Below, piece after piece: positions 1-64,000 of a stretch of DNA of 64,000 nucleotides. The stretch is taken from contig WFMF01000046.1 in NCBI GenBank assembly GCA_011033025.1, forward strand, positions 310,001-374,000, read 5' to 3'. Made by a program: the position numbers and the translations under genes. Every line of letters begins with the position of its first letter. Position 1 is the first letter of the stretch. Source of the DNA: Beroe forskalii (lineage: Eukaryota > Ctenophora > Nuda > Beroida > Beroidae). A model generated the notes under the pieces. It ran no database searches and was not told the origin of the DNA. It saw only the letters and a list, made by a program, of their open reading frames with translations.

Positions 1-3000
1 TAAATTATGCGCCTGAAACCACTGAACCAATGATATTCGCCAGTTTTCCTTTGTTTTCCTGTAAAATCGAAAAAACCCTATTTGTACCTCTCAAAACAGT
101 GATCCAGGATGTTCTTCATTTCTGAGGCACCCAAGATCCGAAATCGAAAAACTTTGGCCGATTGAGCTGAAAATTTGCACGCCATCCATGGACGACCTAA
201 GAAAGACATACCATACTTCAGAATCCCGAAATCAGCCATTTTCTGTCTGTTATGGGGGTTGAAATCGCGTTTTTGGCTTAAAAACTGCCTTTTTTCGCCC
301 CTTATTGGGCGTAGATGTCTCATGGGTGGTCAAATAGAAGTGTATCTGGTCATAAATTATGCGCCTGAAACCACTGAACCAATGATATTCGCCAGTTTTC
401 CTTTGTTTTCCTGTAAAATCGAAAAAAACCCTATTTGTACCTCTCAAAACAGTGATCCAGGATGTTCTTCATTTCTGAGGCACCCAAGATCCGAAATCGA
501 AAAACTTTGGCCGATTGAGCTGAAAATTTGCACGCCATCCATGGACGACCTAAGAAAGACATACCATACTTCAGAATCCCGAAATCAGCCATTTTCTGTC
601 TGTTATGGGGGGTTGAAATCGCGTTTTTGGCTTAAAACTGCCTTTTTTCGCCCCTTATTGGGCGTAGATGTCTCATGGGTGGTCAAATAGAAGTGTATCT
701 GGTCATAAATTATGCGCCTGAAACCACTGAACCAATGATATTCGCCAGTTTTCCTTTGTTTTCCTGTAAAATCGAAAAAACCCTATTTGTACCTCTCAAA
801 ACAGTGATCCAGGATGTTCTTCATTTCTGAGGCAACCAAGATCCGAAATCGAAAAACTTTGGCCGATTGAGCTGAAAATTTGCACGCCATCCATGGACGA
901 CCTAAGAAAGACATACCATACTTCAGAATCCCGAAATCAGCCATTTTCTGTCTGTTATGGGGGGTTAAAATCGCGTTTTTGGCTTAAAACTGCCTTTTTC
1001 GCCCCTTATTGGGCGTAGATGTCTCATGGGTGGTCAAATAGAAGTGTATCTGGTCATAAATTATGCGCCTGAAACCACTGAACCAATGATATTCGCCAGT
1101 TTTCCTTTGTTTTCCTGTAAAATCGAAAAAACCCTATTTGTACCTCTCAAAACAGTGATCCAGGATGTTCTTCATTTCTGAGGCAACCAAGATCCGAAAT
1201 CGAAAAACTTTGGCCGATTGAGCTGAAAATTTGCACGCCATCCATGGACGACCTAAGAAAGACATACCATACTTCAGAATCCCGAAATCAGCCATTTTCT
1301 GTCTGTTATGGGGGTTAAAATCGCGTTTTTGGCTTAAAACTGCCTTTTTTCGCCCCTTATTGGGCGTAGATGTCTCATGGGTGGTCAAATAGAAGTGTAT
1401 CTGGTCATAAATTATGCGCCTGAAACCACTGAACCAATGATATTCGCCAGTTTTCCTTTGTTTTCCTGTAAAATCGAAAAAACCCTATTTGTACCTCTCA
1501 AAACAGTGATCCAGGATGTTCTTCATTTCTGAGGCACCCAAGATCCGAAATCGAAAAACTTTGGCCGATTGAGCTGAAAATTTGCACGCCATCCATGGAC
1601 GACCTAAGAAAGACATACCATACTTCAGAATCCCGAAATCAGCCATTTTCTGTCTGTTATGGGGGGTTGAAATCGCGTTTTTGGCTTAAAACTGCCTTTT
1701 TTCGCCCCTTATTGGGCGTAGATGTCTCATGGGTGGTCAAATAGAAGTGTATCTGGTCATAAATTATGCGCCTGAAACCACTGAACCAATGATATTCGCC
1801 AGTTTTCCTTTGTTTTCCTGTAAAATCGAAAAAACCCTATTTGTACCTCTCAAAACAGTGATCCAGGATGTTCTTCATTTCTGAGGCACCCAAGATCCGA
1901 AATCGAAAAACTTTGGCCGATTGAGCTGAAAATTTGCACGCCATCCATGGACGACCTAAGAAAGACATACCATACTTCAGAATCCCGAAATCAGCCATTT
2001 TCTGTCTGTTATGGGGGGTTGGAATCGCGTTTTTGGCTTAAAACTGCCCTTTTTCGCCCCTTATTGGGCGTAGATGTCTCATGGGTGGTCAAATAGAAGT
2101 GTATCTGGTCATAAATTATGCGCCTGAAACCACTGAACCAATGATATTCGCCAGTTTTCCTTTGTTTTCCTGTAAAATCGAAAAAACCCTATTTGTACCT
2201 CTCAAAACAGTGATCCAGGATGTTCTTCATTTCTGAGGCAACCAAGATCCGAAATCGAAAAACTTTGGCCGATTGAGCTGAAAATTTGCACGCCATCCAT
2301 GGACGACCTAAGAAAGACATACCATACTTCAGAATCCCGAAATCAGCCATTTTCTGTCTGTTATGGGGGTTAAAATCGCGTTTTTGGCTTAAAACTGCCT
2401 TTTTTCGCCCCTTATTGGGCGTAGATGTCTCATGGGTGGTCAAATAGAAGTGTATCTGGTCATAAATTATGCGCCTGAAACCACTGAACCAATGATATTC
2501 GCCAGTTTTCCTTTGTTTTCCTGTAAAATCGAAAAAACCCTATTTGTACCTCTCAAAACAGTGATCCAGGATGTTCTTCATTTCTGAGGCACCCAAGATC
2601 CGAAATCGAAAAACTTTGGCCGATTGAGCTGAAAATTTGCACGCCATCCATGGACGACCTAAGAAAGACATACCATACTTCAGAATCCCGAAATCAGCCA
2701 TTTTCTGTCTGTTATGGGGGGTTAAAATCGCGTTTTTTGGCTTAAAAACTGCCTTTTTTTCGCCCCTTATTGGGCGTAGATGTCTCATGGGTGGTCAAAT
2801 AGAAGTGTATCTGGTCATAAATTATGCGCCTGAAACCACTGAACCAATGATATTCGCCAGTTTTCCTTTGTTTTCCTGTAAAATCGAAAAAACCCTATTT
2901 GTACCTCTCAAAACAGTGATCCAGGATGTTCTTCATTTCTGAGGCACCCAAGATCCGAAATCGAAAAACTTTGGCCGATTGAGCTGAAAATTTGCACGCC

Positions 3001-6000
3001 ATCCATGGACGACCTAAGAAAGACATACCATACTTCAGAATCCCGAAATCAGCCATTTTCTGTCTGTTATGGGGGTTGAAATCGCGTTTTTGGCTTAAAA
3101 CTGCCTTTTTCGCCCCTTATTGGGCGTAGATGTCTCATGGGTGGTCAAATAGAAGTGTATCTGGTCATAAATTATGCGCCTGAAACCACTGAACCAATGA
3201 TATTCGCCAGTTTTCCTTTGTTTTCCTGTAAAATCGAAAAAACCCTATTTGTACCTCTCAAAACAGTGATCCAGGATGTTCTTCATTTCTGAGGCAACCA
3301 AGATCCGAAATCGAAAAACTTTGGCCGATTGAGCTGAAAATTTGCACGCCATCCATGGACGACCTAAGAAAGACATACCATACTTCAGAATCCCGAAATC
3401 AGCCATTTTCTGTCTGTTATGGGGGTTGAAAATCGCGTTTTTGGCTTAAAAACTGCCTTTTTCGCCCCTTATTGGGCGTAGATGTCTCATGGGTGGTCAA
3501 ATAGAAGTGTATCTGGTCATAAATTATGCGCCTGAAACCACTGAACCAATGATATTCGCCAGTTTTCCTTTGTTTTCCTGTAAAATCGAAAAAACCCTAT
3601 TTGTACCTCTCAAAACAGTGATCCAGGATGTTCTTCATTTCTGAGGCAACCAAGATCCGAAATCGAAAAACTTTGGCCGATTGAGCTGAAAATTTGCACG
3701 CCATCCATGGACGACCTAAGAAAGACATACCATACTTCAGAATCCCGAAATCAGCTATTTTCTGTCTGTTATGGGGGGTTAAAATCGCGTTTTTGGCTTA
3801 AAAACTGCCTTTTTCGCCCCTTATTGGGCGTAGATGTCTCATGGGTGGTCAAATAGAAGTGTATCTGGTCATAAATTATGCGCCTGAAACCACTGAACCA
3901 ATGATATTCGCCAGTTTTCCTTTGTTTTCCTGTAAAATCGAAAAAACCCTATTTGTACCTCTCAAAACAGTGATCCAGGATGTTCTTCATTTCTGAGGCA
4001 ACCAAGATCCGAAATCGAAAAACTTTGGCCGATTGAGCTGAAAATTTGCACGCCATCCATGGACGACCTAAGAAAAGACATACCATACTTCAGAATCCCG
4101 AAATCAGCCATTTTCTGTCTGTTATGGGGGGTTGAAATCGCGTTTTTGGCTTAAAAACTGCCTTTTTCGCCCCTTATTGGGCGTAGATGTCTCATGGGTG
4201 GTCAAATAGAAGTGTATCTGGTCATAAATTATGCGCCTGAAACCACTGAACCAATGATATTCGCCAGTTTTCCTTTTGTTTTCCTGTAAAATCGAAAAAA
4301 CCCTATTTGTACCTCTCAAAACAGTGATCCAGGATGTTCTTCATTTCTGAGGCAACCAAGATCCGAAATCGAAAAACTTTGGCCGATTGAGCTGAAAATT
4401 TGCACGCCATCCATGGACGACCTAAGAAAGACATACCATACTTCAGAATCCCGAAATCAGCCATTTTCTGTCTGTTATATGGGGGGGGTTAAAATCGCGT
4501 TTTTGGCTTAAAAACTGCCTTTTTTTTCGCCCCTTATTGGGCGTAGATGTCTCATGGGTGGTCAAATAGAAGTGTATCTGGTCATAAATTATGCGCCTGA
4601 AACCACTGAACCAATGATATTCGCCAGTTTTCCTTTGTTTTCCTGTAAAATCGAAAAAACCCTATTTGTACCTCTCAAAACAGTGATCCAGGATGTTCTT
4701 CATTTCTGAGGCAACCAAGATCCGAAATCGAAAAACTTTGGCCGATTGAGCTGAAAATTTGCACGCCATCCATGGACGACCTAAGAAAGACATACCGCCA
4801 TCAGAATCCCGAAATCAGCCATTTTCTGTCTGTTGTGGGGGTTGAAATCGCGTTTTTGGCTTAAAAACTGCCTTTTTCGCCCCTTATTGGGCGTAGATGT
4901 CTCATGGGTGGTCAAATAGAAGTGTATCTGGTCATAAATTATGCGCCTGAAACCACTGAACCAATGATATTCGCCAGTTTTCCTTTGTTTTCCTGTAAAA
5001 TCCAAAAAACCCTATTTGTACCTCTCAAAAGTGATCCAGGATGTTCTTCATTTCTGAGGCACCCAAGATCCGAAATCGAAAAGCTTTGGCCGATTGAGCT
5101 GAAAATTTGCACGCCATCCATGGACGACCTAAGAAAGACATACCATACTTCAGAATCCCGAAATCAGCTATTTTCTGTCTGTTATGGGGGTTAAAATCGC
5201 GTTTTTGGCTTAAAAACTGCCTTTTTCGCCCCTTATTGGGCGTAGATGTCTCATGGGTGGTCAAATAGAAGTGTATCTGGTCATAAATTATGCGCCTGAA
5301 ACCACTGAACCAATGATATTCGCCAGTTTTCCTTTGTTTTCCTGTAAAATCAAAAAAAACCCTATTTGTACCTCTCAAAACAGTGATCCAGGATGTTCTT
5401 CATTTCTGAGGCACCCAAGATCCGAAATCGAAAAACTTTGGCCGATTGAGCTGAAAATTTGCACGCCATCCATGGACGACCTAAGAAAGACATACCATAC
5501 TTCAGAATCCCGAAATCAGCCATTTTCTGTCTGTTATGGGGGGTTAAAATCGCGTTTTTTGGCTTAAAAACTGCCTTTTTTCGCCCCTTATTGGGCGTAG
5601 ATGTCTCATGGGTGGTCAAATAGAAGTGTATCTGGTCATAAATTATGCGCCTGAAACCACTGAACCAATGATATTCGCCAGTTTTCCTTTGTTTTCCTGT
5701 AAAATCGAAAAAACCCTATTTGTACCTCTCAAAACAGTGATCCAGGATGTTCTTCATTTCTGAGGCACCCAAGATCCGAAATCGAAAAACTTTGGCCGAT
5801 TGAGCTGAAAATTTGCACGCCATCCATGGACGACCTAAGAAAGACATACCATACTTCAGAATCCCGAAATCAGCCATTTTCTGTCTGTTATGGGGGTTAA
5901 AATCGCGTTTTTGGCTTAAAAACTGCCTTTTTCGCCCCTTATTGGGCGTAGATGTCTCATGGGTGGTCAAATAGAAGTGTATCTGGTCATAAATTATGCG

Positions 6001-9000
6001 CCTGAAACCACTGAACCAATGATATTCGCCAGTTTTCCTTTGTTTTCCTGTAAAATCGAAAAAAACCTATTTGTACCTCTCAAAACAGTGATCCAGGATG
6101 TTCTTCATTTCTGAGGCACCCAAGATCCGAAATCGAAAACTTTGGCCGATTGAGCTGAAAATTTGCACGCCATCCATGGACGACCTAAGAAAGACATACC
6201 ATACTTCAGAATCCCGAAATCAGCCATTTTCTGTCTGTTATGGGGGTTAAAATCGCGTTTTTGGCTTAAAAACTGCCTTTTTCGCCCCTTATTGGGCGTA
6301 GATGTCTCATGGGTGGTCAAATAGAAGTGTATCTGGTCATAAATTATGCGCCTGAAACCACTGAACTAATGATATTCGCCAGTTTTCCTTTGTTTTCCTG
6401 TAAAATCGAAGAAACTCTATTTGTACCTCTCGAAACAGTGATCCAGGACGTTTTTCATTTCTGAGGCACCCAAGATCCGAAATCGAAAAACTTTGGCCGA
6501 TTGAGCTGAAAATTTGCACGCCATCCATGGACGACCTAAGAAAGACATACCATACTTCAGAATCCCGAAATCAGCCATTTTCTGTCTGTTATGGGGGTTA
6601 AAATCGCGTTTTGGCTTAATTTGATTGCCATCCATGGACGACCTAAGAAAGACATACCATACTTCAGAATCCCGAAATCAGCCATTTTCTGTCTGTTTGG
6701 GGGGTCTGTTAAAAACTGCCTTTTTCGCCCCTTATTGGGCGTAGATGTCTCATAGTGTGTAGAAGTGTATCTGGTCATAAATTACGCCTGAAACCACTGA
6801 ACCAATGATATTCGCCAGTTTTCCTTTGTTTTCCTGTAAAATCAAAAAAACCCTAACATGCCTCTCAAAACAGTGATCCAGGATGTTCTTCATTTCTGAG
6901 GCCTGAAATCGAAAACTTTGGCCGACCAATGAAAATTTGCACGCCATTTTGGACGACCTAAGTAAAATCGAAAAAGCCCCTATTTGTTATGGGGGTTAAA
7001 ATCGCGTTTTTGGCTTAAAAACTGCCTTTTTCAAATTTCTTAGGCAAAGATGTCTCATGGGTGGTCACATCCCTGGTGTATCTGAAACCTTGCAGAAAAT
7101 CGAAAAACTTTGCTAATGATGCCTGAAACCACTGAACCAATGATATTCGCCAGTTTTCCTTTGTTTTCCTGTAAATCCGCCTGAAACCACTGAAAAAAAC
7201 CCTATTTGTCCAAAAACCTCTCAAAACAGTGATCCAGGATGTTCTTCATTTCTGAGGCACCCAAGATCCGAAATCGAAAAACTTTGGCCGATTGAGCTGA
7301 AAATTTGCACGCCATCCATGGACCTAAGAAAGACATACCATACTTCAGAATCCCGAAATCAGCCATTTTCTGTCTGTTATGGGGGTTAAAATCGCGTTTT
7401 TGGCTTAAAACTGCCTTTTTTCGCCCTTATTGGGCGTAGATGTCTCATGGGTGGTCAAATAGAAGTGTATCTGGTCATAAATTATGCGCCTGAAACCACT
7501 GAACCAATGATATTCGCCAGTTTTCCTTTGTTTTCCTGTAAAATCGAAAAACCCTATTTGTACCTCTCAAAACAGTGATCCAGGATGTTCTTCATTTCTG
7601 AGGCACCCAAGATCCGAAATCGAAAAACTTTGGCCGATTGAGCTGAAAATTTGCACGCCATCCATGGACGACCTAAGAAAGACATACCATACTTCAGAAT
7701 CCCGAAATCAGCCATTTTCTGTCTGTTATGGGGGGTTAAAATCGCGTTTTTGGCTTAAAAACTGCCTTTTTCGCCCCTTATTGGGCGTAGATGTCTCATG
7801 GGTGGTCAAATAGAAGTGTATCTGGTCATAAATTATGCGCCTGAAACCACTGAACCAATGATATTCGCCAGTTTTCCTTTGTTTTCCTGTAAAATCGAAA
7901 AAACCCTATTTGTACCTCTCAAAACAGTGATCCAGGATGTTCTTCATTTCTGAGGCACCCAAGATCCGAAATCGAAAAACTTTGGCCGATTGAGCTGAAA
8001 ATTTGCACGCCATCCATGGACGACCTAAGAAAGACATACCATACTTCAGAATCCCGAAATCAGCCATTTTCTGTCTGTTATGGGGGTTAAAATCGCGTTT
8101 TTTGGCTTAAAAACTGCCTTTTTTCGCCCCTTATTGGGCGTAGATGTCTCATGGGTGGTCAAATAGAAGTGTATCTGGTCATAAATTATGCGCCTGAAAC
8201 CACTGAACCAATGATATTCGCCAGTTTTCCTTTGTTTTCCTGTAAAATCCAAAAACCCTATTTGTACCTCTCAAAACAGTGATCCAGGATGTTCTTCATT
8301 TCTGAGGCACCCAAGATCCGAAATCGAAAAACTTTGGCCGATTGAGCTGAAAATTTGCACGCCATCCATGGACGACCTAAGAAAGACATACCATACTTCA
8401 GAATCCCGAAATCAGCCATTTTCTGTCTGTTATGGGGGGGTTAAAATCGCGTTTTTTGGCTTAAAACTGCCTTTTTCGCCCCTTATTGGGCGTAGATGTC
8501 TCATGGGTGGTCAAATAGAAGTGTATCTGGTCATAAATTATGCGCCTGAAACCACTGAACCAATGATATTCGCCAGTTTTCCTTTGTTTTCCTGTAAAAT
8601 CGAAAAAACCCTATTTGTACCTCTCAAAACAGTGATCCAGGATGTTCTTCATTTCTGAGGCACCCAAGATCCGAAATCGAAAAACTTTGGCCGATTGAGC
8701 TGAAAATTTGCACGCCATCCATGGACGACCTAAGAAAGACATACCATACTTCAGAATCCCGAAATCAGCCATTTTCTGTCTGTTATGGGGGTTAAAATCG
8801 CGTTTTTTGGCTTAAAAACTGCCTTTTTCGCCCCTTATTGGGCGTAGATGTCTCATGGGTGGTCAAATAGAAGTGTATCTGGTCATAAATTATGCGCCTG
8901 AAACCACTGAACCAATGATATTCGCCAGTTTTCCTTTGTTTTCCTGTAAAATCGAAAAAAACCTATTTGTACCTCTCAAAACAGTGATCCAGGATGTTCT

Positions 9001-12000
9001 TCATTTCTGAGGCACCCAAGATCCGACATCGAAAACTTTGGCCGATTGAGCTGAAAATTTGCACGCCATCCATGGACGACCTAAAAAAGACATACCATAC
9101 TTCAGAATCCCGAAATCAGCCATTTTCTGTCTGTTATGGGGGGTTAAAATCGCGTTTTTGGCTTAAAAACTGCCTTTTTTCGCCCCTTATTGGGCGTAGA
9201 TGTCTCATGGGTGGTCAAATAGAAGTGTATCTGGTCATAAATTATGCGCCTGAAACCACTGAACCAATGATATTCGCCAGTTTTCCTTTGTTTTCCTGTA
9301 AAATCGAAAAACCCTATTTGTACCTCTCAAAACAGTGATCCAGGATGTTCTTCATTTCTGAGGCACCCAAGATCCGAAATCGAAAAACTTTGGCCGATTG
9401 AGCTGAAAATTTGCACGCCATCCATGGACGACCTAAGAAAGACATACCATACTTCAGAATCCCGAAATCAGCCATTTTCTGTCTGTTATGGGGGGTTAAA
9501 ATCGCGTTTTTGGCTTAAAAACTGCCTTTTTTCGCCCCTTATTGGGCGTAGATGTCTCATGGGTGGTCAAATAGAAGTGTATCTGGTCATAAATTATGCG
9601 CCTGAAACCACTGAACCAATGATATTCGCCAGTTTTCCTTTGTTTTCCTGTAAAATCGAAAAAACCCTATTTGTACCTCTCAAAACAGTGATCCAGGATG
9701 TTCTTCATTTCTGAGGCACCCAAGATCCGAAATCGAAAAACTTTGGCCGATTGAGCTGAAAATTTGCACGCCATCCATGGACGACCTAAGAAAGACATAC
9801 CATACTTCAGAATCCCGAAATCAGCCATTTTCTGTCTGTTATGGGGGGTTAAAATCGCGTTTTTTGGCTTAAAAACTGCCTTTTTCGCCCCTTATTGGGC
9901 GTAGATGTCTCATGGGTGGTCAAATAGAAGTGTATCTGGTCATAAATTATGCGCCTGAAACCACTGAACCAATGATATTCGCCAGTTTTCCTTTGTTTTC
10001 CTGTAAAATCGAAAAAACCCTATTTGTACCTCTCAAAACAGTGATCCAGGATGTTCTTCATTTCTGAGGCACCCAAGATCCGAAATCGAAAAACTTTGGC
10101 CGATTGAGCTGAAAATTTGCACGCCATCCATGGACGACCTAAGAAAGACATACCATACTTCAGAATCCCGAAATCAGCTATTTTCTGTCTGTTATGGGGG
10201 GTTGAAATCGCGTTTTTGGCTTAAAACTGCCTTTTTTCGCCCCTTATTGGGCGTAGATGTCTCATGGGTGGTCAAATAGAAGTGTATCTGGTCATAAATT
10301 ATGCGCCTGAAACCACTGAACCAATGATATTCGCCAGTTTTCCTTTGTTTTCCTGTAAAATCGAAAAACCCTATTTGTACCTCTCAAAACAGTGATCCAG
10401 GATGTTCTTCATTTCTGAGGCACCCAAGATCCGAAATCGAAAAACTTTGGCCGATTGAGCTGAAAATTTGCACGCCATCCATGGACGACCTAAGAAAGAC
10501 ATACCATACTTCAGAATCCCGAAATCAGCCATTTTCTGTCTGTTATGGGGGTTAAAATCGCGTTTTTGGCTTAAAACTGCCTTTTTCGCCCCTTATTGGG
10601 CGTAGATGTCTCATGGGTGGTCAAATAGAAGTGTATCTGGTCATAAATTATGCGCCTGAAACCACTGAACCAATGATATTCGCCAGTTTTCCTTTGTTTT
10701 CCTGTAAAATCGAAAAAACCCTATTTGTACCTCTCAAAACAGTGATCCAGGATGTTCTTCATTTCTGAGGCAACCAAGATCCGAAATCGAAAAACTTTGG
10801 CCGATTGAGCTGAAAATTTGCACGCCATCCATGGACGACCTAAGAAAGACATACCATACTTCAGAATCCCGAAATCAGCCATTTTCTGTCTGTTATGGGG
10901 GGTTGAAATCGCATTTTTGGGTTAAAAACTGCCTTTTTCGCCCCTTATTGGGCGTAGATGTCTCATGGGTGGTCAAATAGAAGTGTATCTGGTCATAAAT
11001 TATGCGCCTGAAACCACTGAACCAATGATATTCGCCAGTTTTCCTTTGTTTTCCTGTAAAATCGAAAAAACCCTATTTGTACCTCTCAAAACAGTGATCC
11101 AGGATGTTCTTCATTTCTGAGGCAACTAAGATCCGAAATCGAAAAACTTTGGCCGATTGAGCTGAAAATTTGCACGCCATCCATGGACGACCTAAGAAAG
11201 ACATACCATACTTCAGAATCCCGAAATCAGCCATTTTCTGTCTGTTATGGGGGGTTAAAATCGCGTTTTTGGCTTAAAAACTGCCTTTTTTCGCCCCTTA
11301 TTGGGCGTAGATGTCTCATGGGTGGTCAAATAGAAGTGTATCTGGTCATAAATTATGCGCCTGAAACCACTGAACCAATGATATTCGCCAGTTTTCCTTT
11401 GTTTTCCTGTAAAATCGAAAAAACCCTATTTGTACCTCTCAAAACAGTGATCCAGGATGTTCTTCATTTCTGAGGCACCCAAGATCCGAAATCGAAAAAC
11501 TTTGGCCGATTGAGCTGAAAATTTGCACGCCATCCATGGACGACCTAAGAAAGACATACCATACTTCAGAATCCCGAAATCAGCCATTTTCTGTCTGTTA
11601 TGGGGGGGTTAAAATCGCGTTTTTTGGCTTAAAAACTGCCTTTTTTCGCCCCTTATTGGGCGTAGATGTCTCATGGGTGGTCAAATAGAAGTGTATCTGG
11701 TCATAAATTATGCGCCTGAAACCACTGAACCAATGATATTCGCCAGTTTTCCTTTGTTTTCCTGTAAAATCGAAAAAAACCCTATTTGTACCTCTCAAAA
11801 CAGTGATCCAGGATGTTCTTCATTTCTGAGGCACCCAAGATCCGAAATCGAAAAACTTTGGCCGATTGAGCTGAAAATTTGCACGCCATCCATGGACGAC
11901 CTAAGAAAGACATACCATACTTCAGAATCCCGAAATCAGCCATTTTCTGTCTGTTATGGGGGTTAAAATCGCGTTTTTGGCTTAAAAACTGCCTTTTTCG

Positions 12001-13800
12001 CCCCTTATTGGGCGTAGATGTCTCATGGGTGGTCAAATAGAAGTGTATCTGGTCATAAATTATGCGCCTGAAACCACTGAACCAATGATATTCGCCAGTT
12101 TTCCTTTGTTTTCCTGTAAAATCGAAAAAACCCTATTTGTACCTCTCAAAACAGTGATCCAGGATGTTCTTCATTTCTGAGGCACCCAAGATCCGAAATC
12201 GAAAAACTTTGGCCGATTGAGCTGAAAATTTGCACGCCATCCATGGACGACCTAAGAAAGACATACCATACTTCAGAATCCCGAAATCAGCCATTTTCTG
12301 TCTGTTATGGGGGGTTAAAATCGCGTTTTTGGCTTAAAAACTGCCTTTTTCCTTGTATTGGGCGTAGATGTCTCATGGGTGGTCAAATAGAAGTGTATCT
12401 GGTCATAAATTATGCGCCTGAAACCACTGAACCAATGATATTCGCCAGTTTTCCTTTGTTTTCCGAAAAAACCCTATTTGTACCTCTCAAAACAGTGATC
12501 CAGGATGTTCTTCATTTCTGAGGCACCCAAGATCCGAAATCGAAAAAACTTTGGCCGATTGAGCTGAAAATTTGCACGCCATCCATGGACGACCTAAGAA
12601 AGACATACCATACTTCAGAATCCCGAAATCAGCCATTTTCTGTCTGTTGTGGGGGGTTAAAATCGCGTTTTTTGGCTTAAAACTGCCTTTTTCGCCCCTT
12701 ATTGGGCGTAGATGTCTCATGGGTGGTCAAATAGAAGTGTATCTGGTCATAAATTATGCGCCTGAAACCACTGAACCAATGATATTCGCCAGTTTTCCTT
12801 TGTTTTCCTGTAAAATCGAAAAAACCCTATTTGTACCTCTCAAAACAGTGATCCAGGATGTTCTTCATTTCTGAGGCACCCAAGATCCGAAATCGAAAAA
12901 CTTTGGCCGATTGAGGCTGAAAATTTGCACGCCATCCATGGACGACCTAAGAAAGACATACCATACTTCAGAATCCCGAAATCAGCCATTTTCTGTCTGT
13001 TATGGGGGTTCGTCAACGTTTTTGGCTTAAAAAACTGCCTTTTTTCGCCCTTATTGGGCGTAGATGTCTCATGGTGGTCAAATAGAAGTGTATCTGGTCA
13101 TAAATTATGCGCCTGAAACCACTGAACCAATGATATTCGCCAGATTTCCTTTGTTTTCCTGTAAAATCCAAAAAACCCTATTTTATCTTTCAAAACAGTG
13201 ATCCAGGATGTTCTTCATAAATGCACCCAAGATCTGAAATCGAAAAACTTTGGCCGATTGAGCTGAAAATTTGCACGCCATCCATGGACGACCTAAGAAA
13301 GACATACCATACTTCAGAATCCCGAAATCAGCCATTTTCTGTCTGTTATGGGGGTTAAAATCGCGTTTTTGGCTTAAAACTGCCTTTTTTCGCCCCTTAA
13401 TATGTGATGTCTCATGGGTGGTCAAATAGAAGTGTATTCAATTATGCCTGAAACCACTGAACCAATGATATTCGCCAGTTTTCCTTTGTTTTCCCGTAAA
13501 ATCGAAAAAAACCCTATTTGTCTCAAAAAAATCCAGATGTTCTTCAAAAGACCCTATTTGTAAAATTTTAATGCCATCCGCGATCGACCAAACAGAAAAT
13601 CAGCCATCCATGGGGTCCTTAAAATTAATGGGTGTAGATGTCTTCAACAGAAGTGTATCTGATATAAATTGCGCCTGAAACCACTGAACTTAATGCCAGT
13701 TTTCCTTTGTTTTCCTGTAAAATCGAAAAACTTATTTAACTCTCAAACAAAAGTCCAATGTCTTATCTATAAAGGTGTATACTACAAACATAACAAAATA
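1..13800 (+). repeat. satellite array, about 352-bp monomer, about 39 copies
   Basis: Head-to-tail monomers of 351-354 bp fill this block; for example the motif taaattatgcgcctgaaacc recurs at 1, 353 and 706. Copies are nearly identical and differ mainly in the length of G, C, A and T runs and in a cacccaag/caaccaag variant. That variant does not alternate regularly, so I see no higher-order repeat. The minus strand stays open for about 85 codons per monomer, but a length near 352 is not a multiple of three, so these frames do not continue from one monomer to the next. I do not believe it codes for protein. I see no obvious CENP-B box. A centromeric or heterochromatic role is possible but unproven. 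Confidence 0.95.
6600..7240 (+). repeat. scrambled satellite monomers
   Basis: Within the otherwise uniform array, this stretch contains pieces of the monomer in the wrong order, with internal deletions and small novel junctions. For example the segment ccatccatggacgacctaag appears twice within about 120 bp, and the frame around 7030-7110 mixes distant parts of the monomer. It is either a real rearranged patch or a low-quality consensus. Confidence 0.7.
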
Positions 13801-13810
13801 CCGCATCGAT
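13000..13810 (+). repeat. decaying edge of the satellite array
   Basis: From about 13.0 kb the monomers gain many substitutions and deletions. By 13.5-13.75 kb only fragments are recognisable, such as cgcctgaaaccactgaac and ttttcctttgttttcctgta. This is typical of array edges, where homogenisation is weak. Confidence 0.75.
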
Positions 13811-14815
13811 TTTCTAATTCAAGGATTGACATAAGAGGCGGAAGAGACTAAACTGTGAATCATCAGCGGTTACCCTAGTACAGTTGTAAGGTCTCCCTGC
13901 CATCTGCGATGTAGGTGTACCGTCAGCAGGTGACAAAGGGAAACGGGGGGGGTTTCGGCCCACGTACCCCTCACAGCTTACAACTGCAAGGCTGGGCCAC
14001 CCAGGACCTGGATTCCTGAGCAACACAGTTTAGAGGGAAGGGGAGGAAAAGGAAAGAGTTCAGTAGAGGTAAAAAGATCAATGAGTGTTATTAAATTCGG
14101 GTGAAACATCTTAATGTTACGTATTTAAAAACCTGAAAGTGGAAGTTAAAATGAATGGGAGGTTACAGGCATCTGCCTGTCCAGCCCCACATTCAGTCCC
14201 AGGCTAATCATACATGGCGTTCTTACAGGAGATATTAAGACTATCATGACAAAATATGAATTTATTACTAAATGTACTACTACAAAAGGTTTTACTAGTG
14301 ACAAAGGACTTGCAGGTTAGACATCCCTTACTATTACAGAGGAGGAAGTGGAAGAAGTTACGCTATTGATGTCTAACCACTTTGCAAGATTTTTGTGATA
14401 GAATTTGTTGCTACGTTTAAGTCATGTTATTACAACTCCCCTTGTCAGAAGTGACCCTCCTATACACACCGACTCAAGGTATGTAAGGGAGAGGGACCGG
14501 ACATCACCCTACTGGTGTGGGGCTGCCACACTTAAGGCGGGCGGTAGATGACATGAATCTAAACAGATTCTCCCACCATCACACACCACAGCCTGGCGGG
14601 GGGCCATACGGCCATAAGCCCACCTTATCACCGGATCACATAGTGCTGCTGCTTCTCGCCCAGAGCATGGCGGGCAGCTCACGCTAAAGAGAATGTATTT
14701 ACATGACAAACGGATAAAGTGAATGCATCTGGAATAATCAATGAACAAGAAAATCAAAGGGAATAGAGACCACGATATAGTAATAATAGAGTATAAATTC
14801 ATATTCAAGCTATCA
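13811..14815. other. non-satellite insertion, no gene recognised
   Basis: About 1 kb of unrelated sequence separates two satellite blocks. It contains two GC-richer islands, at about 13860-14045 and 14480-14700, around an AT-rich middle. No open frame resembles a known protein. It may be a retroelement remnant, but I cannot identify it. Confidence 0.5.
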
Positions 14816-15403
14816 ATTCTGTGGCACCCAAGATCCGAAATCGAAAAACTTTGGCCGATTGAGCTGAAAATTTGCACGCCATCCATGGACGACCTAAGAA
14901 AGACATACCATACTTCAGAATCCCGAAATCAGCCATTTTCTGTCTGTTATGGGGTGTTAAAATCGCGTTTTTTGGCTTAAAAACTGCCTTTTTTCGCCCC
15001 TTATTGGGCGTAGATGTCTCATGGGTGGTCAAATAGAAGTGTATCTGGTCATAAATTATGCGCCTAAAACCACTGAACCAATGATATTCGCCAGTTTTCC
15101 TTTGTTTTCCTGTAAAATCGAAAAACCCTATTTGTACCTCTCAAAACAGTGATCCAGGATGTTCTTCATTTCTGAGGCACCCAAGATCCGAAATCGAAAA
15201 ACTTTGGCCGATTGAGCTGAAAATTTGCACGCCATCCATGGACGACCTAAGAAAGACACACCATACTTCAGAATCCCGAAATCAGCCATTTTCTGTCTGT
15301 TATGGGGGGTTAAAATCGCTTTTTTTGGCTTAAAAACTGCCTTTTTTCGCCCCTTATTGGGCGTAGATGTCTCATGGGTGGTCAAATAGAAATGTATCTG
15401 GTC
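14816..15403 (+). repeat. satellite block (under two monomers)
   Basis: A partial and a nearly complete monomer of the same satellite, in the same orientation as the main array. It begins near ttctgtggcacccaag and is cut off at gtatctggtc, where foreign sequence begins. Confidence 0.93.
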
Positions 15404-16682
15404 GGGGGATATCAGTGAGTAAGTGCACAGACATATATGGTGAGAAAGTGCATTTAGCCATATTTCAGAGATACCACCCACCCCATATTGCAGTTACTCA
15501 CAAAAATCCAATTAATACTAAGTGATTTTTGCAAAAATTTTTCAGGCACCACCCCAAAATATCGGCTAATATGTCTATTTAGACAGTTATGACAGAATTC
15601 TATTTCAACAAAATACAACATTTTGATGAATGGTAGATTTTACACGCTAGATCAGATCAATTATTACAAATTTTAACCTTGATGTAATAATAAAAGTATG
15701 ACTTTCTATTGGTTGCCTAATAGACTCGCATAAACTATAAAATAGTGATAGGATAGGGATACTTAATATATTATATGTATTGATAGCAATGTGATCCCTA
15801 TCATGTTAGGAACGGTTAATTTGTTTTCTATAGTTCATAGGAGAAATTATGAAAAAAATACTATTCACGAGTCACGACAAGCTTTTATCATAAACTAGAG
15901 CGTATTACATACGTTGAATCTCAACCATAACAATGATTGTTTGGATCTGCACTCAAGAAGACAACAATAATTGCAAAATATGAATATTTAATAACCTAAC
16001 CGTTTGATTTTATTATGGGAAAAACTGTTGACTGTCGAACATTCAAATTTTACAACGAAATAGTACACGCACAACTTCACACGGTGAAAAATAGAAAGTC
16101 AGACTCAGTAGGTATTTTTATCTTCTACAGTACAGAATTGCTATGGACTTGTAGACGTGTAGACGACAGAAAGCCCTGTCAAAGTATCTATTCAAGATTG
16201 GCTGGGATTAGAAAAACATTCTAATGTCATTGAAGTTACTGTTATGCTTCAGTACCGTTCAGTATTTTGTCTCCAGACCGGCTCAATACACGATCATTAT
16301 CCGCGCCAAGTAGACTGTATAGAGAGTATAGAGATAGCAATGCTGGTTATGTAATATGTATGTATGATATGGTGTAATCGTGTAATCAATTTCTAAATGA
16401 AGTGGATTGATATAGTTCTAGATATAGTTCTATAATTAGTTGTGACTTCAATTTGTGACTTAATTTTATTTATTTATACAATCATATACCATATCGATAT
16501 GCTTTGAAATACCTATACTTACATCCCGACAAAGCTACATATATTGCGGTTTTTGCTGCACTTACTCACAAATGAGTGAGTGATATTCGCCGCAACCTTG
16601 GGACACCACCCTTTTCCAAGAATTCTCTATGAGTAACTGCAATGTGAGTAACCCTTTCTGGGTAGGGCTTTACCACAGTGGG
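15404..16682. mobile_element. AT-rich insertion in satellite with paired inverted motifs
   Basis: This 1.28 kb sequence interrupts a monomer between ggtc and ataaatt. tgagtaagtgca at 15416-15427 is matched by its reverse complement at 16557-16568. attgcagttactc at 15487-15499 is matched by its reverse complement at 16631-16643. The two motifs also resemble each other inverted, so each end carries its own small hairpin. There is no convincing coding region, and I could not define a target duplication. It is likely a small non-autonomous DNA element, class unknown. Confidence 0.5.
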
Positions 16683-17886
16683 CATAAATTTGCACCTCCG
16701 ATACCCAAACTTACCAATGAATTAAGCCGAAAAACCCCTGAAAATAAAATTTTCCCCGGTTTTTTTTCTTTTCCCGTAAAATCGAAAAAAACCCCTTTGT
16801 ACCCTCTCAAAACAGTGATCCNNNNNNNNNNNNNNNNNNNNNNNNNNNNNNNNNNNNNNNNNNNNNNNNNNNNNNNNNNNNNNNNNNNNNNNNNNNNNNN
16901 NNNNNNNNNNNNNNNNNNNNNTTTCAGCTATTTGCAGCCATCCTGGAAACCAGAAAAATACCCCCTTTTTCCCAGGAAATTTCCTTTCGAAAAAAGCAAA
17001 AAAATTGCCTATTTCTGAGGCAACCAAGATCCGAAATCGAAAAACTTTGGCCGATTGAGCTGAAAATTTGCACGCCATCCATGGACGACCTAAGAAAGAC
17101 ATACCATACTTCAGAATCCCGAAATCAGCTATTTTCTGTCTGTTATGGGGGGTTGAAATCGCGTTTTTGGCTTAAAACTGCCTTTTTCGCCCCTTATTGG
17201 GCGTAGATGTCTCATGGGTGGTCAAATAGAAGTGTATCTGGTCATAAATTATGCGCCTGAAACCACTGAACCAATGATATTCGCCAGTTTTCCTTTGTTT
17301 TCCTGTAAAATCGAAAAAACCCTATTTGTACCTCTCAAAACAGTGATCCAGGATGTTCTTCATTTCTGAGGCAACCAAGATCCGAAATCGAAAAACTTTG
17401 GCCGATTGAGCTGAAAATTTGCACGCCATCCATGGACGACCTAAGAAAGACATACCATACTTCAGAATCCCGAAATCAGCTATTTTCTGTCTGTTATGGG
17501 GGGTTGAAATCGCGTTTTTGGCTTAAAACTGCCTTTTTCGCCCCTTATTGGGCGTAGATGTCTCATGGGTGGTCAAATAGAAGTGTATCTGGTCATAAAT
17601 TATGCGCCTGAAACCACTGAACCAATGATATTCGCCAGTTTTCCTTTGTTTTCCTGTAAAATCGAAAAAACCCTATTTGTACCTCTCAAAACAGTGATCC
17701 AGGATGTTCTTCATTTCTGAGGCAACCAAGATCCGAAATCGAAAAACTTTGGCCGATTGAGCTGAAAATTTGCACGCCATCCATGGACGACCTAAGAAAG
17801 ACATACCATACTTCAGAATCCCGAAATCAGCTATTTTCTGTCTGTTATGGGGGGTTGAAATCGCGTTTTTTGGCTTAAAACTGCAC
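16683..17886 (+). repeat. satellite block containing an assembly gap
   Basis: About three monomers in plus orientation. The first, flanking the gap, is badly degraded, with doubled homopolymers and odd substitutions at 16683-16821 and 16922-17010. The later ones are clean. The block ends at cttaaaactgca, where retrotransposon sequence begins. Confidence 0.9.
16822..16921. other. assembly gap (100 N)
   Basis: Exactly 100 Ns, the usual placeholder for a gap of unknown length. The amount of satellite missing here cannot be known from this sequence. Confidence 0.99.
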
Positions 17887-18501
17887 TGGCCGGATTCAGG
17901 GAAGTCCGAGGAGAAGACGGGGGGATTGAAGCTGACGAAGGGGGCGTGGATGTTGATGCTGGTGTCCGAGGTGGAGGGAGTTGGTCCTCTTTCCTGCTGC
18001 AAACTGCACCATTGCTGATGTAGTGATACTGTCCTGGGTCACTCCGTATCTTTTCTCGCAGCTGTGAAACAAGTCCCTTCCTTTCTTCTCTTTCTTCACG
18101 AGTTCTGTCGGGAGATATGTACACTCCGCTGAAGCGCGTTCCTCGCAGGTTCTTTCCACATTTCAGGGCTAATGCTGCTGTTTCATTGCTGTGAAACGTT
18201 GCCTTTACCGGGCGCGCATATCCTGTCCTGACAGCCCCAACACGGTGGCAGTCTTTAACCAAGAGCCGTGCCGTAGAACAGCTGACTCGGAGCACATCTT
18301 TAACTGTATCTTGCACAACTTCATTGGCTGACTCCTCAAGTCCAAACAGCATCACCGCTCTCCTTCTGTCATCATCCTTCACTGCCGACTTTACTGCTGC
18401 CTTCACTTGTGTCGCTGTAATCCTTTCCTCACACCCTTTCTTCACTACGTCACTGAAGCTTCTGATTTCGCTCTTCACTGTCGTCTGCACCGCTTCCATT
18501 T
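17887..18501 (-). mobile_element. non-LTR retrotransposon ORF1-like fragment, copy A, C-terminal part
   Basis: The minus strand from 18499 encodes about 200 residues starting MEAVQTTVKSEIRSFSDVVK. It has a basic segment (DDDRRRAVMLFGLEE), then RPVKATFHSNE, KNLRG and VYISPDRTREEREER, and a Pro/Ser-rich tail. This pattern (an RNA-binding-like fold, then a basic helix) is what I know from ORF1-type proteins of invertebrate LINEs. The frame joins satellite at 17886. The N-terminal part of the same protein lies 6 kb away at 24558-24816, because a fold-back element inserted exactly between them. A second, uninterrupted copy lies at 25541-26511. Confidence 0.75.
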
Positions 18502-18682
18502 TAGTCTAGTCAGTTAAGGGCTGAGGTCTGCAACGTCTTGAAACAAAATAATGACCGGTTCAGAGATGTTGTTTTTAGGCCTCCTGATTGCAAATCCGAG
18601 AGACCCAATTTTGTTAGGTGGTGGAACATGGCGCAATTGCGCCATTTTAAGCTCATGGCGCCGAAAAATACTAACTTTTGAT

Positions 18683-19370
18683 AGGAAGGTCGTAGAGACT
18701 CCACTTTTAGCTTAAAAGAACCGCAATGGCCATGTTTATATACGACTTGTTAATAAACATATGCCCTAAAACGCTCACAAACCGAGTTATGGGCGAAAAA
18801 CTGTTTTAGCCCATACGCAGGCTTGAAATCGGCGATTTTCTAAACTCGCGTCAGGAAGGTCGTAGAAACTCCATTTTTAGCTTAAAAGAATCGCAATGGC
18901 CATGTTTATATACGACTTGTGTATAAACATATGCCCTAAAACGCTCACAAACCGAGTTATGGGCGAAAAACTGTTTTTAGCCCATACGCGGGCTTGAAAT
19001 CGCCGATTTTCTAAACTCGGGTCAGGAAGGTCGTAGAAACTCCATTTTTAGCTTAAAAGAATCGCAATGGCCATGTTTATATACGACTTGTTAATAAACA
19101 TATGCCCTAAAACGCTCACAAACCGAGTTATGGGCGAAAAACTGTTTTTAGCCCATACGCGGGCTTGAAATCGGCGATTTTCTTAAGTCGGGTCAGGAAG
19201 GTCGTAGAAACTCCATTTTTAGCTTAAAAGAATCGCAATGGCCATGTTTATATACAACTTGTTAATCAACATATGTCCTTAAACGCTCACAAACCGAGTA
19301 ATGAGCAAAAAACTGCTTTTTGCCCACACCCAGGCTTGAAATCATCATCAAAAAGTAATAATTTGTAAAA
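18683..19370 (+). repeat. subterminal tandem repeat, left arm, about 170-bp unit x4
   Basis: aggaaggtcgtaga recurs at about 18683, 18853, 19024 and 19195. Each unit contains gccatgtttatatac and acaaaccgagttatgggcg. The same units lie inverted at the other end of the element. Confidence 0.9.
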
Positions 19371-20612
19371 GGCTATCATCATCAAAAGAGAGGCCGGACC
19401 CGAAGGTCCGCAGGAGGATAGTCCCGGAGTGGGACTGTGCCTGCCTCTGGTCGCCGAGGCGACGGGGGGTGAGGGTGAAAGGTGATGGTGGTGGTGGTGG
19501 GAAAAATGAGGGTGTGGCTAGCGAGGGGAGAATACCTTTACCAATACAATACCAGATACTTCAGACTTTCAGAGCTATCGGAGAGATGAGTAGATGCTAT
19601 GTCACCCCTGTATTGTCCGCCTCCTCCTCTGTTCGTTGTAGTCTTTTGGTTTGGAGTGTGTAACTGATCAGTGCGTCCATACTGTTGTTGTCCATGATGT
19701 CGTTAATGGAGTCATAGTATGTCCCGAGTGTGTTGCCTCTGATTCTCATAAATGCAGGGCATTGTCCAATGAAGTGTGCAACTGTCTCCTGTGTCAGTGC
19801 AGTAAGGGCAGTTTGGTGTGTCAGCGCGTGTTATTCTGTACAAGTGTTTGTTCAGTCCTATGTCCTGTGATAATGGAGATAGCAGTTCGGTACCGGATAC
19901 GGTTGCCTGTGTTGTTGTTAAGTGTGTGAAAAACCTTCTTCTGATGGTTACCTATGATCATGTCAGTGTGAGCATGTTTTGTTGGTGATCCACCTGTCGT
20001 GGCTGAGGTTGGTTACCTTGGTATTGGATTAAGTGTTTGATGAATGAAATGGGGACAAGGCTGGTGACGGGGTTACCATCTTTGGTACCAGCCTTGGCAA
20101 GCTGGTCTGCTTTCTCGTTTCCCCAGTGTCCGATGTGGGCTTTTATCCATCTGACTTGGACTGTGTTGTCATGAGCTAGGGAGGTGAGTGACTTGTGACA
20201 GTCTGCAACTGATTTGTTCCTGTGGATTCTGTTGGAAAGAGCTTGAGTGCCGATAGGCTGTCGCTCCAGAAGGTGATTAGCTTGTTGTTGTGGTGTTTTA
20301 AGTCTGTCAGCAGCATGCATAAGTGCTGCTATCTCGGCCTGAAAAACCGTGCAGTGATCTTTCATCTTGAAGTGGTACTCGGTTGTGTTCTCGTTGTGGG
20401 GTCCTTGATGACGTAGCCGCCGCCCACCCCGTGGTCTGTTTTAGAGCCATCTGTGTAGCAGCAAATGTTGTTGACGCTGATAAGCTTGATGTCATTGTCC
20501 AAGTTGAGCCCATTACTTTGATTGGGCGTAAGGTCCACTTTCTGTTCCATGTGAACATGACTAGTTTGGTTTTGAGAGCGCTGATGTTGAGTCCCTTCGA
20601 CTCACACCATGT
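19371..20612 (-). mobile_element. LINE 3' fragment (RT end and RNase H) nested in left arm
   Basis: This interrupts the left arm; the right arm shows the uninterrupted sequence. On the minus strand the reading starts WCESKGLNISALKTKLVMFT, typical of the C-terminal end of a Jockey/I-group reverse transcriptase. It continues into an RNase H domain (CYTDGSKTDHGVGGGYVI, then FQAEIAAL, then VRWIKAHIGHWGNEKADQLA). The frame shifts at about 20360, so it is dead. The 3' end reaches the junction with a short GATGATGATAG tail, as in I/Nimb-type elements. The 5' truncation is usual for LINE insertions. Confidence 0.85.
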
Positions 20613-20764
20613 CTATTTGGAGGGTTCAAACAATTTTCTAATATCAGGTCATAAACTTGAAGTATTTGAAAATGATGTAAAGTAAATATTAGCATGCTTA
20701 TATTGACACATGGAAAAGTCACTATAATGATACTACACGATTTGTATCTAAGAATGATAAGCTG

Positions 20765-21345
20765 CACTCCATCCATAGAATGCTGTTGTCAATATGTTGC
20801 ACTTTCCTTTGCAGCCATCTGAGTAAACACACCTTGCCAGATTCTTTGTACAGGAACATGTTTCACATTTGGCTGACCGACACTGCAGCACTTTATCAGG
20901 TCATTCAAGAGGTTGCAGACCTCTGACCCTTCTGGGTTCATGTGGCGGATGGAAACCTCAGAGACGCTCCATCCCATTTCAGCAAGGTTTGGGCAATCGT
21001 TTTGAGGAAAACGCAGTTTCATACCCAACCAACAACATGCTCGAAGAACATGGAGCCTTAAGCTGCTAGTTGTGGGAGGTAGTTCCCTCAGATCATCAGT
21101 TGTCATCGTCAGAAACTTCCTAAATGACTTTGAAACAGATGAGGATCCAGAAGAAGCACACAAACCTTTCAATGAGCGGCAGACATCTGGAAATTGTCTC
21201 ATGTTAGGGGTTGCCATGACAATTGTTGGAAACAAGCTGTCAAATCTTCTTGTTTAGGGAACGATGCCCATGAGCCCATGATTTGTCCTTTGTTGTGTCT
21301 GAAAAAGGAAGCAGTGGAATCACAGCCACTGAGGGCATGGGAAGA
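20765..21345 (-). pseudogene. left-arm fragment of a multi-copy transposon-type gene (HALSGCD / LPPT / Cys-rich)
   Basis: Minus strand, with frameshifts. It contains HALSGCDSTASFF and IMGSWASFP, then DDLRELPPTTSSLRLHVLRA and CPNLAEMGWS, and at the end a Cys-rich segment (QCRSAKCETCSCTKN, CVYSDGCKGKCN). I recognise this order from a large family of multi-copy, uncharacterised invertebrate proteins that end in a CXC-like cysteine cluster. I know no assigned function. Reading runs from the element's centre outward. The mirror copy in the right arm is 21435-22170. Confidence 0.65.
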
Positions 21346-21434
21346 TAAGAGCCGATTGTCTGCTTCTTCTAGCAGAAAATCGGCTCTTTAATACATATAC
21401 AACATGCTTTTGAATCGAGGAAATCAGAAATGTG

Positions 21435-22170
21435 TAGTTAGGACTGTCGACTCTGATGTAATTGTCATTTGCACAGTTATTTAGCACAATTCCCAGACCA
21501 TGATTCAAATTTCAAGTTATTCATTGACTTTGGAACTGGGCAAAATAGACGTTGGTATTCTATAAATTCATGTTATGAAACAATAGGACTATAGGAGTTC
21601 CTACAGCACTGGGCTTATTGTTTTCCCATGCCCTCAGTGGCTGTGATTCCACTGCTTCCTTTTCCAGACACAATAAAGGACAAATCATGGGCTCATGGGC
21701 ATCGTTCCCTAAACAAGAAGATTTGACAGCTTGTTTCCAACAATTGTCATGGCAACCTACCATGGAGACAATTTCCGATGTCTGCCGCTATTGAAAGGTT
21801 TGTGTGCTTTTCTATGGATCCTCATCTGTTTCAAAGCTAGGTCATTTCCGCCTTGATAAGTTTCTGACGATGACAACCGCCGATTTATCTGAGGGAACTA
21901 CCTCCCCAAACTAGCAGCTTAAGGCCCATGCCCAAACCTTGCTGAAAATGGGATGGAGCATCTCTGAGGGTTCCATCACCACATGGACAGAAGGGTCAGA
22001 GGTCACCTGTAACCTCTGAATGACCTGTTAGTGCTGCAGTGTCGGTCAGCCAAATGTGAAACATGTTCCTTTACAAAGTCTGGCAGCGTGTGTTTACTCA
22101 GATGTGGCTGCAAAGGAAAGTGCAACATATTGACAGCTTAGCATTCTATGGATGGAGTGCGAGGACACTT
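21435..22170 (+). pseudogene. right-arm fragment of the same gene, longer at its 5' side
   Basis: Plus strand. It begins VRTVDSDVIVICTVI in the loop region, a hallmark upstream motif of the same family, and an in-frame stop follows. It then carries the counterparts of the HALSGCD, LPPT and Cys-rich segments found inverted in the left arm, with more indels. It is not translatable as one protein. Confidence 0.6.
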
Positions 22171-22674
22171 ATCATTCTTAGATACAGATTATGTAGTAAC
22201 ATTTCATTATAGTGGAAGTTACTGTCCCAATTGTCCCTAACTCAAAAAAAGTGGATTGGGACAGGAACAAATGGGACAATTGGGACAGAGAAAATGGGAC
22301 AATTGGGACTCAAAAAGTGACTTGCAACTAGTAAAAATGGGACAATTGGGACACATGAAACTGAAAAAAATGGGTCTCCAAAAATGAATTGGGACAAGGA
22401 AAAATGTGACATTTGGGACAGATGTGACATTTGGGACATTTGGGACAAATGTGACATTTGGGACAAATGTGAAATTTGGTACAAATGTGACATTTTGGAG
22501 GAATATGACATTATGGACTGAGATAAATGGGACTCAAATGGTTGTGTTTGTGAGCAGCATTTTAGCATTATTTTCCTCACAACATATGATATGAGAGAGA
22601 TGGCAGTTCCAATGCAACAACAGCTGCTTTAATGTTAAAATATCAGTTGAACTGACTTATTTACCTACTTACCT

Positions 22675-22755
22675 AGTATAGTATAATACTAGTATAGTAT
22701 AATACTAGAATAGTATAATGCTAGAATAGTATAATACTAGAATAGTAGTATGGTA
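22675..22755 (+). repeat. AT-rich microsatellite (agtataatactagaat)n
   Basis: Short tandem repeat of about 16 bp, inside the nested element. Confidence 0.85.
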
Positions 22756-22756
22756 T

Positions 22757-22998
22757 AGGCCAGTATCACACCTGTATCACGCCAGCTCCACGCCAGTTTT
22801 GCACCAGTATCATGCCTACCTCCAGCATCGCTCCAGTTTCACACTAGTATGCTAGGAGCATGCCAGTAGCACTCAGTATCAGATCATATACTGGCTTTTG
22901 GCAAAGTTTTGATTGGCGCAATACTGGCGTGATACTGAAGTGCTACTGGCATGCTACTGGAGTTAGTGGCGCAATACCGGGCACGTGCTACTGGGCCT
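22757..22998. mobile_element. imperfect palindrome, MITE-like
   Basis: ggccagtatcac at the left is mirrored by gtgctactgggcc at the right, and most of the 240 bp between folds back imperfectly (ccagtatcatgcc / ggcgtgatactg). It is nested in the 22215-23237 element. Confidence 0.55.
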
Positions 22999-23379
22999 AA
23001 ACAGATCGCTCAATTTACCTTGGTTTTGTAGCATGGAAATAAATTTCTGACAGAAATAGTCAGAAATGATTTGAATGATAAAACAGGGACAAATTTGAAA
23101 ATCACTTATTTTTCCCACTTGTTTCTTTGTCCCAAATGTCCCAATTGTCCCAAATGTCTCAAATGACAGTCCCAAAATAAAAAAATAAAAAAAGTAAATT
23201 GGGACAGGGACATTTGGGACAGTGACATTCCCCCCTTTAGTGACTTTTTCCATGTGTCAATATAAGCAATAAGCATGCTTCAATATTTACTTTACATCAT
23301 TTTCAAATACTTCAAATTTATGACTTCCCTGATATTAGAAAAATTGTTTGAACCTCCAAATATCCCTTTACAAATTATT

Positions 23380-24390
23380 ACTTTTTGATGATGATTTCAA
23401 GCCTGGGTGTGGGCAAAAAGCAGTTTTTGCTCATTACTCATTTGTGAGCGTTTAAGGACATAATGTTGATGAACAAGTCGTATATAAACATGGCCATTAT
23501 TGCGATTTTTTTAAGCTAAAATGGAGTTTCTACGACCTTCCTGACCCGAGTTTAGAAAATCGCCGATTTCAAGCCCGTATGGGCTAAACAGTTTTTCGCC
23601 CATAACTCGGTTTGTGAGCGTTTAAAAGCATATGCTTATTAACAAGTCGTATATAAACATGGCCATTGCGATTCTTGCTAAAAATGGAGTTTCTACGACC
23701 TTCCTGACCTGAGTTTAGAAAATCGTTGATTCCAAGCCCGCGTATGGGCTAAAAACAGTTTTTTTCGCCCATAACTCGGTTTTTGTGACCGTTTTAGGGC
23801 ATATGCTTTATTAACAAGTCGTATATAAACATGGCCATTGCGATTCTTTTTAAGCTAAAAATGGAGTTTCTACGACCTTCCTGACCCGAGTTTAGAATGA
23901 TTTTGGGCCCGCGGTATGGGCCAAAAACAGTTTTTTGCCCATAACTGGTTTGTGAGCGTTTTAGGGCATATATGCTTATTAACAAAGTCGTATATAAACA
24001 TGGCCATTGCGATTCTCTAAGCTGGGAAAATGGAGTTTCTACAACCTTCCTGACCCGAGTTTAGAAAAATCGCCGGATTTCAAGCCCTGCTGCATGGGCT
24101 AAAACAGTTTTTCGCCTAAATCCTCGGTTTGTGAGCGTTTAAGGGCATATGTTTGTCAACAAGTCATGTATAAACATGGGCCTCTTTTTAAGCTGAAAAT
24201 GGAGTTTCTATTGTCCCTTCCTTGACCTGAGTTTAGAAAACTGCTTGATTTACCATATGGGGCTAAAACAGTTTTTCATAAATCTCGGTTTGTGAGCGTT
24301 TTAGGCATATGTTTATTTACAAGTCGCATATAAACATCCATTGTAGTGTTCTTAAAAAAAATGGAGTCTCTACGACCTTTCCTATCGTGT
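23380..24390 (-). repeat. subterminal tandem repeat, right arm, about 170-bp unit x6
   Basis: Inverted copies of the left-arm unit. gtttctacgacc or a variant recurs about every 165-178 bp from 23526 to about 24365. They are more diverged and indel-rich than the left arm. The copy number differs between arms (6 versus 4), showing independent change after the arms formed. Confidence 0.88.
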
Positions 24391-24557
24391 TATTTTCTTT
24401 TATGGTGCCAAAATGGCACTAAGCATGTTCCACCACCTAACAAAATAGTCTCCGATTTAGTAATCAGAGGCCTAAAACAACATCTCTGAACCGGTCATTA
24501 TTTTGTTTCAAGACGTTGCAGACCTCGGCCCTTTTTTTGCTTTAACTGACTAGACTA

Positions 24558-24856
24558 TTTGCTCTGTCTTGCTCTTCAAGAGTTTATCTTGGAGTTCCAT
24601 AACTGAGTTCTGGTGTAACATCACCTCTTCTGTCAATGCCTCGTAAGACATTGCTGCTGATTGCAGTGTCTCCTTGCTATTTCCCATTACACGGACAGCT
24701 GACAGTACGAGATTTGTCAGAGTTGCCTTGTCGCACTTCATCACAGCTGCCTTGTTGACGTCCTTCCAGTAAGCACCAAAGAGTCCGCTGAAAACTGAGT
24801 CCAATTCCTTCTCCAACTCATATACCTTTCCATTGATAATGCTTCCTTGTGTACAG
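24558..24856 (-). mobile_element. retrotransposon ORF1-like fragment, copy A, N-terminal part
   Basis: The minus strand from 24816 reads MEKELDSVFSGLFGAYWKDV and ends in LQDKLLKSKTEQ, a likely coiled-coil segment. It lies directly upstream, in coding order, of the MEAVQ part at 18499, and the fold-back element separates the two. At its 5' side it abuts satellite at cctgtaaaatcg. Confidence 0.7.
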
Positions 24857-25540
24857 TATCCTGTAAAATCGAAAAAACCCTATTTGTACCTCTCAAAACA
24901 GTGATCCAGGATGTTCTTCATTTCTGAGGCAACCAAGATCCGAAATCGAAAAACTTTGGCCGATTGAGCTGAAAATTTGCACGCCATCCATGGACGACCT
25001 AAGAAAGACATACCATACTTCAGAATCCCGAAATCAGCTATTTTCTGTCTGTTATGGGGGGTTGAAATCGCGTTTTTCGGCTTAAAAACTGCCTTTTTTC
25101 GCCCCTTATTGGGCGTAGATGTCTCATGGGTGGTCAAATAGAAGTGTATCTGGTCATAAATTATGCGCCTGAAACCACTGAACCAATGATATTCGCCAGT
25201 TTTCCTTTGTTTTCCTGTAAAATCGAAAAAACCCTATTTGTACCTCTCAAAACAGTGATCCAGGATGTTCTTCATTTCTGAGGCAACCAAGATCCGAAAT
25301 CGAAAAACTTTGGCCGATTGAGCTGAAAATTTGCACGCCATCCATGGACGACCTAAGAAAGACATACCATACTTCAGAATCCCGAAATCAGCTATTTTCT
25401 GTCTGTTATGGGGGGTTGAAATCGCGTTTTTTGGCTTAAAACTGCAAAATTATGCGCCTGAAACCACTGAACCAATGATATTCGCCAGTTTTCCTTTGTT
25501 TTCCTGTAAAATCGAAAAAACCCTATTTGTTTGTTTGAAA
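24857..25540 (+). repeat. satellite block, two monomers, second with internal deletion
   Basis: Plus-orientation monomers. The second jumps from cttaaaactgca straight to aaattatgcgcc, losing about 90 bp. The same breakpoint, aaaactgca, is where copy A of the retrotransposon joins satellite at 17886. The block ends at a junction with retrotransposon copy B. Confidence 0.92.
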
Positions 25541-26511
25541 ACCCACGGTGGGGCTGGCATGTGCCGAGATAAATAAATAAAATTAATACATTAACAATAA
25601 TAAATAAGACCACAAGCACATTTGAGATGCCAAAAGGCATGGCTCGCCGCAGAAAGTGGCCTGATTGCCAATGTCACGTCAACACACACTGAAATTAGCA
25701 CTCCAAATCGGAAAAACAAAACACACTCAAAAAGTTCCAGATGGGGACTTGGTGCTCGGGGTTGTTCAGCAAGTCCCATCCGGCGCGAGGCAGGGCAAGA
25801 GTTGAAGTACTGGCCGGATCCAGGGAAGTCCGAGGAGAAGACGGGGGGATTGAAGTTGACGAAGGGGGCGTGGATGTTGATGCTGGTGTCCGAGGTGGAG
25901 GAGTTGGTCCTCTTTCCCTGCTGCAAACTGCACCATTGCTGATGTAGTGATACTGTCCTGGGTCACTCCGTATCTTTTCTCGCAGCTGTGAAACAAGTCC
26001 CTTCCTTTCTTCTCTTTCTTCACGAGTTCTGTCGGGAGATATGTACACTCTGCTGAAGCGTTCCTTTGCGTTCTTTTCCACATTTCAGGGCTAATGCTGC
26101 TGTTTCATTTGCTGTGAAATGTTGCCTTTTACCGGGCGCGTATCCTGTCCTGACAGCCCCAACACGGTGGCAGTCTTTAACCAAGAGCCGTGCCGTAGAA
26201 CAGCTGACTGGAGCACATCTTTAACTGTATCTGCACAACTTCATTGGCTGACCTCAAGTCCAAACAGCATCACCGCCTCCTTCTGTCATCATCCTTCACT
26301 GCCGACTTTACTGCTGCCTTCACTTGTGCTCGCTGTAATCCTTTCCTCACACCCTTTCTTCTCACTACGTCACTGAAGCTTCGATTGCCTCTTCACTGTC
26401 GTCTGCACCGCTTCCATTTTGCTCTGTCTGCTCTTCAAGAGTTTATCTTGAGTTCAACTGGTTTGGTGTAACATCACCCTTTTTCTGCCCCAAGACATTG
26501 CAATTGAGGTT
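25541..26511 (-). mobile_element. retrotransposon ORF1-like gene, copy B, with 3' tail
   Basis: Minus strand. It carries the same ORF1-like protein as copy A (VYISPDRTREEREERKGLV, YHYISNGAVCS, Pro/Ser-rich tail) but without the fold-back insertion, so it shows the pre-insertion sequence ccattttgctctg. Frameshifts interrupt it near 26080 and 26250. Downstream in coding order lies a tail with an A/T-rich run and GCCAGCCCCACCGTGGG at about 25545-25562. Related tails occur near 56.16 and 56.85 kb. Satellite abuts both sides, plus oriented on the left and minus oriented on the right. Confidence 0.75.
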
Positions 26512-27841
26512 TTGATTTTACAGGAAAACAAAGGAAAACTGGCGAATATCATTGGTTCAGTGGTTTCAGGCGCATAATTTATGACCAGATACACTTCTAT
26601 TTGACCACCATGAGACATCTACGCCCAATAAGGGGCGAAAAAGGCAGTTTTAAGCCAAAAACGCGATTTTAACCCCCATAACAGACAGAAAATGGCTGAT
26701 TTCGGGATTCTGAAGTATGGTATGTCTTTCTTAGGTCGTCCATGGATGGCGTGCAAATTTTCAGCTCAATCGGCCAAAGTTTTTCGATTTCGGATCTTGG
26801 TTGCCTCAGAAATGAAGAACATCCTGGATCACTGTTTTGAGAGGTACAAATAGGGTTTTTGGATTTTACAGGAAAACAAAGAAAACTGGCGAATATCATT
26901 GGTTCAGTGGTTTCAGGCGCATAATTTATGACCAGATACACTTCTATTTGACCACCCATGAGACATCTACGCCCAATAAGGGGCGAAAAATTTTAAGCCG
27001 AAAACGCGATTTCAACCCCCATAACAGACAGAAAATAGCTGATTTCAGGATTCTGAAGTATGGTATGTCTTTCTTAGGTCGTCCATGGATGGCGTGCAAA
27101 TTTTCAGCTCAATCGGCCAAAGTTTTTCGATTTCGGATCTTGGTTGCCTCAGAAATGAAGAACATCCTGGATCACTGTTTTGAGAGAGTACAAATAGGGT
27201 TTTTCGATTTTACAGGAAAACAAAGGAAAACTGGCGAATATCATTGGTTCAGTGGTTTCAGGCGCATAATTTATGACCAGATACACTTCTATTTGACCAC
27301 CCATGAGACATCTACGCCCAATAAGGGGCGAAAAAGGCAGTTTTAAGCCAAAAACGCGATTTCAACCCCCATAACAGACAGAAAATAGCTGATTTCGGGA
27401 TTCTGAAGTATGGTATGTCTTTCTTAGGTCGTCCATGGATGGCGTGCAAATTTTCAGCTCAATCGGCCAAAGTTTTTCGATTTCGGATCTTGGTTGCCTC
27501 AGAAATGAAGAACATCCTGGATCACTGTTTTGAGAGGTACAAATAGGGTTTTTTCGATTTTACAGGAAAACAAAGGAAAACTGGCGAATATCATTGGTTC
27601 AGTGGTTTCAGGCGCATAATTTATGACCAGATACACTTCTATTTGACCACCCATGAGACATCTACGCCCAATAAGGGGCGAAAAAAGGCAGTTTTTAAGC
27701 CAAAAAACGCGATTTCAACCCCCCATAACAGACAGAAAATAGCTGATTTCGGGATTCTGAAGTATGGTATGTCTTTCTTAGGTCGTCCATGGATGGCGTG
27801 CAAATTTTCAGCTCAATCGGCCAAAGTTTTTCGATTTCGGA
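26512..27841 (-). repeat. satellite block in inverted orientation, about four monomers
   Basis: The same 352-bp satellite, now on the minus strand relative to 1-25.5 kb. It is cut off at tttcgatttcgga, where a GGTGGAACC minisatellite begins. Confidence 0.95.
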
Positions 27842-28712
27842 GGTGGAACCACCCGAAACCACCTGAAACCACCCGAAACCACCCAACCCACCCGAAACCA
27901 CCCCGAAACCACCCAACATAGCCCGAAACCACCCGAAACCACCCGAAACCACCCGAAACCACCTGAAACCACCCGAAACCACCCAACCCACCCGAAACCA
28001 CCCAACCCACCCGAAACCACCCGAAACCACCAAACCACCCGAAACCACCCAAAACATTGTTTTTACTATAACATTTTGTCAAAAAAAATACGAAACCAGC
28101 CCGAAACCAGCCCGAAACCAGCTGATATTTAACTAAAATGTGGAACGACCTGAAACCACCTGAAACCACCCAACCCACCCGAAACCACCCAACCCACCCG
28201 AAACCACCCAACCAACCCGAAACCACCCAACCCCGAAACCACCCAACCCACCCGAAACCACCCAGCCCACCGAAACCACCCAACCCACCCGAAACCACCC
28301 AACCCACCCGAAACCACACAACCCACCCGAAACCACCCAAAACACCCGAAACCACTTAAAACCGCCGAATCCACCCGAAACCACCGAACCCACCTGAAAC
28401 CACTCAACCTTCCCGGAACCACCCAACCTTCCCAGAAACACCCAACCCACCCGAAACCACCCAGTTTCGACTGTTGATACTATTGCCTGTCAATAAATTT
28501 TTCAATTGGTCTGGATAAGGTTGGAAAATCTGATTATCGTCTAAAAGTGTAGCACCTCTGTTACAACATTTGATACTAAAGGTGGAACCACCCGAAACCA
28601 CCCAATACACCCGAAACCAACCGAAACCACCCGAAACCACCCGAAACCACCTGAAACCACCCAACCCACCGAAACCACCCAACCCACCCGAAACCACCCA
28701 ACCCACGTGAAT
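27842..28712 (+). repeat. minisatellite (CCACCCGAAA / CCACCCAACCCACCCGAAA)
   Basis: Two arrays (27842-28467 and 28581-28712) of 10-bp and 18-bp units, separated by about 113 bp of other sequence. Both begin with ggtggaaccacccgaaacca. Inverted counterparts lie at 32806-33572. Confidence 0.93.
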
Positions 28713-29953
28713 CAACCCGATACACTGTGAATTCAAGGAAAGCCCATGGCAAAGTTTCCAATTCGGATGGTATAACTGTAGTACAGTATCAGTAGCGTGA
28801 CTTCCATCCTCCAGCATGTTGCACAGTTGACACTGACATGGGCTATTTCACTTCGTGTGTGCAAGTAAGAATTGAGATTCCTCATGGATATGTCCAGTGT
28901 CCACGGCTCTGCTCAAATTCAGCGTGACCCAATCCATACGTGTATCAATAATATGTATAATACCTGGAGAGCGAATTTTGTGGCAGATTTTATATTCATG
29001 TAACACTGAATAATAGTCTGGGCCAATGAATTGACTGTGATATATCCATTATCCAATACCTATCATTCTCGGGAGATTTACCCTTCTAGAAAGGAAATGT
29101 TGAAAGTTTGAGTATAAATCTTCAAAGAATTTTAAAACCAACAGAAAGTTCTTGTGGCAAAATACAACGACTATTCAATGCAAGAGCGAGGTTCGGAGAA
29201 ATAACAGCATTATTATATTATCACTATTAACATGGGTTGAACACTGAGCTCGACTTAAAATCGTTAATCAGCAACAAGACGTGTATTGACTTATTGATGA
29301 CCTTCGGCAGCTTGAGCTACGAAGAACGAGCCCGACGGCCTAGCTCGTTATTGATATGTATCTTCATAAATCATAGGTCAGAAGCATCAGATTGTAAAAC
29401 AAGTTGAAAGGGTGAAATGGCTCACGAAAGATCCTCAGTGGCCGGGTAATTGCATATATAGTGGTTTTAATCTACAGAGAAATAGGTAGTTCTTGTAAAG
29501 AAAATCGTCCACACTGGGGCTGACAGTCTACGGCAAACCAAACGACCATTCAACGTTTGAGAAGTTTTACTGTAAAAGAGTAAAGGAGCAAAGGTGCTTT
29601 GAACTTTTGAAAACCATGCGTGGTAACACTTTTTGACCCAAAATGTTCTTAAAACAACTCTATCACTTATGATGATTGCATCACTTTACTTGAGCCCGAG
29701 TGTGCAAATTCTGATTCATTAAAACATTCAAAATATAATTCACAACGAAACATCTGACATTTGTTTGAAATGATGGAAGATTTTGCCGAGGGTAACATCG
29801 CGCACAAATAGTAAGTCCCACATGAACAATATGCCCCTGACACTGTCAGTAACAGTAACAATTCTTGCGCCTATTTTTCGCGCGCGACGCATAACATGCC
29901 CGGGCAAGTTCAGCGGCAGTTAGGGAAATATCGCGAATGTGTCATTGGTTGCG
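28713..29953. other. no gene recognised
   Basis: AT-rich unique-looking sequence. I see no convincing ORF, splice pattern or RNA gene. Confidence 0.6.
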
Positions 29954-30005
29954 TAAGACCCCAACTAATCGTGACATGACGCGTCACGTCACGCGTCACG
30001 TCATG

Positions 30006-30893
30006 CGTCCCCTGTTCGGAAGAAAATCCTAACTAATCGTGACGTGACGCGTCACGTCACAATCTCGCGCGCGCATTTCTTCTAGATTTTGATTTAGGAT
30101 GTCAATTAGCAGAGCGAGATCCAGTGTCAAACAAAGAAACAACTCGAGATGAAGGTTAAAGCTGCAACTTAGACTTGCTTTATTAACCCAAAAATTCTGC
30201 ATTAACGCATCAAGCATATAATCAATCTATCAACGAACAATCAATAATGAGAGACACAACCGGAAACTTTACAGTACTACACAGTACAAACTACACAGAG
30301 CAAAAACAAGCAACATATCAGATAACAACACAAGAGAAATGGTGTCTGCTGATGAGATAGGCGTTGACCTCTTGCTGTAGACTGACCAGTGATCAGGTAA
30401 CCTGTATCATGCAATAATGCAAGGGCGGTTGATATGAGACATAGATCACCTGATCAGCCTACAGCAGGGGTCATCGCCTACCTCGACAGCAGACACCATT
30501 TATCTTGTGTTGTTCTCTGATATGTTGCTTGTCCCTTCTCTGTGTAGTGTGTGGTTTCCTGTTGTGCCTTCGCATTATTGGTTGGTCGTTCAGTTTTGCT
30601 GACATATGCTTGATGCGTTAATGCAGTAGTTGTGGCTTTTTGGGCAAATAAAACAAGCCTAAACTGAAGCTTTAACCTTAATCTTGAGTTGTTTAAGACC
30701 CCTTGTCTTTTGGCTTGTCAGAAACCATATGAAGTTATTTTTTGTTTCTTTGTTTGACACTGGATCTCGCTCTGCTTATTTACATCCTAAGTCAAAATCA
30801 AGAACTCAAGAAGAAATGCGCGCGCGAGATCGTGACGTGATGCGTCACGTCACGATTAGTTAGGATTTTCTTCCGAACAGGGGACGCGTCCCC
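30006..30893. mobile_element. long hairpin, about 440-bp arms
   Basis: gtcccctgttcggaagaaaa at the left is the reverse complement of the sequence at the right end. The match continues inward almost to a centre near 30400, through acactggatctcgctctgc, tgatgcgttaatgcag and gcagacaccat. One long stem-loop is possible. No gene is seen. Confidence 0.8.
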
Positions 30894-30985
30894 TGTTCTA
30901 ACTAATCGTGACATGACGCGTGACGTGACGCGTCGCGTCACGATTAGTTAGAACAGGGGACGCATGACGTGACGCGTGATGCGAC

Positions 30986-31873
30986 TAGGGTTTCCAACCG
31001 ATAATATCGCCGATAAAATTATCGGCGATAATTGGACCAAAATCAGTTATCGGTTATCGGCGATAATTTTGTGCCGATAAACCGATAAAATTTAATACTT
31101 TTAAAACCATAATATTTAACTGAAATGAATTGGTTTCAGTCAATTTCACGGTTTACCAGCCTTCTAGAAGAACAGAGGATAGATTTCGATATGATATATT
31201 ACAATTTCAATTTAAACCAGAACAATAGAGCAGTACTGAGTACTCCAAAGCACTTATATCACTTTCTCAGAGCTTTGTATGAAACTATGGAAGCACTATT
31301 TTATATTTTGATTCTTGATACTTTATAGTGGAAATGTCATCTTACCTTATTCAAAGCAGCGGACCAGTTTAAATAACAATTCGTAGCATTTCTCACGGCC
31401 ATGTGTCTCATGATCATCATTATCATTTCAAAACAAAATACGCCCAAGCTTAGTTTAATTTGAAATTTTTCCAAACTGTTTAAGCGTTTGACCTTGGACT
31501 CGTTCTACTTCGAGTCTCTGTTGATTGATACTTCAATTTGTATTTAACAAGCCATAGCATATGGCTGCTATATACAAATGAGGGGAGGAAGTGGTCTGCA
31601 AGCAGTGTACGAAATCTGCCGCAACTCTGCTGCAACTTCGATTTCGAAGAGCAGTTATTCTAGTTTGTGGAATCATCTCAAAGCAAAGCACAGTATTGAT
31701 CTTCCACAGGCCGAGATGGCTGAGTCTAACACAAAGCAGCCAAAAACTCTGCAATAAATTGACGTCTAAAATTGAAGTAAATTTATCGCCGATAATTATC
31801 GGTATCGCCGATAATTCACAAAAAGTTATCGATTATCGCCGTTAAAAAATTTCGACCGATATTGGAAACCCTA
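30986..31873. mobile_element. non-autonomous hAT-like element
   Basis: The ends TAGGGTTTCCAACCGATAAT and TCGACCGATATTGGAAACCCTA are inverted repeats of the hAT type. Just inside lie repeats of ATTATCGGCGATAA. The 8-bp flanks are gatgcgac (30978-30985) and gacgtgac (31874-31881). They differ at two positions, and both differences fit C-to-T decay of CpG from an original gacgcgac. Length is 888 bp, with no transposase. Confidence 0.75.
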
Positions 31874-31910
31874 GACGTGACGCGTCATGTCACGATTAGT
31901 TGGGGTCTAA

Positions 31911-32805
31911 GAATCCTTCATTTCGTTGCATTACAGTACTTTCATTGCTCAGACGGCCCGTGCACTTATATTCACCTTTTTGCATGTAATTCGACCGTAC
32001 GTTCATCTTATTCATCTTATTCACCTTTATGAAAATTTTCAAATACTAATTACTACATTTCAACATTATATTTTGTTGTTAATGTTACTTGATATATAAT
32101 CACGTGGGCGGTGGGACTATAGAAATCCCCACAATGTACACTTACAGACGTGTATCAAATGTTACTTGTGTATTGTGCAATGATAAGTTATTACAGGCAG
32201 CCCTTGAATTGTATGTCGGGTAATACGGACATGGTATCGAGGTTTTTGGCGATTAACTAATTAGAAACAGCGCATGTAATTGTAACAAAATAAAAAACTA
32301 TACCTAACGAGTGGACGAGTTTGTGTGTGATATTTCATCTCTTTTGCAAGCCTCTTTACTTTTCAGCATGATCCAATAACTTATATCGTACCTACAGCAA
32401 GCTGAATTTCCAGCACGGCCGTTGATATAAATTTCGGATTTCAGATGTCTCACAATCTCTGGTCTATGACTACGTAATATTTGAGAATTTGCAGAGCTTT
32501 ATGTCACTACTTCCATGCAATTGTGCTCGTAAACGTAATCCATGCACATTGCACGTGGCACATGATCAGTTCATGATTCATCATTGCATGTGATCATTAA
32601 ATTTCGGAAAGTTACCAAATTTCCTCATTTTATTTGCTAACAGAGCTATACATCATATAATGGAGATTGGAGTAATGGTACCTAAACACTAAGTTAACGT
32701 AAAATCGACAGAGTATCAAAATGTACATATCGGATGAGAATGATTGATATGATCACAATTGCCAGTTTAGAAACCGTCAGTCCACTGCACCATAATCCAA
32801 AATTC
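31911..32805. other. no gene recognised
   Basis: AT-rich sequence. No coding, RNA or repeat structure that I can support. Confidence 0.55.
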
Positions 32806-33572
32806 ATCGTTTGGGTGGTTTTGGATTGTTGTGGGTTGTTTTGGGTTGTTTCGGGCTGTTTCGAAACCATACGAAACAGCACAAAGTGCATAATTCATAT
32901 TTTGTGTGGAATCGGCTGGTTTCAGGTGGTTTGAATACCCCAATTTACACAAAAAATTTCGAAACTAGCGCAAAACGAACCAAAATTTTACTTAAATTTG
33001 AACTACCCGAAACCACCCGAACCCACCCAGAATATGGATTTTGGATAGTTTCAGGTGGGTTGGGTCGTTTTAGTCATTTTGGTGGTTAGAATTCCCCAAT
33101 TTATACAAAAATTTTGAAACAGGCCAAAATTTTACCTTTGTTTGGAACTACGAAACGACCCAACCCACGAACCAACCCAAAATATGAATTTTGGGTGGTT
33201 TCGGGTGGTTTCGGGTGGTTTTGGATGGTTTCGGGTGGTTTCGGGTGGTTTCGGGTGGTTTTGGGTGGTTTCGAATTGGTTTCGGTGTTCTAAGTTCCCA
33301 ATTTATGCTAAAATTTCAAAACCAGCCCGAAACCAGCGAAACGACCCAAAATTTTACTTAAATGTAGTGACCCGAAACCACGAAACCACCCAACCCACCG
33401 TTGGCTGGGTTGGGTGGGTTAGTGGTTTCGGGTGGTTGGGTGGTTTCGGATGGTTTCGGGTGGTTTCGGGTGGTTTCGGGTGGTTTCGGGTGGTTTCGGA
33501 GTTATGTTGGGTGGTTTCGGGGATGGTTTCGGGTGGGTTGGGTGGTTTCGGGTGGTTTCGGGTGGTTCCACC
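32806..33572 (-). repeat. minisatellite (GGGTGGTTTC)n, inverted counterpart of 27842-28712
   Basis: Three clusters of gggtggtttc-type units (about 32812-32870, 33190-33290 and 33405-33572), with short unique spacers. It ends ggtggttccacc, the exact inverse of the start at 27842 and 28581. The sequence just beyond, ttttagtatcaa, is the inverse of ttgatactaaa just before 28581, so the inverted match extends past the array. Confidence 0.88.
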
Positions 33573-33583
33573 TTTTAGTATCA

Positions 33584-34328
33584 ACGATCCTGGATCACTG
33601 TTTTGAGAGGTACAAATAGGGTTTTTTCGATTTTACAGGAAAACAAAGGAAAACTGGCGAATATCATTGGTTCAGTGGTTTCAGGCGCATAATTTATGAC
33701 CAGATACACTTCTATTTGACCACCCATAGGACATCTACGCCCAATAAAGGGGCGAAAAAAGGCAGTTTTAAGCCAAAAACGCGATTTCAACCCCCACAAC
33801 AGACAGAAAATAGCTGATTTCGGGATTCTGAAGTATGGTATGTCTTTCTTAGGTCGTCCATGGATGGCGTGCAAATTTTCAGCTCAATCGGCCAAAGTTT
33901 TTCGATTTCGGATCTTGGTTGCCTCAGAAATGAAGAACATCCTGGATCACTGTTTTGAGAGGTACAAATAGGGTTTTTCGATTTTACAGGAAAACAAAGG
34001 AAAACTGGCGAATATCATTGGTTCAGTGGTTTTGTGGCGCATAATTTATGACCAGATACACTTCTATTTGACCACCCATGAGACATCTACGCCCAATAAG
34101 GGGCGAAAAAGGCAGTTTTAAGCCAAAAACGCGATTTCAACCCCCTTAACAGACAGAAAATAGCTGATTTCGGGATTCTGAAGTATGGTATGTCTTTCTT
34201 AGTCGTCCATGGATGGCGTGCAAATTTTCAGCTCAATCGGCCAAAGTTTTCGATTTCGGATCTTGGTTGCCTCAGAAATGAAGAACATCCTGGATCACTT
34301 TTGAGAGAGTACAAATAGGGTTTTCGAT
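33584..34328 (-). repeat. satellite block, about two monomers, inverted
   Basis: Minus-oriented 352-bp satellite, from atcctggatcactg to gggttttcgata. It directly truncates the zinc-finger gene at its 3' end. Confidence 0.94.
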
Positions 34329-34359
34329 AGAACTGTATATTTGAATGCCTTGTCACAAA

Positions 34360-35418
34360 TCACATTTGAATGGCCTTTCGTAAGAATGAATCTTGCACAA
34401 AAGCCACATGATGAACCAAATCATTTTCTGAAGTGAATTCTTTTAGACAAATTTGGCACTTGTAAGATTTTCCTGAGGTGACCTCCTTATCAATGTGTAT
34501 CAAAGCATGCCTCTTGAAGGAAAATGGATATTTGAAATGTTTCCCACATATTGAACATATAAACTGTTTTTCATCAGAATGTTTGATTTTGTGCCGTTTC
34601 AAAAGGTAAGGCGTAACAAATGCTTTGCAACATTGATCACACTTATGCAATTTTTGATCTAAGTGAAGGTTTCCATTGTGATGAATCAAATCATGTTTTG
34701 AGGGGAATCTGCTTAGACAAATTTTGCATTTGTAAGATGAGACCTTCCCATCATTGTTTCGGAAATGAGTCAGATTTGCTGCAGTTGAGTCACTCTTTGA
34801 ACTGATGACATCATTTATAGTAGAATTGTTATCTTCAACTTTTACGTTGTGATGAGTATCATCGCTACATGTATAAATCAATTGTTCCGTATTTGTAAGA
34901 TTATCTGACAATTCTGCAGAAGAGTCTGCTTGAGCAGCATCAGGGGTTTCTACCAGATCGAAATCAGCATGAAAAAGGTTTTCACTCTCTAATGGCTCGT
35001 CTTTAATGACATAGCTGTTAATTTCAACTTTTATTTTGTGATGAATATCATTGCTTATCAAGTTATTAGGAATCAATTGTTCAGAATTTGTAAGTCTATC
35101 AGACAATTCTGCAACAGAGTATGCTTGAAGTTGAGCAGCATCAGGGTTTTCTAACAGATGTAAAAAATTCTCACTCTCAAAAGGCTCATCTTTAATAACA
35201 GCATCAGCAGGAACAAATTCGAAATGAAGACAGTTTTCACTCTCAAATGACTCATCTTTAATAATTACATTGTGAGTATCAGATGTGGAGTTATTCTCAT
35301 CAGATGGCAAGCTGAGCTGACATTGATGTGCTGATTCATTTTCCATAATAATCTTGTGTTGCTCCAAGCTACATTCACTGAATTGAACTGAAGTTGGAAC
35401 TTGGAGTGAATTTTGTAC
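34360..35418 (-). CDS. C2H2 zinc-finger protein, 3' end broken by satellite
   Basis: The first clear Met is at 35346. The frame stays open upstream to a splice acceptor (aattag) at 35419, so the exon may begin earlier. The acidic N-terminal half repeats IKDE(S/P)xESEN three times and also has IKVE and VKVE; these match the SUMO-attachment consensus (hydrophobic-K-x-E). Fingers start at about residues 205 (CKICLSRF), 234 (CDQCCKAF) and 262 (CSICGKHF), with a fourth (CQICLKEF) at about 295 that lacks its last His. Just past it, another frame reads HSYERPFKCDL, a finger linker. A frameshift therefore ended the protein early at 34360, and the gene runs straight into satellite at about 34329. It is likely a damaged transcription-factor-like gene. 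A partial copy is at 39005-39503. Confidence 0.75.
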   Translation of the reverse strand, partial: VQNSLQVPTSVQFSECSLEQHKIIMENESAHQCQLSLPSDENNSTSDTHNVIIKDESFESENCLHFEFVPADAVIKDEPFESENFLHLLENPDAAQLQAYSVAELSDRLTNSEQLIPNNLISNDIHHKIKVEINSYVIKDEPLESENLFHADFDLVETPDAAQADSSAELSDNLTNTEQLIYTCSDDTHHNVKVEDNNSTINDVISSKSDSTAANLTHFRNNDGKVSSYKCKICLSRFPSKHDLIHHNGNLHLDQKLHKCDQCCKAFVTPYLLKRHKIKHSDEKQFICSICGKHFKYPFSFKRHALIHIDKEVTSGKSYKCQICLKEFTSENDLVHHVAFVQDSFLRKAIQM

Positions 35419-35742
35419 CTAATTCAATTTCACATTCCAAATAATGCATCTTATTATATTCATTCAATATAGTAGACGATTAAAACATACCTCCAATTGG
35501 TAGACAAATAAATATTGCGGCATACAGTAATTGAAGGTTTTAAGAACAAGCCGCATTCCTATCACATCATGACAGATTTCGGAAAATAAACCATGACGCA
35601 TAAGAAAATGAAATCAATTGGATAATGGATAAAACATTCGCTTGAAACAAAACATCATTGATAGCTAAAAATATTCATCAGCATTATAACATCTGTATCA
35701 AAGGATTGAATTAGTCAAAATAAAATCAAAATGTTACAATTT

Positions 35743-37410
35743 CTAGTAAGTCGGGAAATTTGGGTCTATATGGGCAGTCCATCCAAAGAGACCTCCGATA
35801 ACATCCTTAAAACAGTGCTCAGGATACCTTTCCTTGAGATGCTGCACCACAACCTGTGAGTTAACTCCGGCCCTACATAGCACATATACCGGGTCCCTTG
35901 TTTCTTTGGGTACCACCTGGTCTAGATCCACTTTGCCTGCCATCAGCGGGTAAAATGGCACATTCACCGAGTTCTCCAGGGCACACAGCCCGAACTCCAC
36001 TGCAGGTCGGACATCTATAAGATGCCTGTAGGACTGCGAGTGAAGTTCCTGGCATGTTATCCTTTCGTCTTCTGCACTCGCGTCCTTGAACACTTTGTCC
36101 TTCCCACTCCCACAGAACCTGACATAATCCACTGGAGCGGTGACAGTTGGCGAGTCTCCGCAGACCACACACTCACTCCGCCTAGGTCGGAGCTGGACAG
36201 TCCGCATGATACCGTCCCAGGGAGAGACTAACATCAGCTTGCCGGAGTATGCGGACTCCCCCGTGGCAATGATCTTGATAGCCTCGGCAGCTTGGAGAGA
36301 CCCCACGACACCGGTGATAGGACCCAGAACACCGGCTTCCATGCAGTTTAGGGTGGCGTCAGGGTCAGGGGGAGACGGGTTGATGCACCGGTAACAGGGG
36401 CCTCCTTTGTAGTGGTATGTCGACACCTGGAGAAGGGTTACTGAATTAGGAGACTCGGGGTACAGCCACTCTCAAGGTCTCAAAATCATATACATCCTGC
36501 TTCGCACATAGAGATCAGTAATCGATCATGCTGGTTTCTATTTATTCACGATATTCATGATTAAAACCACCGTTATCTCCCACTTAGTTCGTTAAACAAA
36601 AGAACACATCCCCGGTTGAACCCTTCCTCACCTGGCCCTCCATGCGGAGAGCAGCCCCAGACACCAGTATCTTGTCTAGCAAGACACAGCAGTCATTGAC
36701 CAGGTACCGCGTGGTTGCGTTGTCCAGGCAGTCCATTATGACGTCATACTCCTTTATAATGCCCATCGCGTTCTCCGCATTCAACTCCACCTAGAGAAGT
36801 GAGACAAGTGAGATAATGCTGATAAAAGGTGATCAGATAGTTCTAAAGTTGACCCTAAAGTTAGTGGATCAGTGGTCCTTGGCACTTTGTTATTCAGTAA
36901 TTAAGCAAACATGGACCCTGGATCCTGGACTTATCTGTCTATTCAAGCTAACTCTATCTAATGTTGCTAATGTGCAGCGTTCTCCTCAAGTCAAATTACA
37001 CTGCTTAGTGCTTACCTTGTGGGTTATGAAGTTGACGAGGGGGTTAAGGTTACGTAGCTTGGCGAGGGCTGATTCCACTTTGGGGACGCCAACCGTATCT
37101 TGGCCGTGTAACACCTTGTGAAAATGGGACAGATGGAATGTGATTAACTGGATTCAAGAAGTTGCTTCTCTTCTCCGAACCAAAAAGCTTTTGGATTTGG
37201 GACTTTTGGATATTTAAAACGTCGCTTTATTCTCAAAATGCAATAATGATACTTATTAGTTGATTACTTACTTATAACAGTACTAACCTGTCGGTGTAGG
37301 TTGGAGGTGTCCACCACATCGTCATCCAGCAGTCCGAGGGTTCCCACTCCAGCAGCAGCCAGGTACTGCGAGCACGGGCACCCCAGCCCACCCATACCAA
37401 TGATCAGAAC
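35743..37410 (-). CDS. MOCS3: MOCS3 copy 1: adenylyltransferase and sulfurtransferase, exons without 5' part
   Basis: Exons in coding order: 37288-37410 ([16 protein letters not shown], the ATP-binding GxGxxG; then [13 protein letters not shown]), 37016-37114, 36632-36790 ([19 protein letters not shown]) and 35743-36426. All junctions are GT-AG and in frame. The last exon has zinc ligands CYRC and [14 protein letters not shown] with the conserved Cys, and a rhodanese domain with active loop CRAGVNSQ, ending DPNFPTY. Family knowledge: this cytosolic E1-like enzyme adenylates MOCS2A and URM1, then passes sulfur to them for molybdenum cofactor synthesis and tRNA thiolation. The upstream exon needed for RYGRQ... 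is missing. The region upstream is a 55-bp repeat array and then a zinc-finger fragment. It is either 5'-truncated or spliced from the exon at 45.6 kb. Confidence 0.88.
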
Positions 37411-39004
37411 CTGGAATGTACATTGTATAACCCTCACCCAGCCCGCCTAAACCAATAATCAGAACCTGGAGATGGAATGCACATTGTATAACCCCACCCA
37501 GCCCGCCCATACCAATAATCAGAACCTGGAATGTACATTGTATAACCCTCACCCAGCCCGCCAATACCAATAATCAGAACCTGGAATGTACATTGTATAA
37601 CCCTCACCCCAGCCCGCCCATACCAATAATCAGAACCTGGAATGTACATTGTATAACCCTCACCCAGCCCGCCCATACCAATAATCAGAACCTGGAATGT
37701 ACATTGTATAACCCTCACCCAGCCCGCCCATACCAATAATCAGAACCTGGAATGTACATTGTATAACCCTCACCCAGCTCGCCCATACCAATAATCAGAA
37801 CCTGGAATGTACATTGTATAACCCTTACCCAGCCCGCCCATACCAATAATCAGAACCTGGAATGCACATTGTATAACCCTCACCCAGCCCGCCCATACCA
37901 ATAATCAGAACCTGGAATGTACATTGTATAACCCTCACCCAGCCCGCCCATACCAATAATCAGAACCTGGAATGTACATTGTATAACCCTCACCCAGCCC
38001 GCCCATACCAATAATCAGAACCTGGAATGTACATTGTATAACCCTCACCCAGCCGCCCATACCAAAAATCAGAACCTGGAATGTACATTTGTATAACCCT
38101 CACTCAGCCCGCCCATACCAATAATCAGAACCTGGAATGTACATTGTATAACCCTCACTCAGCCCGCCCATATCAATATTCAGAACCTGGAATGTACTGT
38201 ATAACCTCACCCAGCCCGCCCATACCAATAATCAGAACCTGGAATGTACATTGTATAACCCTCACCCAGCCCGCCCATACCAATAATCAGAACCTGGAAT
38301 GTACATTGTATAACCCTCACTCAGCCCGCCCATACCAATAATCAGAACCTGGAATGTACATTGTATAACCCTCACCCAGCCCGCCCATACCAATAATCAG
38401 AACCTGGAATGTACATTGTATAACCCTCACTCAGCCCGCCCATACCAATAATCAGAACCTGGAATGTACATTGTATAACCCTCACCCAGCCCGCCCATAC
38501 CAATAATCAGAACCTGGAATGTACATTGTATAACCCTCACCCAGCCCGCCCATACCAATAATCAGAACCTGGAATGTACATTGTATAACCCTTACCCAGC
38601 CCGCCCATACCAATAATCAGAACCTGGAATGCACATTGTATAACCCTCACCCAGCCCGCCCATACCAATAATCAGAACCTGGAATGTACATTGTATAACC
38701 CTCACCCAGCCCGCCCATACCAATAATCAGAACCTGGAATGTACATTGTATAACCCTCACCCAGCCCGCCCATACCAATAATCAGAACCTGGAATGTACA
38801 TTGTATAACCCTCACCCAGCCCATACCAATAATCAGAACCTGGAATGTACATTTGTATAACCCTCACCCAGCCCCGTACCAATAATCAGAACCTGAGTGT
38901 ACATTGTATAACCCTTACCCAGCCCGCCCATACCAATAATCAGAACCTGGAATGTACATTGTATAGCCCTTACCCAGCCCACTCATCTCAATAGTCAGAA
39001 CCTG
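37411..39004 (-). repeat. 55-bp tandem repeat made from a MOCS3 splice-site/exon boundary, about 29 copies
   Basis: The unit on the minus strand is an acceptor (tgtacattccag), then 28 nt identical or nearly so to the start of MOCS3 exon 37288-37410 (encoding VLIIGMGGL), then GTGAGG or GTAAGG, a good splice donor. The first unit includes the real acceptor of that exon. The spacing is 55 bp (for example 37623 to 37678), which is not a multiple of three. A few units are shortened near 38200 and 38820-38890. Confidence 0.93.
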
Positions 39005-39503
39005 GAGTATAAATCAATTGTTCCGTATTTGTAAGATTATCTGACAATTCTGCAGAAGAGTCTGCTTGAGCAGCATCAGGGGTTTCTACCAGATCGAAAT
39101 CAGCATGAAAAAGGTTTTTACTCTCAAATGGCTCATCTTTAATGACATAGCTGGTACTTTCAACTTTTATTTCGTGATGAATATTGTTGCTTATCAAGTT
39201 ATTAGGAATCAATTGTTCAGAATTTGTAAGTCTATCAGATGATTCTGCAACAGAGTATGCTTGAAGTTGAGCAGCATCAGGGTTTTCTAACAGATGAAAA
39301 AAATTCTCACTCTCAAAAGGCTCATCTTTAATAACAGCATCAGCAGGAACAAATTCGAAATGAAGACAGTTTTCACTCTCAAATGACTCATCTTTAATAA
39401 TTACATTGTGAGTATCAGATGTGGAGTTATTCTCATCAGATGGCAAGCTGAGCTGACATTGATGTGCTGATTCATTTTCCATAATAATCTTGTGTTGCTC
39501 CAA
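39005..39503 (-). pseudogene. duplicated N-terminal part of the zinc-finger gene
   Basis: About 160 codons nearly identical to the N-terminal half of the gene at 34360-35418, including all three IKDE-x-ESEN motifs. The copy stops at EQLIYT, where the 55-bp array begins. It has no zinc fingers. The 5' flank, including the acceptor at about 39555, is also duplicated. It marks the breakpoint of a tandem duplication of about 4.14 kb. Confidence 0.88.
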
Positions 39504-39880
39504 GCTACATTCACTGAATTGAACTGAAGTTGGAACTTTGAGTGAATTTTGTACCTAATTCAATTTCACATTCCAAATAATGCATCTTATTATATTCATT
39601 CAATATAGTAGACGATTAAAACATACTTCCAATTGGTAGACAAATAAATATTGCGGCATACAGTAATTGAAGGTTTTAAGCACAAGCCACATTTTTATCA
39701 CATCACGACAGATTTCGGAAAAATAAACCATAACGCATAAGAAAATTAAATCAATTGGATAATGGATAAAACATTCGCTTGAAACAAAACATCATTGATA
39801 GCTAAAAATATTCATCAGCATTATAACATCTGTATCAAAGGATTGAATTAGTCAAAATTTTAGTCAAAATGTTACAATTT

Positions 39881-42800
39881 CTAGTAAGTCGGGAAATTTG
39901 GGTCTATATGGGCAGTCCATCCAAAGAGACCTCCGATAACATCCTTAAAACAGTGCTCAGGATACTTTTCCTTAAGATGCTGCACAACAACCTGTGAGTT
40001 GACCCCGGCCCTACATAGCACATATACCGGGTCACGTGTTTCTTTGGGTACTACCTTGTCTAGATCCACTTTGCCTGCCATCAGCGGGTAAAATGGCACA
40101 TTCACCGAGTTCTCCAGGGCACACAGCCCGAACTCCACTGCAGGCCGGACGTCTATAAGATTCCTGTAGGACTGCGAGTGAAGTTCCTGGCATGTTATCC
40201 TTTCGTCTTCTGCACTCGCGTCCTTGAACACCTTGTCCTTCCCACTCCCACAGAACCTGACATAATCCACTGGAGCGGTGACAGTGGGTGAGTCTCCGCA
40301 GACCACACACTCACTCCGCCTAGGTCGGAGCTGGACAGTCCGCATGATACCGTCCCAGGGACAGACTAACATCAGTTTACCGGAGTATGCGGACTCCCCC
40401 GTGGCAATGATCTTGATAGCCTCAGCAGCTTGGAGAGACCCCACTACACCCGTTATAGGGCCCAGAACACCGGCTTCCATGCAGTTGAGGGTGGCGTCAG
40501 GGTCAGGGGGAGAAGGGTTGATGCACCGGTAACAGGGGCCTCCTTTGTAGTGGTATGTGGACACCTGGAGAAGGGAATTAGGAGACTCTGTGTAGTAACA
40601 CTCTAAAGGTCTAAGAATCATATACATCCTACTCTACATGTAGAGATCAGTAATAGATCATGCTGGTTTCTATTTCTTCGCGATATTCATGACTAAAACC
40701 ACCGTTATCTGCCACTTAGTTAGTTAAGTAACAGGAAATCCCCCGTCGAACCCCTCCTCACCTGGCCCTCCATGCGGAGAGCAGCCCCAGACACCAGTAT
40801 CTTGTCGAGCAAGACACAGCAGTCATTGACCAGGTACCGCGTGGTGGCGTTGTCCAGGCAGTCCATTATGACGTCATACTCCTTTATAATGCCCATTGCG
40901 TTCTCGGCGTTCAACTCCACCTAAGATACAAGTAGAGACAAGTGAGAAAATGCAGATAAAAGGTGGTCGAAAGTGGATCAGTGGTCCTTGGTACTTTGGT
41001 ATTCAGGAATGGCTAACAAGGACCCTGGACCATGTAACCTATCTGTCTCTTCAAGCTAACTCTATCTAATGTTGGTAATCTGCAGCGTTATTCACAAGTC
41101 AAATTACACTGCTTCGTGTTACATTGTGGGTTATGAAGTTGACGAGAGGGTTTAGGTTACGTAGCTTGGCGAGGGCTGATTCCACTTTGGGGACGCCAAC
41201 CGTATCTTGGCCGTGCAACACCTTGTGAAAATAGGACAGATGGAATGTGATTAACTGGATTCAAGAAGTCGCTTCACTTCTCCGAACCAAAAAGCTTTTG
41301 GATTTGGGGCTTTAGGTTATTCAAAACGTCGCTTTATTCTCAAACTGCAATAATGATACTTATAAGTTGATTACTTACTTATAACTTTATAACAATACTA
41401 ACCTGTCGGTGTAAGTTGGATGTGTCCACCACATCGTCATCCAGCAGCCCGAGGGTTCCCACTCCTGCAGCAGCCAGGTACTGCGAACACGGGCACCCCA
41501 GCCCGCCCATACCAATAATCAGAACCTGGATTGTACATTGTATAACCCTCACCCAGCCCACTCATACCAATAATTAGAACCTGGAATGTACATTGTATAA
41601 CCCTCACCCAGCCCGCCCATACCAATAATCAGAACCTGGAATGTACATTGTATAACCCTTACCCAGCCCGCCCATACCAATAATCAGAACCTGGAATGTA
41701 TATTGTATAACCCTCACCCAGCCCGCCCATACCAATAATTAGAACCTGGAATGTACATTGTATAACCCTCACCCAGCCCGCCCATACCAATAATTAGAAC
41801 CTGGAATGTACATTGTATAACCCTCACCCAGCCCGCCCATACCAATAATCAGAACCTGGAATGTACATTGTATAACCCTTACCCAGCCCGCCCATACCAA
41901 TAATCAGAACCTGGAATGTACATTGTATAACCCTCACCCAGCCCGCCCATACCAATAATCAGAACCTGGAATGTACATTGTATAACCCTCACCCAGCCCG
42001 ACCATACCAATAATCAGAACCTGGAATGTACATTGTATAACCCTCACCCAGCCCGCCCATACCAATAATCAGAACCTGGAATGTACATTGTATAACCCTT
42101 ACCCAGCCCACTCATACCAATAATCAGAACCTGGAATGTACATTGTATAACCCTCACCCAGCCCGCCCATACCAATAATCAGAACCTGGAATGTACATTG
42201 TATAACCCTCACCCAGCCCACTCATCTCAATGATCAGAAACTGGAATGTAGTACATTGTACATTTTACAAGACGTGTACAAGGTACATTGTACATTGTTC
42301 ATCGTACAATTAGTGTGAAATGTACACTGTGCACTTAGTATGAGATGTACACCTATTGTGTAAGCTGTGCACTGTGTACACTGTACACTCTAAGGATGCT
42401 AGAGGTGACTACTTAACCACACCACAGTCCCAAACCCACTCATCCCGATGCAAATGATCAGAACCTGAAGGCTGAAATGTACTCTGTACACACAGCGTAA
42501 AATGTACATTGTACATGATGCTGTGTATACATTGTACGGGCATAGATCAGAACAGCAACGCCACGAAGACGCCACGGTAGCGCCACGGTGACGCCACGAG
42601 GACGCCACTGCGGCGCCACGGTGAAGCCACGAAGACGCCACGATGAAGCCACGACGACGCCATGGCAGTGCCACGGTGACGCCACGGTAGTGCCACTGTG
42701 AAGCCACGAGGACGCCACGAGGAAGCCACCTAGGCGCCGGGGCAGTGCCATGGTGAAGCCACTGTGATGCCACGAGAAGGCCACTGTGACGCTGGCCTGG

Positions 42801-45665
42801 AAACGCCACGAGAAAGCCACGGTAGAGCCACCGTGAAGCCACGACAGGGGACCTCCTCCGATCTGTCTGTTGATGGTTGCCTTGCCTCTCCCCCGTCGTC
42901 CGAGTCTTGTAGTTGCTCTCCTGGTACTGTTGGAGGGCACTGATCTCCTGGTACTGTTGGAGGGCACTGCGTCATCCTGGGCCGAACTGGTTCCTGCGAC
43001 CTCTCGTAGGGGATCGAACTCTGCATGGAATCTCATTCGGGTTCTGACGGTTCTGGAACGGGTGATAGAAGTGGAAGTCTTGGGCATGGTAGAGTTGAAT
43101 TGATAGGAGATTGATTGTAACAATACAGCTTGAATGATATTGCCTTTGGTCGGGCGCTTTATATTTGTCCTAATTGGCTCGAATTGCACTATGCATTTAC
43201 CGATTGATAGGATCATATAACTGTTGACACCCTGATAACGAGAGCTGAATGCGAGATGCATTATACCTTATCTACCGTCATGTGACACTCGTCTCATGAC
43301 TGTTGAGTCATGAGGCATACGCGCGTGTCACATGACGACACGCAAAGCTGCAAAGGTATGCATCTAGCATTCGGCTCTTGTTATTAGGGCACCCTGGCGA
43401 CATGTGACCCGGTGCAAGGTGCATGTTGTCCCTGCGCTTGCAAATGTTGCTATGTAGGCATATATAAACTGTGATAATTCGTGTGGCTCAAACAGAAGGG
43501 CCTCCTGTCCTCTCAACACAGAGCATCGCTTCTCTTCAGCAGAGACTTACCTAACCTCCTGAATCCTCTCATTTGAATTGTGTAGAATCATTGTGGAACC
43601 ATTTATAATCAGTGTTATTGAATGTAGTAAATAGTTTATCGTATATCATTATTACTAATTATCGTAAAAGCGTGTTTTAATTCATAATCACAACATACTT
43701 ACATAATAAAATAATTGCAACTGTCTAAGATGACTAATCGTAAGTACTTTAATATAATACTAACTTGATAAGAACAGCGGTATGATAACGTTACTACAGA
43801 AAACTGAATAATCTAAAGCAAATGAACAAATTTACAGCATCTGTCCTCTGCTGATCAGCACCCTCTTCTTGGTCTGCAGTGTGTTGTCCCTCATGGCTGC
43901 CACGCACTTCCTGGAAAGGTCCTCCTGATGGATCTTGCTGCCTTGTGCGTCCCTTGCCATCCTCTGAACGATGTTGTTGAAGGCGTCTTCGTCCACCAGC
44001 ATCAGCTCCGCTATAGTTCTCTTCCTCTGGAATGTGCGTCTGGACATCCCCACTTCCGCGATGGCTTGATCCTGAGATCTAGGATGATCTGGGTCCTGGG
44101 TGAGGGAGAGAACCTTCTGATAGACCTCCAGGGCAGCATGAGTTGAAGTAGGGCGGTGGTTCCGAGTAGGCACGACCACAGGAGCAGGAGGGGGGTTCTG
44201 AATCTGAGCGGCCGGTCTGCGGTTCTGGTGCAGTCTCATTGTAGCAGTCTGGATGGTGGGGGCTGAGGAGGAGGGCAGAAGGGTTGCTGGTAACTGGAGG
44301 GGCTCTGAAGTTTGCCTTGTGCACGGCACAATGTCTGAAAGTGACGGAGGTGCCAAGGTCGCCGTCAGGGGAGTCGAAGGAAGTTGTAGTTCTCTACAGA
44401 GCAGTCTTCACAGGAGATGATAGACGGTCGATCTGGAATCAAGGAGCTGCTGTTGTTGGTGGAGGAAGACATCAGGATTCTGTCGTAGTAGATGTAGTTA
44501 TATCGTTGGAGTAGATACAATTGAAACAATGCGATACCTTACATGGCAGGTAGCGCATTTTATACTGACGTTAAGAGGTTTCTAAGAGGTTGTCGTCATC
44601 ATGACGTTTCAATCAATGGGGTCACATCATGGCTCACAACTCGCCCACAATACACATAGGTAGATCATATACCATGACTCACATATCAATGTTTCATGAC
44701 ACCCATGTCGACCTTGAGATCCGGTAAGGTGACGGGTCAGATGATGAAACAGCATCGAAATTATCCCTGGCACAACAGTGGCGCTGTCGTGGCTTCACGG
44801 TGGCTCTACCGTGGCTTTCTCGTGGCGTTTCCAGGCCAGCGTCACAGTGGCCTTCTCGTGGCATCACGGTGGCTTCACCATGGCACTGCCCCGGCGCCTA
44901 GGTGGCTTCCTCGTGGCGTCCTCGTGGCTTCACAGTGGCACTACCGTGGCGTCACCGTGGCACTGCCATGGCGTCGTCGTGGCTTCATCGTGGCGTCTTC
45001 GTGGCTTCACCGTGGCGCCGCAGTGGCGTCCTCGTGGCGTCACCGTGGCGTTACCGTGGCGTCACCGTGGCGCTACCGTGGCGTCTTCTTGGCGTTGCTG
45101 TTCTGATCTTTGCCCCATTGTACTATTGTACAAATGTTAAAAATTGACAACCACACGGCTACGTGTCAATGTATGTTACATACAACCCTCCCAATCCAAT
45201 GTTTTCAGAAATTCAGGTTATATCGTACATTTCCGTTTGTGTGTAATAAAACAATTAAGAATGTTCCAGGTCGAGCAAGCGATGAAAATATCCAATATCC
45301 ATGCCCATAAATTTCTGTTGTTGGCATATGTTATTCGATCAACAGTTCGGATTAGGTAATCAAATTATGGTATGCCGTTTTAGCTTCTCGAATTCTGGAC
45401 AATAAAAAAGTTTCAAATATACACAATACAGTATTAGCAAACAACCACGATAGGATATTCGAGTGACTGCTATCCCATATCTCAGTCACTCCTCAGCCCT
45501 CAAATTCCCACCTCATTAACTCCCCGGCCCTCAGTAGCTCAGTCATTCATCTCCTCATTAACCCCCAGTCCTCACCTTGCTATTTTTGAGTGCCTCTTGC
45601 CCCGGACGCCCTATATCATCCAGAATGAGTTGTCTGCCGTACCTTGACATCTCCTCATTAGTTAG
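39881..45665 (-). CDS. MOCS3: MOCS3 copy 2, with upstream exon
   Basis: Exons in coding order: 45576-45665, 41403-41525, 41123-41221, 40762-40920 and 39881-40564. Phases agree throughout. The domains are as in copy 1: E1-like ATP-binding and adenylation part, CYRC/CVVC zinc site, and rhodanese with CRAGVNSQ. The last exon differs from copy 1 at only four residues (S to C, H to N, Q to K, R to K). The donor after exon 41123-41221 reads AAT|GTAACA where copy 1 has AAG|GTAAGC, so splicing may be weaker. The 4-kb intron after 45576 holds a 55-bp array and a transposon-like element. A first coding exon upstream of 45665 is expected but was not found. This is the best candidate for the working gene. 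Confidence 0.85.
41526..42240 (-). repeat. 55-bp splice-site-derived tandem repeat, second array, about 13 copies
   Basis: The same unit as at 37411-39004, in the matching position next to MOCS3 copy 2. A diverged extra copy lies near 42420-42475 (encoding [12 protein letters not shown]). Confidence 0.93.
42241..42530 (+). repeat. gtacattgtac-rich simple sequence
   Basis: Overlapping tgtacattgtac and gtgtacactg palindromic words between the 55-bp array and the mobile element. No gene. Confidence 0.6.
42458..43087 (-). CDS. hypothetical protein of the element, about 209 aa
   Basis: Starts [20 protein letters not shown] at 43087. The first about 85 residues are basic, with a tandem (V)PSNSTRR repeat. 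The remainder is encoded by the terminal minisatellite (repeating SWRxRGxxVA), so its C-terminal half may not be real protein. A TATA box (atataaag) lies about 70 nt upstream at 43157-43164. I do not recognise the family. Confidence 0.4.
   Translation of the reverse strand: MPKTSTSITRSRTVRTRMRFHAEFDPLREVAGTSSAQDDAVPSNSTRRSVPSNSTRRATTRLGRRGRGKATINRQIGGGPLSWLHGGSTVAFSWRFQASVTVAFSWHHSGFTMALPRRLGGFLVASSWLHSGTTVASPWHCHGVVVASSWRLRGFTVAPQWRPRGVTVALPWRLRGVAVLIYARTMYTQHHVQCTFYAVCTEYISAFRF
43157..43164 (-). promoter_or_regulatory. TATA box of element ORF 1
   Basis: The minus strand reads aaatATAAAGCGCCC, about 70 nt before the ATG at 43087. It shares the word TATAAA(R)(N)GCGC with the second box at 44558. 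Confidence 0.5.
43461..43467 (+). promoter_or_regulatory. possible TATA box on plus strand
   Basis: tatataaac, followed by a C/T-rich leader-like stretch (ctcctgtcctctcaacacag). No plus-strand ORF follows, so its role is unclear. Confidence 0.25.
43832..44472 (-). CDS. hypothetical HTH-like protein of the element (frameshifted or spliced)
   Basis: From an ATG at 44472 a short frame reads [20 protein letters not shown] and stops at 44365. A second frame, open from about 44414 to 43832, continues with a Pro/Gln-rich part and then [31 protein letters not shown] and [14 protein letters not shown], ending ISRGQML. The [16 protein letters not shown] stretch resembles a helix-turn-helix DNA-binding unit. 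There is no ATG in the second frame at its start, so a frameshift, small intron or sequencing error is implied. A TATA box lies 86 nt upstream. I do not recognise the family. Confidence 0.5.
44558..44564 (-). promoter_or_regulatory. TATA box of element ORF 2
   Basis: The minus strand reads cagTATAAAATGCGC, 86 nt before the ATG at 44472, with no ATG in between in that frame. Confidence 0.5.
45576..45665 (-). CDS. MOCS3: MOCS3 upstream exon
   Basis: The minus strand reads [20 protein letters not shown], then [10 protein letters not shown], and a GTGAG donor at 45571-45575. This is the segment (R-Y-x-R-Q-L...G) that precedes the ATP-binding loop in all MOCS3/MoeB/ThiF-type E1 enzymes, and its phase fits exon 41403-41525. 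The acceptor is probably gactcag at 45666-45667, but a site about 6 nt further upstream is also possible. Confidence 0.82.
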
Positions 45666-45667
45666 CT

Positions 45668-46324
45668 GAGTCTTTACCACATTAGTAGATGGAGGGTGGG
45701 GCCATTAGCGGCAGCCATGAGGGCTAGGGCTGGGACAGACATTGGTTATATTGGGCAGCCACTGACAATTTGGTAAGGATTTCACACACTAAACTCGGCG
45801 ATGATAAAGTAATAAGAATGGACCAATAACATGACGTCATCAAAACGCCGAATTTATTGAGGGCAGTACCAGAGGCACCCACCAACTGAAAGTGTCCTGC
45901 GTCACATCCACACTCCATGTACTGAAAGTTTGAAGTTGAGAAAAGAGATAACGTCACCGCCCTATGTGAATTCAAATTGTGGGAAGAAGCCAATACCGAC
46001 TTAAATTATGCGAACGGAAATACGGATCATTTGGGCTTGTAGCATGAGATACATAAGAAAGTGCCTGGAGATGTTATAAAACTGCGGGAAAATTAGAAAA
46101 TTTATAAGCTTCAAAAGTTCAAAAAAACTTCGTCACTGTACACAGAAAATAGTGGTTTTGCACCGGGAAGGGTAGGAAGGGAAAGGATTAGTTTGGATTC
46201 AATTGGGTCAGCGACATTTAACAAAGAAGACGCAGGACGTACGGAAATTAATAATTCGAGAACTGAAAAACTACAAATCACAAGACTTCATAAACCCTCT
46301 TATCTTCCAAGTTCCTTATCTTCC
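45668..46324. other. no gene recognised; expected region for MOCS3 exon 1
   Basis: Spacer between the MOCS3 upstream exon and the 3' end of the next minus-strand gene. Neither strand gives a convincing MOCS3 N-terminus, whose family members start with a variable coiled segment that is hard to spot. Confidence 0.5.
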
Positions 46325-47743
46325 CTATATAACACGAAACTGACCCTGCCATGTTAGCATGATAACTATCGCTAAGAAGGATTTCCTACCATAGGCACTA
46401 TTTCTAAAATGGCCCGTTGGCCCAGGAGACTTTGTGGTATCAACTGTCTGACCAGCTGTAGAAGGTTTTGTAGAAGTACCCTGAGAAGTGATGAGGAAGT
46501 GTTTTGGGCTTCTGCTCTCAGCACTAGAGTTACCAGGCATTCTCCTGCAGGGCTTGGTGCTGAAGACCTCGCTACAGATCACATACTGAATGGGATCGAA
46601 GTCGTTCTCCTGAACACCGTAACCTTCCTCACACTCAATCCGTACTCTGGTCCCTTTCATGAACATGGGCAAAGCATCTGGGTTATCCACCACACTGTGT
46701 TTCACCGCCAAGTCCTCCGCACGACATATCACTTCCCAGACATACGGCCGGAAGATCCGTAAATTGGACAACATGTCCGAAGATACTGGGGTGGATATGT
46801 CACTGAAATCTCTTGTCCACGCTGTGAATGTTTTGCCGTCAATGAATTCTAATCGCTTCAAAGCGTAGCTCCTCCGAACTTGGTCTCGAAGAAGGATGAA
46901 GGACTGCTTGAAGATTTTTGTGCCATATTTTTGTATAATATCCACATCATCAATCCCGTAATATGGAGAAACTAGGGTAGGTGAACGGTCACACTTACCA
47001 CGACTTGGATCCAATTTGTGCCCTATCGCTCCCACAAGAATTTCAATGTCAAAAACACGGATGACGGGTTCCCCTCTGTAAGTTCTGTGTTCCAATGAAG
47101 AAAGTGCCCATTTTTCTGCTTGAAAACAGTCAGTCCAAGCCAGCACTGGCCAGTGGCCTGACTCAGTGTAACATCGTGTCCATGTCAAGCACTGCGACCA
47201 GGAACTATCTTTGGAAATGAGAACCCCATTATTTGGATCATGAGATGAACCTAATTTCCCGAAATCTTCAACGAAGAACTGCTCGATATTTTTAGGCCAC
47301 TCTAGACATGCCCTACTGAAACTGACTGCTCGGATCATCTCAGACTTCGGCAACGTGTTTGTAGTAAAGTTATCCTCGTTAAATAAGAGGCATTCCAGCA
47401 GGTCACCCTTGAAGGAAAAGACCTGACAGTCCCAGATGTAGATACAGTATTTGTAGCACATGTCAAGGTCCGGCACACGGAATCTGTGAAGAAGGAACTG
47501 TTCCTCGTAGGTTGCTGGTACTGCACAGCGACACTGAGGCCACTCATCAAGAACGCGAAGTTGTTGCTCAGACTTTTCATGTTTTTGTTTCTCAGGCAGC
47601 AGGCGTTGTTGCTCAGACTTGTTATGTTGCTGTAGCTTAGGCAGCAAGAGTTGCTGCTCAGACTGTTGTTGTTGCCCTTCAGCTTTATCCGAAGATGCCT
47701 CACAGTTTAGGCAGAGTAAAACAACGAGCAAAAGCAGTGCCAT
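46325..47743 (-). CDS. secreted protein with PAN/Apple-like and sushi-like segments
   Basis: A single-exon frame of 472 residues. I start it at the ATG at 47743, because MALLLLVVLLCLNCEASS is a classic signal peptide; the 10 codons upstream have no ATG. Residues about 20-65 repeat a K/N-S-E-Q-Q-x-L-L-P-x-x word, probably a coiled coil. A Cys-rich stretch follows (CRCAVPAT, MCYKYCIYIWDCQVFSF, ECLLF), resembling a PAN/Apple fold. Near residues 370-430, RVRIECEEGYG with flanking cysteines resembles a CCP/sushi module. Then comes a Ser/Thr/Pro-rich tail and a short hydrophobic end (FLAIVIMLTW), which could be a GPI or membrane anchor. It is probably extracellular. I do not recognise a named family, and both domain calls are tentative. 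Confidence 0.7.
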   Translation of the reverse strand: MALLLLVVLLCLNCEASSDKAEGQQQQSEQQLLLPKLQQHNKSEQQRLLPEKQKHEKSEQQLRVLDEWPQCRCAVPATYEEQFLLHRFRVPDLDMCYKYCIYIWDCQVFSFKGDLLECLLFNEDNFTTNTLPKSEMIRAVSFSRACLEWPKNIEQFFVEDFGKLGSSHDPNNGVLISKDSSWSQCLTWTRCYTESGHWPVLAWTDCFQAEKWALSSLEHRTYRGEPVIRVFDIEILVGAIGHKLDPSRGKCDRSPTLVSPYYGIDDVDIIQKYGTKIFKQSFILLRDQVRRSYALKRLEFIDGKTFTAWTRDFSDISTPVSSDMLSNLRIFRPYVWEVICRAEDLAVKHSVVDNPDALPMFMKGTRVRIECEEGYGVQENDFDPIQYVICSEVFSTKPCRRMPGNSSAESRSPKHFLITSQGTSTKPSTAGQTVDTTKSPGPTGHFRNSAYGRKSFLAIVIMLTWQGQFRVI

Positions 47744-48686
47744 TTTTGTGAGAAACTGATCAGGTGAGCTCACTAACGTATAATTTCGGAGAAAAAAAAC
47801 TCATCAATTTTATTTCAATTTTCAATTAATACGCTATATTATACTCAAAATTAAGTTGTCTGATTTATAGTAGTCATAATCGCATTATTTGCTTGCGACA
47901 CTTACATTGTTAAATCTAGCATTTTATATTGATTGACCAAGTTGCAGATTAAAATGAACATCTTGCGTGAGCTTTGATAAGTTTATTCTTTAGTTTGTCA
48001 AAGTGTCAAGCGCCCTGTTCGGTATTAATTTATATTGCATCACAACTATAGTAATACATAATTATTCTATGTCAGAGAGATAAAAAGGTGATCGCATGAG
48101 AGGCACTTGATTGGCCATACGATACCGAAAGGCCAAATAAATCCCGACGGTTATATCTGACGTTGCTAAATTTATAGATATTTTTACATTTTTCAGTTTG
48201 GGAATAATAGGCACAATGAAAATTTGATAAATATATAGATATCAAAGGTCAAAATTTCAAACTGGGCGTGAAATAATAACTCGAGTCAACAGTTCAATTT
48301 TCAATGTTTGAAATAAAACTAAATTGCATTTACGTAATTTTTTTTAAACTTTTAAAAACAATAATCAATCGTGATATGAGCTCTCAAAAACTTTAAAACC
48401 ATTAACCAATTAATACTTTTTCAAAATTATATTATTTTGTCAAAAATCAAAATAATTGTGATATTTATCCGAATTTGTCTATATTACATTTCTGAAAAAT
48501 TCATCAATAAATTCTTATGTAAAAATATGAAAATTTTCCAAATTTGCCCTTGAAGCAAAACGTATACACAGTACACACTACTAAACATTCAAAACGAAAT
48601 TAAAATCATTAGGTACTTTCTATCAAAAATTCCCTTCACATCATTAAAGGTGTAATTTTGTCTACAAATTGAAAATATAAACATGG
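47744..48686. other. AT-rich intergenic, no gene recognised
   Basis: Very AT-rich sequence upstream of the secreted-protein gene, with many poly-A/T runs. It may include that gene's promoter, but no specific site can be supported. Confidence 0.6.
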
Positions 48687-48704
48687 GGTAATTTGGTAAT
48701 CTGT

Positions 48705-49095
48705 CGACGGACAGTTACCGGTCGGTTAACGGTCGGTTATCGGTCGGTTACCGGTCAGTTAACGGTCGGTTAACGGTTGGTTAACGGACGGTTACCGCCC
48801 ACGGACAGTTACCGGTCGGTTAACGGACACTTAACGGACGGACAGTTACCGGTCGGTTACCGGTCACTTAACGGTCGGTTAACGGACGGTTACCGCCCAC
48901 AGACAGTTACCGGTCCTTTAACGGTCGGTTAACGGTCGGTTAACGGTCGGTTAACGGACGGTTACCGCCCACGGGCAGTTACTGGTCGGTTAACGTACGG
49001 TTACCGCCCACGGAGAGTTAACGGTCGGTTAGCGGTCATTTAACGGTCGGTTACGAACAGTTACCGCCCAAGGTCAGTTACTGGTCGCTAAAGGC
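48705..49095 (+). repeat. minisatellite (ggtcggttaac)n, left Merlin arm
   Basis: An 11-bp core (cggttaacggt) arranged in larger units of about 60-65 bp punctuated by ccgcccacggacag. Confidence 0.93.
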
Positions 49096-49477
49096 CGTTT
49101 TAAGCATCTCAATTGTTTTTCCAGACCCTCAAACCCCCTCTCTTCAGTCAGCAATTGCAAACCCTCTCTCCAGTCGGATGCTACATGATTATGTAATTAG
49201 TTAAAAACCAATTTTAATGCTTTAATGGCACTTATTAGATGATGATGTATAATATATTTCCATTGACAAACACTTATAAATATAATATATGGCACACCGT
49301 TTAACTGATGAGTAAGAAATTGCCATCCGTTTATCATGGGTAAGTGAATGTTGCACTAAGTAGGAAATTTTAACATTTAAATTATATGAATTAGCCCCCC
49401 CATTACGCCGCATCAGAGCATCAGCTAATAAAACAAATTTTAAATCAATTATACGGTAAAATACGATATTATATAAC

Positions 49478-49985
49478 TTAATCAAAAATTCGTCTCATCA
49501 GTTCAGGGATCTCCTTGCTGAAGTTCTGTATGATGGAAGGACCAGTTCTGGTAAGGTTTCGCTTCTTCACCCACATGAATACACACAGAGCAATCGCCAT
49601 GCTAGAGGAGTTTGATCGGCTTTGTCCAGTTCCAAGCCGCCTGTGCTTCTTGGCATGAAACCACATGCCCTCACAGGTGTTGGTGTGTTCAACAGTGAGT
49701 AGGTCCACGAAGCCTCTTGTTTGGTTGACCACCAGACGGGTGAAGCCGTGATGAGAAGGGGAGCCGTCTGTCAGGATGACAGTTCCTGCTTAAACTTACT
49801 TCTTGATGAGACGGATGAGTGTGTATTTATCTCGCCTGTTCCCTGGACACTCAACAAGGAAACAGTCCCCGCTGTTCCGACAGCAACCACCAAGCACCCA
49901 CTTCCCCTTAACACGTCGTCCCCGAGTATACTTCCTCTTCCCGAATTTGGATTCGCATCAACCTCCGGGACATGTCATGTACTCG
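49478..49985 (-). pseudogene. Merlin (ISXO2/IS1595-like DDE) transposase, broken
   Basis: Minus strand, in order: EVD at 49957-49965 (first catalytic Asp) with a frameshift directly after it; ESKFGKRKYTRGRRVKGKWV; CFLVECPGNRRDKYTLIRL; two in-frame stops; TVILTDGSPSHHG (second Asp); VNQTRGFVDLL; and HTNTCEGMWFHAKKH with the third acidic residue (Glu), ending at 49478. This order is diagnostic of ISXO2-type transposases of the Merlin superfamily. A frameshift and two stops make it inactive. The N-terminal part before EVD was not identified. Confidence 0.85.
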
Positions 49986-50336
49986 TAGTAGAACTGAAGA
50001 GATGAGAACTGCACTGACGATTAAAGGAAATTATGAAGCTGAAAGGGTTTCTCTGGCCTCTGCTCCGGAAAAGGTGCTATTTTTTAATGATACTAACCAT
50101 TGCTACAAAAAAATCCTCGTGAAATCCCCATGTTCCTATCGTGAGATTTCACACCTTCATGTTATGGCACAACGACATTACTAGCTATTATATACGTGAT
50201 GAAATTGGTATTTCCCACCTTACTAAACTAGAAGTTATTTCTCGTTTAGTTTTTATTTTATTTGTAAACGATAGTTTATCAATTAGATAATATGCTAGTT
50301 AACTAATATATAACGCATTCAATTGATTGTGACACT

Positions 50337-50812
50337 AACCGGCCGTTAAGTGACCGGTCACTGACCGTTAACCGACCGGTTACTGCCCGTGGGCGGTAAC
50401 CGACCGTTAACCGACCGTTAAGTGACCGGTAACCGACCGTTAACCGACCGGTAACTGTCCGTGGGCGGTAACCGTCCGTTAACCGACCGTTAAGTGACCG
50501 GTAACCGACCGTTAACCGACCGGTAACTGTCCGTGGGCGGTATCCGTCCGTTAACCGACCGTTAAGTGACCGGTAACCGACCGTTAACCGACCGGTAACT
50601 GTCCGTGGGCGGTAACCGTCCGTTAACCGACCGTTAAGTGACCGTTAACCGACCGGTAACCGACCGGTAACTGTCCGTCCGTTAAGTATCCGTCAACCGA
50701 CCGGTAACTGTCCGTGGGCGGTAACCGTCCGTCAACCGACCGTTAACCGACCGTTAAGTGACCGTTAAGTGGTCGGTAACCGACCGGTTACCGACCGGTA
50801 ACTGGCCGTCGA
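50337..50812 (-). repeat. minisatellite, right Merlin arm (inverted)
   Basis: Inverse of the left-arm repeat (ccgaccgttaac, ctgtccgtgggcggt), with more regular units of about 62 bp than the left arm. Confidence 0.93.
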
Positions 50813-50939
50813 CAGATTACCAAGTTGCCAAACATGGTATATAATTGATGATAATGTTATTGGGTTCGTTAAATAATATCAAAAGTATTTGCAAGAACGT
50901 CAGTATGAGACAAACATTTCATTGGATTGGTGGCAGAAA

Positions 50940-51125
50940 TTTCGCGGTATCGTAAACTCAGTAATGCTACCATGACATGTTACTATGACAACACATGACA
51001 ATATGTCATCATGACAACGCATGACAAATGACCATTGCAATGTTAACATGTTACTATGACAACACATGACATGTCACTATGTTACCATGTCAGCACGAGA
51101 CATGTTACCATAAAAACAAGAGACA
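50940..51125 (+). repeat. degenerate (catgttactatgacaacacatga)n repeat
   Basis: Words such as atgacaacacatgaca and accatgacatgtta recur five to six times with variations between the Merlin element and the glycogenin 3' end. Confidence 0.7.
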
Positions 51126-51185
51126 CTAATTCATGATACAGTATCTGAAATGTCCCCTCCATTCCACAGCCTACATTTCTTCTCC

Positions 51186-53324
51186 CTAATACTTGGCTGA
51201 CTTGGCTTGCTCCTTCTCCTTGATCTGAGAATTGATGTGGCTGAGGACGCTGTGTACGTCAGTGGCAGGGGTCACCCTGATGCTGGTCTGTTGTTGGGGG
51301 TTGCTGGCGAAGTGGGCAGCTGAGTGGGCGGACACAGGGGGGACATATGTTGAGGATTGACCTGGGAAGGGTAAGTGGGGATAATAGAGTAATAGGGACC
51401 GTTGAACACTAATTCTGGAACTAATTTTTAGCCGATTTCAAAAATAAAGGTATGGAAGTTCTTGTAAACCTTACGAAGTCCGGATAAAAAAGTTCGTGTA
51501 AAAGTTAACCAGTGTGAATCACTGATTTACCTAGTGAATGGGGAGACATTTCCATTATCGAAGTCGCGTGAGTTGACTACAAATCGGAGCTGATGGTCAA
51601 TATGATGAAGATTTCAGGATCCTACGCTAAGCCTTCAGTGTGTGCTGAAGTTCAGTGATGTTTTGTCCTAGCATTTGAACGTGAAATTGTCTTCAGTTAC
51701 GTTTTATTAAAGTTTTACATCATTTACGTACTAAGATTCAGCTGTTTCAATAAGACCTATAGACCTTTGCTCAGAATGAAGTGTCAAAATGTGACCATAC
51801 AAATAACAGAAGCAACAAACTACTTAAATTCAGATTTGTGATTTGAAATCTCACATTCCACGAATCCAACTATCTAGGTGTAACAATACAATTTTAAAGC
51901 TGCAGTTTTTTCCGAGATTCAAAACTTTACTGAAATAGAAACTATACACTATACAGTCGAAATGTGAATATCATTGAGTCTTGAATAATATTTCTTACTA
52001 CATACACCATAATGCTCACCTGGCCCCCGGTATACTGGTAATGCCACGGCTTCACAGCTCCCAGGAAATGCACCATCTTGACCTGATGGAGGAGCGGAAA
52101 TTTTACCTCAAAACATTTTACACATTTAACCGCATGGTATTTTAACTTTAGACAAGGGTTTGGGTCATGGTTAGAGGTTACGGTTAGGGTCCGGGGAGAG
52201 AGAGAGATAAAGTGCTAGCGAGATAAATTTTCAGAGGTTATACTGTTATAAAAAACGAAAACATCAAAGGTGTTGTTGCTTAACAGTAAATGCGTGAAAA
52301 ATAAGTGAAAAATACGGCCGACCTGATCAGCGAAGTGCTTGTACGCAGGCAGGTAGGTGTAGCTAGCGTTAGGGTTCACGTTATACGAGAAGGGGATGTG
52401 TCGGGATATGTCCCCGTGAGACCACGAGGAGAAGTGGGTGTTGAGGACCCCCTGGTCGCCCCCGTCAAACGAACCCTCGTCACACGCCCGCCGGAAGAGG
52501 GCTTGGTAGGTTTCTGGGGGATAGGGTTTCTTTTTAAGGAAAATCTAGGAAGAGGATTGCTAAAATCTGGAGGAAATACCAGAATTCAAATAATATCCTC
52601 AACGCCATTGCAACGCCATTGCAAAAACCAACTGTAACTTCTTATGAAGTTGCGACTGAATGGGTAAGTTAAAGTGATCGCACAGCAAACCTAGAGATGG
52701 CTTGAGTACGAAGAGTCCAGTGTTAAAGCAGTCCGGCCACCCAGCATCCCTGCAGGCGGATAACTCCTCGTATGCGAACAGATCATCAATGTTACAAAGC
52801 GGCATGGTGTCAGCGTCTACAAACACTACCTGTGAAATGTGTATTGTTCAGTCAGTGGCAAAACGGGACAAGGTGAAAAAGGAATGAAGAGATGTACTTC
52901 ACAGAAAGGAAAGTTTCAGAAATCAAAATTTCAGTAATGAGAGAAAAGATTCAATTCGATTCACTGCTCAAAGCCTTGATCGAAACAAGGAAAACATCAT
53001 TAAAAAGTGCCCCCGTACCTTCTGGAACTGCACCAGTTTCCAGACGTTGAGTTTGGAGAAGGTAACGCCTAACTCCGGGCGTTCCATGAGGGCCAGTCTG
53101 TCGGCGTCATGGCTCTCCATCTCCTTCACATCCAATACCTGGTCCCAGGTGGAGGCTAGCAACGCCCGGGTTTCCATGGCAACGCTGCTTGTTACCATGA
53201 CAACAGTGCGACGTGTGGTGCCCAAAACACGGAGTTGGTGACCGAGCACTGCTGCTCCCAGACCGTAGTCAGAGTTAGTGACCAAAGTCACGTACGCTTC
53301 AACGGTGTCGGTTAGACCGGGCAT
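51186..53324 (-). CDS. glycogenin (glycogenin glucosyltransferase)
   Basis: Coding exons in order: 53019-53324 ([20 protein letters not shown], then [13 protein letters not shown]), 52691-52829 ([17 protein letters not shown] with the metal-binding Dx[18 protein letters not shown]), 52323-52513 ([32 protein letters not shown] with the Tyr pair at the self-glucosylation site), 52020-52082 ([13 protein letters not shown]) and, less surely, 51186-51361. Junction phases of the first four agree. Family knowledge: this cytosolic GT8 enzyme glucosylates itself and primes glycogen. The donor after 52323 is weak (GTCGGC). The final exon reads well as a C-terminus ([15 protein letters not shown]...AKY) only in a frame that does not fit the previous phase. 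The usual HPEFLILWW-type segment was not found, so an exon is missing or lost. Confidence 0.88.
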
Positions 53325-53335
53325 GGTTACAGCTA

Positions 53336-55122
53336 CAAGGGATGGTGGAGGGGTTAGGGGAAATTGTCAAAGAAAATGAGTACGGTTATGGCAATTTTAA
53401 ATGGTGACGATTAACCCATGAACCAATGCAATGAAACAGAAACGTAATATCAAATTATACATTTGCAAGAGAACTTGTAGCAACATTTACTACGTAAGAT
53501 AATGCATATGTTATCAGTTAACGTGTTTTATGTAACAAATACAGCAAAAGGGACCACATTAATGTAAGTGTGGGTATGAAATTTGAATGATTTGTAACTT
53601 GAATCTCCCTCCAGGTGTGACAAAGCATAACAGCTGGAAAATCAGAAGGTATAACAGAGCGCAAGGAAACATATTTCACCACTTGAAACTAATGATGGAC
53701 CGTAACGTAGTCAATAGTGAGGAATTCGAGAATCATCACTGTTTAACGTAATCTTTATACTTTTATATACCTATCATATTATTATGCATGATGAACATGA
53801 CTAATCCATTATGCACAAATAAAATTAGAGTTGTGAAACTAGAACTATTGTTTGGAACACTCCTGCAATGAATCAGGAATGTTATGGAGGAATAAAACAT
53901 TCGTAAACGTTCTAGAAGTTTACAAAAACCGTATGTGAGAATTGGTTCGTACAGGACATTGCTATTGCAACGTATGTGATTATACAGATAAGATTTAGAT
54001 TACATGAACACAATAAAGCTTTCGTATACTGCAGTAGAGCAGTTCGGCGAATTAACTATGCACAAAAACACGAGAAACACTCTATACTGCCGAGCAAAGC
54101 TAGTCTTACTTTATTACAAAATCTATATTCAATCCAATCGATGTGAACTTCGACATATTAGTATATTATGCGTTAGGAAATCCTAAAAAATGGCCTACAC
54201 TTGAAACGATTGTTTAAATAGGCTCAACAGATGGCAGATGAAATTTTTTGAACAACGCAGGCTGAAATTGCAAATTTTGATAGTATGGTGAAAAAGAACA
54301 GATAAAATGTTAACGTGAAATCCTTATCTTGCCATAAAACGAAGTGATAAGCGTATTTTAATATGTAAATACTCGCAGTACACCTAAAATGTGCTTTGTA
54401 GGTACTAGGTATACACTTATTGAATGAAATATTGAAATATGATTTATGAATTAGAATTGTCAAGCAAGTTATAATTTGAAACATTTCAAGAAATCAAATA
54501 AAGCAATGAAAGACGTACAGTACGACGTTATTCATAATGCAGAGGAAAATTCAGAAGAAAATGAAAGTGATATTGTTGTGTTTAGCGACTAGGAAAAATA
54601 GAAAATATGCAATAAAACAAAATCGACAAAAAAACTTTGATAGGAAACATATAATACACAGCTCACCTTACATAACAAGAAATAAATATCATCATTATGA
54701 TACACTTTCAACGTGTGCAAGGAGCTTCAAAGGAATTCTAGAATCAATTAGAATGATTGCTAAATATAACATTCTGCATATATACAGATAGTATTTGCAA
54801 CGGATTTAGATTAGTGTGCAGTAATGTTCTGGAACTTTGACTTCTGGAAAGAGCCCAATGAAAATAAATCTTGTTATAAAGTAATTTATAGCAAGTATAC
54901 ATAGCGGTATAATACTTATTACTCATTCCAAGAGGTTCGATAGAAAATTGTTTTAAGTGCCGTCTTACCCGAATATACTCTTAAATATTTCGACAAAGAT
55001 CGAAGAGAAACTATAACTACAAAATTGCGATTTTCAGGAATTAATAATTTATCCTATATTATTAACTTATTATAAAGTCTGTCGTTAATTACAGAGCCAT
55101 GCTGCATTCCAAAGGTTCCTTT
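53336..55122. other. AT-rich intergenic, no gene recognised
   Basis: Region upstream of glycogenin and downstream of NDUFA5. No coding, RNA or repeat structure that I can support. A possible acceptor, cccttgtag, lies just before the glycogenin start. Confidence 0.6.
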
Positions 55123-55898
55123 TCAGATGGGCCACTTCCACTGCCCTTCTGGTGCTTCTCCCACAAGAGGCTCCCAGGGTGCCCAACCAGGTAACTTCCT
55201 GGGATGAACGCTTTATTTCAATTCTCAATACTTTAATAACCTTGCCTAGAAGCTGATTATTCAGAAATTGTATATGAACCAGATTGCCATAATTCGTATA
55301 TTTTATCATTCATTTACTTTGTTTTCATCCCACAATTGGATTAGTTTGCACATCATTGCCCGTATGAACATTTTCTAGGAATACCTCATGATCAAAGCAT
55401 GAAGATATTTATATGAGCAAGACACACTTACCTGATGAGGAGTAGTTCTGATTTAGCTTCATGAATCACGTTTTCAATACAACGAGCATTGACTGATTCT
55501 TCAAACTCCATGATTGTCTTAGCTTTGTCTAGCAATCCCAGCCTGGAATCAAGTACTGAAGTCATAGATAAAATGAAATCTTGCTTATATATACATTTAT
55601 TCTGTATGGTATGGAAATTAACAATATATATGCACTTTATATTTTGATAAAGGCAATTTGATAGACATGCTGCATGGTGAAATAACCACTTCCCAATATA
55701 TCATCATGAGACAACCCACCTTTCCTTAGTTAGTCGTTCTGTTTCAATTCTGTAAGGGTAGCTCTCAGGAAGTGTCTTTAACTCATCCAAAGTAGTTTGG
55801 TACAGCTTGTTCAAGCTGAAGTAGGGGTCCTTTACAACCTCTCGTCCAACTATACCAGTTATCATTCTTGGATTTGGTAACTTAACTGAACGAGCCAT
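55123..55898 (-). CDS. NDUFA5: NADH dehydrogenase 1 alpha subcomplex subunit 5 (complex I)
   Basis: Three exons: 55720-55898 (MARSVKLPNPRMITGIVGRE, then YQTTLDELKTLPES and RIETERLTKER), 55432-55542 (LGLLDKAKTIMEFEES, then AKSELLLIR) and 55123-55198 (APWEPLVGEAPEG, then QWKWPI, stop). All junctions are GT-AG and both introns split a codon in phase 2 (AG|G). The predicted length, about 120 residues, matches the family (116 in human), and the WEPLV...QWKWPI end is diagnostic. It is an accessory subunit of the peripheral arm of mitochondrial complex I, nuclear-encoded and matrix-facing. No sign of damage. Confidence 0.94.
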
Positions 55899-56154
55899 AA
55901 GTTCCTCAAATTTGATGTTAATGCCACTCTTGGCCCAGATTTGTCACTTCCAGGATATACATAATATAGTATATACTACCTCACACCATTGCTAGACAAT
56001 GCCCAGTACAGTTTAGACAATGGGGTCAGTTTGTACAGATTTCACTTTTCTTCTGGAAAATTCGAAATTATGTGGCACAGATTTCACACTCTGAGTTATG
56101 TATGTTTACTTCTGTAATTGTAGATGTATATATGATTATTACTATTTCGGCAAT

Positions 56155-56970
56155 TGCCAGCCCCACGGTGGGTTTACAAACAAACACTTATCATACTGAT
56201 GTCACTAGAAGCTTTGGTTAAATTTGTTATGAAAATAAACTGGACAAGACAATTTGGACTCACTCTCCCACCACAGAAGCTCTGAGAAGACATGGCACTT
56301 GTAAATTTGTAAAGTCTTGTTCAAGGTTCACTAAAACTTTTAGTGACATATCAATGCAAGGGCTTCTTAGAAGTTAGTAGTAGTAGTCTTTATTAAAAAA
56401 TGATAATTAAAAATCCCATTAAAAATCGAATCCTTATGAGGAATTTTTTGAAAATTCTAGTTCATATTATCATCCAGTAATGATCAATTAAAAATCCTGA
56501 TTTGCTATGCCCACTTTATCCCATGTTAGGGAAAAGTGGGCACCTGGTGTTTGGGAAAAGAGGGCATGCCATTTCTGATATATATAGGAAGTTAATTATG
56601 TACAGATCATTAGTTGCTGCACATTAGTTCATAGGTTCAGTGAAATTTAGCATGCATTCTCTACATTATGTATTGAATTTGTACATCATACATATCAGCA
56701 TACAACCTTAGAAGCTTACAACATCAACTAAGAAAATATGATTGTTATCCTCTAATTATGAAACAGAAACCATCAAATTATATTGAAGTATTGAAAAATA
56801 TAATTCTATGAATGTATCCTTTGTTTGTTGTTGAAAACTCGCGGTGGGGTATCCATGAGGGTTTTTAAATGAAATAAAATCATTACAATAGAAACCACTC
56901 ATACTCAAGAATGCCAATCAAAGCATGTGTATATTGTTCAGTGTGGCCGGATTGCCACTGATAAAAACAA
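56155..56970. mobile_element. retrotransposon 3' tail fragments
   Basis: gccagccccacggtggg at 56158-56174 and its inverse-type counterpart cgcggtggggtatcc at about 56838-56852 match the tail motif of the ORF1-like element at 25545-25562. After the second one, ggccggattgccactg at about 56946 parallels ggcctgattgccaatg in that element's tail. These are likely two old LINE ends in opposite orientation. The 650 bp between them has no recognisable gene. Confidence 0.5.
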
Positions 56971-57119
56971 CATGCAGACAAAAAATATGAAATCAATAAA
57001 CCCAAAATTATTATCAGGCTCATCGTCCAAGCTCTGAGTCAGGCTGAGACATTAGTAATAAGGCAACTTATTACAAAAAAATATGATCTGATTATTCATA
57101 TTCAGTTGTAACTAATAAT

Positions 57120-58340
57120 TCATAAACATGGTATACGCTTTAAGAGCATTTCATGGCCCAACCCTACATAACCTTCATCATAGTAGATATGAAGAGCCAC
57201 TGTGTCATAATCTGCTATCACAGCAACTATATCTCTGAAATAATATGTTGGTATTTCACTTGTAGGAGTATTACCCAAAGTTATTTGACCCTTGAAGGCA
57301 GCAAGAAAAGTGTTTTCCTCAGTTAAACCAAAAGTCCGATTGAATATTTCCAATGATTGTATTACATTCCCTGGAACAGTGTTAACTGTTCCAAGTTTTT
57401 GTTGATCAAAATCAATAATATGTAAATCACTCAGAGCATTCTGAAAATTGAATTGATGACCATGTTCGATAATGAGCCCTAAAAAAGATATATAGTCAAT
57501 AGGGTATGAAGTATCAACATTGATTGAAATTGATCCTGATCTAACATTTCGATCACCAGAAACTTTAGTGAAAAATATATTCTTAGCATTAGACTGAAGT
57601 GTTACAATTTCAAAACAATGTGGTCCATAATCACCAACAAAATATCCTGAGGAGAGAAAACATTCCTTAGCAGATTGAAGATGTTGACAGATTCTAGAAT
57701 ATTTCATGCCTCCATTCAAGGACTGTTCAGCAATGAATGCCCTTGGAATTGCTGAACAGTTGATACCCAAAGACCTTTCAAAATCCCAAGTCATTTGTTG
57801 AAGATCATGACCATCTGATGGATCAATATCCTGGCACATCAGAACAATATCATCGTCACCAGTTGAGGTTATTTTACAACTGTGTTCAACTTTAGGGTAT
57901 AAGGAACATATAACCTTCATGCCATCAAAGCTTTCTTCCAAGGGTATGACAAAAACTGCAACAGGATGAACTGAAAAGTCAATGGCTTGGATGTCATATC
58001 CAACTATTCTGAGGGGACCAGATTCTAGTTTAACATTCATAAGTCCTCCGAATGTTTTGAGTTCCCTTTTCCATAAACCTATAAGCCAGCCCCATCTTTT
58101 AATAACTTTCAAGTAAAAAACCTTTAATTCTTGAAGTTTAATGTTTTCCATAGAAGGCAAATCATATTCAACACTGAATTTATTGCTCAGAACAAACTTT
58201 TCAATTGTTTTATACCATACTCTACGATTTTTGCATATCTCACAGAGCTTCTTGCTAGCAACCTCTAACTGCAGTATATCTTGTCCATCCAAAAACTCAC
58301 ATATACATTCCAGCACTTCTGCTGGCAACTTATTAAGCAT
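57120..58340 (-). CDS. F-box protein, FBXO31-like
   Basis: A single-exon frame of 406 residues. The F-box is at residues about 4-48 (LPAEVLECICEFLDGQDILQ, then KNRRVWYKTI); it would bind SKP1 in an SCF ubiquitin ligase. The rest follows the FBXO31 layout: WLIGLWKRELKTFGGLMNVK near residue 85, a variable middle, then GYFVGDYGPHCFEIVTLQ and FTKVSGDRNVRSGSISINVD, and a final half-barrel ending in YVGLGHEM. In vertebrates FBXO31 targets cell-cycle and damaged proteins for degradation. This protein is clearly diverged and shorter at both ends, so a paralogue specific to invertebrates is possible. The Met chosen is the first in the frame and sits directly before the F-box. No introns, which may indicate a retrocopy. 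Confidence 0.8.
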   Translation of the reverse strand: MLNKLPAEVLECICEFLDGQDILQLEVASKKLCEICKNRRVWYKTIEKFVLSNKFSVEYDLPSMENIKLQELKVFYLKVIKRWGWLIGLWKRELKTFGGLMNVKLESGPLRIVGYDIQAIDFSVHPVAVFVIPLEESFDGMKVICSLYPKVEHSCKITSTGDDDIVLMCQDIDPSDGHDLQQMTWDFERSLGINCSAIPRAFIAEQSLNGGMKYSRICQHLQSAKECFLSSGYFVGDYGPHCFEIVTLQSNAKNIFFTKVSGDRNVRSGSISINVDTSYPIDYISFLGLIIEHGHQFNFQNALSDLHIIDFDQQKLGTVNTVPGNVIQSLEIFNRTFGLTEENTFLAAFKGQITLGNTPTSEIPTYYFRDIVAVIADYDTVALHIYYDEGYVGLGHEMLLKRIPCL

Positions 58341-58544
58341 TGCTATACATCCACACTTCCATGCTCAAAGAAATGCTTAAATCTCAGAACTAAAATCCAC
58401 TCAGAAGAAAATTAAAACTTCAGCAGAAAGCTAAATGATCATTTCAATTGGAATTTTGATAATATTCAATGAAACAATATTTCAATGAAACAACAATACC
58501 TATAGAAAAACTGTAATAATTGATAATTAATAAGTAAAAAAGCT

Positions 58545-60420
58545 CTCGCAATTTAAACACCCGGAAAGCTGAGGTAGGTATTCGACTGGTGTGACTCATT
58601 TGGATCCTGCTGCTCTCTACATTGCATTACCTAAAGGGATCATGTTGGAGTTCAAGTACGGAGTTGGAGAAAAGTCTTGCAGATTGATGTCTTGAAGAAA
58701 GTTTTCTTTTTAATTCAAATAAGTAAAACTTCTCATTTTAAATGCAGCAAGATAAAGGATTACAAAGCCCCAGGATCCATCAACTGGGCCTATACTTCTC
58801 TTCACCAAGTGCGTGCTTCTTAATTTCTTGATGTTTGTGTTAAAAACCTCTAATCAGTTTCAATCAGGCAGGTGGTCACTGTACTTGACGGGGTGACTGC
58901 TGGTGGCCTACCTCATAAAAAGCTTTCGCAATTTAATAAACACCCCGAAAGCTGAGGTAGGTATTGGACTTCGAAGAGTGAAGAGCCGCGCGTGTAGACA
59001 CTTATGCGGGCTTAGAAAGCGTGCGCCGCTTTGCCCTAACCAGCGCGCGGCGCGCCGTCGCGCGGCGTCGTTCCTTTTTATTTAGCCGTAGACTGCGCGC
59101 GCGCGTAAGCACCTAGACCTGGTTAGGTGAACTCACGAGTGCCGTCTGTCAACTGCCGACAATCCCCATTCCACTCCTCGCGTAGCACGTAGCTCACTAG
59201 CTCCTGAGGAAAACAGAAATTTGAGGAAAACAAGAAAATTTATTTTACACAAACAACATAAATAAATTTAAATATAAATTTAAATATCTATTGTCGAAGA
59301 TAAAAGAGATTCTAAAAAATTCAGCTGATAAAGGATTTGAATGGTAACGTTAACTGGTAGCGTTGTTCTCTGTGGAAATATTCTAGATAATTATATATTT
59401 GAATGCTTACGTTAAATGGTATACCTTGATTCTCAGGTTTCTGTATAAATATTCTAGACATAGATATTATTCCATGGGCAATGTGGGCTTAGGAAATGTT
59501 ATATACCTAAATGATTCAAATACATTTTTATACAAATTGAAGAAAGATTTCTTTTCAATTCAAATCGCCATTCAACTTCACATAAAATTGATGCCTTGAA
59601 GAAATATTTCTTTTCAATTCTTCTTTGTAGAGCAAATACAGTCATATTCACTTATACATAAAATATTAATATTTCAATTAGTGTGATGAGTTTTTCTGCT
59701 CATTTAAAATTGTTAAAATGTAATATCTGTGCTAAGTGGGGAACTCTAATCCACGGGAGTGACGTTTAAATTACAATTTTTGCTAACCAAGATGTGTATG
59801 GAGAGTTATGAGCAATTTCTTGCCTTCTGCTCGATGGACGTTGCCCCGTCTATTTCTTCTGACTGGATGGTGAGGTTGCAAAGTGACGTCCAAATGTGGA
59901 ACGTTGTGCGCCGCGCGAGGGTACTAGGGTAACATCCTATGAGCCTTCTGAACCCACCATTCATTTGGTTAGATTATGAAGGTCTTTTGATTGGTAGATT
60001 ATGTATTGGAAGGAAAATGTAGCAATGCTTGGATTCTTGAATAGGATCCATTTCTTCAATTTTCAAATTATGCTACAGTTTTTCAAAAAAACCCATTAAC
60101 TTTTGCAGATATTTGCTCACAAACACAAGCTTAACGGTGGTGTGTTGAACTCATATGTGGTAGCTTTTCCATGTGCGGAGTTATCGGGCGCGGCTCACTG
60201 CTTGTAATTAACAGGCAGTGAGCTGCGCAAGATTAGGCTGCGCATGGAAAAGCCGTGCATATATGAGTTCGACACACCCCTGTAACAAAAAACATTACAC
60301 ACATATTTGAATTAAAAATAAATCTTTCTTCAAGACATCAATCTGCAAGACTTATCTCTAACTCCGTACTTGAACACCAACATGATCCCTTTACACACAT
60401 CTTTCAAAGTACATTTTGAA
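58545..60420. mobile_element. region with inverted and direct repeats, possible old DNA element
   Basis: A stretch of about 90 bp at 58630-58720 (agggatcatgttggagttc, then gcagattgatgtcttgaaga) recurs inverted at about 60310-60400. Separately, gcaatttaa...aaagctgaggtaggtatt is directly repeated at 58552 and 58929. Between them, 58970-59110 is unusually GC/CpG-rich (cgcgcggcgcgccg). No gene is recognised. Boundaries and class are uncertain. Confidence 0.45.
60133..60290. repeat. hairpin-forming palindrome, about 155 bp
   Basis: gtgtgttgaactcatatgtg at the left pairs with catatatgagttcgacacac at the right, then gcttttccatg with catggaaaagc, then ctcactgctt with aggcagtgag, around a short loop (gtaattaac). 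MITE-like, no gene. Confidence 0.75.
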
Positions 60421-61668
60421 ATACCAATTTTTATATGATTTAATGTTAGGGGGGAGTGCAAAGTGCATAACCGTCTAGTGAGATGAATAGGGAAGTGAAA
60501 ATACGTTCATCTAACAAGATCAGTTGTCTGGCATTGACAGACCCTCTCGAGAATCAGCACGGCGGCTGGCGTCAGCGGGTCATACATCGTACGACAAAAG
60601 ATCAGATGCTTACATGCACATGTAGCCTTCCAAGGAGGACCGACTGCATGCTGCGTAGGCAGAATAGGGTGCTGGTTAGGGCAAGCAATGACGCACTATG
60701 CAAAGCTACAGTGCAGTACACGCAAACATCTATACAGGCTTAGGAACAGAAAACAAGGGGGCCAGGGTATGTACTGTTTAGATGGATTTCACCCTAGCGC
60801 ACAACACTCATAAATTTGGAGGGTAGTGTTGCATACTAAAGTGCGGAAAAATTGTGGGCAGCATAGCATGCAGTGCAAAAAGTGTGATGTACTAAGCTTC
60901 ATGGGGGTGCAGTACATTACACATGAACAACACAGTTTTTAGACTCCCATTTACATGGAAGACTGACCTAAACTGTAGCATCTGGTCATGGGTAGCATCT
61001 GTATGTACATAAATGAAGATCAGTTTATCAAGGACACAATTTTTTGGTTGACACAATGTTACAATATACACTTTGGAGCCTGATTTAGGTGTTGTTGACA
61101 TAATTATTAGCTGGTGCCTGGTATTCATTAGTAAATGATAATTGATTGAATTTGATTTACTACAATTCAATTGCCTAATTACTAAGCACAAATAACCAGT
61201 TACTTTTTTCAATGAATTGAAATGATGTATTCTCGAAACTGGCAGTAAACCAGCAGTGTGAAGTAGATCTGATTTGAATCCATTTTTGCATTCTTAGTGT
61301 TTTACTATGGGGTCCCCCTCAGTCAATGCTAAAAGCAATCAAGTTCAACAAATTGAAATGGGCCGTTGACATTGACTGAAATGGTGCATATTTAGAGGAA
61401 ACTAAAGTTTTCTGAATACTGTGTTGAAGAAAACAAGATATTTAAATTTCATGCCATTTTTACAAACATAGAAGTGTTTGTGAAGTGTAATGGTACAAAA
61501 CCATTATCATTAGTTTTTGTGCAATATCTACAGACCATTACTTCCCCATTTCCAGTTGTTATATCCTTTAATTATTCAAATTGTTATTGTTATACTGTTG
61601 AAAACAATATGACACCATGAAATACCCATGATTGAGGCACTATTCATTCCAGTGAATAAATCTTAACA
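60420..61668. other. no gene recognised
   Basis: Mixed sequence. 60440-60780 is slightly GC-richer, with a short open frame that resembles nothing I know. The rest is AT-rich. Confidence 0.5.
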
Positions 61669-61990
61669 GGGGCCATCCATAAAGGACGTCCGCAAAATTT
61701 CGGCCATTTCAGACCCCTCCCTCCCCCTTGTCCACAAACATCCGCAATCCAGAAACCCCTCCCTTCCCCCAGACATCCGCATTTTTCTTAAAAATCTTTT
61801 GGGTCATCATTTTTGGCACCGAAATTTCATGAGTTTCTAGTGGAATAGCTGTCAAATCACCCAAAATTTCCATAAATTGCGGACGTCCGCATGTGGCCAA
61901 ACACCCCCTTCCCCCCTACATCGGCAAACGTCCGCATTGGCCAGACTCTCCACCCCCCCCTCATTGTGGACGTCCTTTATGGATGGCCCC
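61669..61990. mobile_element. MITE with 23-bp inverted ends
   Basis: GGGGCCATCCATAAAGGACG at the left is inverted at the right end (61968-61990). aca flanks both ends. Internal cgtccgcaa and cggacgtccgcatg words add subterminal symmetry. 322 bp, no ORF. It is non-autonomous; I do not assign a superfamily. Confidence 0.75.
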
Positions 61991-62201
61991 ACAGGCAATC
62001 AAGAAAATATCTCCTCAAATGGTTTATTACATTGCTGTTCATATTTGAATTGAATATATTTTATAAGATATTGACTTTTTTATCGATTTGGATAAAACTA
62101 GGTATGCATTGAAATCAATGATAGGGTCAGATAAATTTTGAACTGTTGATTGAATACATGTCACATGATCATAATATGTTCATGTTCCCTATAGGCAACT
62201 G

Positions 62202-63743
62202 ATGATTATCATACTTCATGTGATTGCATCATTATGCTTCAAGTCATCTACTTGTCTAGATGATCAAGGACTTTCCAATGTAGATGGAGCATCTGAGCAT
62301 GCAATATCAGATAGACCTAATGTTGTACTTATGATGGCAGATGACTTAGGGTGGGGTGATGTAAGTCCTAACAACCCACATATAAGTTATACACCTCACA
62401 TTTCAATGCTTGCATCAAAGGGAATCCAATTCATAGATTATCATAGTGCTGCAAGTATGTGTACACCATCACGTGCAGGCCTGCTGACTGGAAGATTTGG
62501 CCAGAGAACTGGTGTCATTTCAAATTTTGGTGTCTATTCAGAAGGTGGGTTACCTTTGACAGAGGTAACCTTAGCAAACCATCTTAAAGAAGTTGGTTAT
62601 AATACTGCAGTTATTGGCAAATGGCATTTGGGCCATCATGGCAATTATAGTCCATTGATGAGAGGATTTGACTACTACTTTGGTCTACCTTATTCAAATG
62701 ATATGGGCTGTGTTACTTGCACACCTGTTTATGACATTAAAGTAGACCCAAAATGTGGAAAAAATAAGAATTTTAATATTTCAGTGCCATTGTTTGAGAA
62801 TTCTAAAATCATAGAACAGCCAGTTGATCTTACTACACTTACAAATCGATATATTGAATCTGCTAAGAAATTCATGTCTCTCTCACTGAAAAAGGAGAAA
62901 CCTTTCTTTCTTTATCTACCAATGACACACGTTCATACACCATTAGCCACAGACCCTAAATTTACTAACTATTCAAAACTTGGTCATTTTGTTGACACTG
63001 TTATTGAAATGGACAACTATGTTGGTGATGTTGTTTCATATTTGCAAGAGAAAGATATCTTTGATAACACTATTGTAATATTCACCTCTGATAATGGACC
63101 TTGTGAGCTGAAATGTAACTTAGGTGGAAAGCCTAACCCTTTTAATGGGATATGGCAGAAAACTGTTGGTGGAGGCGGGGCCACAACCAAGTTTACTACT
63201 TGGGAAGGAGGACATAGAGTGCCATTCATTATATCATGGCCAGATAAACTTCCAGCTGGCATAACAAGTTCAGAGCTTATAAGTGCCTTAGATATATTAC
63301 CATCTCTTTCTATCATTGCAGGGTTTGATCTTTTGGATGATAGGAAGTATGATGGCATGCCTTGGCCATTCTTAGTTCCCCATAATGAAACTAGAATACT
63401 TTTTGTTCCTGATGTTGGACTCTCAGAATTATGGGCTCTTCGATATGGATCATACAAAGTATACTATGCTACTAATCCTGGTTCAGATTGTGAAGGTAAT
63501 TCTGGTAGTGGATTTTTATACCACAACCCTGCACTTGTATTTGATTTGTCATCAAACCCAAGAGAAGATACGCCTGTTTCATTTTCAGATCTCCCCAAAG
63601 ATTTTTTTCGAAATGTGGAAAGTTATTTCAAGGAAATTAGAGATAGCATATACTCAACTTTCAGATCGTCTGTCAACTGGAACATAGGTAGGCAATATGC
63701 ACCATGTTGTAATGAAAGTAAGCCTTTCTGTGCTTGTTATTAA
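62202..63743 (+). CDS. arylsulfatase (arylsulfatase A-like)
   Basis: A single coding exon of 513 residues, close to the family's usual length of about 510. MIIILHVIASLCFKSSTC is a likely signal peptide. The metal-binding DD lies in NVVLMMADDLGWGD (residues 41-53). The sulfatase signature CTPSRAGLLTGR has Cys87, the residue converted to formylglycine. The second signature, GYNTAVIGKWHLG, has Lys140 and His142, and FTSDNGP supplies further metal ligands. HVHTPLA and TWEGGHRVPFIISWP are typical of the fold. Family knowledge: hydrolyses sulfate esters of glycolipids or glycans in lysosomes or outside the cell. A splice acceptor (ccctatag) lies 7 nt before the ATG, so a 5' untranslated exon probably exists. 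No damage is seen. Confidence 0.93.
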   Translation: MIIILHVIASLCFKSSTCLDDQGLSNVDGASEHAISDRPNVVLMMADDLGWGDVSPNNPHISYTPHISMLASKGIQFIDYHSAASMCTPSRAGLLTGRFGQRTGVISNFGVYSEGGLPLTEVTLANHLKEVGYNTAVIGKWHLGHHGNYSPLMRGFDYYFGLPYSNDMGCVTCTPVYDIKVDPKCGKNKNFNISVPLFENSKIIEQPVDLTTLTNRYIESAKKFMSLSLKKEKPFFLYLPMTHVHTPLATDPKFTNYSKLGHFVDTVIEMDNYVGDVVSYLQEKDIFDNTIVIFTSDNGPCELKCNLGGKPNPFNGIWQKTVGGGGATTKFTTWEGGHRVPFIISWPDKLPAGITSSELISALDILPSLSIIAGFDLLDDRKYDGMPWPFLVPHNETRILFVPDVGLSELWALRYGSYKVYYATNPGSDCEGNSGSGFLYHNPALVFDLSSNPREDTPVSFSDLPKDFFRNVESYFKEIRDSIYSTFRSSVNWNIGRQYAPCCNESKPFCACY

Positions 63744-63777
63744 ATATCTTCTACACATTTTACATCTATTACTCCCT

Positions 63778-63965
63778 TGCCAGATGAATCCTATTTATAT
63801 AGAATGAGCACCATCTGGAATTCCTGTTTACAATTTCTAGATAATCCAGACACCTCTACTCCAGTATCCTCTGTTAAGGCAAGAATTAAGAAAATGCTGT
63901 TAGAAAAGCAGAAGTTAGGAGATGATGAAAACTGGATTGAACACAACTTTGTCTCCTATAACTAG
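63778..63965 (+). CDS. 3' terminal exon of an unidentified gene
   Basis: A strong acceptor (ctattactcccttgccag) ends near 63781. A frame then reads DESYLYRMSTIWNSCLQFLD, continues through KKMLLEKQKLGDDENWIEHN, and stops at 63963-63965. The charged, helical tail looks like the end of a cytoplasmic or nuclear protein, but I do not recognise it. It may belong to a gene whose earlier exons lie outside the window, or it may be an alternative end downstream of the arylsulfatase. Confidence 0.4.
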
Positions 63966-64000
63966 ATCACAAAATTTTCATAATCTGGTATGTCACTTGG

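Follow-up and report, generated by a model that had tools for sequence, protein, structure and literature searches.

A minisatellite built from an intron end and the start of exon 2 occurs twice in the assembled MOCS3 locus of the ctenophore Beroe forskalii

The DNA analysed here (the window) is a stretch of 64,000 nucleotides from the ctenophore Beroe forskalii (assembly GCA_011033025.1, contig WFMF01000046.1, positions 310,001 to 374,000). On its minus strand lies a MOCS3/UBA4 gene, with one exon 1 and two bodies, A and B, each made up of exons 2 to 5. Each body is preceded by a tandem array, and each is followed by part of a zinc-finger gene (Table 1). A first-pass annotation of the sequence had treated 37411-42240 as array, but this span is in fact composed of array B, the truncated copy of the zinc-finger gene, exons 5A to 2A, and array A. 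The annotation rightly placed the arrays before the true exon, but missed that array B fronts a second, intact copy of exons 2-5.

Exons 2A and 2B are both open and in frame, and introns 2-4 are 173-225 nt long. The two exon-5 translations each contain Pfam PF00899 (ThiF) and PF00581 (rhodanese). For exon 1 joined to body B, the best match of solved structure is Uba4 (6yub), which covers both domains with an E value of 1.3e-79. The genome has 16 ThiF matches, counted by ThiF match alone, six of which are the two bodies described here and ten of which lie elsewhere. No second exon 1 was found in the genome, and a search for a second MOCS3 gave no exon-5 DNA match outside the locus.

Table 1. 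Features of the MOCS3 locus, in order of transcription. A slash marks the exon end.
Feature	Position	Strand	Remarks
Exon 1 (so called here)	45576..45665	-	Donor AAG/GTGAGG; 5' end provisional
Diverged single copy of exon start	42445..42464	-	3 mismatches in 20 nt; intron 1, outside array
Array A	41526..42250	-	13 units x 55 bp, each with 27 nt from the intron end and 28 nt from the exon start
True exon 2A	41403..41525	-	123 nt; acceptor TACAATCCAG, one base off from units
Exon 3A	41123..41221	-	Donor CACAAT/GTAACA, weak
Exon 4A	40762..40920	-	
Exon 5A	39881..40564	-	End of ThiF domain, rhodanese domain, stop codon
Truncated copy, N-terminal part of zinc-finger gene	39007..39554	-	Joined at its left end to the outer edge of array B
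Array B	37411..39006	-	29 units, 51-60 bp (55 bp in 21)
True exon 2B	37288..37410	-	123 nt; acceptor shared with most units
Exon 3B	37016..37114	-	Donor CACAAG/GTAAGC
Exon 4B	36632..36790	-	
Exon 5B	35743..36426	-	
Zinc-finger gene, part common to both duplicate copies	34871..35418	-	

TRF detects two stretches with a 55-bp period, 37382-39006 (29.6 copies) and 41497-42250 (13.7 copies). Dividing the arrays at each minus-strand acceptor gives 29 units upstream of true exon 2B and 13 upstream of true exon 2A, the numbers given in the annotation. The unit-by-unit cut also agrees with its description of each unit of about 55 bp as an acceptor, the start of exon 2 and a donor-like site, apart from a few variants in array B. 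The exact acceptor TACATTCCAG is found in all 13 A units and in 24 of the 29 B units (37/42 overall). The exon part is 28 nt long in 13/13 A and 25/29 B units, the remaining four B units having 24, 25, 27 and 29 nt. It is followed by GTGAGG or GTAAGG in 13/13 A and 28/29 B units (41/42), with GTGGGG in the last B unit; four of the array B donors are preceded by TGA rather than TGG. To judge from their sequence, the units are potential micro-exons. A 20-nt piece of the exon start has 43 matches in the window at up to three mismatches, against 0.02 expected from shuffles. The diverged single copy in intron 1 is presumably older. No excess folding of the unit RNA was seen: when a three-unit stretch was shuffled 200 times, every shuffled version folded as well as the real one or better.

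The unit consensus is identical to the first 29 nt of exon 2A and differs from exon 2B at two of 29 positions. Its exon part encodes the VLIIGxGGLG loop, which is conserved across the protein family, as seen on alignment to solved Uba4. A 32-nt piece was searched against the 216-Mb assembly allowing up to three mismatches: all 40 matches listed fall in the arrays and exons of this locus, the counts being lower bounds, and the reversed control gave none. The unit is thus derived from the end of the gene's own intron and the start of its exon, as had been proposed, and no related 55-bp repeat was found elsewhere among the matches listed. This genome is rich in tandem repeats, which make up 5,275 of 81,789 bases sampled beyond the window, and an unrelated minisatellite or transposon fragment might in principle resemble the exon by chance; against the complete identity to exon 2A, the conserved loop, and the restriction of the listed matches to the locus, this reading is hardly credible.

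The units evolve without coding constraint. Across 40 of them (the two outermost were dropped, and differences were tallied per unit, not per event), the exon part has 5 silent and 11 amino-acid-changing differences, where random change would give 24:57. The true exons 2A and 2B are separated by 7 silent substitutions and no changing ones. A four-unit pattern is repeated 14 units apart within array B, and four variants are common to the outermost units of A and B, which indicates turnover of units.

Splice sites were scored using general consensus frequencies, and not a genome-specific matrix. On this general scale the usual acceptor of the units scores 3.8, as does that of exon 2B, against 1.5 for exon 2A, and the usual unit donor (8.4) matches the real donor of exon 2 (8.5). 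Beyond the arrays, just one of 209 GT sites in intron 1 is as strong as this donor, and the weaker donors of array B score 4.6 (four) and 6.3 (one). Most units are therefore not obviously crippled, and the poor splice scores considered in the annotation are not seen in most of them with this matrix. Its statement that use of a unit shifts the reading frame holds for 40 of 42 single inclusions (13/13 in A, 27/29 in B) and for 42/42 read-throughs, but fails for two B units, those with 24- and 27-nt exon parts, which keep the frame. Among combinations of B units, 24 of 406 pairs and 46 of 3,654 triples keep the frame as well.

Contrary to the annotation, which knew of no described case, there are precedents. 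Lancelet genes contain arrays known as mirages, described for Adh, the globins BflGb6 and BflGb9, troponin C and PGBD5, and including tandem copies of an intron 3' end with the 5' part of an exon (PMC3087553, PMC3902484). The BflGb6 unit is of this kind, like the MOCS3 arrays. Both systems have many units with AG/GT, have kept the authentic exon, and have boundary units that escape homogenisation. At MOCS3 the unit spans an intron-exon boundary of its own gene, the AG/GT signals are kept, and the true exon is intact at the array end, all of them hallmarks of a mirage. Unit sizes and numbers vary: BflGb6 units are 150-160 bp long and number 6 or 3, those of Adh3 measure 10-72 bp, and the MOCS3 arrays have 13 and 29 of about 55 bp. 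Unlike those described for lancelets, the MOCS3 array occurs twice together with exons 2-5, and its host is a ctenophore. Splicing is reported to be undisturbed in these lancelet genes (PMC3087553, PMC3902484), which counts against the suggestion in the annotation that the arrays lower functional MOCS3 mRNA; lancelet units are allowed as possible cryptic sites (PMC3087553). In the human G1P3/IFI6 gene a minisatellite at the edge of an exon is likewise reported to multiply a splice site of that gene (Turri et al. 1995), but there it is on the donor side and its units are used as alternative donors, whereas the MOCS3 sites are putative and on the acceptor side. Genes in human segmental duplications have variable internal tandem repeats, mostly minisatellites, at exon-intron boundaries (PMC2812944). 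These too are in duplicated genes, but have a mean unit of 30 bp in four copies and, as described there, create introns or lengthen exons, unlike those of MOCS3.

Three things are new here: the ctenophore host, the size of the arrays, and the presence of another case in the same genome. The latter is an acceptor mirage before a myosin exon, with a 34-bp unit and seven CAG/TT-type acceptors, including the true one. A general enrichment of tandem arrays at exon edges was considered and rejected: arrays are present at 11 of 119 edges, taken as the ends of profile matches and not as mapped exon ends, compared to 401 of 3,873 control positions (10.4%). The set comprised 40 loci (30 of 78 myosin and 10 of 16 ThiF matches, the six at the MOCS3 locus being dropped) and 20 further myosin matches. 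Among arrays viewed by eye, four (L032, L037, L052, L054) are wholly on the intron side, and no second boundary array with an edge running into an open frame was recognised by eye in the 114 kb around the locus.

A mitochondrial contig (C1134, 13,339 bp) was also inspected. Its first 10,000 bp have no tRNAs according to ARAGORN, a G+C content of 17.4%, a cox1 gene, and all ten listed frames of at least 80 codons on one strand. Ctenophore mitochondrial genomes are described as AT-rich, without tRNA genes or atp6/atp8, with genes on one strand, and 9,961-11,574 bp long in five species (PMC5924465). This part of the contig thus has ctenophore mitochondrial traits in its lack of tRNAs, AT-richness and single coding strand; the whole contig is longer than in those five species, and carries a repeated stretch.

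On the basis of these observations, we consider it probable that the arrays are a mirage minisatellite, a passive structure of which the true exon is the last unit. The boundary segment (27 nt of intron end and 28 nt of exon 2) would first have been duplicated in tandem, and the array would then have grown to tens of copies within the intron by unequal exchange or slippage. A later duplication, with its breakpoint at the outer array edge, may have copied the array together with exons 2-5 and part of the zinc-finger gene. By analogy with lancelets, splicing is expected to be normal despite the arrays. Exon definition would pick the last acceptor, since it alone belongs to a full 123-nt exon with its own downstream donor, making correct mRNA the most likely product, and pieces of 28 nt separated by 27-nt spacers would be recognised poorly on account of their small size. 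Occasional use of a unit would give mostly frame-shifted mRNA, which would be lost. The small-spacer argument applies to neighbouring units only, since a splice that jumps a unit or several would span a longer intron. The two frame-keeping B units, and unit sites as strong as those of exon 2 on the general matrix, do not sit easily with a passive array.

The second copy was made either by tandem duplication or by the assembly of two haplotypes side by side. Positions 34871-37410 and 39007-41525 are 93% identical with the arrays masked. Both bodies are intact, with 36 silent and 6 amino-acid-changing differences between them, as expected of two working alleles; the encoded proteins would differ at 5 of 354 residues. 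Divergence is uneven: 95 of roughly 821 sites (silent and intron) differ in the gene body, and 23 of 870 (coding and spacer) downstream of it. This also suits an assembler having placed exons 2B-5B and array B from the other haplotype next to body A; a combined SNP and indel heterozygosity of about 3.2% is recorded for one ctenophore (PMC8527503). However, the window has a single N run, at 16822-16921, the silent divergence, at 0.155, is large for a pair of alleles, and the array edge is joined to the middle of a zinc-finger exon with almost no shared sequence, a junction that some read should therefore cross. We regard the haplotype origin as quite possible, although we lean away from it. It concerns the second copy only, and is thus compatible with the mirage explanation of the arrays. 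The array lengths of 13 and 29 units, both from one assembly, may likewise be those of duplicates or of haplotypes.

There are also readings in which the arrays or the second body have a function. It is unlikely that body B is expressed, through the shared exon 1 or through spliced-leader trans-splicing onto array acceptors, to give two MOCS3 proteins. Constraint has been strong, in that about 66 changing differences would be expected had one body been free throughout the divergence (assuming a dN/dS of 0.05 in the other body) and 6 are seen, but this constraint may predate the duplication, should the two bodies have been divergent alleles, and the duplicate looks far more recent in its downstream part. 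On the general matrix, exon 3A has a weak donor (2.2) and exon 3B a normal one (11.1), and in one ctenophore a trans-spliced leader is present on at least 56% of mRNAs (PMC8527503), both of which favour use of body B; such trans-splicing is probably common in this genome. We find it similarly unlikely that the arrays are a block of poison exons, whose regulated inclusion would lead to a premature stop and whose length would tune the amount of MOCS3. The strength of the unit sites on the general matrix and the 40 of 42 frame-breaking inclusions would suit such a role, but the exon part is not constrained, splicing is reported as undisturbed in lancelet mirages (PMC3087553, PMC3902484), and adjacent units leave spacers of 27 nt, far shorter than introns 2-4. 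That the arrays are working decoys, with length setting the waste of MOCS3 pre-mRNA and array B acceptors joining the headless body B to exon 1 or a leader, seems very unlikely; were it true, one start exon would feed two bodies.

The mirage explanation needs no new mechanism for either the arrays or the duplication. If the assembly is right at the junction, the edge of an array has served as the breakpoint of a gene-level duplication. The two cases in one genome probably widen the range of boundary minisatellites from lancelets to a distant animal phylum, and offer a natural setting in which to test how the spliceosome picks out the correct acceptor when dozens of near-identical ones lie upstream.

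The MOCS3/UBA4 gene lies on a contig (C536:310001–374000 for the window) of a 216-Mb assembly of 1,134 contigs. It has one first exon followed by two sets of exons 2 to 5, here called bodies A and B. Exon 1 together with body B matches the solved Uba4 structure across both its E1-like and rhodanese parts, and Pfam identifies ThiF and rhodanese domains in the fifth exon of both bodies. Each second exon is preceded by an array of 55-bp units, and unit-by-unit counting bears out the numbers in the first-pass annotation, with 13 units before exon 2A (array A) and 29 before exon 2B (array B). A possible start codon (ATGGCTGCC) lies upstream of exon 1 but out of frame with it, and the exon itself contains an in-frame ATG.

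Positions of features at the MOCS3 locus, elsewhere in the window, and at exon edges elsewhere in the genome
Feature	Position	Strand	Remark
MOCS3/UBA4 exon 1	45576–45665	minus	followed by ~4 kb intron to exon 2A
Exon 2A	41403–41525	minus	followed by exons 3A, 4A, 5A
Exon 2B	37288–37410	minus	beyond exon 5A; followed by exons 3B, 4B, 5B
Possible start codon	45716–45718
In-frame ATG	45648–45650
Lone diverged exon-start copy	42445–42464		outside array
Duplicated segments	34871–37410; 39007–41525		93% match, arrays masked
Junction of the two copies	39006/39007		outer edge of array B joined to middle of zinc-finger exon
Putative transposon	42538–45115		intron 1
Frame in putative transposon	43832–44356
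350–352-bp repeat blocks	1–13521; 17011–17884; 26510–27841; 33587–34328
34-bp-unit array	C225:1033074–1033348 (L034 1661–1935)		before myosin exon
22-bp-unit array	C785:21206–21253 (L047 1663–1710)		at 3' end of myosin exon match
16-bp-unit arrays	L052 1659–2518; L032 1696–1967		intron side

Read on the coding strand, the unit combines a 27-nt intron end (GTGAGGGTTATACAATGTACATTCCAG) with the initial 28 nt of exon 2, and its consensus is identical to exon 2A over 29 nt. The exact acceptor TACATTCCAG is present in all 13 A units and in 24 of the 29 B units, the 28-nt exon part in 38 of 42 units, and a following GTGAGG or GTAAGG in 41 of 42. The 55-bp repeat is specific to the MOCS3 locus: when a 32-nt piece of the unit was searched in the genome with up to 3 mismatches, all 40 matches listed (a lower bound) fell within this locus, and the reversed piece, used as a control, gave none.

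The exon part encodes a 10-residue loop that aligns with the same loop of solved Uba4, and the array was therefore copied from a pre-existing exon. Among 40 units (the two outermost being dropped), differences from the consensus are 5 silent and 11 amino-acid-changing, counted per unit rather than per event, where random change would give 24:57, whereas comparing true exon 2A with true exon 2B gives 7 silent substitutions and none that changes an amino acid. The arrays thus have no coding constraint of their own. Four variants are common to the outermost units of the two arrays, and a four-unit pattern in array B reappears 14 units away, both being signs of growth by block exchange. With the outermost units dropped, units differ on average by 3.5% inside array A, by 2.4% inside array B and by 3.1% from one array to the other. 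These values are below the 5.8–13.8% separating the introns of the two bodies, so turnover of the arrays outpaces their divergence. A lone diverged copy of the exon start also lies outside the array.

The arrangement was initially thought to be undescribed. That view does not survive comparison with lancelet mirages, minisatellites spanning an intron–exon boundary, and with human G1P3/IFI6, where a minisatellite is reported to provide several splice donors; the MOCS3 arrays therefore belong to a known kind. Two papers on lancelets (PMC3087553, PMC3902484) place mirages in globin, Adh and troponin C genes, and similar repeats in PGBD5. In BflGb6, as in MOCS3, the intron 3' end and the 5' part of exon 2 are repeated, with AG/GT signals in many units; there are two haplotypes, of 6 and 3 units, RT-PCR suggests regular splicing, and the authors consider that units could act as cryptic sites. 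No report of boundary arrays (tandem repeats of this type) in ctenophores was found among the titles and beginnings of abstracts of the first 15 of 31 open-access papers matched by one literature search.

Splice sites were scored using general consensus frequencies. On this basis the common unit acceptor equals that of exon 2B and exceeds that of exon 2A, but it is mediocre, because 30 of 211 other AG sites in intron 1 score as high. The common unit donor equals the real exon 2 donor, a score reached by just 1 of 209 other intron 1 GT sites; five B-unit donors are weaker variants. The expectation that micro-exon use shifts the frame held for 13/13 A units and 27/29 B units, and failed for two B units, when a single unit was placed after exon 1 and before the body next to its array. 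Entry at a unit with read-through into the exon loses the frame in all 42. The frame stays open in none of 78 pairs and none of 286 triples of A units, and in 24 of 406 pairs and 46 of 3,654 triples of B units. Since unit use mostly breaks the frame, the last acceptor is needed for correct mRNA. The reason we prefer is that exon definition would select this acceptor, the sole one with an exon of normal size and a downstream donor. Pieces of 28 nt with 27-nt spacers should also be handled poorly by splicing, although the intron would be longer if several units were skipped.

Across exons 2–5 the proteins of the two bodies differ at 5 of 354 residues; the underlying differences comprise 36 silent and 6 changing ones (dS 0.155, dN 0.0075). 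Had one body been unconstrained throughout, some 66 changing differences should have accumulated, assuming a dN/dS of 0.05 for the other. The donor of exon 3A is poor and that of exon 3B normal. Body B is at most a putative working copy. A genome search found no second copy of exon 1, and only the two known copies of exon 5. The sole N run of the window is far from the junction of the two copies. Downstream, the duplicated zinc-finger fragment differs at 12/546 sites (3/108 silent, 9/438 changing) and the duplicated spacer at 11/324, far less than the 95 of ~821 silent and intron sites in the gene body (Fisher P 2.6e-13). On the basis of this sequence contrast, the bodies may have existed as divergent alleles until a duplication brought them together recently, or the two copies may be different haplotypes that were assembled next to each other.

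Intron 1 also contains what looks like a DNA transposon. Its inverted ends, made of 11-bp-like repeats, match each other at 98.6% over 289 bp, and an 8-bp direct repeat (CATTGTAC) lies on either side; a frame inside the element matches Pfam CCDC106 below the curated cut-off. Judged by eye, the 350–352-bp tandem repeat blocks look like one satellite family, the largest having 38 copies and extending left beyond the window. Elsewhere in the assembly, the cox1-bearing contig C1134 resembles ctenophore mitochondrial genomes as described in PMC5924465, which makes a ctenophore host probable: in the 10,000 of 13,339 bases covered, no tRNAs were found, G+C is 17.4%, and all 10 listed long frames are on one strand. 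At 13,339 bp it exceeds the 9,961–11,574 bp genomes of the five ctenophore species in that source, and the same reading-frame stretch occurs twice (L025 4311–4691 and 7546–8649).

Exon edges were surveyed at 40 myosin/ThiF exon loci outside the MOCS3 locus (81,789 bases after merging). An array lay in the edge zone at 11 of 119 edges, against 10.4% of 3,873 control positions, and arrays are therefore not enriched there. Among these 11, the array on C225 is clearly a boundary array: its unit comprises the end of the intron, a CAG and 11 nt similar to the beginning of the exon, and there are seven acceptors of the CAG|TT type, counting the true one. A further candidate, on C785, has 2.2 copies of ATAGGTGGGTTGTTTTATACCC; its unit holds a donor-like ATAG|GTGGGT and an AG follows the array, so two copies could make a 44-nt intron. 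The two 16-bp-unit arrays are long and end about 10–20 nt upstream of myosin acceptors. Boundary arrays look like chance products of a minisatellite-rich genome, arising when an array starts on an exon edge.
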